64,000 nucleotides of DNA from Pseudooceanicola nanhaiensis DSM 18065 (GTDB taxonomy: Bacteria; Pseudomonadota; Alphaproteobacteria; Rhodobacterales; Rhodobacteraceae): contig NZ_JHZF01000013.1 in the NCBI RefSeq assembly GCF_000688295.1, positions 806,001-870,000 of the forward strand, in the 5' to 3' direction. This document shows positions 1 through 64,000 of this stretch, in pieces (within the stretch, counting starts at the first letter, position 1; the number at the start of each line of letters is the position of its first letter). The translations under genes were made by a program, and so were the position numbers. The notes under the pieces were generated by a model that had not been told where the DNA came from, made no database searches, and saw only the letters and a list, made by a program, of their open reading frames with translations.

Positions 1-1
1 G

Positions 2-112
2 GTGATGCGCCACGCGGCGAACCTCGAGACGGTGAACACCTACGAGGGGACGCATGACGTGCACGCCCTGATCCTGGGCCGCGCGCAGACCGGGCTGCAG
101 GCCTTCGTCTGA
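2..112 (+). CDS. gcdH: C-terminal end of acyl-CoA dehydrogenase, probably glutaryl-CoA dehydrogenase (partial)
   Basis: Only the last 36 codons lie in the window, and the frame runs in open from the left edge. The tail contains the stretch [20 protein letters not shown], which closely matches the C-terminus of glutaryl-CoA dehydrogenases, FAD enzymes that oxidatively decarboxylate glutaryl-CoA to crotonyl-CoA in lysine and tryptophan breakdown. The YEGTHD motif is shared by the wider acyl-CoA dehydrogenase family, so a related dehydrogenase cannot be excluded from so short a fragment. A strong hairpin with a T-rich tail follows about 45 bases after the stop, so the gene ends its transcription unit. 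Confidence 0.75.
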
Positions 113-157
113 GCCTGGCCGAACGGAGCGTGCGCGATGCGCACGCACATGAAGCTT

Positions 158-190
158 GCCGCGCCCATCCGGGCGCGGCGTTTCTGTCTG
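158..190 (+). terminator. Rho-independent terminator of the gcdH-like gene
   Basis: A perfect 9-bp stem, GCCGCGCCC (158-166) with GGGCGCGGC (171-179) and a 4-base loop, is followed by a T-rich stretch (GTTTCTGTCT). It lies just after the partial dehydrogenase gene and before the convergent rsmD gene. Confidence 0.8.
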
Positions 191-237
191 GGGATGCAGG
201 GCGCTTCCCGGCAACCTGGCGCGCGTGGCGGGGGCGC

Positions 238-282
238 GATGCCTCCGGCGGGAGTATTTATGGAAAGATGAAGGAGGCGGGC
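238..282. repeat. Intergenic repeat of the CCTCCGGCGGGAGTATTT type
   Basis: The segment has a GC-rich core, CCTCCGGCGGGAGT (242-255), followed by ATTTATGGAAAGATGAAGGA. I recognise this core plus an A-rich tail as a common intergenic repeat in Rhodobacteraceae genomes (from memory). A shorter copy of the core, GCGTGCCTCCGGCGGGAGT, recurs between dnaN and recF (35652-35670). It sits between the convergent gcdH-like and rsmD genes. Its role is unknown. Confidence 0.5.
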
Positions 283-286
283 GTCT

Positions 287-847
287 TCAACCGGCGGTCA
301 GGAAGGTGACATGGGTGTCGCCGTAGCGGCGGCTGTCGATGAGGGAGAAGCCCTCGGGCGCGGTCTGCCCGGTGCTTTCCTCCCAGACTATGAGCGCCTC
401 GGGGGCGATCCAGCCCCCCGCGCGGCAGGCGGTGAGGACGGGTGCGCCGAGGGCGCGGCCGTAGGGCGGATCGAGGAAGACGAGGGTGGCCGGCGGCTCG
501 GTGTTCTCGGGCAGGCGGCGGGCGTCGCGGTGCATCAGCCGGGCGCGGGGGGCCGCGCCGAGGGCCGCGACGTTCTGCTTGATGAGCCGGGTGGCGACCC
601 GGCCGTCGTCGACGAAGGTGACGAAGTCGGCCCCGCGGGAGAGCGCCTCGAGCCCGAGGGCCCCGGTGCCGGCGAAGAGGTCGAGGACGCGGGCGCCGGA
701 GAGCGGGTCTCCGTAGCGGCCGCCCGCCAGCGCCGAGAAGAGGCTTTCGCGGACGCGGTCGGTGGTGGGGCGCAGATGCGCGCCCGCGTCGCCCTTGCCG
801 AGCGCCGCGAGGGGGCGGCCGCGCCATTCTCCGGCGATGATCCTCAC
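287..847 (-). CDS. rsmD: 16S rRNA (guanine-966 N2)-methyltransferase RsmD
   Basis: RsmD methylates the exocyclic N2 of G966 of 16S rRNA using S-adenosylmethionine, acting on assembled 30S subunits in the cytoplasm. The 186-residue product has the family N-terminus VRIIAGEWRGR, the RPTTDRVRESLF segment (residues 26-37), the SAM-binding loop DLFAGTGALGLEALSRGA (56-73) and the catalytic DPPY motif (126-129). I place the start at a GTG whose last three bases overlap the stop of the upstream flavoprotein gene (GTGA). The same reading frame continues open for 200 codons upstream, but that part is antisense-type shadow of the reductase. The gene is the last of a two-gene leftward unit. Confidence 0.93.
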   Translation of the reverse strand: MRIIAGEWRGRPLAALGKGDAGAHLRPTTDRVRESLFSALAGGRYGDPLSGARVLDLFAGTGALGLEALSRGADFVTFVDDGRVATRLIKQNVAALGAAPRARLMHRDARRLPENTEPPATLVFLDPPYGRALGAPVLTACRAGGWIAPEALIVWEESTGQTAPEGFSLIDSRRYGDTHVTFLTAG

Positions 848-2055
848 GCGGCCAGCAGCGCCTTCAGCGCGGTTTCCGGGTCGGCGACGAGGGCGGGGTC
901 GGGGCTGCGCCCGGCCTCGATCAGGCGCTTGCCGGTCATGTAGGCGCGGGGGTCGTTCATCGCGTCCACCGCGAGGAGCCGGTCGCCGCAATAATACCAG
1001 AAGGAGATCGCCTCGCCCTCGCCCTTGCGGGTGACGACACGGTCGTAGCCGGTGTTGAGCCCGGCAATCTGGAGCTTCACGTCGTACTGGTCGGACCAGA
1101 ACCAGGGCTTCGGGATGTAGTCCTGATCGGCGCCCATCATGCTGTCGGCCACCGCCTCGGCCTGGTCGATGGCGTTCTGGACCGACTCGAGCCGGATGCG
1201 CTGACCCCGATAGGGCAGCGAGGCGCAATCGCCGGCGGCCCAGATCGCGGGGTCGGAGGTGCGGCCGCGGGCGTCGGTGGCGATGCCGTTGTCGATAGTG
1301 AGGCCGGCGGCCTCGGCCAGTTCCGTCGCGGGGGCGATGCCGATGCCGGCGATCGCCACGTCGCAGGGGATCTCGCGGCCGTCCGCCAGCAGGGCGCCGG
1401 TGACGTGGTCCTCGCCCAGCAGGGTCCTGAGCGCGGTGTCCTCGAGGATCTCGACGCCATGCGAGCGGTGCAGGTCGCGGAACCATGCGGCGGTCTCGGG
1501 CGCGGCGACGCGGCCGAGGATGCGGGCGGCGGCCTCCAACAGCGTGACCTTCAGGCCGGACTTCGCGGCCACCGCCGCGGCCTCGAGCCCGATGTAGCCG
1601 CCGCCGATCACGAGCAGCGCGTTGCCGGGCGTGAGGTAGGGGCGCATCTCGTCGGCATCCGCGAGGCTGCGCATGGTGAGCACGCCGGGCAGGTCGCCCC
1701 CGATCGCCTCGGGCAGGCGGCGGGGGTGCGAGCCGGTGGTGAGCGCGAGGCGGTCGTAGGTCAGGACCTCGCCATCCGCGAGCGTGACGGTCTTCGCCGC
1801 GGGGTCGATCCGTTCGACCCGCATTCCGGTGCGCAGGGCGATGTCGTGATCGGCGTAGAATGCCTCGGGGCGGAGGAAGAGGCGCGGCATCTCCATCTCG
1901 CCCATGAGATAGGCCTTCGAGAGCGGCGGGCGCTGGTAGGGCGGCACCGGCTCCTCGCCGATGAGGGTGATCTCGCCCTCCTCGCCCTTCGCCCTCAGGC
2001 GGGCCACCAGAGCCGCCCCGGCCTGACCGGCTCCGATCACGATGGTATGCGCCAT
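844..2055 (-). CDS. NAD(P)/FAD-dependent ferredoxin reductase (rhodocoxin/putidaredoxin reductase type)
   Basis: A 403-residue two-dinucleotide-fold flavoprotein. The FAD-binding GAGQAG lies at residues 8-13, the PPYQRPPLSK segment typical of rhodocoxin, putidaredoxin and phthalate-type ferredoxin reductases at 38-47, the NAD-binding GGGYIG at 151-156 and the second FAD motif WAAGDC at 272-277. Such enzymes pass electrons from NAD(P)H to a [2Fe-2S] ferredoxin that feeds a P450 or dioxygenase. No partner ferredoxin or oxygenase is adjacent, so the physiological partner is unknown. The stop overlaps the rsmD start, which suggests translational coupling rather than a shared function. Confidence 0.88.
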   Translation of the reverse strand: MAHTIVIGAGQAGAALVARLRAKGEEGEITLIGEEPVPPYQRPPLSKAYLMGEMEMPRLFLRPEAFYADHDIALRTGMRVERIDPAAKTVTLADGEVLTYDRLALTTGSHPRRLPEAIGGDLPGVLTMRSLADADEMRPYLTPGNALLVIGGGYIGLEAAAVAAKSGLKVTLLEAAARILGRVAAPETAAWFRDLHRSHGVEILEDTALRTLLGEDHVTGALLADGREIPCDVAIAGIGIAPATELAEAAGLTIDNGIATDARGRTSDPAIWAAGDCASLPYRGQRIRLESVQNAIDQAEAVADSMMGADQDYIPKPWFWSDQYDVKLQIAGLNTGYDRVVTRKGEGEAISFWYYCGDRLLAVDAMNDPRAYMTGKRLIEAGRSPDPALVADPETALKALLAA

Positions 2056-2153
2056 GGGCTCTCCTCCGAATGCACTGGTCGTTTCACGGACGGAGCCTAT
2101 AACGTGCGGGGCGCGGGTGCCATAAGCCGCGCGACATGACAGAAGGTGAGGAC

Positions 2154-2642
2154 ATGACGATTTCCAAGGGCGATACGCTGCCCGATGCGACGGTGATCGA
2201 GACCGCGGGCGACAGCCCGGCGCAGGTGCAGATGGCCGACAAGGTGAAGGGCCGGAAGGTCGTGATCTTCGGGCTGCCGGCGGCCTTCAGCGGGACCTGC
2301 ACGACGGCGCATGTGCCGAGCTTCCTGAAGAACCGGGAGGCGCTCTCGGCCAGGGGCGTGGACGAGGTGATCTGCGTCTCGGTCAACGACTATTTCGCGA
2401 TGAAGGCCTGGGACAAGGAAATGGGCGCCTCGGCCGGAGGGATCACCATGATCGCCGACGGGATGGCCGAGTTCACCAAGGCGATCGGGATGGAATTCTC
2501 GGCCCCGCCCGTGGGCTTCGTCGACCGCTCCAAGCGCTACACGATGCTGGTCGAGGACGGCGTCGTGACCGAGCTCAACATCGAGGAGACGCCGGGCACC
2601 TGCACGATCTCGGCGGCGGAGACCCTGCTCGACACGATGTGA
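2154..2642 (+). CDS. Peroxiredoxin of the Prx5 / hybrid type
   Basis: The 162-residue product has the peroxidatic motif P-A-A-F-S-G-T-C with Cys49, and further cysteines at about 74 and 150; the last could act as resolving Cys. This is the Prx5-like branch, in bacteria usually reduced by glutaredoxin/glutathione, which removes H2O2 and organic hydroperoxides. I chose the second in-frame ATG because a good Shine-Dalgarno sequence (AAGGTGAGG) lies just before it; starting six codons earlier is possible. It is divergent from the ferredoxin reductase, and the shared 98-base gap must hold both promoters. No thioredoxin or glutaredoxin domain is fused. Confidence 0.92.
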   Translation: MTISKGDTLPDATVIETAGDSPAQVQMADKVKGRKVVIFGLPAAFSGTCTTAHVPSFLKNREALSARGVDEVICVSVNDYFAMKAWDKEMGASAGGITMIADGMAEFTKAIGMEFSAPPVGFVDRSKRYTMLVEDGVVTELNIEETPGTCTISAAETLLDTM

Positions 2643-2686
2643 CCCGTTGCCGGAGCGCGCCCCCCGGCGCGCTCCGGACACGCCGC

Positions 2687-3181
2687 TCACGGCTGGACGG
2701 GAAGCCCCGCTCGGGGGGCGCGCAAGATGGCCAGCGTCCGTCCGAGGAAGAGGCCGGCGACCAGCCCGACGATCAGCACGAACCCGGCCCGGAACCCCGT
2801 TCCGGCGGCGACCTGGGGGGCCACGGCCTGCATCGTGCCGAGGGCGAAGTTCGCGAGGAAGACGGTCAGGATCGTCACCAGGGTCAGCGCCTCGCCCCGG
2901 AGCGCCACGCGCCTGTCATCCCGCCCCATGATCCAGCGCGGCTGTACCCGCCACCCCAGGACGGCGCCCGTGGCGTAGCTCGCCGCGAAGAGGCCCCAGA
3001 GTTCGGGCGTGGCGTGCAGCGCTGCCACGGCTCTCACCGCCAGGATCGCGAGGAGCGGTATCAGGTAGAACGGCAGGACCGGGCTCACCCTGCTGCGTGT
3101 CGACCGCAGGCCGAGGAGCACGAGCACGGCCAGAAGCGGCCAGACCCAGAGCGGTGCGCCGGTCGCGATCCCCCTCAGCAT
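2687..3181 (-). CDS. Small membrane protein, DUF6622-like
   Basis: The 164-residue product has about four hydrophobic segments (roughly residues 8-24, 36-54, 97-115 and 130-150) and an N-terminal PLWVWPLLAVLVLLGLRSTR pattern that, from memory, resembles the DUF6622 membrane-protein family. No catalytic motif is visible. The start overlaps by 7 bases the end of the 82-residue gene upstream, so the two form an operon. That operon is divergent from a membrane-anchored LytTR regulator, a natural candidate for its control. Function unknown. Confidence 0.75.
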   Translation of the reverse strand: MLRGIATGAPLWVWPLLAVLVLLGLRSTRSRVSPVLPFYLIPLLAILAVRAVAALHATPELWGLFAASYATGAVLGWRVQPRWIMGRDDRRVALRGEALTLVTILTVFLANFALGTMQAVAPQVAAGTGFRAGFVLIVGLVAGLFLGRTLAILRAPRAGLPVQP

Positions 3182-3423
3182 GAGCGGTCCTCCGTCCCCG
3201 TGTCGCGCCCGCCGAGGCCCACGACGAAGAAGAAGCCGGCGCCCAGTATGGCGGCGATGCCGTGGCCGATCACCGCGCCGAGCCAGACATTGGCGGCGAT
3301 GATCCCCACCACCCCGAGGAAGAGGCGGAACTTGCGCAGCGCCTTCGGCCCGGCGTCCCTGCCCATGACCGCCTGTGCCAGGCGGTCGATGCGGTCCTGA
3401 AGCGTTTCAATGGTCGTTGTCAT
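3175..3423 (-). CDS. Small membrane protein of unknown function, coiled N-terminus
   Basis: The 82-residue product begins with a soluble amphipathic stretch (MTTTIETLQDRIDRLAQAVM), then Lys/Arg-rich residues, then one or two hydrophobic segments (about 33-53 and 56-72), and ends in a polar tail (GGRDTGTEDRSC). The start is supported by a strong ribosome-binding site, AAAGGAG, 7 bases upstream of ATG. It is the first gene of a two-gene operon with the overlapping DUF6622-like gene and is divergent, with a gap of only 78 bases, from the LytTR regulator gene. I do not recognise a family. Confidence 0.72.
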   Translation of the reverse strand: MTTTIETLQDRIDRLAQAVMGRDAGPKALRKFRLFLGVVGIIAANVWLGAVIGHGIAAILGAGFFFVVGLGGRDTGTEDRSC

Positions 3424-3501
3424 CTCGCGTTCTCCTTTCGGCTCGTGTCCAACTGGGCTAGGAGGTGACGCGGCAAGACCCTTCCGAACAACGCGATTTG
3501 C

Positions 3502-4308
3502 GTGAACGACAGGCCAGGCTTCGTGAGTGACATCGACCGACTTGGGAAACCGCGCCAACGCCCGGTGCTGCATCTGCCGGAGCAGCTGGCGGGCTGTGCG
3601 CTGACCGTCGCGGTGCTGACTGTGCTGGGTCCCTTTTCGACCTCCGAGCTGCCTGCCGCGACCCGCGCGGCCTACTGGGCGCTCAGTATCGGGCCGGGAT
3701 GGATGCTGGTCGTCGGACTGGCCCTGCTGATGCGGGGTCTGCGCGTCTTCGAAGGACGCGCGCCGGTCCTGCCCCCGCTGACGGCCTTCGCGCTGGCCTT
3801 CCCGCCGATCGTCTTCATCGCCATCCAGACCGACCGCCTGTTCCGGCCCGAAAGCGGCGACGCGCCGATCTGGGTCATGCTGGTGAACGTCGGCACGATC
3901 TTCGTGCTGGTGACCGCGATCCTGTTCTCCCGCCTCCGCGCGCGGCTGGAGCCGCCCGCGCCGCTGCCCGCGCGCAACGCCTTCCTCGATCGCCTGCCGC
4001 CGAAGCTGGGCACGGCGCTGATCTCGCTCACGGCGCAGGATCATTATGTCGAGGTCACCACCGCCAGGGGGCGGGAGCTGATCCACATGCGCCTGTCGGA
4101 TGCGATCGAGGAGCTGGGCGACTATCCCGGCCACCAGATCCACCGGTCGCACTGGATATCCGGCCATGCCTTCACCGGGACCAGCCGCGAGAACGGGAAG
4201 CTCATGGCGCATCTCGCCGATGGCCGCACCTTGCCCGTCTCGCGCTCCTTCGCGCCGCAGGTGCGGCGGATGCAGCCGGTGCGCCCGGTGCCGGTGGTGG
4301 AGCCGTAG
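3502..4308 (+). CDS. Membrane-anchored LytTR-domain transcriptional regulator
   Basis: The 268-residue product has four predicted membrane segments (about 27-45, 57-79, 92-110, 124-143) followed by a C-terminal LytTR DNA-binding domain (about 160-258). Family hallmarks are LTAQDHYVEVTTARG, HMRLSDAIEEL and HQIHRSHWI. LytTR domains bind direct repeats near promoters. Here the domain is tethered directly to the membrane rather than to a receiver domain, so membrane state or a membrane partner could set its activity. It is divergent from two small membrane-protein genes, an arrangement reminiscent of LytTR regulatory systems in which a membrane protein controls the regulator. Targets and signal are unknown. 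Confidence 0.88.
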   Translation: MNDRPGFVSDIDRLGKPRQRPVLHLPEQLAGCALTVAVLTVLGPFSTSELPAATRAAYWALSIGPGWMLVVGLALLMRGLRVFEGRAPVLPPLTAFALAFPPIVFIAIQTDRLFRPESGDAPIWVMLVNVGTIFVLVTAILFSRLRARLEPPAPLPARNAFLDRLPPKLGTALISLTAQDHYVEVTTARGRELIHMRLSDAIEELGDYPGHQIHRSHWISGHAFTGTSRENGKLMAHLADGRTLPVSRSFAPQVRRMQPVRPVPVVEP

Positions 4309-4502
4309 GGCGGGCCGAGGGGCGTGCTCACGCCGCCTCCGGGACCTCCGAGCTCGGACACCCTGTGGCGACCTTGCCCTGACGATGCGCCAGGGCCGGC
4401 CGGTCCCCGGCGCTCAAGGCTGGCCCGTCATCGAGACACACATCCGCGTCGGAGGTGTCGGCGGCACATGCGTCCGGCGGGGGCGCCTTTCGCCGCTCGG
4501 GA

Positions 4503-5384
4503 TCAGCTCGCGGTGGCGCGCTGCGGCTCGGGATCGGGCGTGTCGCGTTCGAGCTGGAGCGTCTGGGTCGGGAAGGGGATGTCGACCCCGCCGGCGTCGA
4601 GCGCCTCCTTCACCTTGCGGGTCATGTCGGCCTTGTAGGCGAAATAGACCGCGGAATCGCACCAGACGCGGACGAGGAAATCGACCGAGAAATCGCCGAG
4701 GTTCGTCACCTGGATGAAGGGCTCGGGCTCCTTGTGGGAGCGTTCGTCGGCCATGATCGTGTCGATGATGATCCGCTCGGCCTTCTTCAGGTCGGCGTCG
4801 TAGGTGACGCCGAAGGTCCATTCCGCGCGCCGGGTCGGGTAGATCGAGTAATTGACGATCGTGTTCCCCCAGACCTCGGAATTGGGGATGATGATCTGCA
4901 CGTTCGACAGGTTCGCGAGTTCGGTGAAGTTCAGCGTGATGTCCTTCACCGTGCCCATCTGGCCCGCGATCTCGACGAAATCGCCGATCTTGATCGGGCG
5001 GAAGAAGATGATCATCACCCCCGCCGCGATGTTCGACAGCGTGCCCTGCAGCGCGAGGCCGATGGCGAGGCCGGCCGCACCGATGACGGCGACGAGGCTG
5101 GTCGTGCGGATCCCGAAGGTGTTCAGGATGAAGAGCGCCGTGAAGCCGATGATCGCGTATTTGACGATGGAGCCGAGGAAGTTGAACAGCGTGTCGTCGA
5201 GCTTGGCGTGCTTCGTGGCAAGGCCGGTGATCCGCCGGTTGGCCCAGCCCGCGATGAAGAGCCCGACGATCAGGATCAGCACGGCGGTCAGCACGTTGCC
5301 GACGAGCCCGGCCAGGAAATCGAGGGTCAGCAGATCCCCCAGGGTATTGCCGTTGTAGAGGTCGGTCTTCAGCAGGTCTTCCAT
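4503..5384 (-). CDS. mscS: Small-conductance mechanosensitive channel, MscS family
   Basis: The 293-residue product is the size of E. coli MscS. It has N-terminal membrane helices (about residues 25-45, 65-90 and 93-125), the pore-lining Gly/Ala-rich helix with VAVIGAAGLAIGLALQGTLS, and the beta-domain segment IIFFRPIKIGDFVEIAGQMG, all diagnostic for the family. Such channels open under membrane tension to release osmolytes on hypo-osmotic shock. The start ATG overlaps the stop of the pterin dehydratase gene (ATGA). It is the last gene of a leftward run that begins at ridA, and about 190 bases of apparently empty sequence follow it. Confidence 0.95.
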   Translation of the reverse strand: MEDLLKTDLYNGNTLGDLLTLDFLAGLVGNVLTAVLILIVGLFIAGWANRRITGLATKHAKLDDTLFNFLGSIVKYAIIGFTALFILNTFGIRTTSLVAVIGAAGLAIGLALQGTLSNIAAGVMIIFFRPIKIGDFVEIAGQMGTVKDITLNFTELANLSNVQIIIPNSEVWGNTIVNYSIYPTRRAEWTFGVTYDADLKKAERIIIDTIMADERSHKEPEPFIQVTNLGDFSVDFLVRVWCDSAVYFAYKADMTRKVKEALDAGGVDIPFPTQTLQLERDTPDPEPQRATAS

Positions 5385-5683
5385 CAGTCTTCCCGTATCT
5401 GGTCCATCTTGCGGGCGAGTTTCGCGTCCAGCGACGAGAGGCCGCCCACGTCATGCGTGGTCAGCGAAATTGTCACACGATTGTAGCTGTTGGACCAGTC
5501 CGGGTGGTGGTTCCACTTCTCGGCCCAGAGCGCGGCGCGGGTCATGAAGGCGAAAGCCTCGGTGAAATCCGCGAATTCATAGGTCTTGGCGATGCGATCC
5601 GCCTCGGCATCGACGGTCCAGCCGTTCGCGACCAGCGGGTCGATCAGCGACTTGCGGGCGGTGTCCGACAGTTTCTCGGTCAA
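5384..5683 (-). CDS. phhB: Pterin-4a-carbinolamine dehydratase (4a-hydroxytetrahydrobiopterin dehydratase)
   Basis: The 99-residue product contains the family signature [16 protein letters not shown] followed by [12 protein letters not shown]. The enzyme dehydrates 4a-hydroxytetrahydropterin to recycle the cofactor of aromatic amino-acid hydroxylases, and is also linked to molybdopterin metabolism. The first ATG in frame is far too late, so I use a TTG start (5681-5683). It is preceded by a GGGAGGAG ribosome-binding site and overlaps the upstream stop as TTGA. No phenylalanine hydroxylase gene is in the window. The gene sits between an N-acyltransferase and mscS with overlaps at both ends, so it is translationally coupled. 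Confidence 0.9.
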
Positions 5684-6876
5684 TCCTGCTCCTCCCTCTG
5701 TTCCTTGCGGAACGGGCCGTAGGCGGTGAGGACCTCGATGTCCTCTTCCACCGCGCGCCGTTCCTGGGTCAGGAACTGCTCGACGGCGCGGGCGAATCCG
5801 CGGTCGCCGATCCAGTGCAGCGAATGGCATTCCGACGGAAGGTAGCCGCGCGCCAGCTTGTGTTCGCCCTGCGCCCCCGCCTCGACCCGGGCCAGGCCGT
5901 TCTCGATCGCGTAGTCGATGGCGCGATAATAGCACGTCTCGAAATGCAGGAAGTCGTGATGCTCGATGCAGCCCCAGTAGCGGCCGAAGAGCACGTCGCG
6001 CCCGATCATGTTCAGCGCGCCGGCCACGTCGCGGCCCTCGCGTTCGCACATCACCAGGAGGATGTCGTCGCGCAGCACCTCGTGCGCGATCTCGAAGAAC
6101 GCCCGGGTGAGGTAGGGAGAGCCCCATTTCCGCGCGCCGGTGTCCTGGTAGAAGCGCCAGAAGCTGTCCCAGTGCTGCGGTTCGATCTCGTCCCCGGTGA
6201 GCAGGCGGATCTCGCCGCCGAAGGCGTTGGCGCGCTGGCGCTCCTTGCGGATCGTCTTGCGCTTGCGCGACGACAGGTCGGCGAGGAAGGCGTCGAAATC
6301 CGGGTAATCGCGGTTTTCCCAGTGGTATTGCTGGGTGGTCCGGCGCATCAGGCCGATCTCGTCGCCCGCGATGGCCTCTGCCTCGGTGCAGAAGGTGACG
6401 TGCAGCGAGGAGAGCCCGTTGTCGGCCGCCAGCTTCACGGCGCCCTGCACCAGCGCGGACATGCCCGCGGCCTCGTGCCCGGGTCTGGTGAGGAAACGGC
6501 GGCCCGTGGCGGGGGTGAAGGGGACGGCGATCTGCAGCTTGGGGTAATACTGTCCGCCCGCGTTCTCATAGGCGTGGGCCCAGGAGAAATCGAAGATGTA
6601 TTCGCCCTGGCTGTTCGACTTCGCGTAGAGCGGGGCGACGGCGATCAGCTCACCGTTCTGCCGGGCGGCGAGGTGGCGCGGCTCCCATCCGGTGCCGCGA
6701 CCGACCGAGCGGCTGTCTTCCAGCGCCTTCAGGAACCGGTGCGTGGTGAAGGGATCGACCGGGCGCCCGCCGTCCGCAGCTTCGGGACAGGCGCAGGCAT
6801 CCCACTCCTCGGCCGGGATCTCGTCCAGGCCGGGGAGGACGGCGATCTCGATCAGACTGTCCGTGTCCATTGGCAT
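5680..6876 (-). CDS. Predicted N-acyltransferase (GNAT/FemAB-like, COG3146 type)
   Basis: The 398-residue protein belongs to a large, poorly characterised family of cytosolic acyltransferases, often labelled peptidoglycan biosynthesis or GNAT. Characteristic stretches are [51 protein letters not shown] and [20 protein letters not shown], ending with [15 protein letters not shown]. The acceptor is unknown. It is separated by 42 bases from the glycerophosphodiesterase gene upstream and overlaps the pterin dehydratase downstream, so the five genes from ridA to mscS look co-transcribed. The ATG used gives the family's usual length. Confidence 0.85.
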
Positions 6877-6918
6877 CGGCCCTCAATCTGGCGCGGGCGG
6901 CCTGTCGTTCAAGGCGGA

Positions 6919-7695
6919 TCAGGCCGGAAGGGCGGCAGGGTAACCCTCGAAGGTGATGTTCTGCGCGACCTGGCGGGCCAGGGTCTCCTGATCGGGCGAG
7001 CGGATGGTCCAGCAGAGCACCGGCAGCCCCTGGTCCAGCAGCGCGGCGACGCGGGGCCGGTCGAGGTCGCGCGCCTCGTGGCTGATGAAGCTGGCGCGCG
7101 AGGCCGCGATGTCCGGGATCTCGCGCAGGCGGTCGAGCGTGCCCGCCGGGATCGGCTTCCAGTCGTCGGGCCGGTAGGAACAGGTGACGATACCGCGCGG
7201 CACGTCGGGTGCGAGCCCCGAGAGCACGCGGACCGAGTTCGGGTTGAACGACATGAAGGCGAGCGGGCCGTCGTAGCCGCGGACGGCCTCGGCCGCCGCC
7301 TCTTCGAGGATGCCGACCGCGGCGCCCAGCTGGCCGTCCTGGTCCTTGATCTCGACCAGCAGCGGCACGCGGCCCGCCACAAGCTCGAGCACCTCGGCGA
7401 AGGTGGGGATGCCGGTGGCGCCGCCCTTCAGCCTGATCTGCCCGAGCGCCGCGGCGCTGCGGGCGCGCAGCGGGCCGGTTTCCCCGGTCAGGCGGTCGAG
7501 GTCGTAATCGTGGAACACCATCGCCTGCCGGTCGGCGGAGAGCTGGAGGTCGATCTCGATCCCGTAGCCCGCCGCCACCGCGGCCTCGATCGCCTCGCGC
7601 GAGTTCTCGGGGCGGCCCTGCGTGACGTCATGCAGGGCCCGGTGCGCGATCGGCGCCTCAAGGAAGGCCGCGGGCAGGGGCGGGGTGCGGGTCAT
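6919..7695 (-). CDS. ugpQ: Glycerophosphodiester phosphodiesterase
   Basis: The 258-residue protein has the GDPD catalytic pattern: HRALHD at about residues 18-23, RPENSREA, then EIDLQLSADRQAMVFHDYDL with the metal-binding Glu/Asp pair and second catalytic His. There is no signal peptide, so it is a cytosolic UgpQ-type enzyme rather than periplasmic GlpQ. It hydrolyses glycerophosphodiesters to glycerol-3-phosphate and an alcohol. It lies 24 bases after ridA and 42 bases before the N-acyltransferase gene on the same strand. A link to phospholipid turnover with the neighbouring acyltransferase is possible but not shown. Confidence 0.92.
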   Translation of the reverse strand: MTRTPPLPAAFLEAPIAHRALHDVTQGRPENSREAIEAAVAAGYGIEIDLQLSADRQAMVFHDYDLDRLTGETGPLRARSAAALGQIRLKGGATGIPTFAEVLELVAGRVPLLVEIKDQDGQLGAAVGILEEAAAEAVRGYDGPLAFMSFNPNSVRVLSGLAPDVPRGIVTCSYRPDDWKPIPAGTLDRLREIPDIAASRASFISHEARDLDRPRVAALLDQGLPVLCWTIRSPDQETLARQVAQNITFEGYPAALPA

Positions 7696-7719
7696 CGGCG
7701 CGTCCTCCGGCGTCTGTCG

Positions 7720-8181
7720 TCAGGCGATCTGGAAGATGCCTTCGATCTCGACCGCCACGCCGAAGGGCAGCGATCCGGCGGACACGGCCGAACGGGAATG
7801 GCGCCCGGCGTCGCCCAGAACCTCGACCAGGAAGTCCGACGCGCCGTTCACGACCTTGGGCTGGTCGCCGAAGTCGGGGGTGGAGTTGACGAAGCCGGTC
7901 AGCTTGACCACGCGCTTCAGCCGGGACAGGTCGCCGCCGCAGGCCGCCTTGACCTGTGCGAGCAGCGAGATGGCGCAGGTCTTCGCCGCGGCCGCACCCT
8001 CGTCCACGGTCAGCGCGTCGCCGACCTTGCCCTTGATCATCTCGCCGTCCTTCATCGAGATCTGGCCCGAGACGTAGAGCGTGTCGCCGACCTGCACGAA
8101 GGGGATGTAATTCGCCGCCGGGGCGGTCGCTTCGGGCAGGGTGATGCCCATTTCGGCAAGGCGGGATTCGATGTTGGACAT
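7720..8181 (-). CDS. RidA family protein (enamine/imine deaminase-like)
   Basis: The 153-residue product has the RidA/YjgF/UK114 features VGDTLYVSGQISMKDGEMIKGKVG, the helix AAAAKTCAISLLAQVKAACGGDLSRLKRVVKLTGFVNST and the C-terminal RSAVSAGSLPFGVAVEIEG containing the family arginine. Typical members hydrolyse reactive enamines formed by PLP enzymes. The LPEATAPAANYIPF N-terminus marks a longer subgroup in which deaminase activity is less certain. The start ATG follows GGAGG by 5 bases; the frame stays open further upstream but without family similarity. It is the first gene of the leftward run and lies 70 bases downstream of hlyD. Confidence 0.9.
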   Translation of the reverse strand: MSNIESRLAEMGITLPEATAPAANYIPFVQVGDTLYVSGQISMKDGEMIKGKVGDALTVDEGAAAAKTCAISLLAQVKAACGGDLSRLKRVVKLTGFVNSTPDFGDQPKVVNGASDFLVEVLGDAGRHSRSAVSAGSLPFGVAVEIEGIFQIA

Positions 8182-8251
8182 GGGGGCCTCCGGTGTCTGG
8201 ATTTCGCCCCGGACGCTAGACGCGCCGGGGCGGAATGCAACCGGAAAACTC

Positions 8252-9568
8252 TCAGCTCTCGCGGAAGGCGCGGCGGAAATAATCGGTGAAGGGCTTAATG
8301 AGGTAATCGAGCGGCGTCTGCTCGGCCGTCGCGATGAAGGCCTCGACCGGCATGCCCGGGACAAGGCGCTGGTTGTCGCCCAGCTTGTCGATCTCGCCGT
8401 CGTTCAGTGCGATCTCGACCCGGTAATAGCTGGACCGGTTCGAATCCTCCGTGAAGGCATCGGCCGAGACCTGCTTCACCTTGCCGAAGAACTCGGGCGT
8501 CTCGCGCTGGTTGAAGGCCGAGAACCGCAGCACGACATGCTGGTCCACATGGACCTGGTCGATCGAGGTCGGCTCCACGTTCGCCATGATGACGAGCGGC
8601 CGGTCCTGCGGGATCAGGAACATCACCGGGTCCGCGGGCCTGAGCACCGATTGCGGCGCGAAGACCTGCAGCCCGTAGACCACGCCCGAGACCGGGGCCC
8701 GGATCTCGAGCCGGTCGATCTGCGCCAGCAGCGCGCGCCGCTGTTCCGCCAGTTCGAGCTCGCGGTACTGGAGGTCGCGCAGCGTGGTGATCGCCTGTTC
8801 CCGGCGGGTGGAGTCGAGCTTCAGCACCTCGAGGTCGATCTCGGCGATCCGCCCCTCGCCCTGCGCCCGGCGCGAGGCCAGTTCGCCCACCGACCCCTCG
8901 AGCTTCGCCTTCTCGCGCTGGAGCGCCAGCACCCGCGCCGCCTGCGCCAGACCCCGGTCGAGCAGGGATTGCTGCGAGGTGAGCTCTTCCTCGATCAGCT
9001 CGAGCTGGATGGCGAGCGCGGCGGTCTGCGCGTCCATCCCGTCGATCTGGTTGCCGATCTGGTCGCGCTGCTTCCTCAGCTGCTCGGCCTCGCGCTCCAT
9101 CGAGAAATTGCGCGCCTCGAACAGGTTGCGCTGCCCGTCCATCAGCGATCTCGCGTCCGCGTTGCCGGCCGCGGCCTCGACCAGCACCGGGTCGAAGGTG
9201 ATCTCGTCGGCGCCGTCCCGCTCGGCCTCGAGCCGGCCACGGCGGGCCATGATCTCGAACAGCTGGCCCTCGACGATGGCGAGCTGGGAGAGGAGCTCGT
9301 TCGATTCCAGCCGCAGCAGCACCTCGCCCGCCTCGACGAAATCGCCCTCGCTCACCTCGATGTCCTGCACCACGCCGCCGTCCGGGTGCTGGATGACCTG
9401 CCGGTTGCGTTCGACCTCCACGCGCCCGGGCGCGATGACCGCGCCCGCCAGTTCCGAGGTCGCCGCCCAGGTGCCGAAGCCGCCGACGAGGACCAGAAGG
9501 GCGAGCAGGCCGATCGTCAGCGGAGAGGCCGCGGAATACCGCGCCGGGGTCTGGTCGCCGCCGCTCAT
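8252..9568 (-). CDS. Type I secretion membrane-fusion protein, HlyD/PrtE family
   Basis: The 438-residue adaptor has one N-terminal membrane anchor ([20 protein letters not shown]), a lipoyl-type half motif ([33 protein letters not shown]), a long coiled-coil hairpin rich in Glu, Gln and Arg, and the second half [16 protein letters not shown]. It would bridge the inner-membrane ABC exporter and an outer-membrane TolC-like channel. The start ATG overlaps the stop of the ABC gene (ATGA), as usual for PrtD/PrtE pairs; the frame is open 42 codons further upstream but that is inside the ABC gene. Neither a tolC gene nor an obvious RTX substrate gene is in the window. Confidence 0.93.
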
Positions 9569-11304
9569 CTCACGCCTCCGGGGCCGGTGGCCTGCTGGAT
9601 CTGCTGGTGGTTGGTGACCATCTTGCGCAGCACCTCCTCCTTCGGGCCGAAGGCGACGCGGGTGCCGCCGTCGAGCATCAGCAGGATGTCGCATTCCTGG
9701 ATCGCCGCGGGACGGTGCGCCATGACGAGGACCGAGCTGCCGCGCTCCTTCAGGGCGCGGATCGCCGCGTTCAGCGCCTTGCTGCCCTCGTTGTCGAGGT
9801 TCGAGTTCGGCTCGTCCAGGACGAGGATCACCGGATCGTCGTACATCGCCCGCGCCAGCCCGATGCGCTGGATCTGCCCGCCCGACAGCCGCCCGCCGTT
9901 GGCCGTGACCCGCGTGTCATAGCCTTCGGGCAGTTTCACGATCATGTCGTGCGCATCCGCCAGCCGGGCGGCGGCGATGATCTTGGCGTCGTCCCGGTCG
10001 GGGCGCAGCCGGGCGATGTTCTCGGCGATGGTGCCGTCGAAGAGCTGCACGCGCTGCGGCAGGTAGCCGATGTAGCGCCCCAGCTCGGTCGGGTCGTACT
10101 GGTCGAGCGCCGCCCCGTCGAGGCGGATCTTGCCGCCGGCCACGCGCCAAGCGCCGGTCAGCGCCCGCGCCAGCGTGGACTTGCCCGCACCCGAGGAGCC
10201 GATGACCCCGACCGCCTGCCCGGGCTCGACCGTGAACGAGATCAGCCGCAGCGCGGCGGTGGAATCGCCGGGCGGGATCACCGTCGCCTGAAGGACGTCG
10301 AGCCGGGCGCGCGGCCGTGGCAGCGCGGTGCGGGCGGTCTCGGGCGGCACTTCGGACAGCAGCCGGGCGAGGCTCTTCCAGCCGGTGGAGGCGCGCTGCA
10401 CCAGCGGCCACTGGCCGATCGCCAGCTCGATCGGTGCCAGCGCCCGGCCCAGCAGGATCGAGCCCGCGATCATCGCGCCGGCCGAAAGCTCTCCGCGCAG
10501 GACGAGGAAGGCGCCGAGGCCCAGCATGGCCGATTGCAGGAACAGCCGGAACGTCTTGGTGATCGACGAGAAGGTGCCGGTCAGGTCCGCGCTCCTGAGC
10601 TGCGATCTGAGCGACAGCTGCCGGGCGGATTGCCAGCGGGTGAAGGCCGCCTCGCGCATGCCCATGGCCTGCAGCATCTCGGCCTCGGTCCTGAGCTGCT
10701 CCGACATCAGCTCGGACCGGACGTTGGCGCGCGATGCCTCGAGCTGCGGGCGCTTGGAGCTGAGCTGGTTGAGCAGGGTGATGATGACCAGAAGCCCGCC
10801 ACCGGACATGGCGAGGATGCCGAGCCAGGGGTGGAAGAGCGAGATCCCGGCAAGGAAGATCGGCGTCCACGGCAGATCGAAGAGCGCGATCAGCACCGAG
10901 GAGCCGAGCAGCCGCTGGATCGATTCGAGATCCCGCAGCCCGGTCGCCGCCAGTTCGTCGGGCTGGGTCGCCGACCGGCGCACCACGGCGTCGAAGACCC
11001 GCCGGTCGAGCCGCGCCTGGAAATTGGCGCCGATCCGCGCGAGGATGCGGGCCCGCGCATAATCGAGGATCCCCATGACGAGGAACAGGAAGGCGACGAT
11101 CGTGCTGAGCGCGACCAGGGTCGCGACCGAACGGGAGCTGAGCACGCGGTCATAGACCTGCAGCATGTAGAGCGGGCCGGTCAGCATCAGCAGATTGGCG
11201 AACATGCTGAACAGCGCGGCGGCCCAGAACAGCGGGCGGCTTTCGCGGCGCACGGCGCGCAGTTCGGCCTGTCCCGCTTCGGTGTTGTTTCTGGGCGACG
11301 CCAT
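9565..11304 (-). CDS. prtD: Type I secretion ABC transporter, permease-ATPase fusion (PrtD-like)
   Basis: The 579-residue product has an N-terminal type-1 ABC exporter membrane domain (first helices about 28-50 and 60-80; [20 protein letters not shown] is typical of PrtD/LapB-class exporters) and a C-terminal ATPase with Walker [10 protein letters not shown], signature [18 protein letters not shown] and Walker [13 protein letters not shown]. It lacks an N-terminal C39 peptidase or peptidase-like domain, so substrates are expected to carry an uncleaved C-terminal signal. It is the first gene of the exporter pair. A 19-bp imperfect palindrome lies 25 bases upstream of the start. Confidence 0.94.
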
Positions 11305-11329
11305 GGTCCCGCTTTCTCAATCTCTTGAA

Positions 11330-11357
11330 TTGTCACCGCAGGCGACAAGATTAATAA
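11330..11357. promoter_or_regulatory. Palindrome and possible promoter between prtD and mlaA
   Basis: An imperfect palindrome, TTGTCACC-GCA-GGCGACAA (11330-11348, 7 of 8 arm positions pairing), lies just upstream of prtD. Read rightward, the same bases give a plausible promoter with TTGTCA (11330-11335), a 16-base spacer and TAATAA (11352-11357), which would serve mlaA with a long 5' leader. The palindrome overlaps this -35 box. Both assignments were made by eye. Confidence 0.4.
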
Positions 11358-11476
11358 GTATGACTTCGGTCGACGGACGCGCCGGCCGCGTCCACTTGGC
11401 GCACGCTCCCGTCTTTACGCCCGCATCAATCCGGGCGATGCCAGCATTAGCGGATGAACCTGAAAGGTCCAATTAA

Positions 11477-12298
11477 TTGTCACGCCCCGGCTTCCTGCGA
11501 ATTCTCTTCACCCGTCATCGCGCAAAGCTGGCCGTGGCGGCGCTGCCGCTCGTCCTGGCGGCGTGCTCCGGTTCGGTCGACCCGGCCCCGGGCGAGATCA
11601 ACGATCCCTACGAGCCGCTGAACCGCCGGCTGCACGAGGGGCTCAAGCGCACCGACCGCGCCGTGCTGCGGCCCGCCTCCGTGGGCTATGCCCAGACGGT
11701 GCCCCGCGGCGTGCAGGACAGCATCAGCAACTTCCGCACCAACTTCGCCACGCCCGCCTATGTCGTGAACGACATGCTCCAGATGCAGGGCGAGGACGCG
11801 CTGGTGAACGCCTACCGCTTCCTCGTCAACACGACCTTCGGGCTGGGCGGGCTGTTCGACCCGGCGGCGCAGCTCGGCCTGCCGGCACGGAAAAGCGACT
11901 TCGGCGGCACGCTGCACTTCTGGCGCGTGCCGGAGGGGGCCTATCTGTCGGTGCCGATCATCGGGCCGAGCACCGAGCGTGACCTGGCCGGGCGCATCGC
12001 GGACGGGTTCCTCAACCCGCTGGCCTACGCCGTGCCGACGCCCGAACGCTATGTCGTGACCGGGGCGGGCGTGCTCGACCGGCTCGGCAAGCGGGGCCGC
12101 TACGCCGGGACCGTGGACAGCCTGCTCTACGACAGCGCCGACAGCTACGCCCAGACCCGGAACACCTATCTCCAGAACCGCCGCTACGAGCTGAGCGGCA
12201 CGGGCGCGGCCCTCGATCCCTATGCCGATACCACAGGAGCGAACGCCACCGATGCGGACCCCTACACCGATCCCTACCTCGACCCCTATGCGGAATGA
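11477..12298 (+). CDS. mlaA: MlaA (VacJ) family outer-membrane lipoprotein
   Basis: MlaA sits in the outer membrane with a porin and removes misplaced phospholipid from the outer leaflet, passing it to periplasmic MlaC. The 273-residue product starts with a lipoprotein signal (basic FTRHRAK, hydrophobic core, lipobox LAAC at about 30-33) and the family block NDPYEPLNRRLHEGLKRTDR, followed by RGVQDSISNFRTNFATPAYVVNDMLQ. The start is a TTG, preceded by GAAAGG; I see no in-frame ATG that keeps the signal sequence. The C-terminus ends in a low-complexity tail of DPY units, which is not part of the conserved domain. The stop overlaps the start region of the mlaC-like gene. Confidence 0.9.
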   Translation: MSRPGFLRILFTRHRAKLAVAALPLVLAACSGSVDPAPGEINDPYEPLNRRLHEGLKRTDRAVLRPASVGYAQTVPRGVQDSISNFRTNFATPAYVVNDMLQMQGEDALVNAYRFLVNTTFGLGGLFDPAAQLGLPARKSDFGGTLHFWRVPEGAYLSVPIIGPSTERDLAGRIADGFLNPLAYAVPTPERYVVTGAGVLDRLGKRGRYAGTVDSLLYDSADSYAQTRNTYLQNRRYELSGTGAALDPYADTTGANATDADPYTDPYLDPYAE

Positions 12299-12893
12299 GA
12301 TCACCCGCCGCGCCTTCGGCTTCGGGCTGGGGGCGCTGGCGCTCGCCGCCGTTCTGCCGGGCCGGGCGCTCGCGCTGACCGATGCCGCCGCGCGCGGGCT
12401 GGTCGAGAAGCTGGTCGCCGACATCAACGCGGTGATCGCCTCGGGCCGGTCGGAAGCTGCGATGATCCAGGATTTCACCCGGATCTTCGATCGCTACGCC
12501 GACGTGCCGATCATCGCGCGCTCCTGCCTCGGGGCGGATGCGCGCCGGTTCAGCACGGCCGAGATCGCGGCCTACACCCAGGCGTTCCGCGGCTATATCG
12601 GCCGGAAATACGGCAAGCGCTTCCGCGAATTCGTCGGCGGGCGGGTCGCGGTGAACGCGGTCCGGCCGGTCAAGACGTGGCACGAGGTCTCGGGCACCGT
12701 GATCCTGCGCAACGAGGCGCCCTTCGAGGTGCGCTTCCTCGTGTCGGACAAGTCGGGCCGGCCGCTCTTCTTCGACATGCTGATCGAAGGCGTCTCCATG
12801 CGGCTGACCGAACGGACCGAGATCGGCGCGCTGCTCGACCAGAACGGCGGCGACATCGGACGGCTGACCGCCGCGCTCCAGCGCGCGGGCTGA
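12288..12893 (+). CDS. mlaC: MlaC/Ttg2D family phospholipid-binding protein
   Basis: The 201-residue product matches the periplasmic MlaC domain (VEKLVADINAVIAS, FTRIFDRYADVPIIARSCLG, YTQAFRGYIGRKYGKRFREF, FDMLIEGVSM). These proteins carry a phospholipid between MlaA and the MlaFEDB importer. The N-terminus RNEITRRAFGFG followed by a hydrophobic stretch and A-L-A looks like a twin-arginine (Tat) signal, unusual for MlaC. I start it at the ATG overlapping the last 11 bases of mlaA. The frame is open 22 codons upstream, but that part encodes only Pro/Thr repeats inside mlaA. No mlaFED genes are present here. Confidence 0.87.
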   Translation: MRNEITRRAFGFGLGALALAAVLPGRALALTDAAARGLVEKLVADINAVIASGRSEAAMIQDFTRIFDRYADVPIIARSCLGADARRFSTAEIAAYTQAFRGYIGRKYGKRFREFVGGRVAVNAVRPVKTWHEVSGTVILRNEAPFEVRFLVSDKSGRPLFFDMLIEGVSMRLTERTEIGALLDQNGGDIGRLTAALQRAG

Positions 12894-12936
12894 GCCCGGC
12901 GCCGGGCACTTTCACGACAGTTCCGAATGGCATGCA

Positions 12937-12956
12937 GGCCGGGCGTCCGCCCGGCC
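12937..12956. terminator. Hairpin between convergent mlaC and PBP1A genes
   Basis: An 8-bp perfect stem, GGCCGGGC with GCCCGGCC around a GTCC loop, lies in the 68-base convergent gap. There is no T tract on either side, so termination efficiency is uncertain. It could act in both directions. Confidence 0.5.
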
Positions 12957-12961
12957 CTCCC

Positions 12962-15163
12962 TCAGTTCAGCCCGAGGATGTCCTTCAGGAGCCGCTCGAC
13001 CGGGTTCTCCTGCCGGGGCGCAGGCGCCGGGGCCGCGCCGGGATAGGAGGGCTGCGGCTGCTGCTGGACCGGCTCCGGCGCGGCGGGCGCCAGCATCGGC
13101 AGCGGGTGCGGTTCGAGCCCCTCGTGCACGCGGACCATGACCTCGCGCCAGATCTCGGCCGGAAGGCCCGCGCCGGTGACGCCGGTGAGCGGCGTGTTGT
13201 CGTCGTAGCCCATCCAGACGCCGGCGACGTAATCCGCCGAGAAGCCCACGAACCACGCGTCGCGCGCGGCCTGCGTGGTGCCGGTCTTGCCCGCCACCTC
13301 CAGACCCTCGATCGCGGCGCGGCCGCCGGTGCCGCCGGTCACGACGCGGCGCATCATCCACGTCAGCTCCCGCGCGGCGGGCTCGCGGATCACCCGCTCG
13401 CCGATGCCCGTCTCGATCTCCATCAGCGGTTCCGTCTCGCCCTGCAGCGTCAGCGAGGTCAGCCCGTAGGGCGTCACCGATGAGCCGCCGTTCAGGATGC
13501 CGGCATAGGCGCCGACCATCTCGATCAGCGTGCTTTCCGAGGCGCCGAGCGCCAGCGCGGGCCCCTGGGCCAGATCGCTCTCGATCCCGAAGTCGCTGGC
13601 GATCCGGCGCACGTTGTCGAGCCCCACGGCCTGCGCGACCTTCACCGCCGGGATGTTCAGCGAATCCTTCAGCGCGTCGGCAAGCGTCACCGTGCCACGG
13701 AACTTGTGATCGTAATTGTCCGGGCTCCACGGGCCCGAGCCCGGGATGTTGATCGTCAGCGGCGTGTCCTCGACCGTCGCGAGGGGCGAATTGCCGAGGT
13801 CGAGCGCGGCGGCATAGACGAAGGGCTTGAAGCTCGACCCGGTCTGGCGCATCGCCTGGGTGGCGCGGTTGAAGGCGCCCGAGACCTTGGTCTGCCGCCC
13901 GCCGACCATGCCGCGCACGGCGCCGTCGGCGCTCATCACCACGATGGCGGCCTGCACCTTGGAGCCGTCCTTGAGCTTCTCCTCGAAGACCGTCTTCATC
14001 GCGTCCTCGGCCGCCCTCTGGATCCGCTGGTCCAGCGTGGTGCGGATGATGACGTCCTCGGTCGTCTTGCGGGTCAGGAACTCCGGCCCCGAGGCCATCA
14101 CCCAGTCGGCGAAGTAGCCGCCCGCCTTCTGCTGCGCCGCCTGGCTCAGCGACGCGGGATGGGCGAGCGCGTCCTTCGCCTCGGCGCTCGTCAGGTAGCC
14201 CTGCTCTTCCATCAGGGTGACGATGGTGGCGGCGCGGTCCTGCGAGCGTTGCAGGTTGTTCGTCGGCGCGTAGCGGGTCGGCGCGACCAGCAGGCCGGCG
14301 AGCATGGCGCCCTCGGCCGGGCTGACCTCGGCCGCGGACTTGCCGAAATAGAGCTGGCTGGCCGCCTCGAAGCCGCGCGTCCCCTCGCCGAGGTAGGCGC
14401 GGTTCATGTAGATCGTCAGGATCTCGTCCTTGGAGTACTTCATCTCCATCGCGACGGAATAGACGGCCTCCTTCGCCTTGCGCCACAGCGTGGTGCGGCG
14501 GCAGTCGGCCTCGTATTCCGTCTCGTTCTTCCAGACCGTCGGGTCATAGGGCACGCCGAGGCAGAGCAGCTTGGCCGTCTGCTGCGTCAGGGTCGAGCCG
14601 CCGTGCCCCTCGAGCGGGCCGCGGCCCTCGCGCATGTTGATCCGGATGGCCGAGGCGATGCCCCGCGGCGAGACGCCGAAATGGCGGTAGAAGCGCTTGT
14701 CCTCGGTCGCGATGATCGCGTTCTTGAGGTTGGGCGAGACGGACTCGGCCGTGACCACGCCGCCGAACTGGTCGCCGCGCCAGGCGTAGACCGATCCGTC
14801 GCGGTCCATCATCGTGACCGAACCGCGGGCGCGGCCGTCGAGGATGTCGTCGACCGGCGGCAGGGTCAGCGAGACATAGGCCGAGATGCCGATGATGAGG
14901 ATCGCGGCAATCGCCCCGAGCCGCCAGAACACGCCCCAGACGATCCGCCAGATCCAGTAGAAGAGCCCGGTGATGGCCGCGACCAGCGGGTTGCGCTTGC
15001 GCCGCGGGGTGCGGCGCGCCTGCGGCTTCCGCGGCGGCTTGCGCCCGCCGCCGGAACCCGGGCCGCCGCTGCGCGTGCGCCCGCTCTGCCCGGTGGTCCT
15101 GCCTGATTTCGACGTGTGCCGTCGTTCCGCAACCAGAGGTTTGCGTTTCTTCGTTCCACTCAT
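12962..15163 (-). CDS. mrcA: Class A penicillin-binding protein 1A (bifunctional transglycosylase/transpeptidase)
   Basis: The 733-residue product has a basic cytoplasmic N-terminus (about 80 residues of Lys/Arg/Pro-rich sequence), one membrane anchor (about 85-110), a glycosyltransferase domain with IIATEDKRFYRHFGVSPRGI, and a transpeptidase domain with the SxxK motif in TGSSFKPF, SLN and KTGT (AGKTGTTQAARDAWF). It polymerises and cross-links peptidoglycan in the periplasm. The C-terminus is Pro/Gln-rich. The start ATG lies opposite the glnK leader, with 254 bases between the two starts. Length and domain order are those of an ordinary PBP1A. Confidence 0.95.
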   Translation of the reverse strand: MSGTKKRKPLVAERRHTSKSGRTTGQSGRTRSGGPGSGGGRKPPRKPQARRTPRRKRNPLVAAITGLFYWIWRIVWGVFWRLGAIAAILIIGISAYVSLTLPPVDDILDGRARGSVTMMDRDGSVYAWRGDQFGGVVTAESVSPNLKNAIIATEDKRFYRHFGVSPRGIASAIRINMREGRGPLEGHGGSTLTQQTAKLLCLGVPYDPTVWKNETEYEADCRRTTLWRKAKEAVYSVAMEMKYSKDEILTIYMNRAYLGEGTRGFEAASQLYFGKSAAEVSPAEGAMLAGLLVAPTRYAPTNNLQRSQDRAATIVTLMEEQGYLTSAEAKDALAHPASLSQAAQQKAGGYFADWVMASGPEFLTRKTTEDVIIRTTLDQRIQRAAEDAMKTVFEEKLKDGSKVQAAIVVMSADGAVRGMVGGRQTKVSGAFNRATQAMRQTGSSFKPFVYAAALDLGNSPLATVEDTPLTINIPGSGPWSPDNYDHKFRGTVTLADALKDSLNIPAVKVAQAVGLDNVRRIASDFGIESDLAQGPALALGASESTLIEMVGAYAGILNGGSSVTPYGLTSLTLQGETEPLMEIETGIGERVIREPAARELTWMMRRVVTGGTGGRAAIEGLEVAGKTGTTQAARDAWFVGFSADYVAGVWMGYDDNTPLTGVTGAGLPAEIWREVMVRVHEGLEPHPLPMLAPAAPEPVQQQPQPSYPGAAPAPAPRQENPVERLLKDILGLN

Positions 15164-15286
15164 GCTGCCTGCCCGGAGCCTTTGTCTTTGCCGGGCATAC
15201 TACAGCCGCCCGTCCGGGTTGTAGAGGCCCAAGGCCGGTGTCACGGGTTTTTCATTCGACCATTTTTTGTGCAGATTATCCGTATC

Positions 15287-15301
15287 GCCCAAAATATGGG
15301 C
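15287..15301. promoter_or_regulatory. Short AT-centred palindrome in the glnK upstream region
   Basis: GCCCA-AAATA-TGGGC is a perfect 5-bp inverted repeat around an AT-rich centre. It lies in the 254-base gap between the divergent PBP1A and glnK genes, in the only AT-rich part of that gap. A nitrogen regulator such as NtrC would be expected to act here, but I do not see its usual GCAC-based dyad, so the site is only a candidate. Confidence 0.25.
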
Positions 15302-15417
15302 AAAGAACCGCGAATTGCCTGCGGTTTGGGCCCGTCAACCTTCCGACTCCACCTCCCCGGCGGCTTATCTGCCTCTGCGAACGGCGGGGTGCGCCCGCGA
15401 CCAGGAAGGGGATCACA

Positions 15418-15756
15418 GTGAAACTCATCATTGCAACGATCAAACCGTTCAAGCTGGAGGAGGTCCGCGAAGCGCTGACCGAGATCGGCGTGCGCGGCAT
15501 GATGGTGACAGAAATCAAGGGCTTCGGCTCTCAGTCCGGGCATACGGAGATCTATCGCGGCGCCGAATACGCCGTGAACTTCGTGCCCAAGATCAAGCTC
15601 GAGATCGCGGTCAGCGCCGCAATGGCCGACCAGGTGGTCGAGACCATCACCAACACCGCCAAGACCGGCAAGATCGGCGACGGCAAGATCTTCGTCCTCG
15701 ACATCTCGCAGGCGGTCCGCGTCCGGACCGGCGAGACGAACGAAGACGCACTGTGA
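15418..15756 (+). CDS. glnK: Nitrogen regulatory protein P-II (GlnK)
   Basis: The 112-residue signal-transduction protein senses 2-oxoglutarate and ATP/ADP, is uridylylated at a T-loop tyrosine, and blocks the ammonium channel AmtB when nitrogen is plentiful. The sequence has the P-II signatures KPFKLEEVREAL, the T-loop YRGAEYAVNFVPK with Tyr51, and GKIGDGKIFV. I use a GTG start at 15418, which gives the exact family length and follows a GGAAGGGG ribosome-binding site by 6 bases. The frame is open upstream but without P-II similarity. It is followed after 26 bases by amtB, the classic co-regulated pair. Confidence 0.95.
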   Translation: MKLIIATIKPFKLEEVREALTEIGVRGMMVTEIKGFGSQSGHTEIYRGAEYAVNFVPKIKLEIAVSAAMADQVVETITNTAKTGKIGDGKIFVLDISQAVRVRTGETNEDAL

Positions 15757-15782
15757 TCGCACGGAGAGGGGAAAGAGAGAAA

Positions 15783-17138
15783 ATGCAGACCAAAACGTGG
15801 ATGAAACTGGGCCTGGCCGCCGCGCTTCTCGCGGCGCCGAGCCTGGGCATGGCGCAGGAGGCCGCGGCCGCGGCCGCCGAGGCCGAAGCCGAGACCACCC
15901 CGCCCATGGCGGATATCGGCTATATCTTCACCACCTTCATGTTCCTCGTCACGGGCTTCCTCGTGATGTTCATGGCGGCGGGCTTCTCGATGCTCGAGGC
16001 GGGCCTCGTGCGGCAGAAGAACGTGACCATGCAGCTGATGAAGAACGTGTCGCTCTTCGCCTTCGCGGCGGTGATGTACTATCTCGTCGGCTACAACCTG
16101 ATGTATCCGGGTGACGGCTGGACCATGGACGGCATGCTGGGCGCCTTCTCGTTCGCCTCGCTCGAGCCCGTGGGCCTCGCCGAGACCGAAACTGACCTGA
16201 CCTATGCCTCGGTCGGCTCGGACTTCTTCTTCCAGCTGATGTTCTGCGCGACCACCGCCTCGATCGTCTCGGGCACGCTGGCCGAGCGGATCAAGCTGTG
16301 GCCGTTCCTGGTCTTCATCATCATCCTGACCGGCTTCATCTACCCGATCCAGGCGTCCTGGAAATGGGGCGGCGGCTTCCTTGACCAGGCCGGCTTCCTC
16401 GACTTCGCGGGCTCGACCGTGGTGCACTCGGTGGGTGGCTGGGCCGCTCTGACCGGCGCCATCATCCTCGGGCCGCGACTGGGCCGCTACGTCGACGGTC
16501 GCGTCGTGCCCTTCCCGGGCTCGAACCTGACCCTCGCCACGCTCGGCACGTTCATCCTGTGGCTCGGCTGGTTCGGCTTCAACGGCGGCTCGCAGCTCTA
16601 CATGGATACCGCGGGCAACGTGGCCGACATCAGCCGCATCTTCGCGAACACCAACACGGCCGCTGCCGGCGGTGCCATCGCGGCGCTGATCCTGACGCAG
16701 ATCCTCTACAAGAAGCCGGACCTCACCATGGTGCTGAACGGCGCGCTGGCGGGCCTCGTCTCGATCACCGCCGAGCCGCTGACCCCGGGTCTGGGCTCTG
16801 CCACGATCATCGGCGCCATCGGCGGCATCCTCGTGGTCCTCGCGGTCCCGATGCTCGACAAGCTGAAGATCGACGACGTCGTCGGCGCCATCCCGGTGCA
16901 CCTCGTCTGCGGCATCTGGGGCACCATCGCGGTCGTCTTCACCAATGCGGACGCATCGCTGGGGACGCAGCTCTACTCGATCGTCGTGGTCGGCATCTTC
17001 GTGGTCGTCGTCTCGGCCGTGGTGTGGTTCATCCTCAAGGCCATCATGGGCCTGCGCGTCAGTGCCGAGGACGAGATGACCGGGCTCGACATGGCCGAGC
17101 TGGGCATGGAGGCCTACCCCGAGTTTGCGAAGGGCTGA
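15783..17138 (+). CDS. amtB: Ammonium transporter AmtB
   Basis: The 451-residue product has a cleavable signal sequence (to about residue 24, A-M-A-Q), a low-complexity Ala/Glu segment, then eleven membrane helices of the Amt family. Family features include MFMAAGFSMLEAGLVRQKNV, GSTVVHSVGGWAAL with the pore histidine, LGWFGFNGGS, and DDVVGAIPVHLVCGIWGT with the second pore histidine. It forms a trimeric NH4+/NH3 channel gated by GlnK. It is the second gene of the glnK-amtB operon and ends in a textbook terminator. Confidence 0.96.
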   Translation: MQTKTWMKLGLAAALLAAPSLGMAQEAAAAAAEAEAETTPPMADIGYIFTTFMFLVTGFLVMFMAAGFSMLEAGLVRQKNVTMQLMKNVSLFAFAAVMYYLVGYNLMYPGDGWTMDGMLGAFSFASLEPVGLAETETDLTYASVGSDFFFQLMFCATTASIVSGTLAERIKLWPFLVFIIILTGFIYPIQASWKWGGGFLDQAGFLDFAGSTVVHSVGGWAALTGAIILGPRLGRYVDGRVVPFPGSNLTLATLGTFILWLGWFGFNGGSQLYMDTAGNVADISRIFANTNTAAAGGAIAALILTQILYKKPDLTMVLNGALAGLVSITAEPLTPGLGSATIIGAIGGILVVLAVPMLDKLKIDDVVGAIPVHLVCGIWGTIAVVFTNADASLGTQLYSIVVVGIFVVVVSAVVWFILKAIMGLRVSAEDEMTGLDMAELGMEAYPEFAKG

Positions 17139-17166
17139 TATTCCTTCCTGTCAGTCCTGAGACCTG

Positions 17167-17193
17167 GCCCGGGCGTTCGCGCCCGGGCTTTTT
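17167..17193 (+). terminator. Rho-independent terminator of glnK-amtB
   Basis: A 9-bp perfect stem, GCCCGGGCG (17167-17175) with CGCCCGGGC (17180-17188), has a TTCG tetraloop and is followed by five T's. Confidence 0.92.
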
Positions 17194-17227
17194 CGTCGGG
17201 GTGCAGGGGGGCGGCCGCCAGGGCGGC

Positions 17228-17602
17228 TCACCCCATGCGCTTCGGCGCCCCGGTGGACATTTCCGTCCCCACGTAGGGCAGCTTCGCCTGCTTCCAGCCG
17301 CCGAAGCCGCCCTCCATGTGGGCGATCCGGTCGGCCCCGGCCTCGAGCGCCACCTTCGCCATCTTCTCCGAGCGCACGCCCGAACCGCAATGCAGCACGA
17401 TCCGCTTCCCCTCCTGCCCCGGCAGGGCCCTGGCGTCGAAGAAGGCCATCGGGAAGAGCAGCGCCCCCTCGATATGCTCGAACATGTATTCCTGCGGCGT
17501 CCGCACGTCGATCAGCACGATCTCTCGGGCGTCAAGCGCGGCCTTCACCTCTTCCGGTGTCCAGGTGTCCAGCGTGGCGCCGTCGATCTTTTCGGTCTTC
17601 AT
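17228..17602 (-). CDS. Rhodanese-domain sulfurtransferase
   Basis: The 124-residue product is a single rhodanese domain with the catalytic loop HCGSGVRS and Cys72, preceded by IVLIDVRTPQEYMFEHIEGA. Such proteins move sulfane sulfur from thiosulfate or persulfide to an acceptor thiol. It lies 12 bases downstream of a metallo-beta-lactamase-fold hydrolase of the persulfide dioxygenase-like type, so the pair likely handles sulfide or persulfide. The gene converges on amtB, whose terminator separates the two. Confidence 0.9.
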   Translation of the reverse strand: MKTEKIDGATLDTWTPEEVKAALDAREIVLIDVRTPQEYMFEHIEGALLFPMAFFDARALPGQEGKRIVLHCGSGVRSEKMAKVALEAGADRIAHMEGGFGGWKQAKLPYVGTEMSTGAPKRMG

Positions 17603-17614
17603 CCTGTCTCTCCT

Positions 17615-18508
17615 TCAGAAGCGGTTGGCGGGGATCTTGAAATAGCTGTGCCCGTCGGCCTCGGGTTCCGGCAGGCGCCCGCCGCGCAGGTTCACCTGCA
17701 GGGCGTGCAGCATGCGTTCGGGCAGGGGCAGCGTCGCGTCCCGCTCCTGCCTGAGCGCGATGTATTCCTCCCGGCTCTTGCCGGCGAGATGCGGGTTGCC
17801 GGCCCGGTGCGCGGCGACCGTCGCCTCCCAGGCGGGGTCCTCACGGTCGTCCACGGGCGGATAATCATGGCCGATGAAGAGCCGCGTCTCGTCCGGCAGC
17901 GCCAGGATCGCCTGCAGCGAGTCCCACAGGTCGGCCGCCGTCCCGCCGGGGAAATCGGCGCGCGAGGTGCCGACGTCGACATGCATGAACGTGTCGTGCA
18001 CGAAGGCCGCGTCGCCCATCACGTAGGTGATCGAGCCCAGCGTGTGGCCGGGCGAGAGCATCACCCGCACGTCCATCTCGCCGAGCCTGAAGGTCTCGCC
18101 ATCCGCGAAGAGACGGGTGAAGTCGCGCTTCACGTCGAAGGCCTCGGGCAGGTTGTAGTAATCGCGCCAGAGCGCCGCGATATCGGCCACCTTCGCCCCG
18201 ATCGCATTCGGCGCACCGGTCCGCCCGGCGAGCCATGCGGAGGCCATGAGGTGGTCGGCGTGGGGATGGGTGTCGAGCACCCAGGCAACCTCGAGCCCCT
18301 CGCGTTCGACGAAGGCGAGGATCTCGCCCGCGCTCTCGAAACCGGTGGCCGCGTTCTTCGGATCGAAATCCTGCACGACGTCGATCAGCGCGCAGGTCCG
18401 GGTCGCCTCGTCCACGGCCACGTACTGGACCGAGCCGGTCGCCTTGTCGTGGAAACCATGCACCGTCGGGGAGCCGGGGCCGGTCGATGGGCTTTTGCGG
18501 TGGAACAT
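17615..18508 (-). CDS. Metallo-beta-lactamase-fold hydrolase, persulfide dioxygenase/Blh-like
   Basis: The 297-residue protein has the metal-binding THPHADH motif (residues 80-86), a later GHTLGSITY histidine, and a DTFMHVDVGTSRADFPGG segment typical of the group that includes ETHE1-like persulfide dioxygenases and the Blh hydrolases of BigR regulons. These oxidise glutathione persulfide to sulfite. I start at MFHRKSPS because the 25 codons upstream lack family similarity and include the AT-rich regulatory region. It is first in a two-gene unit with a rhodanese. No BigR-type ArsR gene is adjacent. Confidence 0.86.
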   Translation of the reverse strand: MFHRKSPSTGPGSPTVHGFHDKATGSVQYVAVDEATRTCALIDVVQDFDPKNAATGFESAGEILAFVEREGLEVAWVLDTHPHADHLMASAWLAGRTGAPNAIGAKVADIAALWRDYYNLPEAFDVKRDFTRLFADGETFRLGEMDVRVMLSPGHTLGSITYVMGDAAFVHDTFMHVDVGTSRADFPGGTAADLWDSLQAILALPDETRLFIGHDYPPVDDREDPAWEATVAAHRAGNPHLAGKSREEYIALRQERDATLPLPERMLHALQVNLRGGRLPEPEADGHSYFKIPANRF

Positions 18509-18532
18509 CTTCTGCCTCGTTCGTTGCTTATA

Positions 18533-18546
18533 TTCACTTAGTAGAA
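18533..18546. promoter_or_regulatory. Candidate operator upstream of the MBL-rhodanese operon
   Basis: An AT-rich island in otherwise GC-rich DNA carries TTCACT-T-AGT-A-GAA, an inverted repeat with one extra base, 25 bases upstream of the hydrolase start. Sulfide-responsive ArsR-type repressors such as BigR bind AT-rich dyads in this position. The repressor itself is not in the window, so the assignment is tentative. Confidence 0.35.
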
Positions 18547-18679
18547 TGTTAATGCGATGCAAGGGCCGCGGTCCTTCCGGCATCTGCCACCCGCTTTACG
18601 CAGGGTGCACGTCACCTGGCGATTGCCGCCCGCCCCGCGCGCGTCTAGCCTGAGCGAAAAGCGACAGGAGGTCCGGGAC

Positions 18680-19897
18680 ATGTACGATTTCGCCGCCATG
18701 GGCGCGTGGCTGGAATTCGCGGTGCGCTGGACCCATGTCATCACCGCGATCGCCTGGATCGGCTCCTCCTTCTACTTCATCGCGCTGGACCTCGGGCTGC
18801 ACCGGGACCGCAACCTCGCCTCGGGTGCGGATGGCGAGGAATGGCAGGTCCACGGCGGCGGGTTCTACCATATCCAGAAGTACCTGATCGCCCCCGACAA
18901 GATGCCGGACGACCTCGTCTGGTTCAAGTGGGAGGCCTATTCCACCTGGCTGACCGGCTTCGCCCTGCTGATCCTCGTCTACTACCTCGGGGCCGAATTC
19001 TACCTGATCGACCCCGCGGTCATGGACCTTGCGGTCTGGCAGGCGGTGGCGATCTCGGCCGGTTCGCTGGTCCTCGGCTGGCTTGCCTATGACTGGCTCT
19101 GCAAGTCGCGCTTCGGCAATGACAACACCCGCCTGATGCTGGCGCTCTACGTGATCCTCGTCGGCATCGCGTATTTCTACACCCATGTCTTCTCGGGCCG
19201 CGCGGCGCTGCTGCATCTCGGCGCCTTCACCGCGACGATCATGTCCGCGAACGTCTTCTTCACCATCATGCCGAACCAGCGGATCGTGGTGGCGGACCTC
19301 AAGGCCGGCCGGGTGCCCGATGCCAAATACGGCAAGATCGCCAAGCAGCGCTCGACCCACAACAACTACCTGACGCTGCCGGTGATCTTCATGATGCTGT
19401 CGAACCACTACCCGCTCGCCTTCGCGACCGAGTGGAACTGGGTCATCGCCAGCCTCGTCTTCCTGATGGGGGTGACGATCCGGCATTACTTCAACTCGGT
19501 CCATGCGCGGAAAGGCAACCCGACCTGGACCTGGGCGGTGACGGCGGTGCTGTTCATCCTGGTGATGTGGCTCTCGACCGCGCCGATGTTCCGCGCGGAG
19601 GAGCCGGAGGAGGCCACAGGCGCCGCCCTGCGCTTCGCCGAGGCCGAGGGGTTCGACGAGGTCCATGACATCGTGCTCGGCCGCTGCTCCATGTGCCACG
19701 CGGCCGAGCCTGCGTGGGAGGGGCTGCTCTGGGCGCCGAAGGGGGTGAGGCTGGAGACCGAGGGCCAGATTGCCCGCGCAGCGCGCGAGATCTACCTCCA
19801 GGCCGGGGTGAGCCACGGGATGCCGCCGGCGAACCTGTCGTTCATCGAGCCGGATGAGCGGGCGAAGATCGTGGCGTGGTACGAGGGGGCGTCGTAG
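18680..19897 (+). CDS. puuD: Urate hydroxylase PuuD, membrane-bound, with C-terminal cytochrome c domain
   Basis: PuuD oxidises urate to 5-hydroxyisourate without H2O2 release, passing electrons through its cytochrome c domain. The 405-residue product has eight or so membrane helices (first about 15-35), motifs RWTHVITAIAWIGSSFYFIA and STHNNYLTLPVIFMMLSNHYP, and a C-terminal haem-binding CSMCH (336-340) with a later GMPP that could supply the Met ligand. The start ATG follows AGGAGG by 8 bases; the frame is open 41 codons upstream without similarity. No other purine-catabolism gene is next to it, so it is transcribed alone here, divergent from the MBL-rhodanese operon. Confidence 0.93.
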   Translation: MYDFAAMGAWLEFAVRWTHVITAIAWIGSSFYFIALDLGLHRDRNLASGADGEEWQVHGGGFYHIQKYLIAPDKMPDDLVWFKWEAYSTWLTGFALLILVYYLGAEFYLIDPAVMDLAVWQAVAISAGSLVLGWLAYDWLCKSRFGNDNTRLMLALYVILVGIAYFYTHVFSGRAALLHLGAFTATIMSANVFFTIMPNQRIVVADLKAGRVPDAKYGKIAKQRSTHNNYLTLPVIFMMLSNHYPLAFATEWNWVIASLVFLMGVTIRHYFNSVHARKGNPTWTWAVTAVLFILVMWLSTAPMFRAEEPEEATGAALRFAEAEGFDEVHDIVLGRCSMCHAAEPAWEGLLWAPKGVRLETEGQIARAAREIYLQAGVSHGMPPANLSFIEPDERAKIVAWYEGAS

Positions 19898-20037
19898 GGC
19901 GGAGACGTCCCGCGCCCCGCACCCCTTTTCAGCCTTCCTCGCGGGGAACATAAAAAGAACATTGCGCCCCGCAGCACGTTCCTCCATCCTGAAACTCCGC
20001 GTTTCAGAATCAAACCACCCATGCTAGGTCTGGTAGG

Positions 20038-22008
20038 ATGAACAGCCCGACCCGCAACATGAGCCCTGACCGCCCCCAGATCCGGCAGCTGGACGAGGCC
20101 GCCATCAACCGTATCGCCGCCGGCGAGGTGGTCGAGCGCCCGGCCTCCGCCGTCAAGGAGCTGGTGGAGAACGCGATCGACGCCGGCGCGCGCCGGATCA
20201 CGGTCACGATCGCGGACGGCGGCAAGACCCTGATCCGCGTGGCCGACGACGGCTGCGGCATCGCGGCCCGGGACCTTCCGCTCGCGCTCGCCCGCCATGC
20301 GACGTCGAAGATCGACGGCTCCGACCTCCTCGACATCCACACCTTCGGCTTCCGGGGCGAGGCGCTGCCCTCGCTCGGCGCCGTCGGGCGGCTGAAGATC
20401 ACCTCCCGCGTCGCCGGCGCGGAGGCCGCCGAGATCACCGTCACCGGCGGCCGCATGTCCGAGGTGAGACCGGCGGCCCTCGGCCCCGGCACCACGGTGG
20501 AGCTGCGCGACCTCTTCTTCGCCACGCCCGCCCGGCTCAAGTTCCTGCGCACCGACCGGGCCGAGACCCAGGCGGTGACCGACACGATCCGCCGCCTCGC
20601 GATGACCGAGCCCTTCATCACCTTCGTGCTGAAGATCCAGCGCGACGGCGACGAGCGCGAGACCTTCCGCGCCGATGCCGAGCAGGGCGAGCTGTTCGAG
20701 GCGCTCTCGGCCCGCCTCGCCTCGGTCCTCGGGCGCGAGTTCATCCAGAACGCGATCCCCGTGGAGGCCGAGCGCGAGAACCTCCACATGACCGGCTTCG
20801 CGGGCCTGCCGACCTATTCCCGGGGCGCCGCCGTGGCGCAGCACCTCTTCGTCAACGGCCGTCCGGTGAACGACCGGATGCTCACCGGCGCGCTGCGTGC
20901 CGCCTATACCGACCTTCTGAGCCGCAGCCGCTACCCGGCGGCGGCGCTCTTCCTCAATTGCGACCCGCACCTCGTGGACGTGAACGTCCACCCCGCGAAA
21001 TCCGAGGTCCGCTTCCGCGATCCCGGCGCCGCGCGGGGGCTCATCGTCTCGGGCCTGCGGCACGCGCTGGCCGAGAACGGGCACCGCGCCTCGACCACCG
21101 TGGCGGGCGCGACGCTCGGGGCCTTCCGGCCCGAACCGGCGGGCCAGCCGCGCATCTACCAGATGGACCGGCCCTCGCGCGGGGCGATCCATTCCAGCTA
21201 TGCCGCCCAGGCCCCGGGCGGGGTGACCCCCGCCCCGGCCTATGGCCAGACCGCCTTCGGGCAGGCGCCGGCCCACGCGGATGCGACGCTCCACGGCACC
21301 GAGCCCGGCAGCACCCACGCCGAGGCCCCTGCCTTCCGCGAGGCCCCTGCGCATTTCGACGGTTTCGACGCCGCCCCGAGCGGCCGCGTCGAACACCTGC
21401 CGCAGGATACCGGCCCCAAGCCCGAGTCGCACCCGCTGGGTGCCGCGCGGGCGCAGGTCCACGAGAACTATATCATCGCCCAGACCGAGCGCGGCATGGT
21501 GATCGTCGACCAGCACGCGGCCCACGAGAGGCTGGTCTACGAGAAGCTCAAGCGGCAGGCCGAGGCGACCGGAGTCGCGGCACAGGCGCTTCTTATCCCG
21601 GAAATCGTTGAACTATCCTCAACGGACAGGGGCCTTCTGCTGGAGCACGCCGAGGACCTCGCCCGCTTCGGCCTGACGCTCGAACCCTTCGGCGGCAACG
21701 CGGTGGCGGTGCGCGAGACGCCGGCGATCCTCGGCGAGGTCAACGCCGAGGCGATGCTGCGCGACATCCTCGACGAGCTCGACGATGCGGGCGACAGCGA
21801 CCTCGTGAAGGCGCAGGTGGACGCGATCCTCAGCCGGATGGCCTGCCACGGCTCGATCCGCTCGGGCCGCCGGATGCGCGCGGAGGAGATGAACGCGCTC
21901 CTGCGCGAGATGGAGGCGACGCCCCATTCCGGCCAGTGCAACCACGGGCGGCCCACCTATGTGGAGCTGCATCTCAAGGATATCGAAAGGCTTTTCGGGC
22001 GGACATGA
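20038..22008 (+). CDS. mutL: DNA mismatch repair protein MutL
   Basis: The 656-residue product has the GHKL ATPase motifs ELVENAIDAGA, VADDGCGI and HTFGFRGEAL in the first 110 residues, and a variable, Pro/Ala/His-rich linker (about 345-450). The C-terminal domain carries DQHAAHERLVYE, a match to the metal-binding DQHA-x2-E-x4-E endonuclease motif, plus ACHGSIRSG and HGRPTYVEL. This is the nicking form of MutL found in bacteria without MutH. A second ATG seven codons later is an equally possible start. The stop overlaps the rmuC start (ATGA). Confidence 0.96.
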   Translation: MNSPTRNMSPDRPQIRQLDEAAINRIAAGEVVERPASAVKELVENAIDAGARRITVTIADGGKTLIRVADDGCGIAARDLPLALARHATSKIDGSDLLDIHTFGFRGEALPSLGAVGRLKITSRVAGAEAAEITVTGGRMSEVRPAALGPGTTVELRDLFFATPARLKFLRTDRAETQAVTDTIRRLAMTEPFITFVLKIQRDGDERETFRADAEQGELFEALSARLASVLGREFIQNAIPVEAERENLHMTGFAGLPTYSRGAAVAQHLFVNGRPVNDRMLTGALRAAYTDLLSRSRYPAAALFLNCDPHLVDVNVHPAKSEVRFRDPGAARGLIVSGLRHALAENGHRASTTVAGATLGAFRPEPAGQPRIYQMDRPSRGAIHSSYAAQAPGGVTPAPAYGQTAFGQAPAHADATLHGTEPGSTHAEAPAFREAPAHFDGFDAAPSGRVEHLPQDTGPKPESHPLGAARAQVHENYIIAQTERGMVIVDQHAAHERLVYEKLKRQAEATGVAAQALLIPEIVELSSTDRGLLLEHAEDLARFGLTLEPFGGNAVAVRETPAILGEVNAEAMLRDILDELDDAGDSDLVKAQVDAILSRMACHGSIRSGRRMRAEEMNALLREMEATPHSGQCNHGRPTYVELHLKDIERLFGRT

Positions 22009-23210
22009 TCGAGATCGGCGGCCAGACCTACAGTTTCAGCGATCCGCTGGTGATCGCGTCCCTCGCGGGCGCGGGGGTGGTCCTGCTGATCCTCGTCCTG
22101 CTCGTCATGGCGATCCGCGCCTCGCGCAGCGCGACCGATCCGCTGATCTACCAGCTCGACCGGATGGGCCGCACGATCGAGGGGCTGAGCCGCGGGCAGG
22201 AGCAGCTCGCGGGCGGGCTGACGACCGTGTCGAACGCGCAGGCCAACGGGCACACGCAGGTGCTGCAGGCGATGGAGACGCGGCTCGCGGCCGTCCAGAG
22301 CCACATGAACGACCGGCTGCACGAGAACGCGATGCGCTCGGCGCGGGCGCTCTCGGAGATGCAGGAGAAGATGAACGAGCAGCTGCAGGGCGGGTCCGAG
22401 AAGACGACCAAGTCGCTGACGGAGCTGCAGGAACGGCTGAAGGTCATCGACCGCGCGCAGGAGAACATCACCCGGCTCTCGGGCGACGTGCTGAGCCTGC
22501 AGGACATCCTGTCGAACAAGCAGACCCGCGGGGCCTTCGGGGAGATCCAGCTGAACGACATCGTCGGGAAGGCGCTGCCCTCGGATTCGTTCACCCTCCA
22601 GGCGACGCTGTCGAACGGGAAGCGGGCGGATTGCCTGATCCACCTGCCGAACCCCCCGGGGCCGATCGTGATCGACGCGAAGTTCCCGCTCGAGGCCTAC
22701 GAGAAGCTGCGCGCCGGCGAGCCGGGCGCGCCGCAGGCGTTCCGGACCTCGGTCAAGGCGCATATCAAGGCGATCTCGGAGCGCTACATCATCGAGGGCG
22801 AGACGGCGGACGGGGCGCTGATGTTCCTGCCGTCGGAGGCGGTCTATGCCGAGCTGCACGCGAATTTCGGAGAGCTCGTGCGGGAAGGCTTCGCGGCCCG
22901 GGTCTGGATCGTGTCGCCGACGACCTGCATGGCGACGCTGAACACGATGCGGGCGATCCTGAAGGACGCGCGGATGCGGGAGCAGGCCGGGGCGATCCGC
23001 AACATGCTGAAACTGCTGCACCGGGACGTGGAGCTCATCGGCGAGCGGGTCGGGAAGTTGCAGACGCATTTCCGGCAGGCGCGGGAGGATGTCGACGGGA
23101 TCGGCATCGCGTCCGAGCGGGCCGGGAAGCGGGCGGCGAAGCTCGACAATTTCGATTTCGAGGAACTGGCGCCGGAAGATGCGCAGGTGGTGCGGCTTCC
23201 GGGCGAGTAG
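22005..23210 (+). CDS. rmuC: DNA recombination protein RmuC
   Basis: The 401-residue product has one N-terminal membrane segment (about 15-37), a long coiled-coil region (about 55-190, with MQEKMNEQLQGGSEKTTKSL) and the RmuC domain with GAFGEIQLNDIVGKALP, VIDAKFPLEAYEKL and RIWIV-like VWIVSPTTCMATLNTMRAIL. RmuC limits DNA inversion at short inverted repeats in E. coli; a nuclease role is inferred from fold. The start overlaps the mutL stop, so the two DNA-maintenance genes are translationally coupled. Confidence 0.93.
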   Translation: MIEIGGQTYSFSDPLVIASLAGAGVVLLILVLLVMAIRASRSATDPLIYQLDRMGRTIEGLSRGQEQLAGGLTTVSNAQANGHTQVLQAMETRLAAVQSHMNDRLHENAMRSARALSEMQEKMNEQLQGGSEKTTKSLTELQERLKVIDRAQENITRLSGDVLSLQDILSNKQTRGAFGEIQLNDIVGKALPSDSFTLQATLSNGKRADCLIHLPNPPGPIVIDAKFPLEAYEKLRAGEPGAPQAFRTSVKAHIKAISERYIIEGETADGALMFLPSEAVYAELHANFGELVREGFAARVWIVSPTTCMATLNTMRAILKDARMREQAGAIRNMLKLLHRDVELIGERVGKLQTHFRQAREDVDGIGIASERAGKRAAKLDNFDFEELAPEDAQVVRLPGE

Positions 23211-23269
23211 GGTTGCCCCGGTAGAGCGATGACCAATGTCCGGCCTGTGCCTTGTGGCAAGCGTGGATG

Positions 23270-23283
23270 GTGCCCGCGGGCAC
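23270..23283. terminator. Short hairpin between convergent rmuC and hydantoinase genes
   Basis: GTGCC-CGCG-GGCAC forms a small perfect stem in the 155-base convergent gap. There is no T tract, so it is only a possible bidirectional terminator. Confidence 0.35.
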
Positions 23284-23365
23284 GCGCCCTGCCGGGGGGG
23301 TAAGGGGCTCGGCCTGGCCTTCATGTTTCCGGGGGGTGCCTGACGGAACAGCCCGGCACGCCCGG

Positions 23366-26300
23366 CTATGCCTTGCCCCATCCCCCGCCGCCCGGTGTGA
23401 GCATCTCGAAGGCGTCGCCCGCGGAGAGGGCGCTCTCGGAATTGCCGGGCACGACCTCGCGGGTTCCGTCCCCGCGCAGCACCGCGTTCTCGCCGGTCGC
23501 GCCCGGTGCGCCGCCGTGCCCGCCGGGGGGCGGGACCTCGCGGTGCGAGGAGAGTGTCGTCACCGTCACGTCCTCGAGGAAGCGCACGACCCGGTGCACG
23601 CCGTTGCCGCCCTGCCATTCGCCGTCGCCGCCGGAGCCCTCGCGGAGCCCGAAGAGCTCCACCCGGACCGGGAAGCGCGTCTCGAGCACCTCGGGGTCCG
23701 TCATCAGCGTGTTGGTCATGTGCGAATGCACGCCGGAGGCGCCATGGAAGCCGGGCCCGGCGCCGGTGCCGCCGGCGATGGTCTCGTAGTTCTGGAAGCG
23801 GTCGTTGCCCCAGACGAAGTTGTTCATCGTGCCCTGGCTGCCGGCGATCACGCCGAGCGCGCCGAAGAGGCAGTCGGCGATCGCCTGGCTGACCTCGGTA
23901 TTGCCCGAGATCACCGCGGCCGGGTGGACCGGGTTGATCATCGTCCCCTCGGGGAGGACCAGGTGCAGCGGTTTCAGGCAGCCCTCGTTCATCGGGATGT
24001 CGCGGCCGACCAGCGTGCGGAAGACGTAGAGCGTCACCGCCATCGTGATCGAACGCGGCGCGTTGTAGTTCATCGGGTGCTGGTCGCTCGTCCCGGTGAA
24101 GTCGAGCGTCGCCTCGCCCGCCTCGCGGTCGACGGTGATCTTCACCTTGATCTGCGAGCCGTCATCCAGCGGATAGGTGCATTCGCCGTCCTTCAGGGAC
24201 CCGATCACCTGCCGCACGCTCGCCTCCGCATTGGCCTGCACGTGGCCCATGTAGGCGAGCACCGTGTCGCGGCCGAAGGTGTCGATCATCCGGTTGACCT
24301 CGGCGATGCCGGTCGCGTTCGCGGCCACCTGTGCCTCGAGGTCGGCGAGGTTGTCGTCGGGGTTGCGGCAGGGGTATCTGCCTGACCCCAGCAGGGCGCG
24401 CGTCTCCTGTTCCAGAAGCTTGCCGTCCCGGACGAGGAGGAAGTTGTCGATCACGACGCCTTCCTCGTCGATGTGCCGCGAGTCGGGCGGCGCCGACCCG
24501 GGGGTGCGGCCGCCGATGTCGGCGTGGTGGCCGCGGGAGCCGACCCAGAAGAGGATCTCCTCGCCCGCGCGGTCGAAGACCGGGGTGATGACGGTGACGT
24601 CGGGCAGGTGCGTGCCGCCGTTGAACGGGTTGTTCAGCATGTAGGCGTCGCCCGGGCGGATGCTCCCCGCGTTCAGCCGCGCCACGGTGCGGACCGAATC
24701 GGACATGGAGCCGAGGTGCACGGGCACGTGCGGCGCGTTGGCGACGAGGTTGCCCTCGCCGTCGAAGAGCGCGCAGGAGAAATCGAGCCGCTCCTTGATG
24801 TTCACCGAATAGGCGGTGTTCTTCAGCGTCGCGCCCATCTGTTCGGCGATCGACATGAAGAGGTTGTTGAAGACCTCGAGCAGGATCGGGTCGGCCTCGG
24901 TCCCGAGCGCGTGTTCACCCTGCCGCGCCTCGGTGCGGTCGAGGATCAGGTTCCCGGCGGCGTCGATCCGGGCGGACCAGCCGGGCTCGATCACGTTGGT
25001 GCCGGTGGATTCGGTGATGATCGCGGGGCCGGTGATCCGCGCGTCCGCCGCGAGGCTGTCGCGGTCGTAGAGGGGCACGTCCCGGGTTTCGCCGTTCATC
25101 ACGATTTGAAGGGTGTCGAGCGGCGCGGGGTCCTTGGTGCCTTGCGGGGCAGGGGCCTGGGCGTCGTCGGTGGCGCCGATGGCCTCGACGGCCAACATCT
25201 CGATCAGCAGGTCGCGATCCGGGGAGGAGAAGCCGAAGCGCAGGTTGTGCAGGTCGTTGAAGCTGTCCTTCATCGCCTCGGCGGTGTCGAAGGGCACCTC
25301 CAGCGTCTGGTGCGAGCCCTTGTAGCGGAGGTGGGCGCGGGCTTCGGTGCGGATATCCGCCTCGTCGATGCCCTGCTTTGCGACCTCGGCGCGGGCGGTC
25401 TCGGCCATCTCCGCGACCTGGGATTTCGCCTTGTCCGTCTCCTCCAGCGGCTGGCCGAACTGCGCCTCGCGGGAAGCGCGGATGTCGGCCAGCCCCATGC
25501 CGAAGGCCGAGAGCACGCCGGCGTAGGGATGCACGAAGACGGAGGCCATCCCGAGCGCATCCGCCACGAGGCAGGCATGCTGCCCGCCCGCGCCGCCGAA
25601 GCAGTTCAGCGTGTAGCGGGTGACGTCGTAGCCGCGCTCGACCGAGATCTTCTTGATCGCCTGCGCCATGTTCTGGACGGCGATCTTCAGGAAGCCCTCG
25701 GCGGTCTCCTCTGGCGAGAGCTTCGGCTTGCCCGTCGCCTCGGCGATCTCGGCGGCCAGCGCCTCGAACTTCTCGCGCACCACCTCGGCGTCGAGCGGCT
25801 GGTCGCCCTCGGGCCCGAAGACGTTCGGGAAGTGCGTCGGCGACAGTTTCCCGAGCATCACGTTGCAATCGGTCACCGTCAGCGGCCCGCCGCGGCGGTA
25901 GCACGCCGGCCCCGGGTCCGCCCCGGCGCTTTCGGGGCCGACCTGATAGCGGCCTTCGCGGAAGTTGAGGATCGAGCCGCCCCCGGCCGCGACCGTGTGG
26001 ATATGCATCATCGGCGCGCGCATCCGGGTGCCCGCGACCTCGGTCTCGAAGCTGCGCTCATAGGCGCCCGCGTAGTGACAGACGTCGGTCGAGGTGCCGC
26101 CCATGTCGAAGCCGATCAGCCGGTCGAAGCCCGCGGCCTCGGCGGTGCGGACCATGCCCACGACGCCGCCCGCGGGCCCCGAGAGGATCGCGTCGCGGCC
26201 CTGGAAGAGGCTCGCGTCGGTGAGCCCGCCCGAGGATTGCATGAAGAAGAGGCGCTCGCAGGCCCCGTCCTCGCCCAGATCGAGGGCGGTCGCGACCTGG

Positions 26301-26971
26301 TCGACGTAGCGGCGCAGGACCGGGGAGAGGTAGGCGTCGACCACGGCGGTGTCGCCGCGCGAGACAAGCTTGATGAGGGCGGAGGCCTCGTGGGACGGCG
26401 TGACCTGGGTGAAGCCGACCTCGCGGGCGATCTCGGCCGCGCGCTTCTCGTGCGCAGGGTTCAGGTAGCCGTGCATCGAGGCGATGGCGACGGAGCGGAG
26501 GCCGTCTTCGTAGGCGTCCTGCAGGGTGGCGCGTGTGGTCTCCTCGTCGAGCGGGGTCAGGACCGAGCCGTCGGCAGCAAGACGTTCGGGAAGGGGGGCG
26601 ACGCGGGCGTAGATCGCCTCCGGCAGGCGAATCTCGAGGTCGAAGAGACGGGGCCGGGCCTGCGTGCCGATTCGCAGCAGGTCGGTGAAGCCGTCGGTGA
26701 TGAGAAGGAGGGTCGGCGTCCCCTTCCGCTCGAGCAGCGCGTTGGTGGCGACGGTGGTCCCCATCTTCACCGCGTCGATGCCGTGCCTGGGAAAGTCCCT
26801 CACACCCATCAGGCGGCGGATCCCCTCTATGGCCGCATCCGCGTAAATCTCTGGATTCTCTGACAAAAGCTTCGTCGTGTGCAGGGTCCCGTCCGGCGCC
26901 CGCCCGACGAGGTCGGTGAAGGTGCCGCCACGGTCCACCCAGAACTGCCACTTTTCCGTGCGCTCGGTCAT
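23366..26971 (-). CDS. Hydantoinase/oxoprolinase, HyuA-HyuB fusion (5-oxoprolinase type)
   Basis: The 1201-residue protein joins a HyuA-like ATP-grasp/actin-fold half (about 1-690; [60 protein letters not shown]) and a HyuB-like half (about 700-1200; [20 protein letters not shown], [24 protein letters not shown] segment, GGGGWGKA end). The fused order is that of ATP-dependent 5-oxoprolinases, which open 5-oxoproline to glutamate, and of some N-methylhydantoinases. I start at [10 protein letters not shown], 11 codons inside the longest frame, after an AGGTAG. It is divergent from a TRAP transporter that may import its substrate. Confidence 0.92.
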
Positions 26972-27017
26972 TCTACCTGCCCTTCCGTCAAAAACCTGTT
27001 GCATGAGTTCCAGAACG

Positions 27018-27032
27018 TTGGCAATTTGTCAA
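27018..27032. promoter_or_regulatory. Tandem TTGNCAA motifs in the hydantoinase-TRAP divergent region
   Basis: TTGGCAA (27018-27024) and TTGTCAA (27026-27032) lie one base apart in the 105-base gap between the divergent hydantoinase and dctP genes. Each is itself a small palindrome. On the minus strand the second reads TTGACAA and contains a consensus -35 box (TTGACA) for the hydantoinase gene. The duplication suggests a regulator site serving both genes, but I do not recognise a specific family. Confidence 0.35.
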
Positions 27033-27076
27033 CATAACGCAAACGATGTGACCACACACACTTCAGGGAGACCACC

Positions 27077-28036
27077 ATGCTACGCTTTGCCCTTCCCCTC
27101 GCCGCGACGCTCGTCGCCGCACCGGCCCTGGCCGAGACCTGGGACATGCCGACGCCCTATGGCGACACGACCTTCCACACCCAGAACATCCGCGACTTCG
27201 CCGATGACGTGAAAGAGGCGACCGGCGGCGCGCTCGAGATCACCGTCCATTCCGCCGGCTCGCTCTTCCCGCACGCCGAGATCAAGAATGCCGTCCGCTC
27301 GCGCCAGGTGCCGATCGGGGAATTCTTCCTGTCGACGCTCGCCAACGAGGACCTCGCCTTCGGGATGGACAGCCAGCCGTTCCTCGCGACCTCCTACGAG
27401 GACGCGGCGAAGCTCTGGGAGGCGCAGAAGCCCGCCATCGAGAAACTGCTGGGCGAGCAGGGGCTGAAGCCGCTCTACACCGTGCCGTGGCCGGCGCAGG
27501 GGCTCTACACGAAGAAGGAGATCAAGACGGTCGAGGACCTGAACGGTCTCCGCTTCCGGGCCTATAACGCGGCGCTCGAGGAATTCGCGACGCTCGCGGG
27601 CGCGGCCCCGGTGCAGGTCGAGGCGCCGGACATCCCGCAGGCCTTCTCAACCGGGCAGGTCGAGGCGATGATCACCTCGCCCTCGACCGGCGCGAACTCC
27701 AAGGCCTGGGACTTCCTGAGCCATTACACCCCGATCAACGCCTGGGTGCCGAAGAACATCGTGGTGGTGAACAGCCGCGTGTTCGACGGGCTGGACGAAA
27801 GCGTGCAGCAGGCCGTGCTGGATGCCGCCGCGAAGGCCGAAGCGCGCGGGCTGGAGATGTCGAAGGCCGAGACCGAGGCGAAGGTCGCCGAGCTCGAGGA
27901 GAACGGCATCACCGTCTACGAGCCGAGCGAGGAACTGGTCGCCGGGCTGAAGGAGATCGGCGACAAGATGCTCGAGAACTGGAAATCCACCGCGAGCGAC
28001 GACGCCAAGGGCGCGCTCGACGCCTTCCAGCAGTGA
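27077..28036 (+). CDS. dctP: TRAP transporter solute-binding protein, DctP family
   Basis: The 319-residue product has a clean Sec signal (LRFALPLAATLVAAPALA, cleavage after residue 19) and DctP features: KEATGGALEITVHSAGSLFP, DLNGLRFRAYNA with the ligand-carboxylate-binding Arg, and AFSTGQVEAMITSPSTG. It is a periplasmic binder of a carboxylate-type ligand that delivers it to the DctQM permease. The ligand is unknown, but the divergent hydantoinase/oxoprolinase gene makes 5-oxoproline or a hydantoin-type compound a reasonable guess. Two hairpins separate it from dctQ. Confidence 0.93.
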   Translation: MLRFALPLAATLVAAPALAETWDMPTPYGDTTFHTQNIRDFADDVKEATGGALEITVHSAGSLFPHAEIKNAVRSRQVPIGEFFLSTLANEDLAFGMDSQPFLATSYEDAAKLWEAQKPAIEKLLGEQGLKPLYTVPWPAQGLYTKKEIKTVEDLNGLRFRAYNAALEEFATLAGAAPVQVEAPDIPQAFSTGQVEAMITSPSTGANSKAWDFLSHYTPINAWVPKNIVVVNSRVFDGLDESVQQAVLDAAAKAEARGLEMSKAETEAKVAELEENGITVYEPSEELVAGLKEIGDKMLENWKSTASDDAKGALDAFQQ

Positions 28037-28074
28037 GACGGACGGGGCGGGGGAAACCTCGCCCCATTGCCGTC

Positions 28075-28139
28075 GGGTGCATGCTCTGCATGCACCCGTT
28101 GCGGCCGGTCGGGGGCACGGTGCATCCCGGGCATGCACC
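28075..28139 (+). repeat. Two related hairpins between dctP and dctQ
   Basis: The first is GGGTGCATG-CTCTG-CATGCACCC (28075-28097), a perfect 9-bp stem. The second is GGTGCAT-CCCGGG-C-ATGCACC (28119-28139), with 7-bp outer arms. Both use the same GGTGCAT/ATGCACC arms, so they look like copies of one element. A third, weaker stem (GGGGCG with CGCCCC) lies just before. Such structures behind a binding-protein gene commonly stabilise its mRNA and lower permease expression. A regulator site is an alternative. Confidence 0.6.
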
Positions 28140-28154
28140 CTAGGGAGAATTTCC

Positions 28155-28679
28155 ATGCGACGGTTTCTGGACGCCATCTATCGCGTCTCCGGCGGGATCG
28201 CCGCGGCGCTGATCCTCGGGATCTGCCTGCTGATCTCGGCGCAGATCCTGCTGAACCTCGGAGCGCGGATCCTCGGGCCGGGCTGGGGCGGGACGATCCC
28301 CTCCTATGCCGATTTCGCGGGCTTCATGCTGGCGGGGGCCTCGTTCCTCGCGCTGGCCTACACGCTTCGGATGGGCGGGCACATCCGGGTCTCGCTGCTG
28401 ACGCAGAAGCTGACCGGGCGCGCGGCGCTGACCGCCGAAGTGCTCTGCCTGCTGATCGCGCTCGGCGTCACCGGCACCGCGGGCTGGTTCCTCGTGAGCC
28501 TGGTGCAGGAGAGCGTCCATTACGGCGACACCTCCTCGGGAATCGTGCCGATCCCGCTCTGGATCCCGCAGACCGGGGTGGCCATCGGCATGGGCCTCCT
28601 GATCCTCGCCCTGCTCGACACGCTGGTCGAGACCATCCGGACCGGCGGTCCGGTCCTGCCCGACAGCGCGGAGGAATAA
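28155..28679 (+). CDS. dctQ: TRAP transporter small permease, DctQ family
   Basis: The 174-residue product has four membrane helices (about 12-34, 51-70, 92-117 and 134-156) and the DctQ-type stretch YADFAGFMLAGASFLALAYTLRMGGHIRVSLL. It forms the small membrane subunit with DctM of a Na+-driven uptake system. The start ATG follows AGGGAG by 8 bases; the frame is open through the upstream hairpins, but that part is non-coding in character. The stop codon directly abuts the dctM start. Confidence 0.92.
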   Translation: MRRFLDAIYRVSGGIAAALILGICLLISAQILLNLGARILGPGWGGTIPSYADFAGFMLAGASFLALAYTLRMGGHIRVSLLTQKLTGRAALTAEVLCLLIALGVTGTAGWFLVSLVQESVHYGDTSSGIVPIPLWIPQTGVAIGMGLLILALLDTLVETIRTGGPVLPDSAEE

Positions 28680-29978
28680 ATGTCCGACCCAATCGTCGCC
28701 CTCGTCCTCCTCGCCGTGCTGATCGGGCTTCTGGCCCTCGGCGTCTGGGTGGCCATCGCGCTGATCGTGGTGGCGCTGGTCGCCATCGTCTTCTTCTCGA
28801 ACGCGCCCGCGGGGCTGGTCATGGCGACCACGCTCTGGGGGCATTCGCATTCCTGGGCGCTGGCCGCCCTGCCGCTCTTCATCCTGATGGGGGAGATCCT
28901 GCTGCGCTCCCGCCTGAGCCAGGACATGTTCTCGGGCATCGCGCCCTGGATCGGGCGCTTCCCGGGGCGGCTGCTGCACGTGAACATCCTCGGCTGCGCG
29001 ATCTTCGCCGCCGTGTCCGGCTCCTCCGCCGCCACCGCGGCCACGATCGGGCGGATGTCGGTGCCCGAGCTGAAGGAGCGCGGCTATCCGGAGAGCATGA
29101 TCCTCGGCACCCTCGCGGGCTCTGCCACCCTCGGCCTGCTGATCCCGCCCTCCATCATCCTGATCGTCTACGGCGTCGCGACAGAGCAGAGCATCGCCCG
29201 GCTCTTCGTCGCGGGCATCCTGCCGGGCGCGATGCTGGTCCTGCTCTTCGGGCTCTACGTGGCGGGCTACGCCTGGACCCGGCCCGAGCGCATCCCCGAA
29301 GAGCCCGCGCATTCCTGGGGCGAGAAGTTCTATGCCGCCCGGCGCCTCATCCCGGTGGGTCTGCTGATCGCGGGCGTGATCGGTTCGATCTACACCGGCA
29401 TCGCGAGCCCGACCGACGCCGCGGCCCTCGGCGTGGTGCTGGCGACGATCCTCGCCTTCGCCTCCGGCTCCTTCGGCTGGAAGGACTTCATGGAGGCGCT
29501 GATGGCCGCCACGAAGACCTCCTGCATGATCGCCTTCATCCTCGTGGCCGCGGCCTTCCTGTCGATCTCGATGGGCTTCACCGGCCTGCCGCGGAACCTC
29601 GCGGCCTGGATCGGGTCGCTGGAGCTTTCCCAGGGCGCGCTCCTCGCCGCGCTCACGCTCTTCTTCGTGGTGCTGGGCTGCTTCCTCGACGGGATCTCGG
29701 TCGTGGTGCTGACCACCTCGATCATCATGCCGATGGTGCAGGCCGCCGGGATCGATCCGCTCTGGTTCGGCATCTACCTCGTTATCGTGGTGGAGATGTC
29801 CCAGATCACCCCGCCCGTGGGCTTCAACCTCTTCGTGATCCAGGGGCTGACGGGGATCGACATCCTGCGGGTGGCCAAGGCAGCGCTGCCGTTCTTCTTC
29901 CTTCTGGTGCTGGGCGTGGTGCTCATCACTTTGTTCCCCGGCATCGTCACCTGGCTGCCCTCCCTCATGGGGCGCTGA
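28680..29978 (+). CDS. dctM: TRAP transporter large permease, DctM family
   Basis: The 432-residue product has about twelve membrane helices and DctM hallmarks: LPLFILMGEILLRSRLSQDMF, GCAIFAAVSGSSAATAATIG, LGLLIPPSIILIVYGVATEQSI and QITPPVGFNLFVIQG. It is the transport channel of the DctPQM system. The ATG begins immediately after the dctQ stop, so translation is coupled. A small hairpin follows the stop. Confidence 0.95.
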   Translation: MSDPIVALVLLAVLIGLLALGVWVAIALIVVALVAIVFFSNAPAGLVMATTLWGHSHSWALAALPLFILMGEILLRSRLSQDMFSGIAPWIGRFPGRLLHVNILGCAIFAAVSGSSAATAATIGRMSVPELKERGYPESMILGTLAGSATLGLLIPPSIILIVYGVATEQSIARLFVAGILPGAMLVLLFGLYVAGYAWTRPERIPEEPAHSWGEKFYAARRLIPVGLLIAGVIGSIYTGIASPTDAAALGVVLATILAFASGSFGWKDFMEALMAATKTSCMIAFILVAAAFLSISMGFTGLPRNLAAWIGSLELSQGALLAALTLFFVVLGCFLDGISVVVLTTSIIMPMVQAAGIDPLWFGIYLVIVVEMSQITPPVGFNLFVIQGLTGIDILRVAKAALPFFFLLVLGVVLITLFPGIVTWLPSLMGR

Positions 29979-29985
29979 GGCCACG

Positions 29986-30001
29986 CGCGTTCACGAACGC
30001 G
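29986..30001 (+). terminator. Short hairpin after dctM
   Basis: CGCGTTC-AC-GAACGCG is a perfect 7-bp inverted repeat 8 bases after the dctM stop, without a T tract. It could aid termination of the TRAP operon or be a protein-binding dyad. Confidence 0.35.
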
Positions 30002-30078
30002 ACGTCGAGGGAACCGCCCCGGCCCCCCGCCGGTTTGAATGGCAGCATCAGAATGAAGTACGTCCAAGGGGGTCATCC

Positions 30079-30693
30079 ATGAAACGCAGAAACGTCCTGA
30101 CAGGCGGTCTCGGTCTTGCCGCGACCGGCCTTCTCTCCGGCGTGGCCTCGGCCCATTCCGACAACACCTCGCCGCCGCCCGCACCCGAAGCGCAGCCGGT
30201 CATGGTGCCCGAGCCGCGGCTGGTGCAGCTGCCCTACCAGATCACGCCCTACGAGGTGCATGTCTTCCCCGACCAGTTCCGCCTCTACTGGACGCTGCCC
30301 GACCGGACCGCGTGGGAATATCCGATCCGGGTCGGCCGCGCCGGGCTCTACGAATCCGGCGAGTTCTACGTCGGCGCCAAGAAGGAATGGCCGTCCTGGA
30401 CGCCGACGCCCGAGATGGTGGAGCGCGAGCCCGAGAAATACGAGCAATACGCCGAGGAAGGCATGCCGGGCGGCCCGGGCAACCCGCTTGGCGCCCGCGC
30501 GCTCTACCTGTTCCAGGAGGGGCGGGGTGACACGTTCCTGCGCATCCACGGCACCGACGATCCGGCCACGATCGGGCGTGCGGTGTCGAACGGCTGCGCG
30601 GGTCTGACGAACGATCAGATCGTGATGCTCTACGACCAGGTGCCGATGGACACGCTGGTCAAGCTCTATCCCAAGCTCGACCCCTCGACCTGA
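30079..30693 (+). CDS. L,D-transpeptidase (YkuD domain), exported
   Basis: The 204-residue product has an N-terminal MKRRNVLTGG plus hydrophobic segment ending ASA (about 1-25), which looks Tat-like. The YkuD domain contains FLRIHGTD with His157 and the nucleophile in SNGCAGLT with Cys173. The usual motif is S-x-G-C-x-R-[ML]; here the Arg position is Gly, a notable change next to the active site. Family members make 3-3 peptidoglycan cross-links or attach lipoproteins to the wall in the periplasm. It stands alone, with the TRAP operon upstream and a convergent MarR gene downstream. Confidence 0.85.
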   Translation: MKRRNVLTGGLGLAATGLLSGVASAHSDNTSPPPAPEAQPVMVPEPRLVQLPYQITPYEVHVFPDQFRLYWTLPDRTAWEYPIRVGRAGLYESGEFYVGAKKEWPSWTPTPEMVEREPEKYEQYAEEGMPGGPGNPLGARALYLFQEGRGDTFLRIHGTDDPATIGRAVSNGCAGLTNDQIVMLYDQVPMDTLVKLYPKLDPST

Positions 30694-30764
30694 GCCCCGG
30701 CGCCGGCCGGGCGTGCCCCGCGCGAATGAAGCGCCGATCGCCGCGCCGAGGCATCCCCGGCCCG

Positions 30765-30782
30765 CCGCCCCTACGGGGGCGG
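30765..30782. terminator. Hairpin between convergent L,D-transpeptidase and MarR genes
   Basis: CCGCCCC (30765-30771) pairs with GGGGCGG (30776-30782) around a TACG loop, in the 93-base convergent gap. No T tract follows on either side. Confidence 0.45.
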
Positions 30783-30786
30783 TCGC

Positions 30787-31302
30787 CTACAGCGACGCGG
30801 CGGCGCGGCTGGCCTGGTCGTATTGCCCGGACAGCGCGCGCAGTCGTGTGGCCATGGCGCGCAGCTCCTCGCCCGTCAGGTCCATGTGGCCGATCCCCTC
30901 GAGCAGGCATTGTGCGCGCACCTTGCGATAGCTCTCGCAGAGCGCGGCGCCCGTTTCGGAGGCGGAATAGAAGACCTCCTTGCCGCGTTTCTCGCCTTCC
31001 AGCAGCCCCGCCTTCAGCAGCTTGCGAAGCGCGTAGTTCACCGTATGCGTGTCCTCGATGTTGAGCAGGAAGCAGATGTCCGTCAGCCGCTTGTCCCGCC
31101 CGCGCGAGTTCACGTTGTGCAGGACGAGGATCTCGAGCGCGCTCAGCTCTCCGCCTCCCGCCGCGGTCATGCACTTGACCATCCAGCGCGAAAACGCGTT
31201 GTAGGCGATGATGAGTCCGTATTCGAATTCCGAAGCTTCCCAGCCCGCGCCCTCGGCGAGGTGACGGGACGAGACGATGCGACGGGTCTCCGGTTCTGCC
31301 AT
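30787..31302 (-). CDS. MarR-type winged-helix transcriptional regulator
   Basis: The 171-residue product has a winged helix-turn-helix with LSALEILVLHNVNSRGRDKRLTDICFLLNIEDTHTVNYALRKLLKAGLLEGEKRGKEVFYSASE, a MarR-like arrangement, and flanking helices for dimerisation. The recognition helix contains DTHTVNYALRKL. Ligand and targets are unknown. It is divergent from rpsT, with 179 bases between starts, and is transcribed alone. Its start is preceded by AGGAGG 5 bases upstream. Confidence 0.85.
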   Translation of the reverse strand: MAEPETRRIVSSRHLAEGAGWEASEFEYGLIIAYNAFSRWMVKCMTAAGGGELSALEILVLHNVNSRGRDKRLTDICFLLNIEDTHTVNYALRKLLKAGLLEGEKRGKEVFYSASETGAALCESYRKVRAQCLLEGIGHMDLTGEELRAMATRLRALSGQYDQASRAAASL

Positions 31303-31406
31303 GACGGTCCTCCTGTTGGACCTCAGCGTAACACCGGCAAAACGCGCGCGAAAGCGCGGGGAAACGGAAGTTTCGCGGGGATGGGGAGATTCCCGGCCCG
31401 ACCCTG

Positions 31407-31435
31407 TTGACTTGCTTCCGAGTCGGGCCTAAAGA
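31407..31435 (+). promoter_or_regulatory. Sigma-70-type promoter of rpsT
   Basis: TTGACT (31407-31412) and TAAAGA (31430-31435) are separated by exactly 17 bases, and the ATG of rpsT follows 46 bases later. The boxes stand out from the GC-rich surroundings. Confidence 0.75.
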
Positions 31436-31481
31436 CGCGACTTCAGATTCCACCGAACCGCAGACACGGGACGTAGATTAC

Positions 31482-31745
31482 ATGGCCAATTCGCCGCAAT
31501 CCAAGAAACGCGCCCGCCAGGCCGATCGCCGGCTGGCAGTGAACAAAGCGCGCCGGTCGCGGATTCGCACCTTCCTCAAGAAGGTCGAAGAGGCGATCGC
31601 GTCGGGCGACAAATCCGCAGCAGAGACCGCTCTGCGCACCGCACAGCCCGAGCTGATGCGTGGCGTGACGAAGGGCGTCTACCACAAGAACACCGCTTCG
31701 CGGAAAATGTCGCGTCTCTCCTCGCGGGTGAACGCGATCGCCTGA
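31482..31745 (+). CDS. rpsT: 30S ribosomal protein S20
   Basis: The 87-residue, strongly basic product begins with [25 protein letters not shown], the conserved S20 N-terminus that binds the 5' domain of 16S rRNA, and ends with [21 protein letters not shown] use the ATG at 31482 because it gives exactly the family's length; the frame is open 25 codons further upstream, across the promoter. It is a single-gene unit with its own promoter and terminator, directly upstream of dnaA as in related genomes. Confidence 0.97.
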
Positions 31746-31777
31746 TCGCCTTCGCTGCAAGGACGGAAATGCAATGG

Positions 31778-31805
31778 AAAAGGCACCGGTTCGCGGTGCC
31801 TTTTT
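31778..31805 (+). terminator. Rho-independent terminator of rpsT
   Basis: A 7-bp perfect stem, GGCACCG (31782-31788) with CGGTGCC (31794-31800), extended by AAAA and TTTT, has a 5-base loop and ends in five T's. Confidence 0.93.
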
Positions 31806-32258
31806 GCGTTCCCGGGACGGCTTGCAACGGGAGGGAGATTCTTTTCGGAGAAATCTGAGTCAAGCGCGTTGTGTGCTTGCCGCTGTCCTGACCGGGTTGC
31901 TAGCTTCACAGGTGCGAGTCACTCGCCTTGGGGGGACATGGTGAACCGGTTCCGGTTCCGTATTCGACAGGCTGGGGAAACCCGGTCAGGCCAGCTGCGG
32001 CCGCCACACGAATACATGTCTGCAGGGATGCCTTCGGGCACACGTTGAAAAGAATCGGGCAGCGAGCTGCATCGCTGTCAACGATGACGTGTTGCCACGA
32101 GTCGGGCCCTGTCGACGCCGGATCCAGAACAGAACCGCGGGAATCCGCGGCGCCATGTTCTGTGCGTATGACCCCGAGACGAAGTGTTGGGTGCCCTCTG
32201 GCCAGGGTTCGCGCATGGCCGTTGTTGTATTGGACTGGATTGGGGCGAGACCAAACAC
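31806..32258. other. rpsT-dnaA intergenic region, possible replication-origin area, no gene seen
   Basis: This 453-base gap has no convincing reading frame. It lies directly upstream of dnaA, where origins are often found in this group, and has a slightly AT-richer left part (AGATT/AATCT inverted repeat around 31839-31859). I searched by eye for TTATCCACA-type DnaA boxes on both strands and found none that match at seven or more positions. A cluster of boxes or an AT-rich unwinding element is therefore not evident. Confidence 0.35.
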
Positions 32259-33662
32259 ATGACGACAGAGCAATGGGGCGAGTTGAAGAAACAACTGCTC
32301 GAGACAGTGGGTGAAAGCAATTACCGCAACTGGATCGAGCCACTTCAATTCGTGGACAGTACCGGAGGCGTGGCGCGGATCGCGGCTCCGACGAATTTCG
32401 CAGGGACCTATGTCTCGCGCAATTACGGCGACCTGATCCTGCATCGGATCTCGTCCTTCGATTCCGGGGTCAGGCGCATCGAGTTCTCGACGGCGCCCGC
32501 GAACACCCAGGCGATACCGGCCGCGCGCCGCACCGAGGCTGCTGCCGCCGCCGGTGCCGCCGCGGCACCGGCGCCCGCGGCCGCACCTGCCAGGCGGCCC
32601 GTGAGCGCCCGCGATTCCATGCTGCCGCCCGCGCCGCTGGATTCGCGCTTCACCTTCGACACCTTCGTCGTCGGCAAGCCGAACGAGCTGGCCCATGCCG
32701 CCGCCCGCCGGGTGGCCGAGGGCGGGCCGGTGACCTTCAACCCGCTGTTCCTCTATGGTGGCGTGGGCCTCGGCAAGACGCACCTGATGCATGCCATCGC
32801 CTGGGAGCTGAAGACCTCGCATCCCGAGCTGAACGTGGTCTACCTGAGCGCCGAGCAGTTCATGTATCGCTTCGTGCAGGCGCTCAGGGACAAGAAGATC
32901 ATGGACTTCAAGTCGCTCTTCCGGTCGGTCGACGTGCTGATGGTGGATGACGTGCAGTTCATCGCGGGCAAGGATTCCACGCAGGAGGAGTTCTTCCACA
33001 CCTTCAACGCCCTGATCGACCAGAACCGGCAGATCATCATCTCGGGCGATTGCCCCCCCGGCGAGATGAAGGACATGGAAGAGCGCATCAAGTCGCGCCT
33101 GCAATGCGGTCTGGTCGTCGACCTGCACCCCACGGATTACGAGCTGCGGCTCGGGATCCTTCAGTCCAAGACCGACAGCTTCCGCGCGCAGCAGCCGGAC
33201 CTCGTCATCAAGGACGGCGTGCTCGAATTCCTCGCGCACCGGATCTCGACCAACGTGCGGGTGCTGGAAGGGGCCTTGACGCGGCTCTTCGCCTTCGCCT
33301 CGCTGGTCGGGCGCGAGATCACGCTGGAGCTGGCGCAGGATTGCCTGTCGGACATCCTCCGGGCCTCCGAGCGCAAGATCACGGTCGAGGAGATCCAGCG
33401 CAGGGTCAGCGACCATTACAACATCCGCCTCTCGGACATGCTGGGGCCGAAACGGGTCCGCAGCTTCGCGCGGCCGCGGCAGGTGGCGATGTACCTCGCC
33501 AAGCAGATGACCTCGCGGTCGCTGCCGGAGATCGGCCGGAGGTTCGGCGGCCGGGACCATACGACGGTCCTGCACGGGGTGAAGCGGATCGAGGAACTGC
33601 GCCAGCAGGACGGACAGATCGCGGAGGATCTTGAGATGCTGCGGCGCGCGCTGGAGGCGTAG
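32259..33662 (+). CDS. dnaA: Chromosomal replication initiator protein DnaA
   Basis: The 467-residue product has domain I (about 1-80), a flexible Ala/Pro-rich linker (about 88-125), the AAA+ domain with Walker A GGVGLGKT (167-174) and Walker B LMVDDVQF (227-234), and the C-terminal DNA-binding domain with GGRDHTTVLHGVKRI. It binds DnaA boxes at oriC in the ATP form and opens the origin. I use the ATG of MTTEQWGELK, 25 codons inside the longest frame, since this matches the family start. It is separated from dnaN by a terminator and a convergent SH3 gene, so it is not co-transcribed with dnaN. Confidence 0.97.
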   Translation: MTTEQWGELKKQLLETVGESNYRNWIEPLQFVDSTGGVARIAAPTNFAGTYVSRNYGDLILHRISSFDSGVRRIEFSTAPANTQAIPAARRTEAAAAAGAAAAPAPAAAPARRPVSARDSMLPPAPLDSRFTFDTFVVGKPNELAHAAARRVAEGGPVTFNPLFLYGGVGLGKTHLMHAIAWELKTSHPELNVVYLSAEQFMYRFVQALRDKKIMDFKSLFRSVDVLMVDDVQFIAGKDSTQEEFFHTFNALIDQNRQIIISGDCPPGEMKDMEERIKSRLQCGLVVDLHPTDYELRLGILQSKTDSFRAQQPDLVIKDGVLEFLAHRISTNVRVLEGALTRLFAFASLVGREITLELAQDCLSDILRASERKITVEEIQRRVSDHYNIRLSDMLGPKRVRSFARPRQVAMYLAKQMTSRSLPEIGRRFGGRDHTTVLHGVKRIEELRQQDGQIAEDLEMLRRALEA

Positions 33663-33686
33663 GAGCCTCGCGCAGGAGCGGTTCCG

Positions 33687-33710
33687 GGGCGGCCTTGGGG
33701 TCGCCCTTTT
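33687..33710 (+). terminator. Rho-independent terminator of dnaA
   Basis: GGGCGGCC (33687-33694) pairs with GGTCGCCC (33699-33706, one G-T pair) around a TTGG loop, followed by TTTT. Confidence 0.85.
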
Positions 33711-33983
33711 CGTTTGCGGTCGGGAGATCGGGTTGGCACCCGGCCTCCGGGGCGTGGTGATGGCCTCGCCTGACGGCATCCGACTTCGCCCCCGGGCGGG
33801 CGCGATCTGGCGGCGGCCTCTCCCCGTTCCGAACGCAGGTGCCTTGGCGGGGGCGCCGCGACGGCTCGATGCCGCCCTCGGGGCCGGGCGCGATCCGGTG
33901 GCGCAGGGTGGATGCGGTCTGGCTCAAGGCCCGCCCATGGCAAGAGGCGCGCTTGCGGGCAGGGCCTGCGCGGCCGCGGCCGC
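33711..33983. other. Gap between dnaA terminator and SH3 gene, nothing recognised
   Basis: The stretch is very GC-rich and open in several frames, but the translations are Arg/Pro/Gly-rich without any recognisable family, start signal or codon pattern. No tRNA, hairpin with T tract or repeat was seen. Confidence 0.4.
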
Positions 33984-34316
33984 CTAAAGCGCGCGCAGGT
34001 GCCGCGACGGCACCCAGCCCTCCGCCCCCTCGGCGTTCCGGCAGAGCGTCCAGCCGTGGGTTTCGGTCACCGCCTCCATCTCCTCTCCGACCGCGCAGCC
34101 CAGTTCCAGCGCCGAATACTCCCGCACCGCGCGCCCCTCCGGAGAGACCAGCGTATCGGGTACCCAGCCCTCCCGCCCGTCCTCCGCGACGGCCCAGAGC
34201 CAGCGGTGGCCGTCCCAGATATCCTCGCGGCCCGAGAGCCTCGGCGCCTCGCCCGCGCGCAGCCGGATCGGGTCCGCATAGCTCGCCTGCCAGCCTTTCG
34301 TCGCGATCACCCGCAT
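33984..34316 (-). CDS. Small protein with two SH3-like domains
   Basis: The 110-residue product contains two short SH3-type repeats, each ending in a GWVPxxxL/GWVPSRHL signature (EDGREGWVPDTLVS at about 50-63 and NAEGAEGWVPSRHLRAL at the C-terminus). There is no signal peptide, so it is probably cytosolic. It resembles the variant-SH3 ligand-binding proteins annotated in many proteobacteria; the ligand is not known. The start is set by a strong GGAGGT 6 bases upstream of ATG. It is transcribed toward dnaA, between dnaA and dnaN. Confidence 0.82.
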   Translation of the reverse strand: MRVIATKGWQASYADPIRLRAGEAPRLSGREDIWDGHRWLWAVAEDGREGWVPDTLVSPEGRAVREYSALELGCAVGEEMEAVTETHGWTLCRNAEGAEGWVPSRHLRAL

Positions 34317-34506
34317 GGCGCTACCTCCTCCGGGTATCCTCCCCGAACCCGGCCGCGATTGCCACAGCCCAAGCTTGTGTCCCACGGGCCACTTGATCGG
34401 CGCCAACTGCCGTCCTAAACGCAAGAAACCACTTGAGCCGCGGATCGAAAGCGATAGCGTGGCCGTCCCGGAACCGCACGGGTCCGGCAACCGACAGGAG
34501 CGAGGG

Positions 34507-35625
34507 ATGAAACTCAGCATCGAACGCGGCACGCTGCTCAAGGCCGTGGCTCAGGCGCAATCCGTGGTCGAGCGCCGCAACACCATCCCGATCCTCGCCA
34601 ACGTCCTGATCGAGGCCGAGGGCGGCAACGTCCAGTTCCGCGCCACCGACCTCGACATCGAGGTGGTCGACAAGGCCGCCGCCATGGTCGAACGCGCGGG
34701 CGCCACGACGGTGAGCGCGGTGACGCTGCACGAGATCGTCCGCAAGCTGCCGGACGGCGCGCTGGTGACGCTCTCGGATGATGGCGCCTCGGGCCGGCTG
34801 GTGGTCGAGGCGGGGCGGTCGAACTTCTCGCTCGCGACCCTGCCGAAGGAAGACTTCCCGCAGATGGCCTCGTCGGAATACACGGCGAATTTCTCGGCCA
34901 AGGCGCCGGTGCTGCGGCGGCTCTTCGACAAGTCGAAATTCGCGATCTCGACCGAGGAGACGCGGTATTACCTGAACGGCGTCTACATGCATGTCGCGGA
35001 AGGCGAAGGCGGCCGCGTCCTGCGCTGCGTCGCGACCGACGGCCACCGGCTGGCCCGGATCGACGCGGATCTGCCCGCCGGTGCCGAGGACATGCCCGGC
35101 GTGATCGTGCCCCGCAAGACCGTGGGCGAGATGCGCAAGCTGCTCGAGGACGACGACACCGAGATCGCGGTCTCGGTCTCGGAGACCAAGGTGCGGTTCG
35201 CCACGCCCGACATCACGCTGACCTCGAAGGTGATCGACGGGACCTTCCCGGATTACTCGCGCGTGATCCCGCAGAACAACCCGAAGCGGCTGGAAGTCGA
35301 CGCGGCCGAGTTCGCCAAGGCGGTCGACCGGGTCGCCACGGTGTCCTCCGAACGCTCGCGCGCGGTCAAGCTGGCGCTCGACGAGGACCGGCTGATCCTG
35401 TCGGTGAATGCACCCGACAGCGGGGCGGCCGAGGAAGAGCTCGCCGTGGCCTATGGCGACGAGCGGCTGGAGATCGGGTTCAACGCGAAATACCTGCTCG
35501 AGATCGCGAGCCAGGTGGATCGCGAGAACGCGGTCTTCCTGTTCAACTCCTCCGGGGACCCGACCCTGATGCGCGAGGGGAACGACACCTCGGCGGTCTA
35601 CGTGGTCATGCCGATGCGCGTGTGA
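34507..35625 (+). CDS. dnaN: DNA polymerase III sliding clamp, beta subunit
   Basis: The 372-residue product matches the bacterial beta clamp along its length: MKLSIERGTLLKAVAQAQSV, RRNTIPILANVLIEAEGG, NGVYMHVAEGEGG, VATDGHRLARIDADLP, VIDGTFPDYSRVIPQNNPK and the terminal AVYVVMPMRV. It forms a dimeric ring that tethers polymerase to DNA. The start ATG follows AGGAGCGAGGG. A long inverted repeat lies between it and recF, which is 131 bases downstream, so recF may be partly uncoupled. Confidence 0.97.
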   Translation: MKLSIERGTLLKAVAQAQSVVERRNTIPILANVLIEAEGGNVQFRATDLDIEVVDKAAAMVERAGATTVSAVTLHEIVRKLPDGALVTLSDDGASGRLVVEAGRSNFSLATLPKEDFPQMASSEYTANFSAKAPVLRRLFDKSKFAISTEETRYYLNGVYMHVAEGEGGRVLRCVATDGHRLARIDADLPAGAEDMPGVIVPRKTVGEMRKLLEDDDTEIAVSVSETKVRFATPDITLTSKVIDGTFPDYSRVIPQNNPKRLEVDAAEFAKAVDRVATVSSERSRAVKLALDEDRLILSVNAPDSGAAEEELAVAYGDERLEIGFNAKYLLEIASQVDRENAVFLFNSSGDPTLMREGNDTSAVYVVMPMRV

Positions 35626-35650
35626 CCTCGGTCGGAGGAGGCCGCTGCGC

Positions 35651-35670
35651 GGCGTGCCTCCGGCGGGAGT
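35651..35670. repeat. Partial copy of the CCTCCGGCGGGAGT repeat
   Basis: GCGTGCCTCCGGCGGGAGT matches the core of the repeat at 238-282 but lacks the ATTTATGGAAAGATG tail. It lies between dnaN and recF. Confidence 0.45.
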
Positions 35671-35682
35671 GTGAGCGCCGTC

Positions 35683-35711
35683 CCTGAAACGCTCCGTCGG
35701 AGCGTCTCAGG
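35683..35711 (+). terminator. Long inverted repeat between dnaN and recF
   Basis: The arms 35683-35695 and 35699-35711 form a 13-bp stem with a single A-C mismatch (CCTGAAACGCTCC pairs with GGAGCGTCTCAGG) around a 3-base loop. No T tract follows. It could terminate or attenuate dnaN transcription, or stabilise the dnaN message. Confidence 0.55.
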
Positions 35712-35756
35712 CGTGAACGGGCGGAGCCCGATAGCTGAACGAGACAGGGGGCCGGG

Positions 35757-36869
35757 TTGGCGGAGTTGTATCTCACCGAACTGGCCCTTTCGCATTTCCG
35801 CTCGCACCGTCGGGCGGCGGTGGCGCTCGACGGGCGGCCGGTGGCGATCTGGGGGCCGAACGGGGCGGGCAAGACCAACCTGATCGAGGCGGTGTCGCTG
35901 TTCTCTCCGGGGCGCGGGCTGCGGCGCGCGGCGGCGGAGGAGATGGCGCGGCGGCCGGAGAGCCTCGGGTGGAGGCTGTCGGGGGTCTTGCGGTCGCTGT
36001 ACCAGCTCCACGAGGTCGAGATCCGGGCAGAGGGCGGCGCATCCCGGCAGGTGAAGATCGACGGGAAGGCGGCGGCGCAGGTGGCTCTGGGCCGGATCGC
36101 CCGCGTGCTCTGGCTGGTGCCCTCGATGGACCGGCTCTGGATCGAGGGGGCCGAGGGACGGCGGCGGTTCCTCGACCGGATGACGCTGTCGTTCTTTCCC
36201 GGCCACGCGGATGTCTCGCTGGCCTATGACAAGGCGATGCGGGAGCGGAACCGGCTGTTGAAGGACATGGTCCGCGACGGCCACTGGTACGTCGCGCTCG
36301 AACGGCAGATGGCCGAGGCAGGCGCGGAGATCACGTGGAACCGGACCCGGGCGCTTGCGATGATCGCCGAGGCGACGCGCGCGGCGGAGACGGCCTTTCC
36401 GGCGCCGGACCTCGCCATGGTCCATCCGGAGGGCGACCTGCCCGAGGGGGCGGAGGACCTGCGGGTGGCGCTCTCCGAAGGACGGACGCGGGACCTCGCG
36501 GCGGGGCGGACGCTGATCGGGGCGCATCGGGTCGACATGGAGGCGCATTGGGCGGCCAAGGGGATCGCGGCGCGGGACGCCTCGACCGGGGAGCAGAAGG
36601 CGCTCCTGATCTCTCTGATCCTTGCGAACGCCCGCGGGCTGGCGCGGGATTTCGGGGCGCCGCCGATCCTGCTGCTGGACGAGGTGGCCGCCCACCTTGA
36701 CGCCGGGCGGCGGGCCGCGCTCTATGACGAGATCTGTGCGCTCGGCGCGCAGGCCTGGATGACAGGGACGGGGCCGGAGCTGTTCTCGGACCTCGGCCCC
36801 CGGGCGCAATACCTGGAAGTGACGGAAAGCGGCGGCGAGAGCGCTGTCGCGGAAAGAGAGGCGCCATGA
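35757..36869 (+). CDS. recF: DNA replication and repair protein RecF
   Basis: The 370-residue SMC-like ATPase loads RecA at gaps with RecO/RecR. It has ELALSHFRSHRRAAV, Walker A GPNGAGKTNLIEA (about 34-46), and the C-terminal signature STGEQKALLISLILA with Walker B PPILLLDEVAAHLDAGRR. The start is a TTG (MAELYLTEL); another TTG three codons later is possible and no ATG fits. The stop overlaps the start of the VOC gene (ATGA), so the two are coupled. Confidence 0.93.
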   Translation: MAELYLTELALSHFRSHRRAAVALDGRPVAIWGPNGAGKTNLIEAVSLFSPGRGLRRAAAEEMARRPESLGWRLSGVLRSLYQLHEVEIRAEGGASRQVKIDGKAAAQVALGRIARVLWLVPSMDRLWIEGAEGRRRFLDRMTLSFFPGHADVSLAYDKAMRERNRLLKDMVRDGHWYVALERQMAEAGAEITWNRTRALAMIAEATRAAETAFPAPDLAMVHPEGDLPEGAEDLRVALSEGRTRDLAAGRTLIGAHRVDMEAHWAAKGIAARDASTGEQKALLISLILANARGLARDFGAPPILLLDEVAAHLDAGRRAALYDEICALGAQAWMTGTGPELFSDLGPRAQYLEVTESGGESAVAEREAP

Positions 36870-37297
36870 CCCCGCAACGCGTGACCCTCATCACCCTCGG
36901 GGTGAGCGACCTGGAACGGTCCCGGAAATTCTACGCCGCGCTCGGGTGGGAGCCGGTGCCGGGCCCGCCGCAGGTGATCTTCTACCGGATGGACGGCATG
37001 GCGCTCGGGCTCTTCGGAGTGAACGCGCTGGCCGACGACCAGGGGCGGCCGGGCGCGCAGCTCGGGACCGGTGCGATGACGCTGGCGCAGAACTTCGCCA
37101 CGGAAGCCGAGGTCGATGCCGCCTTCGAGGCGGCCCTGGAGGCCGGGGCGGAGGCGCTGAAGCGCCCGCAGAAGGTCTTCTGGGGCGGCTATTCGGGGTA
37201 TTACGCGGATCCGGACGGGCATGTCTGGGAACTGGCGATGAACCCCTTCTGGGAGCTCGACGACGCGGGCCGCCTGACGATCCCCGACCCCGAATGA
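36866..37297 (+). CDS. VOC (glyoxalase/bleomycin-resistance fold) family protein
   Basis: The 143-residue product has the paired beta-alpha-beta-beta-beta VOC modules, starting VTLITLGVSDLERSRKFYAALGW and ending GYYADPDGHVWELAMNPFW, with the usual C-terminal Glu metal ligand (WELA). The first-module metal ligand is not obvious, so metal dependence and reaction are unknown. It overlaps recF upstream and the LysE gene downstream by 4 bases each, so all three form one translationally coupled unit. Confidence 0.88.
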   Translation: MTPQRVTLITLGVSDLERSRKFYAALGWEPVPGPPQVIFYRMDGMALGLFGVNALADDQGRPGAQLGTGAMTLAQNFATEAEVDAAFEAALEAGAEALKRPQKVFWGGYSGYYADPDGHVWELAMNPFWELDDAGRLTIPDPE

Positions 37298-37914
37298 CCA
37301 TCACGCCCTCGGAGATCGCCCTCTACGCGGGCGCGCTCGTCATCCTGTTCTTCACGCCCGGCCCCGTCTGGCTGGCGCTCACCGCCCGCGCACTCTCGGG
37401 CGGGTTCAACGCGGCCTGGCCGCTGGCGCTCGGCGTCGTGGTGGGCGATGCGCTCTGGCCGCTGCTGGCGATCCTCGGCGTGTCGTGGATCGTCTCGGTC
37501 TTCGACGGGTTCATGACGGTGCTGCGCCTCGTGGGGGCGGGCATGTTCCTGGTCATGGGAGTCCTGCTGATCCGCAACGCGGACCGGTCGATCGCCGCGG
37601 ATTCGCGACTGACCCGGCCCGGGATGTGGGCGGGCTTCGCGGCGGGGGTGGCGGTGATCCTCGGGAACCCGAAGGCGATCCTGTTCTACATGGGCGTGCT
37701 GCCCGGCTTCTTCGACATCGCCCGGGCGACCGCGCAGGACATGGCGGTGATCATGCTGATCTCGATGATCGTGCCGCTCGTCGGCAACCTCTGCTTCGCG
37801 CTCTTCATCGACCGGATGCGGCGGCTGATGACCTCGGGCACGGCGCTGCGCCGGACCAACCGGATCGCCGGAGCGCTGATGATCGGCGTGGGGCTGATGA
37901 TCCCCTTCCTGTGA
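37294..37914 (+). CDS. LysE/RhtB family amino-acid exporter
   Basis: The 206-residue product has about six membrane helices and the family features FFTPGPVWLALTARALSGGF near the N-terminus and GNPKAILFYMGVLPGFFD in the middle. Such proteins export amino acids or related small molecules with the proton gradient. The substrate cannot be read from sequence. The start ATG overlaps the VOC stop. The frame is open far upstream inside the VOC gene, but that is a shadow. Confidence 0.88.
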   Translation: MTITPSEIALYAGALVILFFTPGPVWLALTARALSGGFNAAWPLALGVVVGDALWPLLAILGVSWIVSVFDGFMTVLRLVGAGMFLVMGVLLIRNADRSIAADSRLTRPGMWAGFAAGVAVILGNPKAILFYMGVLPGFFDIARATAQDMAVIMLISMIVPLVGNLCFALFIDRMRRLMTSGTALRRTNRIAGALMIGVGLMIPFL

Positions 37915-37999
37915 GGCCGCCGGGCCATGGCGCGGCGCGCGTGCCGGCCTGTCCGCATTTGTCATTGGAGCGCGTGGCGCGGGCTTGCTAGGCAGGGGC

Positions 38000-40900
38000 A
38001 TGAAGTTCGTGGCCTTCATGCTGATCCTGCTGCTTCCCGCCGCCGCCCTGGCCGAGCGACGGGTCGCGCTGGTGATCGGGAACGACCGCTACGAGTCGCT
38101 CCGCCCGCTCGCCAATGCAGGTGCCGACGCGGATGCGGTGGCCGATGCGCTGGACGCGCTCGGCTTCGAGGTCTTCCGCGAGCGCGACCGCGACCTGCGC
38201 CGGATGCGGCGCGCGCTGGAGGACCTCGAATACGACGGCGCGGGCGCGGATGTCGCGCTGGTCTATTTCGCCGGGCACGGGTTCGAGGTGGCGGGCGACA
38301 ACCGGCTGCTGGCGATCGACGGCGACAGCAGTTCGGCCGCGGCGCTGATGGGCACGAGCCTGTCGCTGACCGCGATCCGCGAGACCGTGGCCCGGATTGC
38401 CCAGATCGGCATCGTGCTGGTGGACGCCTGCCGCGAGGATCCCTTCGCCGCCTCCGGCGAGGGACGCGGCGGGGCGAGCCTGAAGGGGGGCGCCCTGTCG
38501 GCCGGCTTCGCCCCGGTGGACCGGGAGGCGGGCACGCTCGTCGGCTTCGCGACCGCGCCGGGCGACACCGCATCGGACGGGACGGACGGTCATTCGCCCT
38601 TCGCCGCGGCGCTGGTGCGCCACCTCGGGACGCCGGGGCTCGAGGTGCGCTCGGTCCTGACGCTGGTGCAGCAGGAGGTCTATGACCGCACGGCGGGTGA
38701 CCAGCTGCCCTATGTCGAAAGCGCCCTGCCGCGGCTGTTCTTCGCGGCCGAGGCGAAGGAGGAGCTGCCCGAGCGCGAGCGGCTGCTGCTGGCGATGGCC
38801 GGGTTGAAGCCCGGCCTGCGGGCCGAGGTCGAGGCGGTGGCGGCAGAGGCGGGCGTGCCGCTGGCGCCGCTCTACGGGGCGGTGATAGGGGCCGATCTCG
38901 GCGCTCTCGAAGCGGAGGTGAGGGCGGAGAAGCTGGCGGAGGCGGCGCGGGCCTTCACCGCCACCCGCGACAGATTGCGCCGTCTTTCGGCGGCGGACGG
39001 AGCGGTGGCGGACCAGCGGGACCTGGCGGCGGACCGTCTCCGGCTCGGTGATTTCGGCGGCGCCATGGCGGCGCTCGACCAGGCGGCGGACCTGGACCGC
39101 GACTCCGCCTCGGCGCTCGAGGCGAACCTCGTCGCGCGCCGGGTCTCGGTGGCCGAGACCCTGCAGCTCAAGGCGGGCGTCGCACGGTCCGCGTTGGACT
39201 ACGATACCGCGCGCGAGGCGTTGAAAGAGGCAGCGGCCGTCCTCGACGGCCTGGCCGGGCTCGAGGCGGGGGTCGCGGCGCTCGCCGTCCGCGGCTCCGT
39301 CCTCTCCGATCTGGGCGATCTCGAGCGCGATCTCGGCAACACGAAGGCGGCTCTCGCGGCCTATGTGGACATGTTCGGCGCGGCGATCGACCGGCTCGCG
39401 GGGGCGCCGGACGATCCCGACGCGGCGCGGGGCGTGTTCCTGGCGCGGATGCGGATCGGCGGGATACAGCGCGGGCTCGGCCTGTTGGAAGACGCGCTGG
39501 ACTCGTTCGACGCGGGGTTGACGGCCCTTGGGAATGCCCCGTCGGACGACAAGGTCGGACGCGCACTCGATCTGTGGACGGCGCAGACCAACATCGCCTG
39601 GGTGGCGCATGAAATGGGGCTGATGGACAGCGCCCTGCAGAACCACCGGGATGCCGCAGGAAAGATGCGGGAGGCGCTCGAACGCGCGCCCGGCCGGACC
39701 GATCTGAGAGAGAACCTCGGTCTCAGCCACGAGGGCGCGGGCGATGCGCTCATGGTGATGGGGGAGATTGACGACGCGCTCGAGGCCTACGAGGCGGCGC
39801 GCGACGTCTTTCTCGATCTTCGCGAAGTAGCGGACGACGGGCTTGCGCAGATCGAAAACGTCGGCAGGTCCGCGATGAAGGGGGGTGACGTCTACATGGC
39901 GAAGGACGATCTGCCGCTCGCCGTCGAGCTCTACACGCTGGCGGTCAAGGCGCTGAAGATCGTCCGGGGCAGTGACGCTCATCGGGCCAGCCTGAAAACC
40001 ACGCTGGCCGAGTCGCAGACCGGGTTGGGCGAGGCCAGGTTGAAACAGGGCGATGTGGAGGCTGCCAAGGCGCATTTCGACGAAGCGCTCGGGGTGATCG
40101 AGCCTCTCGTCCGGCGGGCGCAGGACGATATCCGCCATCGCCGCATCCGGGCCGATGTCTTGCTGGGGCACGCGGAGGCCGCGCTTGCGGAAGGCGCGTC
40201 CGAGAGCGCGCTCGACATGCTTGCGCGGGCCGAGGCCGATTTCGAGATGATACGGGCGCGGCAGGGGCTGGGGGTGGCGGACCTTCTCGACGGCATTCGC
40301 CTCAACACCCGGTTGGGCGAGGCGCACGAGCGTCTCGGTCAGCCCGGGCTGGCGGTCGCCGCCCTCGGTTTGGCTGCAGACCATGCCTCGCTGCTGCACA
40401 CCCTGCATCCCACGAACCTGCATTGGCGTGAACGGACGCTCCTTGCCGTCGAGCGCGCAGGGCTCGCGGCGGCACGCACCGCGCACCCGGCGGTGGCGTT
40501 CGAGCAATTCGATAGGCTCGTCGGCTTGCTTGAGGAGGTCGAAGCTGAAGAGCCGGCGGCGGTCGAGCGACGGCGTGACCTCGCGCTGGCCCTCATGCGC
40601 CGCGGCGAAGCGGGCGCGGCCCTTGGCGAAACCGACGGCGTTGCGGAGGATTTCGCCGCCTCGCTCGAGATCCTGCGCCGTCTCATGGCCGAGACGGGGC
40701 GGGTCGACGCGGTCTACTGGGCGGCCTACGCCGAGAGCGGCCTGGCGTTTTTCGAAGCCGGGCGCGGCAACCTCGAAGCGGCTCTGGATCACCACCGGCG
40801 CGGTCTCGGCCTGCGCGAGATGCTGATCGGCCAGCGGCCGGAGGATGCGCATTGGCGCTGGCTGCTCTCGGCGAGCCACGAATTCACGGGCAATGCCCTG

Positions 40901-41200
40901 TTGGAGCTCGGTCGGACCGACGAGGCCGCGGCAGCGTTCCGCGCCTCGGTGGTTCTGCGCGAGGCGCTTGCCGGCGAGTATCCGGACGATCACGAGGTCC
41001 GCCGCGGACTCTTCGCGAGCCGCTTCCAGCTCGCCGAAGCGGGGGTCGATCCGATGGTCAATTACGCCCGTGCGCTGTCCGAGCTGCTGACCATGCGCGC
41101 AGCCGGCCTCCTCGCCGAGGCCGACCTGCCGCTGATCGAGATGACCGAGGCGCGGATGGCGGCTCTGAAGGACGGGCCGGAGCCCGCGGAAAACCCCTAA
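38000..41200 (+). CDS. Secreted caspase-fold (peptidase C14) protein with long TPR array
   Basis: The 1066-residue protein has a Sec signal (MKFVAFMLILLLPAAALA, cleavage after about 18), then a caspase/metacaspase p20-like domain (about 20-235) with RRVALVIGNDRYESLRPLAN and the catalytic pair His93 in FAGHGFE and Cys144 in VDACREDPF. About 800 residues follow of Ala/Leu-rich helical repeats of TPR type (for example GLSHEGAGDALMVMGEIDDA and LKQGDVEAAKAHFDEALGVI). Export points to the periplasm or cell surface. Substrate and role are unknown. It follows lysE by 85 bases and precedes gyrB, which has its own promoter. Confidence 0.87.
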   Translation: MKFVAFMLILLLPAAALAERRVALVIGNDRYESLRPLANAGADADAVADALDALGFEVFRERDRDLRRMRRALEDLEYDGAGADVALVYFAGHGFEVAGDNRLLAIDGDSSSAAALMGTSLSLTAIRETVARIAQIGIVLVDACREDPFAASGEGRGGASLKGGALSAGFAPVDREAGTLVGFATAPGDTASDGTDGHSPFAAALVRHLGTPGLEVRSVLTLVQQEVYDRTAGDQLPYVESALPRLFFAAEAKEELPERERLLLAMAGLKPGLRAEVEAVAAEAGVPLAPLYGAVIGADLGALEAEVRAEKLAEAARAFTATRDRLRRLSAADGAVADQRDLAADRLRLGDFGGAMAALDQAADLDRDSASALEANLVARRVSVAETLQLKAGVARSALDYDTAREALKEAAAVLDGLAGLEAGVAALAVRGSVLSDLGDLERDLGNTKAALAAYVDMFGAAIDRLAGAPDDPDAARGVFLARMRIGGIQRGLGLLEDALDSFDAGLTALGNAPSDDKVGRALDLWTAQTNIAWVAHEMGLMDSALQNHRDAAGKMREALERAPGRTDLRENLGLSHEGAGDALMVMGEIDDALEAYEAARDVFLDLREVADDGLAQIENVGRSAMKGGDVYMAKDDLPLAVELYTLAVKALKIVRGSDAHRASLKTTLAESQTGLGEARLKQGDVEAAKAHFDEALGVIEPLVRRAQDDIRHRRIRADVLLGHAEAALAEGASESALDMLARAEADFEMIRARQGLGVADLLDGIRLNTRLGEAHERLGQPGLAVAALGLAADHASLLHTLHPTNLHWRERTLLAVERAGLAAARTAHPAVAFEQFDRLVGLLEEVEAEEPAAVERRRDLALALMRRGEAGAALGETDGVAEDFAASLEILRRLMAETGRVDAVYWAAYAESGLAFFEAGRGNLEAALDHHRRGLGLREMLIGQRPEDAHWRWLLSASHEFTGNALLELGRTDEAAAAFRASVVLREALAGEYPDDHEVRRGLFASRFQLAEAGVDPMVNYARALSELLTMRAAGLLAEADLPLIEMTEARMAALKDGPEPAENP

Positions 41201-41216
41201 ATCTTGTGTCCGCGAC

Positions 41217-43849
<2,633 letters not shown>

Positions 43850-43852
43850 ATG

Positions 43853-44773
43853 TCAGTCAGCCGCCTCGTCGAAGTAACCCTCGTCAATCTGCTTGATATG
43901 CAGCACATCTTTGTCGCGGCACCCGATATTGTACTTGATCATCAGCTTAGCGAGTTGCGGGCCGTCGATAAGCACGATACGCGATCCCAAATCCTTGGCT
44001 GTCTGTTCCGCCGAGCCCGTGAAGTGCGACGTGGTCACGAAGATGCCCTTCGTTGCCTTCTTGATGCTCAAAGCGCCGTAGAAGTCGCGAATATCTCCGG
44101 GACCAACGCTGTTCGCGGGACCGTAACGCTTCGCTTGAAGATAGATTTGGTCAACTCCAAGTGGGTCTTGGTCAATGACACCGTCCACACCGTTGTCGCC
44201 CGATTGGCCGAGCGCGCGCCCTGCATCCTCCGACGTGCCGCCGTATCCCATTGCAATAAGTAGGTCCACAATCAAATTCTCGAAGAAAATAGGCGACGCC
44301 GAACGCACATAATCGAGCAGGTTTGCGGCAAGGGCCGCATCCAATTTCTTATGCGCCGACTGCAAATTTTCGTCGGGTGTATTGGCGGGGATTTCGGTTT
44401 CCACCTGGACGACTGTTTCTTCGTCATTCCCTTTGCCGCGTAATTTGAACTCTTGAAACTCTTCGAATTTCTCCAGATATTTAGCGTCTAGCGAAATAGT
44501 TGGGTCGTCCAATATCGACTCCCCGCGATCTGTTAACTCATACCAGCCGCGCCGGATGTTTCGCAGCAATCCCGCCTGTTTCATATACGAGCGTGCCCAA
44601 TGAACGCGGTTTGCAATCGTCGTCTGCTTTCCGCTTGGCAGCATCTGCTGGCGCTCTTGTTCGGTCAATTCGAGGCGGTCCGAAATCTCTTCGACCACGT
44701 CGGAAATTTTGCGTGGCTCGTTTCGAGCGCACTCCAATACTGGGCGCATAAGCGACTGGTAGTCAGGGATCAT
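43853..44773 (-). CDS. mrr: Mrr-type restriction endonuclease
   Basis: The 306-residue protein has an N-terminal winged-helix domain (about 1-90, with NRVHWARSYMKQAGLLRNIRRGWYELTDRG) and a C-terminal PD-(D/E)xK-like nuclease domain of the Mrr family, with Glu165 (FFENLIVDLL), Asp197 (DNGVDGVI) and the Mrr-typical QAK (213-215). Mrr cuts modified foreign DNA (type IV restriction). Base composition is visibly more AT-rich than its neighbours, with codons ending in A/T frequent, which suggests recent transfer. It stands alone without a methylase and is convergent to gyrB. Confidence 0.9.
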   Translation of the reverse strand: MIPDYQSLMRPVLECARNEPRKISDVVEEISDRLELTEQERQQMLPSGKQTTIANRVHWARSYMKQAGLLRNIRRGWYELTDRGESILDDPTISLDAKYLEKFEEFQEFKLRGKGNDEETVVQVETEIPANTPDENLQSAHKKLDAALAANLLDYVRSASPIFFENLIVDLLIAMGYGGTSEDAGRALGQSGDNGVDGVIDQDPLGVDQIYLQAKRYGPANSVGPGDIRDFYGALSIKKATKGIFVTTSHFTGSAEQTAKDLGSRIVLIDGPQLAKLMIKYNIGCRDKDVLHIKQIDEGYFDEAAD

Positions 44774-45213
44774 ACTGGCTCATCTCAAAATTCTTTGTGT
44801 GCATCTTACGGCGGCAAGCGACGCGAATAAACCGCGGATGTGCAAAGCGGTACCCAACACAACCCAGTCTGCACCTGCTTTCCGAGTTTGGTCAGTGAGT
44901 GTGACCAATTATCGCTATTTGCCAATGCATCCTCTAGCGGCCTCAGTCTGGGTGCTGACACTATTCCCGCAACGAGCGGCGGCTTCGATGGGCCGCAACG
45001 TAGCATCAAGGGCATCGATCAAGGTCCGGAATGGGCCGACCGCGACGTCCCGATAGGGTGGACGGATCCCGGTCATCCGCTGCGTCGTCTGCGAACGGCA
45101 GCATCTGCCGGAAGTCGAATTCCAGGCAATGCTCGGAATGGCCCGCGTCGAAGGTGCGGCCTCGCTGTGCGCTCGGGAACCCGTTTCCATGACGACCGCT
45201 GGACGAGGGGCAA
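44774..45213. other. Gap between mrr and the acyl-CoA synthetase, no gene recognised
   Basis: The 440 bases start with the AT-rich composition of mrr and become GC-rich toward 45000. Short open frames exist on both strands, but none has a family resemblance, a ribosome-binding site and a sensible start together. The region must hold the mrr promoter. Its patchwork composition fits the edge of an inserted segment. Confidence 0.4.
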
Positions 45214-45229
45214 CATTCTCGTCAGTATG
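45214..45229. promoter_or_regulatory. Predicted TetR operator copy 1, upstream of acyl-CoA synthetase
   Basis: CATTCTCGTCAGTATG matches the 16-bp inverted repeat found upstream of the livG and SDR operons (best form CATACTTTCAAGTATG). The right half-site AGTATG is exact. It ends 19 bases before the ATG of the synthetase and overlaps a TATGTT sequence (45226-45231) that could be the -10 box. Confidence 0.6.
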
Positions 45230-45248
45230 TTTCGGGGAGGAGTGACCC

Positions 45249-46841
45249 ATGATCGAGACTACGTGCGCGGCTCTCGACCGCGACCGGGCGGTTCTGCGGA
45301 ACCTTGTCGACAAGCACGCGAAGGCGCAGCCGGATGCCCCTTTCGTGGCGTTTCACGGCGGCGAAACCTGGACCTATGCCCAATTGCGCGATCGTGTGCG
45401 GCGGAGGGCTGCAGCGTTGGCGGTCGCCGGAGTGGGGCGGGGCGACCCCGTTCTCACCTTCCTGGGCAATGGACCGGACCTGCTGGTGACATGGTTCGCG
45501 ATCAACTACCTCGGCGGGATCTATGTCCCGCTCAACACCGCGCTGCTCGGGCGGCCATTGGCGCATGTGCTCGCGGATGCCGGTGCCCGGGTGATCGTGG
45601 CGCGGCCCGATCTCGCTGCGCGTCTCGCCGACGTCCCCGCGGGATCGGTCGAGACGGTCCTGCTGCGTGGAGAAGGGCTGCAGCCGAGCCTGCCGGGCCT
45701 CTCGTGCCGCACGCTGGTCGACCCGCCGGACGACGGGGACCTGCCGGAGCTGGGTCAGCCGATCCAGCCGTGGGACACGCAAGCGATCATGTATACATCG
45801 GGGACGACGGGGAACGCGAAGGGGGTCCTGTCGTCGTACACCCAGCTCTATACCATGGGGCCGGATGCCTTCGACGATGTCCGCGACGATGACCGGTGCA
45901 TGATCTGCGGGCCGATCTTCCACTGCGGATCGACACTCTATGTCTACGCCATGCTGGCGCGGGGGCTGTCCATCGGGATGATGGCGGAGTTCAAGACGGA
46001 CCAGTTCTGGGACGCTGTCCGGGAAACCGGCAGCACCTACTGCCTCCTGCTCGGCGTGATGGCGAGTTTCCTTCTGAAGGCACCGGCGACCCCGGCAGAT
46101 CGCGATCACATGCTGCGCAAGGTGTTCATCGTGCCGTTCGGGGAAGATGGTCCCGCGTTCGCGGACCGTTTCGGCACGGAGGTCTGGACGATCTACAACA
46201 TGACCGAGATCGCCAGCCCGCTGCATGCGGGGCCCGGGATCACCGAGAAGGGGCTGGCAGGGACACCGCGGGAGTGGTGGGAATGCCGGGTGGTGGACGA
46301 GAACGACATCGAGCTGCCGCGCGGCGAGGTGGGTGAGCTGGTGGTGCGCTCCTCACGTCCCTGGGCAATGATGAAGGGGTACCACAACAACCCCGCGGCC
46401 ACGGCCGAGGCGATGCGCAACGGGTGGTTCCACACGGGCGACAGCTTCCGCCGGGATCAGGACGGACGGTTCTATTTCGTCGATCGCCTGAAGGATGTCA
46501 TCCGGCGCCGAGGTGAGAACATTTCGTCCTTCGCGCTCGAAGGCGAGGTGCTCCTCCACCCGGATGTCCGGGAATGTGCCGCCGTGGCGGTGCCCAGCGA
46601 ACATGGCGAGGACGAGGTGCTGATCTGCGTGACCCCGATCGAGGGCCGGACCATCGACCCCGGGGAGGTGATCGCCGATCTTGCCGGACGGCTGCCGAAG
46701 TTCATGGTTCCACGCTATCTGCGCGTCATGGCTGACCTGCCAAAGACTGCCTCGGGCAAGGTGCAGAAGCACGTCATGCGGTCAGAGGGCATCACGCCGG
46801 ACACGGTGGACCATGCGGCGGTCCTGCGCGGCGCGGGTTGA
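45249..46841 (+). CDS. Acyl-CoA synthetase (AMP-forming), CaiC/FadD-like
   Basis: The 530-residue adenylating enzyme has the A3 motif YTSGTTGNAKG (182-192), YNMTEIASP, the GWFHTGDSFRRDQDGRFYFVDR block, RRRGENISSF and the C-terminal catalytic lysine in KTASGKVQK. It would activate a carboxylate as its CoA thioester. Overall it resembles crotonobetaine/carnitine-CoA ligases, but the substrate is not predictable. GGGGAGGAG lies 7 bases upstream of the ATG. It is followed after 8 bases by tetR and shares the 16-bp operator with a transporter operon and an oxygenase operon, suggesting it activates an acid made by those enzymes. Confidence 0.9.
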   Translation: MIETTCAALDRDRAVLRNLVDKHAKAQPDAPFVAFHGGETWTYAQLRDRVRRRAAALAVAGVGRGDPVLTFLGNGPDLLVTWFAINYLGGIYVPLNTALLGRPLAHVLADAGARVIVARPDLAARLADVPAGSVETVLLRGEGLQPSLPGLSCRTLVDPPDDGDLPELGQPIQPWDTQAIMYTSGTTGNAKGVLSSYTQLYTMGPDAFDDVRDDDRCMICGPIFHCGSTLYVYAMLARGLSIGMMAEFKTDQFWDAVRETGSTYCLLLGVMASFLLKAPATPADRDHMLRKVFIVPFGEDGPAFADRFGTEVWTIYNMTEIASPLHAGPGITEKGLAGTPREWWECRVVDENDIELPRGEVGELVVRSSRPWAMMKGYHNNPAATAEAMRNGWFHTGDSFRRDQDGRFYFVDRLKDVIRRRGENISSFALEGEVLLHPDVRECAAVAVPSEHGEDEVLICVTPIEGRTIDPGEVIADLAGRLPKFMVPRYLRVMADLPKTASGKVQKHVMRSEGITPDTVDHAAVLRGAG

Positions 46842-46849
46842 GGTGATCC

Positions 46850-47494
46850 ATGACGGAGGGTCCCGGCAAGTCCCTGGCGCGCAGGAAGAAGGGCTGGCGC
46901 AAGGACGAGATCATCGCGGCGGCGGCGGAGTGCTTCATGCGCCACGGCTACCAGTCTACCACGGTCGATGACGTGGCCGCGCGGCTGGGGTGCACGAAAG
47001 GCCGAATCTACCACTACTACGCGTCCAAGACGGACCTCTTCTTCGACGTCCATCGCGAAGGCATGGACCGGCTCTTCACGGCGCTGGCGCCGGCCATGGC
47101 CGTCCCCGGCGACGGGCTGACGGTGCTCGAGGCGATGTGCCTGGCCCATGCCCAGGCCATGCTGGAGCACCACACTTTCGAAAACGTCGTGGCCCAGGGC
47201 GTGCACATGCACAGGTTCGACGGGGCCACGCCCGAGCACAAGGTTGCAGTGCAGGACCTGATCGACAGCCGGGACACCTTCGAGTGGCATTTCAAGCAGG
47301 CGATCCGTCGTGCGATCGACGACGGCTCCCTGCGCGACGTCGACGTGGCCGTGACGGCGAAGGTCATCCTCGGGGCGCTGCAGTGGACGCTCTACTGGTA
47401 CCGGCCGGCCAAGGGCGACACCGCGCGAACCCGCGCCGGACTGGCGCAAAAACTCGTCGATCCGCTGATCGAGGGCCTGCGTCCACGTGATTGA
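46850..47494 (+). CDS. TetR family transcriptional regulator
   Basis: The 214-residue protein has an N-terminal TetR helix-turn-helix (about 18-64; AAAECFMRHGYQSTTVDDVA, then RLGCTKGRIYHYYASKTDLFF) preceded by a basic stretch SLARRKKGWRK, and an all-helical ligand-binding domain. The sequence resembles the acyl-CoA- or lipid-responsive TetR proteins near fatty-acid activation genes. It follows the acyl-CoA synthetase in the same operon. I propose that it binds the 16-bp repeat CATACTTTCAAGTATG present before its own operon, before livG and before the SDR gene, with the CoA ester or its precursor as inducer. The binding is inferred, not shown. Confidence 0.9.
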   Translation: MTEGPGKSLARRKKGWRKDEIIAAAAECFMRHGYQSTTVDDVAARLGCTKGRIYHYYASKTDLFFDVHREGMDRLFTALAPAMAVPGDGLTVLEAMCLAHAQAMLEHHTFENVVAQGVHMHRFDGATPEHKVAVQDLIDSRDTFEWHFKQAIRRAIDDGSLRDVDVAVTAKVILGALQWTLYWYRPAKGDTARTRAGLAQKLVDPLIEGLRPRD

Positions 47495-47552
47495 TCCACT
47501 GGCGGTGGACAGACGATTCATTCGCGTTGGCTGATCTTTGGCAGCACGCGAA

Positions 47553-47581
47553 TTGACAAGCAAAAGAACGGTGCATACCGT
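47553..47581 (+). promoter_or_regulatory. Promoter of the livGFKHM-type operon
   Basis: TTGACA (47553-47558, a perfect -35) and TACCGT (47576-47581) are separated by 17 bases. The TetR-type operator begins 9 bases after the -10 box, so it would cover the transcription start. Confidence 0.55.
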
Positions 47582-47589
47582 GGGGGAAA

Positions 47590-47605
47590 CATACTTTCAA
47601 GTATG
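47590..47605. promoter_or_regulatory. Predicted TetR operator copy 2, upstream of livG
   Basis: CATACTT-TC-AAGTATG is a perfect 7-bp inverted repeat with a 2-base centre. It is the best copy of the motif also present at 45214-45229 and 52426-52441. Its position over the expected transcription start fits repression. Confidence 0.7.
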
Positions 47606-47633
47606 CTTTTGACCCTTGGGAGGAGGTCGGCGA

Positions 47634-47681
47634 GTGACATCTGAATTGCACGGACGAGCCATGCCCAGGTCGTCGGCATGA
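47634..47681 (+). CDS. Possible 15-residue leader peptide overlapping the livG start
   Basis: A GTG preceded at 6 bases by the strongest ribosome-binding site of the operon (GGGAGGAGG) opens a 15-codon frame (VTSELHGRAMPRSSA) whose TGA overlaps the livG ATG (ATGA). The livG ATG itself has no good Shine-Dalgarno sequence. Translation of livG may therefore depend on ribosomes finishing the leader. The peptide has no recognisable attenuation codons. Confidence 0.4.
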   Translation: MTSELHGRAMPRSSA

Positions 47682-48427
47682 GCGCGATGCTGCAGGCATC
47701 CGGCCTGACGAAGGAGTTCAAGGGGTTCGTTGCCGTGAACAATGTCGACCTTACGGTCGAACGCGGTACCATCCACGCCCTGATCGGCCCGAATGGCGCG
47801 GGCAAGACAACCTGTTTCAACCTGCTGACCAAGTTCCTTCAGCCGACGCGCGGCACGATCACCTACGACGGACGTGACATCACTTCGATGTCCGCCGCCG
47901 ACATCGCGCGGCTTGGCCTTGTGCGGTCGTTCCAGATCTCGGCGGTCTTCGATGACCTCACGGTGCTCGAGAACGTCCGCATCGCGATGCAGCGGCGACG
48001 CGGCGACTCCTATGATTTCTGGCGCTCCGAGGTCGTGCTCGCGCAATACGACGAAGAGGCGCGCGGCTATGTCGAAAGCGTCGGGCTCGGCGACTTCCTG
48101 AACCACCGCGCCGCAGAGCTGTCCTACGGCCGCAAACGCGCTCTCGAGATCGCGACGACGCTGGCGCTCGAGCCCGAGATGCTGCTGCTCGACGAGCCCA
48201 TGGCCGGGATGGCGCAGGCCGACGTGGACCGCATCTCGGCCCTGATCAAGCGGATCAGCGAGGGGCGGACGATCCTGATGGTCGAACACAACCTCTCGGT
48301 CGTTGCCGACCTCTCGGACCGGATCACGGTGCTGGCCCGGGGCGAGGTCCTGGCAGAGGGGGATTATGACACCGTGTCGAAATCGCCCGATGTGATCGAC
48401 GCCTATATCGGAGCCGGGCATGACTGA
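47678..48427 (+). CDS. livG: Branched-chain-type ABC transporter ATPase, LivG family
   Basis: The 249-residue ATPase has Walker A GPNGAGKTTCFN, the LivG-type insertion with DDLTVLENVRIAMQRR, the signature LSYGRKRALEIATTLALEPEMLLLDEPMAGMA and the H-loop VEHNLSVV. It pairs with LivF to power the LivHM permease. The signature is LSYG rather than LSGG, as in LivG proteins. The first gene of the importer operon, it overlaps livF by 8 bases. Confidence 0.93.
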   Translation: MSAMLQASGLTKEFKGFVAVNNVDLTVERGTIHALIGPNGAGKTTCFNLLTKFLQPTRGTITYDGRDITSMSAADIARLGLVRSFQISAVFDDLTVLENVRIAMQRRRGDSYDFWRSEVVLAQYDEEARGYVESVGLGDFLNHRAAELSYGRKRALEIATTLALEPEMLLLDEPMAGMAQADVDRISALIKRISEGRTILMVEHNLSVVADLSDRITVLARGEVLAEGDYDTVSKSPDVIDAYIGAGHD

Positions 48428-49166
48428 CGCGACAACCATGCAACCGCAGTCCGAACGCACCTCGACCGATGCGCTGCTCGAGGTGCAGGGGCTCGAGGGC
48501 TGGTACGGCGAAAGCCATGTCCTGCACGGGATCGAATTCCACGTCCGGGAAGGCGAGGTCGTGACGCTCCTGGGGCGCAACGGCGCAGGCAAGACCACGA
48601 CGATCAAGGCGATCATGGGGCTGCTCGACAAGCGTCGCGGTTCGGTGAAGCTGGCCGGGAAGGAGACGATTGCCCTGCAGGCGCGCCACATCGCCCGGAT
48701 GGGGATCGCGATCTGCCCCGAGGAGCGCGGCATCTTCTCGTCGCTCTCGGTCGAGGAGAACCTGCACCTGCCGCCGAAGCTGGCCGAGGGCGGGCTGTCG
48801 ACCGAGCGCATCTTCGAGCTGTTTCCGAACCTGAAGGAACGTCGCCGCAGCCAAGGCACCAAGCTTTCGGGCGGAGAGCAGCAGATGCTGGCCATCGCCC
48901 GCATCCTGCGCACCGGGTCGAAATTCCTGCTGCTCGACGAGCCGACCGAGGGCCTTGCCCCGGTCATCGTGCAGCAGATCGGCCGCACGATCCAGGCCCT
49001 CAAGGAGGCGGGGTTCACGATCGTGCTGGTGGAGCAGAACTTCCGTTTCGCGGCCTCGGTCGCGGACCGGCATTACGTCGTCGAACAGGGCAGGGTGGTG
49101 GACATGATCCCGAACCACGCGCTGGACGCGAATATCGACAAGCTCCACGCCTATCTGGGCGTGTGA
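48420..49166 (+). CDS. livF: Branched-chain-type ABC transporter ATPase, LivF family
   Basis: The 248-residue product has Walker A GRNGAGKTTTIKAIMG, the LivF segment AICPEERGIFSSLSVEENL, the signature LSGGEQQMLAIARILRTGSKFLLLDEPTEGLAP and VEQNFRFA. A 20-residue N-terminal extension precedes the ATPase core. It is translated from an ATG inside the end of livG and is followed after 49 bases by the binding-protein gene with its own strong ribosome-binding site. Confidence 0.93.
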   Translation: MTDATTMQPQSERTSTDALLEVQGLEGWYGESHVLHGIEFHVREGEVVTLLGRNGAGKTTTIKAIMGLLDKRRGSVKLAGKETIALQARHIARMGIAICPEERGIFSSLSVEENLHLPPKLAEGGLSTERIFELFPNLKERRRSQGTKLSGGEQQMLAIARILRTGSKFLLLDEPTEGLAPVIVQQIGRTIQALKEAGFTIVLVEQNFRFAASVADRHYVVEQGRVVDMIPNHALDANIDKLHAYLGV

Positions 49167-49215
49167 CGGATCGAACCGGCGCGGATGGGCCGCGCCACTT
49201 TGGGAGGAGATAAGA

Positions 49216-50418
49216 ATGATGAAAAGATTGGCATGGACGACCGTGGCCGCCACGGCACTCGCAGCGGCGACCCCGGCCCTGGCCACGGACGTGAAGCTGG
49301 GCGTGCTGAACGACCAGTCCGGCGTCTACGCGGACCTGTCCGGGCAGGGCTCGGTCGTCGCGGCCCGCATGGCGGTCGAGGATTTCGACGCCGAGGCCAA
49401 GGGGATCAACGTCGAGATCATCTCGGCCGACCACCAGAACAAGCCCGACATCGCCTCGAACATCGCGCGGCAGTGGTACGACCAGGACAATGTCGACGTG
49501 ATCCTCGACGTGCCGACCTCGTCCACCGCGCTGGCCGTGGCGGACGTGACGGCCGAGTTCAACAAGATCTTCATCAACTCGGGCGCGGCGACGTCCGACC
49601 TGACGCGGGCCAACTGCCAGCCGACGACGATCCACTGGACCTATGACACCGCCGCGCTGGCCAATGGCACGGGCAAGGCGGTGACCGAGGCCGGCGGCGA
49701 CACCTGGTTCTTCCTGACCGCCGACTACGCCTTCGGCCATGCGCTCGAGCGCGACACGACCGCGGTCGTCGAGGCCAATGGCGGCGAGGTGCTGGGCTCC
49801 GTCGCGCACCCGTTCCCGGGCACCGACTTCTCGTCCTTCCTGCTCCAGGCCCAGGCCTCGGGCGCGAAGGTGATCGGGCTGGCCAACGCCGGCGCGGATA
49901 CCGTGAACTCGATCAAGCAGGCGGCGGAATTCGGCATCGTGCAGGCGGGCCAGAAGCTGGCCGGGCTGCTGCTGTTCATCAACAACGTGCATTCGCTGGG
50001 CGCCGAGACCGCGCAGGGCCTGCAGATGACCACCGCCTTCTACTGGGACCAGAACGACGGCACGCGTGAGTTCAGCGAGCGCTTCCAGGCCGAGGTCGGC
50101 GCACCGCCGTCGATGGTCCAGGCGGGCGTCTATGCCGGCACGCTGCACTACCTCAAGGCGGTCGAAGCCGTCGGCAGCAACGATTCCGAGGCCATCGTCG
50201 CCAAGATGAAGGAGATGGAGACCGACGACGCGCTGTTCGGCAAGGGCTACATCCGCAAGGACGGCCGGGTGATCCACGACATGTACCTCATGGAAGTGAA
50301 GGCGCCGGATGAATCGACCGGCGAATGGGACCTGCTGAAACAGGTTTCCACGATCTCGGGCGAGGATGCCTTCCTGCCGATGGAAGACGGCGGCTGCGCC
50401 TTCGCGCTGGCAGAGTAA
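49216..50418 (+). CDS. livK: Branched-chain-type ABC transporter substrate-binding protein, LivK family
   Basis: The 400-residue periplasmic protein has a Sec signal (MMKRLAWTTVAATALAAATPALA) and a type I periplasmic-binding fold with VKLGVLNDQSGVYADLSGQG, VILDVPTSSTALAVADVTAE and DYAFGHALERDTTAVVEANG. Members with this fold in catabolic clusters bind amino acids, aromatic acids, short-chain amides or lipid-like acids. Given its neighbours (acyl-CoA synthetase, monooxygenase), a non-amino-acid ligand is likely. GGGAGGAG precedes the start. A strong hairpin follows the stop. Confidence 0.93.
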   Translation: MMKRLAWTTVAATALAAATPALATDVKLGVLNDQSGVYADLSGQGSVVAARMAVEDFDAEAKGINVEIISADHQNKPDIASNIARQWYDQDNVDVILDVPTSSTALAVADVTAEFNKIFINSGAATSDLTRANCQPTTIHWTYDTAALANGTGKAVTEAGGDTWFFLTADYAFGHALERDTTAVVEANGGEVLGSVAHPFPGTDFSSFLLQAQASGAKVIGLANAGADTVNSIKQAAEFGIVQAGQKLAGLLLFINNVHSLGAETAQGLQMTTAFYWDQNDGTREFSERFQAEVGAPPSMVQAGVYAGTLHYLKAVEAVGSNDSEAIVAKMKEMETDDALFGKGYIRKDGRVIHDMYLMEVKAPDESTGEWDLLKQVSTISGEDAFLPMEDGGCAFALAE

Positions 50419-50427
50419 TCGAACCGG

Positions 50428-50454
50428 GGGCGCGGCAGTGCGGCTGCCGCGCCC
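50428..50454 (+). repeat. Intercistronic hairpin after the binding-protein gene
   Basis: GGGCGCGGCAG (50428-50438) and CTGCCGCGCCC (50444-50454) form a perfect 11-bp stem with a 5-base loop, 9 bases after livK. There is no T tract and the permease genes follow 27 bases later. It most likely protects the livK message from 3' decay and raises binding protein over permease. Confidence 0.7.
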
Positions 50455-50481
50455 TGGACCATCGACGTTAGGGGGAGACGC

Positions 50482-51369
50482 ATGTTCGAACTTCTGGGCA
50501 TTCCGCCTCAGGTTCTCATGGGACAGCTGCTGATCGGGCTGATCAACGGGTCGTTCTACGCCGTGCTGTCACTGGGACTGGCGGTGATCTTCGGCCTGCT
50601 GAACATCATCAACTTCGCCCATGGGGCGCAATACATGATGGGGGCCTTCGTATCCTGGATGCTGCTGAACTATCTCGGCATCGGGTACTGGCCCGCCCTG
50701 ATCCTCGCACCCCTCGTCGTGGGCGCCATCGGGATCGTGCTCGAGCGGACGATGATCTCGAGGCTCTACAAGCTGGATCACCTCTACGGCCTGTTGCTGA
50801 CCTTCGGTCTGGCGCTGATCATCCAGGGTCTGTTCCGCAACTACTACGGGGTGAGCGGCCTGCCTTATGCCATTCCACCGGCGCTGCAGGGCGGTCAGAA
50901 CCTCGGCTTCATGTTCCTGCCGAATTACCGGGGCTGGGTCATCGTCGCCTCGGTCATCGTCTGCTTCGGCACCTGGTTCATGATCGAGAAGACCCGCCTC
51001 GGGTCCTACCTGCGCGCCGCGACCGAGAACCCCGAACTGGTCGGCGCCTTCGGCATCAACGTGCCGCGGATGATCACGCTGACCTACGGCTTCGGCGTCG
51101 GCCTCGCGGCCTTCGCGGGCGTGCTCGCGGCGCCGATCTACTCGGTCAACCCGAACATGGGGGCGGACCTGATCATCGTCGTCTTCGCCGTGGTGGTGAT
51201 CGGCGGCATGGGCTCGATCATGGGGGCGATCCTCACCGGCTTCGGCCTGGGCATCATCGAGGGTCTGACCCGCGTCTTCTACCCCGAAGGCTCCGCCGTC
51301 GTCATCTTCGTGATCATGGCCATCGTGCTGATGATCAAGCCCGAAGGCCTGTTTGGGAATACCGCCTGA
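50482..51369 (+). CDS. livH: Branched-chain-type ABC transporter permease, LivH family
   Basis: The 295-residue product has eight or nine membrane helices and LivH marks: LLIGLINGSFYAVLSLGLAV, GLLNIINFAHGAQYMMGAFV, LRAATENPELVGAFGINVPR and VFAVVVIGGMGSIMGAILTG. It forms half of the importer channel. The start ATG follows GGGGGAGA. Its stop shares bases with the livM start (TGATG). Confidence 0.94.
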   Translation: MFELLGIPPQVLMGQLLIGLINGSFYAVLSLGLAVIFGLLNIINFAHGAQYMMGAFVSWMLLNYLGIGYWPALILAPLVVGAIGIVLERTMISRLYKLDHLYGLLLTFGLALIIQGLFRNYYGVSGLPYAIPPALQGGQNLGFMFLPNYRGWVIVASVIVCFGTWFMIEKTRLGSYLRAATENPELVGAFGINVPRMITLTYGFGVGLAAFAGVLAAPIYSVNPNMGADLIIVVFAVVVIGGMGSIMGAILTGFGLGIIEGLTRVFYPEGSAVVIFVIMAIVLMIKPEGLFGNTA

Positions 51370-52349
51370 TGTCCACATCCGAGAACACCAAGGTCGCGCT
51401 TCCCGCCATGACGCACACGGTCGGCATGCCGCGGCATCAGAAGATCATCTTCGTCCTTCTGCTGGGCGTCCTGCTTGCCCTGCCGTTCATGGTCTATCCC
51501 GTCTTCGCCATGAAGGTGTTGTGCTTCGCGCTCTTTGCCTGCGCCTTCAACCTGCTGCTGGGGTTCGGCGGCCTGCTGAGCTTCGGTCACGCGGCCTATT
51601 TCGGGATGGCGAGCTATGTCTGCGCCCATGCCGCGAAGGTCTGGGGCCTCACGCCCGAGCTGGCGATCCTTGCCGGCACCGCCACCGCGGCCCTCCTCGG
51701 GCTCGTGATCGGCTCTCTCGCCATCCGTCGGCAGGGCATCTACTTCGCGATGGTCACTCTCGCCTTCGCGCAGATGGTCTATTTCTTCGCCCTGCAGGCC
51801 GAGTTCACCGGCGGCGAGGACGGGATCCAGTCGGTGCCGCGGAACGACCTTCTGGGCATGTTCCCGATGAGCGACGACCTGACCTTCTACTTCTTCGTCC
51901 TCGCGATCACCTACGGCGGGATCCTGTTCATCTACCGCATCACCCATTCGCCCTTCGGCCAGGTGCTGAAGTCGATCCGCGAGAACGAGCCGCGCGCCGT
52001 GTCGCTCGGCTACAGGGTGAACCGTTACAAGCTGATGGTCTTCGTGCTGTCGGCCACCTTCGCGGGACTTGCGGGCGCGACCAAGAGCCAGGTCTTCCAC
52101 CTCGCCTCGCTGACCGACGTCCACTGGACCATGTCGGGCGAGGTGGTGCTGATGACCCTGCTCGGCGGCATGGGCACGGTGCTGGGACCGATCGTGGGCG
52201 CGGCCGTCGTGGTCACGATGCAGAACTACCTCGCCTATCTCGGGGCCTGGGTCACGGTGATCCAGGGCTGCATCTTCGTGGTGGGCGTTCTGCTCTTCCG
52301 CGAAGGCATCATCGGCGTCCTGTCGCGGATCCTGAAAAAACCGCTCTGA
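51369..52349 (+). CDS. livM: Branched-chain-type ABC transporter permease, LivM family
   Basis: The 326-residue product has about nine helices and LivM features NLLLGFGGLLSFGHAAYFGM, RRQGIYFAMVTLAFAQMVYF, SIRENEPRAVSLGYRVNRYK and LMTLLGGMGTVLGPIVGA. It is the second channel subunit. It is the last gene of the importer operon and is followed by a good terminator. Confidence 0.94.
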   Translation: MSTSENTKVALPAMTHTVGMPRHQKIIFVLLLGVLLALPFMVYPVFAMKVLCFALFACAFNLLLGFGGLLSFGHAAYFGMASYVCAHAAKVWGLTPELAILAGTATAALLGLVIGSLAIRRQGIYFAMVTLAFAQMVYFFALQAEFTGGEDGIQSVPRNDLLGMFPMSDDLTFYFFVLAITYGGILFIYRITHSPFGQVLKSIRENEPRAVSLGYRVNRYKLMVFVLSATFAGLAGATKSQVFHLASLTDVHWTMSGEVVLMTLLGGMGTVLGPIVGAAVVVTMQNYLAYLGAWVTVIQGCIFVVGVLLFREGIIGVLSRILKKPL

Positions 52350-52380
52350 TACATCGGGCGACCGACTTCGCGCATTCTGG

Positions 52381-52410
52381 AAACCCGGTCCGATCGGCCG
52401 GGTTTTCTTC
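52381..52410 (+). terminator. Rho-independent terminator of the livGFKHM operon
   Basis: AAACCCGGTC (52381-52390) pairs with GGCCGGGTTT (52396-52405, one G-T pair) around a 5-base loop and is followed by a T-rich tail (TTCTTCT). It separates the importer operon from the promoter of the SDR-monooxygenase operon that starts right after. Confidence 0.88.
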
Positions 52411-52413
52411 TGC

Positions 52414-52443
52414 TTGACGAAAAAACCTACTCATGAGTATGTT
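52414..52443 (+). promoter_or_regulatory. Promoter with TetR operator copy 3, upstream of the SDR-monooxygenase operon
   Basis: TTGACG (52414-52419) and TATGTT (52438-52443) are 18 bases apart and form a plausible promoter. The operator CCTACTCATGAGTATG (52426-52441, inner 12 bases perfectly palindromic) lies between and over the two boxes. It matches the copies at 45214 and 47590. Binding here should block RNA polymerase. Confidence 0.65.
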
Positions 52444-52466
52444 TTTCGAGGGAGAGGAGAGGCGTG

Positions 52467-52499
52467 ATGAAACTCAATTTGCCAGGAGTCCGGGCGTGA
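52467..52499 (+). CDS. Possible 10-residue leader peptide overlapping the SDR start
   Basis: ATG at 52467, preceded by GGAGAGGAGAGG, opens MKLNLPGVRA, whose TGA overlaps the GTG start of the SDR gene (GTGA). It mirrors the leader frame at livG in placement but not in sequence. The SDR start also has its own AGGAG, so dependence on the leader is uncertain. Confidence 0.35.
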   Translation: MKLNLPGVRA

Positions 52500-53455
52500 G
52501 CCGGGTTCTGATCACGGGCGGGGCGGGGTTCCTGGGCCAGCGGCTCGCCCGCGCACTGGTTGCCGCGGGCCAGTTGACCGGGAGTGACGGGCGACGGCGT
52601 CCCATCGAGCGCATCTGCCTTGCCGATATTGCGCCCGCGGTCCTGCCGCCCGCCCATGGCCTCGGGATGGAGCGCCGCCAGGGCGATCTCTCGTCACCGG
52701 ACTTCGTCGCAAGCCTCGCGGCAGAGGGTTTCGACACCATCTTCCATCTCGCGTCCTTCCTGACACTGCAGGCCGAACAGGACCCGGCCCAGGCCTATGC
52801 GGTCAACGTCGACTCCCTGCGCCGACTGATCGATGGGGCACGCAACCGGCCGAAGGTGGTCTTCACCTCGTCGATCGCGATCTTCGGTGGCAGCCTGCCG
52901 GACGAGGTGGGGGACGATCTGAATCCCGTGCCAACCACGACCTACGGCATCCACAAGGCGATCAACGAACTGCTGATCGCGGATTATTCGCGTCACGGCA
53001 GGATAGACGGGCGCTCCCTGCGCCTGCCGATTGTCCTCATCCGCTCCGGCGCGCCGCAATCCGCCGTTTCGGATCGGGTGGCCGCCATCGCGCGTGAGCC
53101 GATGAACGGCCACGACATTGTCGCGCCGCTGCCTTCCGACATGCCCGTGCCGGTGGTTTCGGTGGGCAAGGTCATCGAGGGGCTCGTCCTCTTGCATGAC
53201 GTGCCCGCAGATCGCCTGCCCGCGAAGCGGGCCTTCAACCTGCCGGCCCTCACCGTGACGGGGGCGGACATGCAGGCGTCGGTCGATCGGATGGGCGGGC
53301 GCGGGCAGATCACCTTCGCCCCGGAGCCGGCCCTGTCCGCGATTGTCGCAGGATGGCCCCGGCGCTTCGTCTCGTCCGTCGCACCGCAGCTCGGGATCGG
53401 GCCCGACGCCGATTTCGACGCGATCATTGCCGATTACCTCGCGAACAGGGACTGA
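52496..53455 (+). CDS. NAD-dependent extended SDR dehydrogenase (DenD/epimerase-like)
   Basis: The 319-residue product has the extended-SDR cofactor loop GGAGFLG (about 8-14), ADI after the second strand, FTSSIAIFGG, and the catalytic YGIHK. It resembles D-erythronate dehydrogenase-like members of the NAD-dependent epimerase/dehydratase family. I use a GTG start with AGGAG 7 bases upstream. A longer frame with ATG at 52433 starts inside the promoter and operator and cannot be translated from that promoter. It is coupled to the monooxygenase gene one base later, suggesting that alcohol oxidation feeds the oxygenase. Confidence 0.85.
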   Translation: MSRVLITGGAGFLGQRLARALVAAGQLTGSDGRRRPIERICLADIAPAVLPPAHGLGMERRQGDLSSPDFVASLAAEGFDTIFHLASFLTLQAEQDPAQAYAVNVDSLRRLIDGARNRPKVVFTSSIAIFGGSLPDEVGDDLNPVPTTTYGIHKAINELLIADYSRHGRIDGRSLRLPIVLIRSGAPQSAVSDRVAAIAREPMNGHDIVAPLPSDMPVPVVSVGKVIEGLVLLHDVPADRLPAKRAFNLPALTVTGADMQASVDRMGGRGQITFAPEPALSAIVAGWPRRFVSSVAPQLGIGPDADFDAIIADYLANRD

Positions 53456-53456
53456 C

Positions 53457-54734
53457 ATGGCCGACATCTGCATCATCGGCGCCGGCTCCTCCGGCGTGAC
53501 CGTCGCCAAGGCGCTGCGCGACAAGGGGCTGGCCTTCGACATGTTCGAGAAGGGCAGCGACATCGGCGGCATGTGGCGATACGAGAACGACAACGGCCAG
53601 AGTTCGTGTTACGCCTCGCTGCACATCGACACCTCTCGACCGAACCTCGGCTACTCGGACTTCCCGATCGATCCGTCCCTGCCGGATTTCCTGAGCCACG
53701 CCCAGTTCCTGCGCCACCTCGAGGCCTATGCGGACGCCAACGGACTCCGGGAGCTGGTCACATTCGGGACGCGGGTGGACAGGGTGGAGCCCGACGGCCA
53801 GCGCTGGCGCGTCACGCTGGCGAATGGCGAAAGCCGCGACTATGCCAGTGTCGTCTGCGCCAACGGCCACCTGTGGGACCCGCGGATGCCCGACTTCCCG
53901 GGACATTTCGATGGCCATGTCATTCACTCTCATCACTACCGGACCGCCGCGCCCTACGAGGGCAAGCGGGTGCTCGTGGTGGGGTTGGGGAACTCTGCGG
54001 TCGACATTGCCGTCGACATCGCGCGGCGCGCGGAGCACGTCACCGTCTCGACCCGCCGAAGCGCGTGGATCATGCCGAAGTACCTGATGGGGATCCCGAT
54101 AGACCAATGGTCGGGTTTCCTGGTGCGCCGCCTCGGGTTGCCGGTCGTCTGGTCGCGTTGGATCATGTCTCGGCTCATCCGCCTTGGCGTGGGAGACCAG
54201 CGCCGCTTCGGCCTGCCGCGGCCCGAGCACCCGATGTGGCGCGAACATGCGACCTTGAGCCAGGAACTCCTGCCCTACATCGGCCACGGCTACATCGACA
54301 TCAAGCCGGACGTCTCCGAACTGCGCAGGCATGCCGTCGCATTCACCGATGGGACCGAGGCCGATTATGACGCGATCATCTACGCGACCGGATACAGCAT
54401 CAGCTTTCCGTTTCTCTCGCCTGACGTTTTCGACCCGGACAGGGATGCAGGCAGGCTCTATCGCCGCATGGTGCCACCAGCTCATCCGGGCCTGATTTTT
54501 GCCGGCCTGGTCCAGCCCGTCGGGCCCACCATCCCGCTCGTCGAGCTGCAGGGCAAATGGATTGCAGCCCTTCTGTCGGGCGCGTTCGAGCTGCCGGCAC
54601 CGCAGGACATGGAAAAGGAGATCCTGGAACACCTCGAGGATCAGAAGCGCACCTACCTCGACTCGGCGAGATACACTCTGGAAGTCGATTTCCGCGCGTA
54701 TGCGAAACAGTTGCGTTCCGACGCCGGATGGTAG
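53457..54734 (+). CDS. Class B flavin-dependent monooxygenase (FMO/Baeyer-Villiger type)
   Basis: The 425-residue FAD/NADPH enzyme has the FAD site GAGSSG (8-13), GGMWRYEND, the class B fingerprint F-x-G-x3-H-x3-Y (FDGHVIHSHHY, 151-161), the NADPH loop GLGNSA (176-181) and YATGYSISFPF near the C-terminus. Such enzymes insert oxygen next to a ketone (Baeyer-Villiger) or oxidise N or S atoms. In this context, after an alcohol dehydrogenase and with a CoA ligase in the same predicted regulon, ketone-to-ester oxidation is attractive. The short form (FMO rather than long BVMO) leaves N- or S-oxidation possible. Confidence 0.9.
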   Translation: MADICIIGAGSSGVTVAKALRDKGLAFDMFEKGSDIGGMWRYENDNGQSSCYASLHIDTSRPNLGYSDFPIDPSLPDFLSHAQFLRHLEAYADANGLRELVTFGTRVDRVEPDGQRWRVTLANGESRDYASVVCANGHLWDPRMPDFPGHFDGHVIHSHHYRTAAPYEGKRVLVVGLGNSAVDIAVDIARRAEHVTVSTRRSAWIMPKYLMGIPIDQWSGFLVRRLGLPVVWSRWIMSRLIRLGVGDQRRFGLPRPEHPMWREHATLSQELLPYIGHGYIDIKPDVSELRRHAVAFTDGTEADYDAIIYATGYSISFPFLSPDVFDPDRDAGRLYRRMVPPAHPGLIFAGLVQPVGPTIPLVELQGKWIAALLSGAFELPAPQDMEKEILEHLEDQKRTYLDSARYTLEVDFRAYAKQLRSDAGW

Positions 54735-55044
54735 ATCGCGCCCGTCGGCCGTCCGGGGGAAGGGGAACCTCGGCGGTCCGCCGATCCGTGCGACAGGGCC
54801 GCTCACGATGCGAAGGTTTCGGCTGTTCCGGACCGCGTCCTGTCTCGGCGCAGCCTTTTCCTCGTGGGGGGACCACATTCCGAAAGCTACCACTTGATTC
54901 CCGACCCGGAATGCCCCACATGAGGGATGCGACCGTTTTTCTGCGACCCTCTGCCTCCGTTCACCCGGCTTCAGTCGATCACTCAGTCTGACATTGCCGG
55001 GCTGCCGCATATTGCGGGCAGCACTAGAACAGGAGAACACGGAT
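54735..55044. other. Long leader region of cspA, no gene, possible heat-shock-type promoter
   Basis: No convincing frame occupies these 310 bases. CTTGATT (54893-54899), a 14-base spacer and CCCCACA (54914-54920) resemble an RpoH-type promoter (CTTGAAA, then CCCCAT). Nearer the gene, CTGACA and TATTGC are 16 bases apart (about 54988-55015) and could be a sigma-70 promoter. GCTGCC-GCA-TAT-TGC-G-GGCAGC just before the ribosome-binding site can fold, as in other cold-shock leaders. Motifs were found by eye. Confidence 0.4.
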
Positions 55045-55251
55045 ATGGCCAATGGCACCGTGAAATGGTTCAACGCATCCAAAGGTTTTGGCTTCATCGA
55101 GCCCGAGAGCGGCGGACGTGACATCTTCGTCCACATCTCGGCCGTCGAGCGCGCTGGTCTGACCGGCCTTGCCGATGCTCAGAAAGTCACCTTCGACATC
55201 GAATCGGGCCGCGACAACCGCGAGAGCGCGACCAATCTCGCGCTCGCCTGA
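55045..55251 (+). CDS. cspA: Cold-shock protein, CspA family
   Basis: The 68-residue OB-fold RNA chaperone starts MANGTVKWFNASKGFGFIEP with RNP1 (KGFGFI) and has RNP2 (DIFVHI) and FDIESGRDNRESATNL. CspA-type proteins melt mRNA structure at low temperature or under stress. The ATG follows ACAGGAGAA by 8 bases. A hairpin with an 11-bp stem follows the stop. The downstream fatty-acid desaturase frame has no usable start outside cspA, so the two genes appear to overlap. Confidence 0.96.
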   Translation: MANGTVKWFNASKGFGFIEPESGGRDIFVHISAVERAGLTGLADAQKVTFDIESGRDNRESATNLALA

Positions 55252-56344
55252 GCCGAGCTTTGCCGGGTGCCCTGACGGGCGCCCGGCGCACCAACCTCCC
55301 CGACAGTCTGACCCTCGGCCGACGGAGGCCGATCGGGCCGCAGCGTCCGATGCGGCGCAGTCGTGGACGCGACGCCTCGCAGCCTACCGGACCCCGTTCC
55401 CGTCGCGCAGCCGTTTCGAGTTGGTGGTCACGGCACTCCCCTTCTTCGTCATCTTTGCCGTCTCGTGGTGGTCCGTTGCGATCAGCCCCTGGCTTGCGGT
55501 TGGCTTGTCGCTGATCAACGCGGCCTTTGTCATCCGGCTCTTCGTGATTCAGCATGACTGCGGGCACGGCGCCTTCTTCGAGTCCCGGTTCTGGAACGGC
55601 TGGTGCGGGCGCCTTCTCGGTGTTCTGACGCTGACGCCCTTCGACATGTGGAAACAGAACCACGCGCTGCATCACGCGACCACCGGCAACCTCGATCATC
55701 GCGGGACCGGGGATATCCCCACGCTGACAATCGCGGAATATCGCGCGAGATCCCTTGCGGCGCGGGCCGGATACAGGCTTCTGCGGAGCCCGCTGATCCT
55801 GTTCGGTGTCATCGCGCCGTTCAATTTCCTGATCTGGAATCGTGTCCCGCCGAATCCGCTCAACGCCCGCCGCGGCGAGTGGAAGAGCGCGCTCGGCACC
55901 GACGCGGCGATCCTCGCTCTGCTCGGGTCGCTCTATCTTCTGGGGGGCATCCCGGTCCTGGTCTTCGTCTACCTGCCGATGATGGTGCTCGCGTCCATCG
56001 CCGGCACCTGGCTCTTCTACGTCCAGCACCAGTTCGAGGAGACGTCCTGGGAGCAGGACAGGGAATGGACTGTGCAGGACGCGGCGTTTCACGGCTCGTC
56101 CTACTACGTGCTGCCACCGGTCCTGACCTGGATCACGGCAAACATCGGGGCCCACCACATCCATCATCTCGCAAGCCGGATACCGTTCTATCGGCTGCCC
56201 GAGGTTCTTCGGGACCACGGCGAGTTCAGGGAGGTCGGGCGCATCACGATCCGCGAAAGTCTCGGCTGCGCGAGGCTCGCGCTCTGGGACGAGACCGGTC
56301 GCCGCCTCGTATCCTTCCGGGAGGCCCGGAAGCTGCCGGCATGA
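55175..56344 (+). CDS. Membrane fatty-acid desaturase (acyl-lipid, Delta-12 type), start uncertain
   Basis: The product has the three histidine boxes of di-iron desaturases, HDCGH (about 127-131), HALHH (163-167) and HHIHH near the C-terminus, and four hydrophobic segments. It introduces a double bond into membrane-lipid acyl chains, raising fluidity in the cold. Similarity to the family begins near SWTRRLAAYRTPFPSRSRF, but between the cspA stop and that point no in-frame ATG, GTG or TTG exists. The nearest starts are ATG 55175 or TTG 55169, inside cspA in another frame, without a good ribosome-binding site. The first 60 residues look non-coding. Either an unusual start, a lost start by mutation or a sequence error is likely. 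Confidence 0.85.
   Translation: MLRKSPSTSNRAATTARARPISRSPEPSFAGCPDGRPAHQPPRQSDPRPTEADRAAASDAAQSWTRRLAAYRTPFPSRSRFELVVTALPFFVIFAVSWWSVAISPWLAVGLSLINAAFVIRLFVIQHDCGHGAFFESRFWNGWCGRLLGVLTLTPFDMWKQNHALHHATTGNLDHRGTGDIPTLTIAEYRARSLAARAGYRLLRSPLILFGVIAPFNFLIWNRVPPNPLNARRGEWKSALGTDAAILALLGSLYLLGGIPVLVFVYLPMMVLASIAGTWLFYVQHQFEETSWEQDREWTVQDAAFHGSSYYVLPPVLTWITANIGAHHIHHLASRIPFYRLPEVLRDHGEFREVGRITIRESLGCARLALWDETGRRLVSFREARKLPA
55262..55287 (+). terminator. Hairpin after cspA
   Basis: GCCGGGTGCCC (55262-55272) pairs with GGGCGCCCGGC (55277-55287, one G-T pair) around TGAC, 10 bases after the cspA stop. No T tract follows. It could end the cspA message or act as a stability element before the desaturase. 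Confidence 0.65.
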
Positions 56345-56410
56345 TCAGGACAGCAGGATCGGCATTTCTGCTGACCGTGCTGCCCTGACGGGCCCGCTTC
56401 GGTGCGGATC

Positions 56411-56425
56411 GCCCCGGATCGGGGC
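56411..56425. terminator. Hairpin between convergent desaturase and small basic protein genes
   Basis: GCCCCG-GAT-CGGGGC is a perfect 6-bp stem with a 3-base loop in the 83-base convergent gap. It is a candidate bidirectional terminator. Confidence 0.45.
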
Positions 56426-56427
56426 CT

Positions 56428-56562
56428 CTACCGCTTCTTCTGAGTGCCGATGTTCAGCTCGGGTTTCCCTTTCGCGTAATCGGCGGTCGCGAGGACCTTT
56501 TCCTTCTTCTGCTTGGGCTTCTTGGTCTCGCGGTTGCCGCGCCGTTTGTCGCCTTTGGACAT
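56428..56562 (-). CDS. Small lysine-rich conserved protein
   Basis: The 44-residue product MSKGDKRRGNRETKKPKQ, then KEKVLATADYAKGKPELN and a KKR end, is very basic. I recall close homologues (SKGDxxRGNREAKKPK) in many alpha- and betaproteobacteria, all of unknown function. The start is supported by AAAGGAA 7 bases upstream of ATG; a longer frame with 27 more codons lacks similarity. It lies downstream of the 82-residue hypothetical gene on the same strand, 77 bases away. Nucleic-acid binding is a guess from charge only. Confidence 0.75.
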   Translation of the reverse strand: MSKGDKRRGNRETKKPKQKKEKVLATADYAKGKPELNIGTQKKR

Positions 56563-56639
56563 GGTCCGTTCCTTTCGGGGTGGGTCGTGCGGCCCTGCCG
56601 GCGGGCAGGGTCCGGTCTCGCAGACGCGCGCGGGAGAGG

Positions 56640-56888
56640 TCACGCCCCGCCGGCGTCTTGCCCGCCTCCGCCGCGCGGTTCAGCCGGGATCATGCCCCGG
56701 ATCAGCACCGCCACGTCGCGATGCGCCGCCGTTTCTGTTTCGGACGCGCTTTCGTGGCTCGCCGCGGCGTCATCGAGCAGGCCCGCGATCTCGCTTGCCG
56801 AAAGCACGCCCCTGTCGCCGAGGGCCAGCAGCAGCGCTTCGCAGATCGAGAGAGCGGCCTTCCCGGCATTGTCGGATTGCATGGACAT
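56640..56888 (-). CDS. Small hypothetical protein
   Basis: The 82-residue acidic, helical protein (SMQSDNAGKAALSICEALLL, ALGDRGVLSASEIAGLLDDA) has a Gly-rich C-terminus. The helical core looks like a soluble regulator-like fold, but I recognise no family. GGGAG precedes the ATG by 6 bases. It is divergent from the Crp/Fnr gene (156-base gap), and that regulator could control it. Confidence 0.6.
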   Translation of the reverse strand: MSMQSDNAGKAALSICEALLLALGDRGVLSASEIAGLLDDAAASHESASETETAAHRDVAVLIRGMIPAEPRGGGGQDAGGA

Positions 56889-57044
56889 CGGGCTCTCCCA
56901 AAAGCTGACCGGTGTCGATTAATGAGGACCGACGTGTTTCATTGCAGGACACTGGCCGGGATTGTTGTAGGGTGAACTGATGCAAAGCAGTGTCCGCGCC
57001 GATTGTCCTCGCCCTGAAGGTGCCGCGTTGCTGCGGCCGGCTTC

Positions 57045-57779
57045 GTGACCGCCATCGACCTCAGCCCGCTGACCCGGAAGTTATCGGCCTTTGTCGCCCT
57101 GTCCGCCGAGGAACTGGCGGTGCTGGACAGGTTGCACCAGCGCCGGAGGAGGTTCGTCCCGGGCCGCGATCTGGTGCAGCAGGGCCAGTCGAAGCAGGCG
57201 GCCTACATCCTCGCCTCGGGCTGGGTCTGCTCGTACAAGATCCAGCGTGACGGCACGCGTCAGATCGTCGATTTCCAGATCCCCGGGGATTTCCTCGGCC
57301 TGCGGGGCCTGTTGCTTCGGACGTCCGATCACAGCTTCGAACCGGTCAACGAGATCCAGGCCGCCGAGGTTCTCGCCAGCGACCTGCTCGAGGCCTTCAC
57401 GAGCACGCCCCGGCTCGCGACGGCCGTGCTCTGGGCGGCGTCCCGCGACGAGGCCCTGGTGGTGGAGCACCTGGTCGGGGTCGGTCGGCGCGACGCGGAC
57501 GCACGCATGGCGCATTTTCTTCTGGAGATGGGCGCCCGGCTTGCCCTCGTCGGGATCGGCAGCAAGGAAGGTTACGACTGTCCGCTGACCCAGTACCACC
57601 TGGCCGACGCACTCGGGCTGAGCGCGATCCACGTCAACCGCGTCCTGCGGTTGTTGCGCGAGCGCGGGCTGGTCACCTTCCGCAATGGCCGTGTGACCTT
57701 TCATGACCATCAGGGGCTCGTCGATTTCGCGGAGTTCGATCCGGCCTATCTCGATCAGAGCGGCCCTCTGCTGAAATGA
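57045..57779 (+). CDS. Crp/Fnr family transcriptional regulator
   Basis: The 244-residue product has an N-terminal cyclic-nucleotide-binding-like beta barrel (about 15-125; RRFVPGRDLVQQGQSKQAAY, ILASGWVCSYKIQRDGTRQI), a dimer helix, and a C-terminal Crp-type helix-turn-helix (LTQYHLADALGLSAIHVNRV, LRLLRERGLVTF). There is no N-terminal Cys cluster, so it is not an oxygen-sensing FNR; the signal is unknown. Start codon GTG. It belongs to the group of small Crp/Fnr proteins common near stress genes in Rhodobacterales and Rhizobiales. It is transcribed alone. Confidence 0.9.
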   Translation: MTAIDLSPLTRKLSAFVALSAEELAVLDRLHQRRRRFVPGRDLVQQGQSKQAAYILASGWVCSYKIQRDGTRQIVDFQIPGDFLGLRGLLLRTSDHSFEPVNEIQAAEVLASDLLEAFTSTPRLATAVLWAASRDEALVVEHLVGVGRRDADARMAHFLLEMGARLALVGIGSKEGYDCPLTQYHLADALGLSAIHVNRVLRLLRERGLVTFRNGRVTFHDHQGLVDFAEFDPAYLDQSGPLLK

Positions 57780-58136
57780 GGCCCGCAGCAGGGTGCGGGG
57801 ACAAATGCGAAGCGCAAGAGGAAAGCAGGGTTCTGACGATCTGCACTCCACCTGCGCTTCGTACTTTCTGAAATGATGCGTCTCGAAAACCTGTTGGACG
57901 CGATCCGGCTTAGCATCGCCCCTCGGCGGGCGGGCTAACCGAGATCAGTCCCCTCGACCGGGACCGCTGCCGTCGCGCCATTTCCGCCGTGGCGTGCGGG
58001 ATGACTAACATAGGTCAGCACAGGACGGCGGCCCGAGCGATAGACACGGGGTATCCCGACCGATCGAGGCTCACACCTCAACCGAAGTCGCGCAATTGCA
58101 GGAACTGGCGGACGACCTTCCGCAGAAAGATATCAG
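57780..58136. other. Gap between Crp/Fnr gene and a small membrane protein, nothing clear
   Basis: The 357 bases contain open frames without family resemblance or good starts. No hairpin with T tract was seen directly after the Crp/Fnr gene. The promoter of the following gene must lie here, but I could not identify convincing -35/-10 or GGAAC-type stress boxes. Confidence 0.4.
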
Positions 58137-58481
58137 ATGACTTCTCCCGAATGGCTCAAGCCGGGCATCTATGGTGCTCTCATCGGCGCCGTTGCCGTCG
58201 GCATCATCGGCTTCACCTGGGGCGGCTGGGTCACCGGCGGCACCGCCCATGACCGTGCGATGAACATGTCGCGTGACGACGTCGTGGCTGCGCTGGTCCC
58301 GGTCTGCCTCGACAACGCCCGGTCCGATCCGAACCGGGACGCGAAGATGACCACCATCCGCGACGCGTCGAGCTACAAGCGACGCGACGCCGTGATGGAT
58401 GCCGGCTGGGCCACCGTGCCGGGCGCCGAGGCTCCGGATCGCGACATCGCGCAGGCCTGCCTTGCGGAACTGAACCTCTGA
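58137..58481 (+). CDS. Conserved single-pass membrane protein of unknown function
   Basis: The 114-residue product has one N-terminal membrane helix (about 10-31, GIYGALIGAVAVGIIGFTWG followed by GWVTGG) and a periplasmic domain with two cysteines (VPVCLDNAR and AQACLAEL). The pattern GWVTGGTA, then VAALVPVC and DAGWATVPG, recurs in many alphaproteobacterial hypothetical proteins (from memory). The function is unknown. It is followed after 13 bases by the secreted repeat protein, so they may be co-transcribed. Confidence 0.78.
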   Translation: MTSPEWLKPGIYGALIGAVAVGIIGFTWGGWVTGGTAHDRAMNMSRDDVVAALVPVCLDNARSDPNRDAKMTTIRDASSYKRRDAVMDAGWATVPGAEAPDRDIAQACLAELNL

Positions 58482-58494
58482 GCCCTGCCGCGTC

Positions 58495-59124
58495 ATGCCA
58501 TGGATGAGACAGCCTTCCGCGTGGGGACGCGACGACACGGCTTCGACCGGCCCCCGCGCGCGGCCGGCGGCAGGGTTGCTGGCGGTCGCCGGCCTCATTG
58601 CCGGCGTCTGCGGTCCGGTCCTGGCCCAGGATGGCTCGGGAGCCTTGCCTGAAAACGCCACCGAGCGGCGCTATGGTTCAGGCTGGGATTGTGACGTCGG
58701 CTACCAGGTGCAGGGGGACGACTGCATCCATACCGAAATCCCGGAGAACGCCTTTGCCACAGGCAAGTCCTACGGGTCTGGCTGGGCCTGCCGCCACGGA
58801 TACCGGGAGGTCGGCGGCGCCTGCCAGGCGATACCGGTCCCCGAGAATGCCTTCCTGCACGCCTCCGGCTACGGCTGGGAATGCGAACGCGGCTACCGGC
58901 AGGTCCACTCGGCCTGTGTCCTGATCGAGGTGCCGGAACATGCCTTCCTGACCGAGGAGCCCTCGGAAACGGGCTGGCGTTGCGAACGCGGCTTCGAGCC
59001 CAGGAACGACAGATGCGTCGTCATCGAACTGCCGGAGAACGCCCATCTCGACCGCTCGGGCAACGCGTGGCGCTGCGACCAGAGCTTCCAGCTCGCCAAT
59101 GGGCAATGTGTGCTCGGGAGATGA
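58495..59124 (+). CDS. Secreted protein of five C-x10-C / PENA repeats
   Basis: The 209-residue product has a signal sequence (hydrophobic stretch about 26-44, cleavage likely after VLA at 44). The mature part is five repeats of 31-33 residues, each with a P-E-[NH]-A block, a G-x-x-W-x-C-x-x-G-[YF]-like block and a second Cys. All five cysteine pairs are spaced identically (66/77, 99/110, 130/141, 163/174, 194/205), implying one disulfide per repeat. I do not recognise the family. It sits between a small membrane protein and a transglutaminase-like gene 4 bases downstream, and is probably in one operon with them. Confidence 0.8.
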   Translation: MPWMRQPSAWGRDDTASTGPRARPAAGLLAVAGLIAGVCGPVLAQDGSGALPENATERRYGSGWDCDVGYQVQGDDCIHTEIPENAFATGKSYGSGWACRHGYREVGGACQAIPVPENAFLHASGYGWECERGYRQVHSACVLIEVPEHAFLTEEPSETGWRCERGFEPRNDRCVVIELPENAHLDRSGNAWRCDQSFQLANGQCVLGR

Positions 59125-59128
59125 CCAG

Positions 59129-59977
59129 ATGAACCAGCCCTTCGTGGAGAAGCCGATGCGCGTGAGCATCGGGTGCCGCCTCCGGTACAAGCTGACCCAG
59201 CCGACGCCGCTGATCGCGACGCTCAATGTCCATTACTCGCGCTTCGGAGACCTCGAGCGGGCGGATTACCTCGTGACATCGCCCAGCGTGACGCTCGACA
59301 GCTACCGCGACGGGTTCGGCAACTGGTGCACGCGCATGATCGCGCCTCCGGGCGATTTCACCCTGTCCACGGACGGCATCTTCCGGGACCAGGGTCTGCC
59401 GGACCCGATCTCGCCGGGCGCCATGCAGCACGCGGTCGAGCGCCTGCCGCATGACACGCTCGTCTACCTCCTGGGAAGCCGGTACTGCGACACGGACCTG
59501 CTGTCCGAGCAAGCCTGGAGTCTCTTCGAGACCACTCCGCAGGGTTGGGAACGGGTCCAGGCGATCTGCGATTACGTCCACGGCGCTGTCCGTTTCGACT
59601 ACATGCAGGCCGACGCGACCCGGACGGCGTCCCAGACGCTGGCGGGGGGAACCGGCGTCTGCCGCGACTTCACCCATCTCGGGATCGCCTTCTGCCGCTG
59701 CATGAACATTCCGGCGCGCTACTGCACCGGCTACCTGAGCGACATAGGTGAGCCCCTTCCACATCCGCCGGGCGACTTCGCCGCCTGGATGGAGGTCTAC
59801 CTGGACAACCAGTGGTGGGCCTTCGATCCGCGCAACAACGCACGGCGCTACGCGAGGATACTCATCGCCCGGGGGCGCGACGCGGCGGATGTGCCGTTGA
59901 CCCAGACGTTCGGGCCGAACACGCTCACGGACTTCAAGGTCTGGACCGAGGCCATCTCCGGCGCGACTTCGCGGTAG
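59129..59977 (+). CDS. Transglutaminase-like cysteine protease family protein, atypical catalytic His
   Basis: The 282-residue product has a bacterial transglutaminase-like N-terminal domain and core: AGGTGVCRDFTHLGIAFCRC with Cys178, RYCTGYL, and WWAFDPRNN with Asp233. The position normally occupied by the catalytic His (H-A-W) is Ala218 in GDFAAWMEVYL. The C-terminal ILIARGRDAADVPLTQTFG is typical for this subfamily. There is no signal peptide, so the enzyme is expected in the cytosol. Activity (peptidase, amidase or cross-linking) is uncertain without the His. Its start lies 4 bases after the repeat-protein stop, and the ATG follows GGGAGATGACCAG. Confidence 0.82.
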   Translation: MNQPFVEKPMRVSIGCRLRYKLTQPTPLIATLNVHYSRFGDLERADYLVTSPSVTLDSYRDGFGNWCTRMIAPPGDFTLSTDGIFRDQGLPDPISPGAMQHAVERLPHDTLVYLLGSRYCDTDLLSEQAWSLFETTPQGWERVQAICDYVHGAVRFDYMQADATRTASQTLAGGTGVCRDFTHLGIAFCRCMNIPARYCTGYLSDIGEPLPHPPGDFAAWMEVYLDNQWWAFDPRNNARRYARILIARGRDAADVPLTQTFGPNTLTDFKVWTEAISGATSR

Positions 59978-60169
59978 GAGACGTCGGATCGACATCGAAC
60001 GCTGACACAGGAAAAGGGCGCCGTGGTCCAGCCCATGGACGACAGGAAAATCCATTCGTGGCCGCCACGAAGGATCCTCCGACGCTTGGGTGAACGCGCC
60101 CGGAAACCGCCTCCCCCGCGCATCTGCGGATGACGATGGGGAGCCAAGATCAAATGAACGGAAGTAGAA

Positions 60170-60376
60170 ATGACCAAGAAGCAGATTGAAGGCCGCCCCT
60201 CTGTCGATGACACGGCTGTGCGGAAAAGCCCCGCGAAGAAAGCTGTCGCGAAGACCGGTTCCGCGGCCGGCACGAAGAGCCCGGTCCAGCGAGGATCCAT
60301 CTTCGACGAAGCCTTCGGCCCGATCGGGTCCGAGCGCCGGAAACCCTGGTCCCGGTTGGATCGCAAACGCGACTGA
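60170..60376 (+). CDS. Small basic hypothetical protein
   Basis: The 68-residue product is rich in Lys, Ser and Ala in its first half (RKSPAKKAVAKTGSAAGTKS) and ends GSIFDEAFGPIGSERRKPWS. The second half is more protein-like than the surrounding noise, and GGAAGTAG precedes the ATG. I recognise no family. It converges on a histidine kinase gene, with a large hairpin in between. Confidence 0.5.
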   Translation: MTKKQIEGRPSVDDTAVRKSPAKKAVAKTGSAAGTKSPVQRGSIFDEAFGPIGSERRKPWSRLDRKRD

Positions 60377-60378
60377 AC

Positions 60379-60425
60379 GGGCCCGGGGACTGCCCGCGCT
60401 GCCGCAGTCCGTTCCCCGGGGCCCC
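60379..60425. terminator. Large GC hairpin between convergent genes
   Basis: GGGCCCGGGGA near 60379 can pair with TCCCCGGGGCCC near 60414-60425 (one bulge), enclosing a smaller stem. It lies in the 76-base gap between the small basic protein gene and the convergent kinase gene, and is probably a bidirectional terminator. Confidence 0.5.
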
Positions 60426-60452
60426 ACGTTCCATTCGTCCAGCTGAGAAATC

Positions 60453-61838
60453 TCAGCTGACCTCCAGGGGCAGAACAAGCGTGTGCCGCGTGCCGGTCGC
60501 GCTGCTGCTGACCTCCATCCGACCGTCGAGCTCGGCGGCGAAGGCGTCGGTCAGCTTCTGCCCCAGGCCGGAATCCACCCGCGCGTTCGGGTCGATCCCC
60601 GGCCCGTCGTCCCAGACGGAGACGGACATGGTCCCGCCCTCCACCGTCAGGGTGACGCCGAGGCGACCGTCCGATCGCCCCTTGTAGGCGTATTTCAGGC
60701 TGTTCGTGACCCACTCGTTCACGATCAGGCCGAGCGGAACGGCGATCCGTGTCGAGAGCGGGGTGTCGGGGATGTCGAATTCGATGTCGAGCCTGTCACC
60801 GGAGTTGGAGGACGCGATGACGTTTTGCACCAGCGCCGTCAGGTAGGAATGGGCCGTCACCGTGTCGACGGAACGGGTCCGCGTCAGGCCGCGGTAGAGG
60901 TTGGCGATGGCGTCGATCCGTGCCCGCATCCGCGCGAAGGCGGCCTTGCAGGCCGCGTCGGTCAGGTCGCGCGCTTCCAGCGAGATGATGCTGCCGATCA
61001 TCGAGAGGCTGTTCATGACGCGGTGGTTCAGCTCTTCCAGAAGCTGGGCGGCATGTTTCAGTGCCGCCTCCCGCTCACGTTCCAGGTGCCATTGCCGGGT
61101 CACGTCCTGCATCGCGAGCAGCAGCGTGTGGGTGTGGTTGCCCTCCCGGAAGACCTTGCGCGCGTTGAGCAGGATGATCCTCTCGCCGATCCCGGGGAAG
61201 CTGTGGCGGACCTCGAAATCCTCGACGATCGTGTTCCGCGGCACCACCTCCGTCAGAAGCTCGAGGAGCTGGGGTATCGCCCATTGCCCGTTGCCGAGGT
61301 CGCCAAGCCGATGGCCGATCGTCGCGGCGGGATCGACCTCGAAGGTCGCGTAGAAGGAGCGGCTTGCCGAAATGACGGTGAGGCTTTGATCCAGCACGAG
61401 AAGCGGTTCGCGGAGCGTGTCGACGATGCTGCCGGAAAGGAGGCGCTCGCGTTCGAGCGCGGTCGCGGCGTCGCTTTCGGCGGTCACGTCCTCGATGACC
61501 AGGAGGATGCGGCGGGAGCCGTTGCCGGGCCGCACGGTCTTGCGCGCGTTCAGCCGCATCACGCGGCGGCCGATCTTCTCGAAGACGTGGTCGACCTCGA
61601 AATCCTCGACCTCGTCGCCGTCGGAGACGATCCGGTCGAGCTCGGCCAGCAGGGAGGGGATGTTCCACTGACCGTTGCCGAGCGCGGCGAGCCTTGTGCC
61701 GAGCGTGTCTTCCGCCGTCACGTCGAAGCTGCGCAGGAAGCGGTCGTTCGCATATTCGACGACGAGGTCCTCGGTGAGGACCAGAAGGCTCTCGCGCAGG
61801 CTGGCGACGATTTCGGCAGGGTCGATCAGGCGCAACAT
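60453..61838 (-). CDS. Sensor histidine kinase, HWE/HisKA_2 type, with two tandem PAS domains
   Basis: The 461-residue soluble kinase has two very similar PAS domains (about 8-119 and 136-247), each with an LGNGQW-x-IP block, a VEDFEV block and LNARK, then a HisKA_2-type dimerisation motif ELNHRVMNSLSMI with His272, and an ATPase domain with GLIVNEWVTNSLKYA and WDDGPGID. No membrane segment is present, so it senses an intracellular cue. I use the ATG of MLRLIDPAEI; the frame is open 65 codons upstream and a start slightly earlier is possible. It is divergent from the second kinase, with 239 bases between starts. Confidence 0.87.
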   Translation of the reverse strand: MLRLIDPAEIVASLRESLLVLTEDLVVEYANDRFLRSFDVTAEDTLGTRLAALGNGQWNIPSLLAELDRIVSDGDEVEDFEVDHVFEKIGRRVMRLNARKTVRPGNGSRRILLVIEDVTAESDAATALERERLLSGSIVDTLREPLLVLDQSLTVISASRSFYATFEVDPAATIGHRLGDLGNGQWAIPQLLELLTEVVPRNTIVEDFEVRHSFPGIGERIILLNARKVFREGNHTHTLLLAMQDVTRQWHLEREREAALKHAAQLLEELNHRVMNSLSMIGSIISLEARDLTDAACKAAFARMRARIDAIANLYRGLTRTRSVDTVTAHSYLTALVQNVIASSNSGDRLDIEFDIPDTPLSTRIAVPLGLIVNEWVTNSLKYAYKGRSDGRLGVTLTVEGGTMSVSVWDDGPGIDPNARVDSGLGQKLTDAFAAELDGRMEVSSSATGTRHTLVLPLEVS

Positions 61839-62077
61839 GTCGATGTTGATGGCGAAGCTCTCCGGCGCAGGCGAATCCCATGGTGGCGCCCTGACTACAG
61901 GCAGCCTACACAAACCGGGGAAGGTTCGATACGGGTTTGCAGGGACGCGCGGTTCGTGATGGGATCGCCGCATCTGCGATACGCGCCGGCGACCCGGGTC
62001 GAAACGGCAACCGTGTCTGCAAATCCGCCCCATCAGGCCGCGTCCCGCGACACGGTTGTCACATCAGGGAATGTGCC

Positions 62078-63505
62078 ATGTTTGACGCCAGCCGGATCGA
62101 TCCCGGCGTGATTTTCGATGCCGCACCGACAGCGCAGCTGGTCTTCACGCCGGACCTGCGGATCGTGGCGGCGAACCGGCGCTACTGCACCCTGCTGAAC
62201 CGCCGGCCCGAGGATCTGATCGGCCTGCGCGTTTTCGAGGCTTTCCCCGCCAATCCCGACGACCCGGATGCGAATGCGGAGGCCGAGTTGCAGGCCTCGG
62301 CGGATGCCGTGGTCGCCACGGGCGAGGCGCAGGAAATGCCGCTGCGCCACCATGACGTGCTTGAGGCCGACGGCCGCTACGATACGCGGTACTGGCGCAT
62401 CCTGAACTCTCCGATCTTCGCCGACCCTGACGCGCCGGGGCGGGTGACGCACGTGATCCACACCGCGGAGGACGTCACGCGGGCCGTGCTCGGCGACAGG
62501 GCCGAGGCCGCGAAACGGCGGGCGGCGATGCGCGGGGCTGACCTGAGCTATTTCGAGCTCGATCCCGGGGCGCGGACCCTGGTCCGCTCCTCGCAGGTCG
62601 ATGCCCTGTTCGGGTTCGACCTGAACGAGATCAGCGCGGAGGTTCAGCCTTTCTACGACCGCCTCCATCCCGACGATTTCCAGATGGTGATGACGGAGCT
62701 GGAGCGGGTGGCGCGCACCATCGGCTCCGACCTCCAGCTCGATTTCCGCATCGTGCTGCCGGATGGATCCGTCCGTTGGCTGATCGGTCGCGGCGAGTCG
62801 GTGCGCGATCCCGATACGCGGGACGTCCGGATCGTCGGCATCGTGATCGACGTCACCGAGATACGCGAGAACGAGGCGAACCTGCGCGAAGCGGTCGAGG
62901 CGCGGGATCTGCTGATCGCCGAGGTGAACCACCGGGTGAAGAACTCGCTCCAGATGGTGACGAGCATCCTGAACCTCGAGGCTTCGAGATCGGCGAACCC
63001 GGAAGCCCGCCAGTCTCTCCTCGCGGCGACGGCCAGGGTCCACGCGGTCTCGGCGATCCATGCCTCGCTCTACGAGGACGCGGACGTCAGCTCGGTCCAG
63101 TTCGACCGCTATCTGACGCGGCTCTGCGCGCATCTGCGGAATTCCCTCTCGAGCGAGGGGCGGAACGTCCGGATAGAACTCGAAGCGGAGCCGCTCCGCC
63201 TGCGGACGGACAAGGCCGTCACGCTGTCGCTCGCCGTGAACGAGCTGGTCACCAACTCCTTCAAGCACGCGAACTGGGAGGGCGAGGGCATGGTGCGCGT
63301 CAGCCTCGGGCATCACGGTCCCGGCATGATCGCCCTTGTCGTCTCGGATAATGGAACAGGCGCGGATGCTGTTCGTTCACCGGTAACCGACTCGTCGTCG
63401 GGTCTCGGAAAGCGCCTGATTTCGGGTATGGCGTCGCAATTGGGCGGCACGATCGAGGAAGGCACGGCAAATGGCTGGCGAACCTGCATCGTCTTCCCCG
63501 AATGA
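62078..63505 (+). CDS. Sensor histidine kinase, HWE/HisKA_2 type, with two PAS domains
   Basis: The 475-residue soluble protein has a first PAS domain (about 12-135, FDAAPTAQLVFTPDLRIVAA), a second PAS/PAC (about 150-262, ending RIVGIVIDVTE), a HisKA_2 motif AEVNHRVKNSLQMVTSILNL with His285, and an ATPase domain with SLAVNELVTNSFKHA and VSDNGTGAD. It differs from the divergent neighbour kinase in its PAS domains but shares the kinase core type, so the two are probably not a recent duplication. The start ATG follows AGGGA. The end overlaps the response-regulator gene by 35 bases. Confidence 0.9.
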   Translation: MFDASRIDPGVIFDAAPTAQLVFTPDLRIVAANRRYCTLLNRRPEDLIGLRVFEAFPANPDDPDANAEAELQASADAVVATGEAQEMPLRHHDVLEADGRYDTRYWRILNSPIFADPDAPGRVTHVIHTAEDVTRAVLGDRAEAAKRRAAMRGADLSYFELDPGARTLVRSSQVDALFGFDLNEISAEVQPFYDRLHPDDFQMVMTELERVARTIGSDLQLDFRIVLPDGSVRWLIGRGESVRDPDTRDVRIVGIVIDVTEIRENEANLREAVEARDLLIAEVNHRVKNSLQMVTSILNLEASRSANPEARQSLLAATARVHAVSAIHASLYEDADVSSVQFDRYLTRLCAHLRNSLSSEGRNVRIELEAEPLRLRTDKAVTLSLAVNELVTNSFKHANWEGEGMVRVSLGHHGPGMIALVVSDNGTGADAVRSPVTDSSSGLGKRLISGMASQLGGTIEEGTANGWRTCIVFPE

Positions 63506-63890
63506 CGGAGCGCCCTCGCTGAGGGTGCTCATCGTCGAGGACAACGTCTTCATCGCGCTCGATCTCGAGGCGCAGATCATGGACATGGGGCACGCGGTCG
63601 TCGGTCTGGCCGCAACCGCGAAGGCCGCGATCGAGACCTCCCGCAGGACCCGCCCCGATGTCGCGATCGTCGACCTCCAGCTTGCAGACGGCAGCCGGGG
63701 ACAGGACGTGGCTCTCGTGCTGCGGGAGGAGATGCAGATCCCCTCCATCATCGTGAGCGGAAGCCTGCACCAGGTGACCGAAGCGGACATGGCGGCGATC
63801 CGGCCGCTGGCGATGCTCTCGAAACCTCTGTTCCCCGAGGAACTGCGTCAGGTCTTCGCGGGGGCCTGCGCCTCGCGCAGCGCTGTTTGA
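63471..63890 (+). CDS. Single-domain response regulator
   Basis: The 139-residue protein is a receiver domain only: LRVLIVEDNVFIALDLEAQI with the acidic pair Glu23/Asp24, AIVDLQL with the phospho-acceptor Asp68, and SKPLFPEEL with Lys118. There is no output domain. It overlaps the end of the kinase gene in another frame, so the kinase is its likely phosphodonor. Such receivers pass phosphate to a further protein, or act through protein contacts, as in general stress response and phosphorelay systems of alphaproteobacteria. The rest of the window (63891-64000) shows no gene. Confidence 0.9.
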   Translation: MAGEPASSSPNDGAPSLRVLIVEDNVFIALDLEAQIMDMGHAVVGLAATAKAAIETSRRTRPDVAIVDLQLADGSRGQDVALVLREEMQIPSIIVSGSLHQVTEADMAAIRPLAMLSKPLFPEELRQVFAGACASRSAV

Positions 63891-64000
63891 CGGCGGCATA
63901 GTCTCTTCACCTTCATCACCGACACGCCCGGACCTTCTTGCCATTGGAGGGCGAGAAACGGTCGTCGCCCCTTGCATCCATCTCTTTAACATCCATATAC

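Follow-up and report, generated by a model that had tools for sequence, protein, structure and literature searches.

Our analysis identified three predicted operators (A, B and C) at the promoters of three transcription units of one nutrient-uptake cluster in the window, the whole 64,000-nucleotide stretch of DNA analysed here, and these are very probably the binding places of the cluster's own TetR-type repressor. The reading that we favour, with a probability of roughly 0.9 judged from sequence evidence, is that the TetR encoded at 46850–47494 would co-repress all three units and be released by a ligand. TetR/AcrR regulators bind palindromic operators, usually at their own promoter. Feature coordinates are collected in Table 1.

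Table 1. Operators, genes and promoter elements of the cluster (window positions)
Feature	Position	Strand	Description
Operator A	45214..45229	+	CATTCTCGTCAGTATG; promoter of acyl-CoA synthetase-tetR; predicted
Acyl-CoA synthetase / AMP-forming ligase	45249..46841	+	Pfam AMP-binding and AMP-binding_C; best NCBIfam PRK06155, 448 bits, below cut-off of 722
TetR-family repressor, DarR-like	46850..47494	+	PF00440, E 2.6e-16
Likely liv-unit promoter	47553..47581	+	TTGACA, 17 bases, TACCGT; read by eye
Operator B	47590..47605	+	CATACTTTCAAGTATG; about at start point of liv unit; predicted
LivG-type ABC ATPase	47678..48427	+	Pfam ABC_tran and BCA_ABC_TP_C
LivF-type ABC ATPase	48420..49166	+	Pfam ABC_tran; UrtE and LivF models below cut-off
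LivK-type periplasmic binding protein	49216..50418	+	Pfam Peripla_BP_6; PDB 3i09, E 6e-128
LivH-type permease	50482..51369	+	Pfam BPD_transp_2
LivM-type permease	51369..52349	+	Pfam BPD_transp_2
Terminator-like hairpin, livM / SDR gene interval	52379..52407	+	would separate units
SDR-unit promoter-like element	52414..52443	+	TTGACG-18-TATGTT; operator C overlaps -10
Operator C	52426..52441	+	CCTACTCATGAGTATG; promoter of SDR-monooxygenase; overlaps -10; predicted
SDR / epimerase-type dehydrogenase	52496..53455	+	GTG start; Pfam Epimerase; D-erythronate dehydrogenase model, 279 bits, below cut-off of 325
Flavin-containing monooxygenase-like protein	53457..54734	+	Pfam FMO-like; PDB 8z12, E 1.3e-82

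All three 16-bp repeats of the original prediction were found exactly where it had placed them (45214, 47590 and 52426), and they share the core CATACT-N4-AGTATG. The pattern first proposed, C-x-T-x-C-T-(6)-AGTATG, was right in its arms but not in its spacer, which is four bases long; a spacer of six gives zero matches. As C.T.CT....AGTATG the motif occurs on the + strand of the window at these three places only, and its one match on the - strand is again site 47590. Four additional AGTATG/CATACT half-sites are present within the 64 kb, in agreement with the claim that only half-sites lie elsewhere. Self-complementary pairs number seven of eight at 47590 and 52426 and five of eight at 45214, which makes site A the weakest of the three. 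Site A departs from the consensus with TTCT, and its CATTC left arm is common to three other loci (L046, L038 and L037) at the corresponding promoter.

The three sites are real and far beyond chance. An independent matrix, built from 54 distinct 28-mers of loci with a TetR no more than 70% identical to the window TetR, ranked B, C and A first, second and third over the 64 kb (20.7, 18.6 and 16.4 bits), with the next-best position at 4.0 bits. In 300 dinucleotide shuffles a score of at least 16.3 bits was reached on average 0.0033 times per 64 kb, in comparison to the three real sites. A genome-wide scan for the motif, as originally suggested, was run in the form of pattern searches over 4.66 Mb. 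TACT-N4-AGTA occurs at three places, of which two are window sites and the third lies within a reading frame. CATAC-N6-GTATG with at most one mismatch occurs at 22 places, 19 of them beyond the three window sites; matrix scoring, which covered these places, gave 16 bits or more to only one of the 19, located where two convergent frames meet, between their 3' ends (the reading-frame check covered 11 of the 19).

Promoter placement followed the original description in part. The sites had been proposed to lie over -10 boxes or transcription starts; C overlaps a -10 and B lies at about the start point, just downstream of a likely -10 and not over it. The liv-unit promoter is tentative because a consensus promoter scan missed its TTGACA-17-TACCGT; the TTGACA is identical across four aligned loci. 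Promoter scanning of the region found the site C promoter alone, which equals the chance frequency (one vs a shuffle mean of 0.9), and the TTGACG of this promoter and the A run after it are kept in four loci. At site A, 20 bases separate a -35-like CTGGACG from TATGTT. The region holds seven terminator-like hairpins against a shuffle mean of 3.6, by itself a weak excess.

Conservation was surveyed in 80 loci encoding TetR relatives (the best 80 of 223; 1.50 Mb), collected by peptide patterns of which one includes TKGRIY, so that recognition-helix conservation in this set is partly due to selection. CATAC-N6-GTATG occurs 89 times in 58 of these 80 loci; 28 of 29 permuted arms gave 0–2 occurrences (CATCA gave 13), and other spacers (2–12 except 6) gave none or one. 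One of the 89 occurrences is unassigned and none lies inside a homologue of a cluster gene; each of the other 88 precedes such a homologue by no more than 350 bp, the downstream gene being TetR (49), acyl-CoA synthetase (26), SDR (8), LivG (3) or both SDR and TetR (2). Among the 22 loci without exact arms, a 9-of-10 match is present somewhere in 20 and, by eye, directly upstream of a cluster gene in 14; it stands away from any recognised cluster gene in L072, L096, L100, L104, L110 and L112 and is absent from L047 and L108.

The same three promoter sites are kept in three further Roseobacteraceae genomes (promoter alignments of four genomes including the window), one site is retained on each unit of a rearranged locus (L039), and the operator is tied to the TetR family of the window protein across Alpha- and Betaproteobacteria, findings that support the predicted TetR regulon with one operator per unit. 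Exact CATACY-N4-RGTATG was found in 12 of 12 TetR-positive family genomes vs 51 of 283 without a TetR match at E ≤ 1e-30 (Fisher p = 3.7e-9). Among the matches listed, a site lies within 10 kb of the TetR in 10 of the 12; in G038 the sites are on a different contig from the TetR, and genome co-occurrence is therefore not always adjacency. Titles and abstract openings among the literature matches listed held no published proteobacterial description of a CATACT-N4-AGTATG operator.

An origin of the repeats by chance or from a mobile element is scarcely credible, as their short length is all that speaks for it, against the matrix ranks, the shuffles, the upstream placement and the footprint in the best 80 of 223 loci. 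It is very unlikely that another regulator, such as a different TetR of this genome, binds the operators and the neighbouring TetR acts elsewhere. Fifteen TetR-like matches exist in the genome, which leaves 14 further candidates; that at 46850–47494 is alone in the window, as had been claimed for a single TetR gene in the first unit. The exact matches in TetR-negative genomes (three of them in G200) could also point to another regulator, but about 0.4 chance matches are expected per genome by our own base-composition estimate, so most of them need no regulator. Moreover, 49 of the 88 assigned sites in the 80 loci precede this TetR gene or an adjacent TetR homologue, with two more upstream of SDR and TetR alike, and the closest solved relative, DarR, binds the same palindrome (PMC10636190). 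Finally, it is unlikely that the TetR activates transcription, or represses its own unit only with B and C weakly tuning transport and the monooxygenase. In favour of this, repression is argued from position only, and the site that would be autoregulatory, A, matches least well. Against it, the units for transport and catabolism have the best matches, B and C, and overlapping the -10 (C) or following it (B) would be unusual for an activator.

The window TetR matches PF00440 TetR_N with 59.5 bits (cut-off 24), and its AlphaFold2 model has nine helices (pLDDT 90.9) and TetR-family proteins as best Foldseek and VIA-align matches. By both sequence and fold its closest solved relatives are the DarR proteins (36–37% identity) of Mycobacterium smegmatis, M. 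baixiangningiae and Rhodococcus sp. USK13 (PDB 8sua, 8suk, 8sva, 8svd, 8sv6, 8t5y). According to PMC10636190, the DarR operator is ATACT(N)4AGTAT and Lys44/Gly45 read TXC; site B agrees with these arms at 10 of 10 positions and A and C at 9 of 10, and Lys44-Gly45 is kept in the window TetR (aligned TKG; K50, G51). Tyr49, a phosphate contact in DarR (PMC10636190), is His here. We consider it quite unlikely that the window TetR is a functional DarR, i.e. a dimer-of-dimers repressor responsive to c-di-AMP (or cAMP). DarR is its best match and the nucleotide-pocket residues W177, Y178, R179 and L192 are retained, but the c-di-AMP residues R165, W177, Q184 and L192 correspond to K, W, D and L, and R165 and Q184 are reported to be completely conserved among DarR proteins (PMC10636190). 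Furthermore, the diadenylate cyclase domain PF02457 has no match in this genome, with 11 of 14 control genomes positive in the same search, the DarR branch of the tree is long (2.98), and the window operators lack a third half-site. With two of four c-di-AMP residues different and no diadenylate-cyclase match in the genome, the window TetR, judged by its sequence, is not DarR itself.

Autorepression of the three units by the window TetR is the well-supported reading, and we infer both binding and repression at A, B and C. Each recognition helix of a repressor dimer would use K50/G51 to read one TAC/GTA half-site in the manner of DarR. Once bound, the dimer would lie across the -10 region at A and C and approximately over the start point at B, jointly repressing the regulator's own unit (acyl-CoA synthetase-tetR), where the weaker site lies, the branched-chain-amino-acid-type importer livGFKHM and the SDR-monooxygenase unit. 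A ligand arising from the imported substrate, which we guess is most likely the CoA thioester into which the synthetase of the cluster converts that substrate, would release the repressor, so that uptake and catabolism would be switched on together.

Substrate clues were few. The transporter, ligase, SDR and monooxygenase reached no curated cut-off among the best 25 NCBIfam families per protein; PDB searches with the FMO, SDR, LivK and ligase gave no usable ligand (for the ligase, nothing matched at 1e-60), and nothing of use appeared among the literature matches listed for the 8z12 monooxygenase. The cluster of a rhizobial relative (L051) additionally encodes a thiolase (TIGR01930, above cut-off), an SDR and a frame, presumably thioesterase-like, that matches the C-terminal part of a carnitine 3-dehydrogenase model (108.6 bits against a cut-off of 592). 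This gene content fits CoA-thioester catabolism without naming the substrate.

As the same motif adjoins related repressors in other bacteria, the regulatory prediction is sound, though of a fairly ordinary kind. From a motif noticed by eye it derives a regulon that can be tested, with its operator defined and the DarR-DNA complex as structural template, and uptake clusters that are still uncharacterised in many Proteobacteria could be annotated with this motif.

In comparison to other known TetR proteins, the CoA-thioester-responsive repressors AibR, KstR2 and Bacillus FadR share the fold with about 17–23% identity to the window TetR. PfmR of Thermus thermophilus (PDB 3vpr), which we take to be TTHB023, follows DarR as next-best both by sequence (E 2.5e-22) and in Foldseek. 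The TTHB023 consensus given in PMC7022988 is a different sequence from the window operator. The DarR targets named in PMC10636190 are darR, Ms5347 and cspA, in contrast to the importer-ligase cluster of the window.

DarR also uses a third half-site for dimer-of-dimers binding, which the window operators lack: a DarR-type TXC/GXA third half-site is present in 45 of the 54 distinct 28-mers of relatives' operators and in none of the three window sites, and it is mostly absent from the mainly Rhodobacterales clade of the window TetR. Relatives with three half-sites can carry a GTAGTATG-type site. Prediction of the binding mode from the DarR inter-dimer contact stretch was rejected, because DarR differs there from relatives on both sides of this split. 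How one TetR scaffold shifts between dimer and dimer-of-dimers can be approached through operators that gained or lost this third half-site, and the split, if true, would provide a natural series for it. In our view the evidence is evenly balanced on whether the DarR operator code is no mycobacterial peculiarity, being used by a large proteobacterial TetR family on ligase-importer or SDR-monooxygenase clusters, some of its operators having a third half-site inserted, for which a dimer of dimers is predicted, and others having none, for which a single dimer is predicted, the latter as in the window clade, which would mostly have lost it.

Three 16-mers had been proposed in the original prediction as copies of one inverted repeat, and all three were recovered exactly at the positions claimed (see table below). 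The six-base spacer described for them gave zero matches, and the frame that they share consists of C-x-T-x-C-T, four free bases and AGTATG. A scoring matrix built without the window and its nearest relatives gave the three sites 20.7, 18.6 and 16.4 bits, and the absence of another full copy in the 64 kb was borne out, the best other window position scoring only 4.0 bits; 300 dinucleotide shuffles yielded a mean of 0.0033 matches at 16.3 bits or more. Across the 4.66 Mb genome, TACT-N4-AGTA was found in three places, namely two window sites and one on the same contig inside a reading frame, and CATAC-N6-GTATG with at most one mismatch was found in 22, three being the window sites. Only one of the other 19 reached 16 bits (16.3), between the 3' ends of convergent reading frames, and the second best (13.2 bits) was located inside a reading frame.

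Operator sites and neighbouring features in window coordinates (-35 or -35-like elements from the promoter alignment)
Feature	Position	-35 element	Self-complementary pairs	Remark
Site A	45214-45229	CTGGACG	5/8	acyl-CoA synthetase-tetR promoter
TetR gene	46850-47494 (+)			predicted repressor
Site B	47590-47605	TTGACA	7/8	livGFKHM promoter
Leader frame	47634-47681			15 codons; ATGA overlap at livG
Site C	52426-52441	TTGACG	7/8	SDR-monooxygenase promoter
Leader frame	52467-52499			10 codons; GTGA overlap at SDR gene
Desaturase-like gene	55169-56344			Pfam FA_desaturase; downstream of monooxygenase

TetR relatives were searched in one genome per species, confirming 223 stretches, of which the best 80 were kept together with at most 10 kb of flanking DNA in either direction (80 loci, 1.50 Mb). 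In these loci CATAC-N6-GTATG occurred in 89 copies distributed over 58 of the 80, in comparison to 0–2 copies for 28 of the 29 other orders of the same five arm letters (CATCA gave 13), none for the mirror pattern and 0 or 1 for spacers of 2–12 other than six. For 88 of the 89 copies, a homologue of one of the window's cluster genes started no more than 350 bases downstream; the remaining copy was not assigned, and none was inside such a homologue. Among the 22 loci lacking exact arms, 20 had a 9-of-10 match, judged by eye to be directly before a cluster gene in 14 and found elsewhere in L072, L096, L100, L104, L110 and L112; L047 and L108 had no such match in the locus. Where the liv, ligase and SDR-monooxygenase units were rearranged (L039), every unit retained its own site.

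In L093 (site 6700; gene 6855-7412) and L086 (gene 10906-11541; site 11591), a second TetR homologue had a CATAC-N6-GTATG copy of its own, an apparent duplication of regulator plus operator, and liv-type genes stood farther off in both loci. TetR-SDR-monooxygenase arrangements without a close liv operon beside TetR were frequent (L041-L045, L047-L050, L055, L057-L059, L062, L068, L070) and may represent an older core. The CCTAC start of site C also occurred in five betaproteobacterial sites (L048, L058, L062, L068, L070).

Within 295 genomes of the window's family, TetR was present in 12 (E ≤ 1e-30), and exact CATACY-N4-RGTATG was found in 12/12 of these versus 51/283 others (Fisher 3.7e-9), a measure of co-occurrence rather than adjacency. 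A site was within 10 kb of the TetR gene in at least 10 of the 12, among the matches listed; in G038 the sites were on a different contig from TetR. Two genomes without TetR at this threshold had several exact matches, some of them 1–3 kb apart (G200, C1:2153726, 2156197 and 3701977; G237, C10:21094 and 22297), possibly involving a more distant regulator.

Alignment of the window with Seohaeicola zhoushanensis (L046), Pseudosulfitobacter koreensis (L038) and a Sulfitobacter metagenome-derived genome (L037) showed the same conserved islands in all three promoters, a -35 or -35-like element and the operator. The CATTC arm of site A was common to all four loci, and site B of L046 ended in A, not G. 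Placement over -10 boxes, as initially proposed, applied to site C, which overlaps TATGTT, the -10 of the sole promoter-like pair from a scan whose pair count was no higher than in shuffles. It appears not to apply to site B, which by eye is near the start point because it begins eight bases past a weak TACCGT, itself 17 bases from TTGACA. A hairpin with a T-rich tail was found between livM and the SDR unit.

The short leader frames carry a strong ribosome-binding site and overlap the following starts by four bases. L046 and L038 retained frame and overlap at both genes, L039 retained them at livG, and by eye they were also present in L037, although the amino acids had changed, suggesting translational coupling to livG and the SDR gene. 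Most SDR homologues outside the window's clade lacked the overlap.

The four-base operator centre of the relatives was not free, as a third GXA/TXC motif at a three-base shift occurred in 45/54 distinct 28-mers. A stricter count requiring full GTA/TAC with slightly wider arms gave 84/95 sites and 26/36 distinct sites outside the window's clade (70 loci; shuffled expectation for distinct sites, mean 3.3, maximum 9) versus 2/16 sites within it (10 loci), counts that are less independent than they appear owing to relatedness. As read from their sequences, none of sites A, B and C had the third half-site. In the tree, the window fell into a supported group of 11 rows. Eight rows of the tree lacked the third half-site in all of their sites, and seven of these were in this group, which also included three rows possessing it and one without any site. 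This pattern of presence and absence would predict binding as a single dimer in the window and as a dimer-of-dimers in most relatives.

In the best reading, a TetR dimer is predicted to repress the three units and would be released by a product of the imported compound. The putative ligand is likely a CoA thioester, as a ligase is encoded in one unit with the regulator and as KstR2, AibR and Bacillus FadR are among the next-nearest folds, the latter two solved with acyl-CoA according to their structure entry titles. Residue 146 of the window TetR is Trp (E-W-H-F), versus Gly (E-G-H-F) in the nearest aligned relatives.

Among the titles and abstract openings listed in a literature search, none described the operator code of this proteobacterial TetR family. 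Identity with DarR, the closest solved relative, was set aside because two of the four DarR nucleotide-site residues called completely conserved in PMC10636190 differ (R165 to K, Q184 to D) and no diadenylate-cyclase domain matched in this genome, the same search being positive in 11/14 control genomes. The window TetR should nevertheless work like DarR at the DNA.
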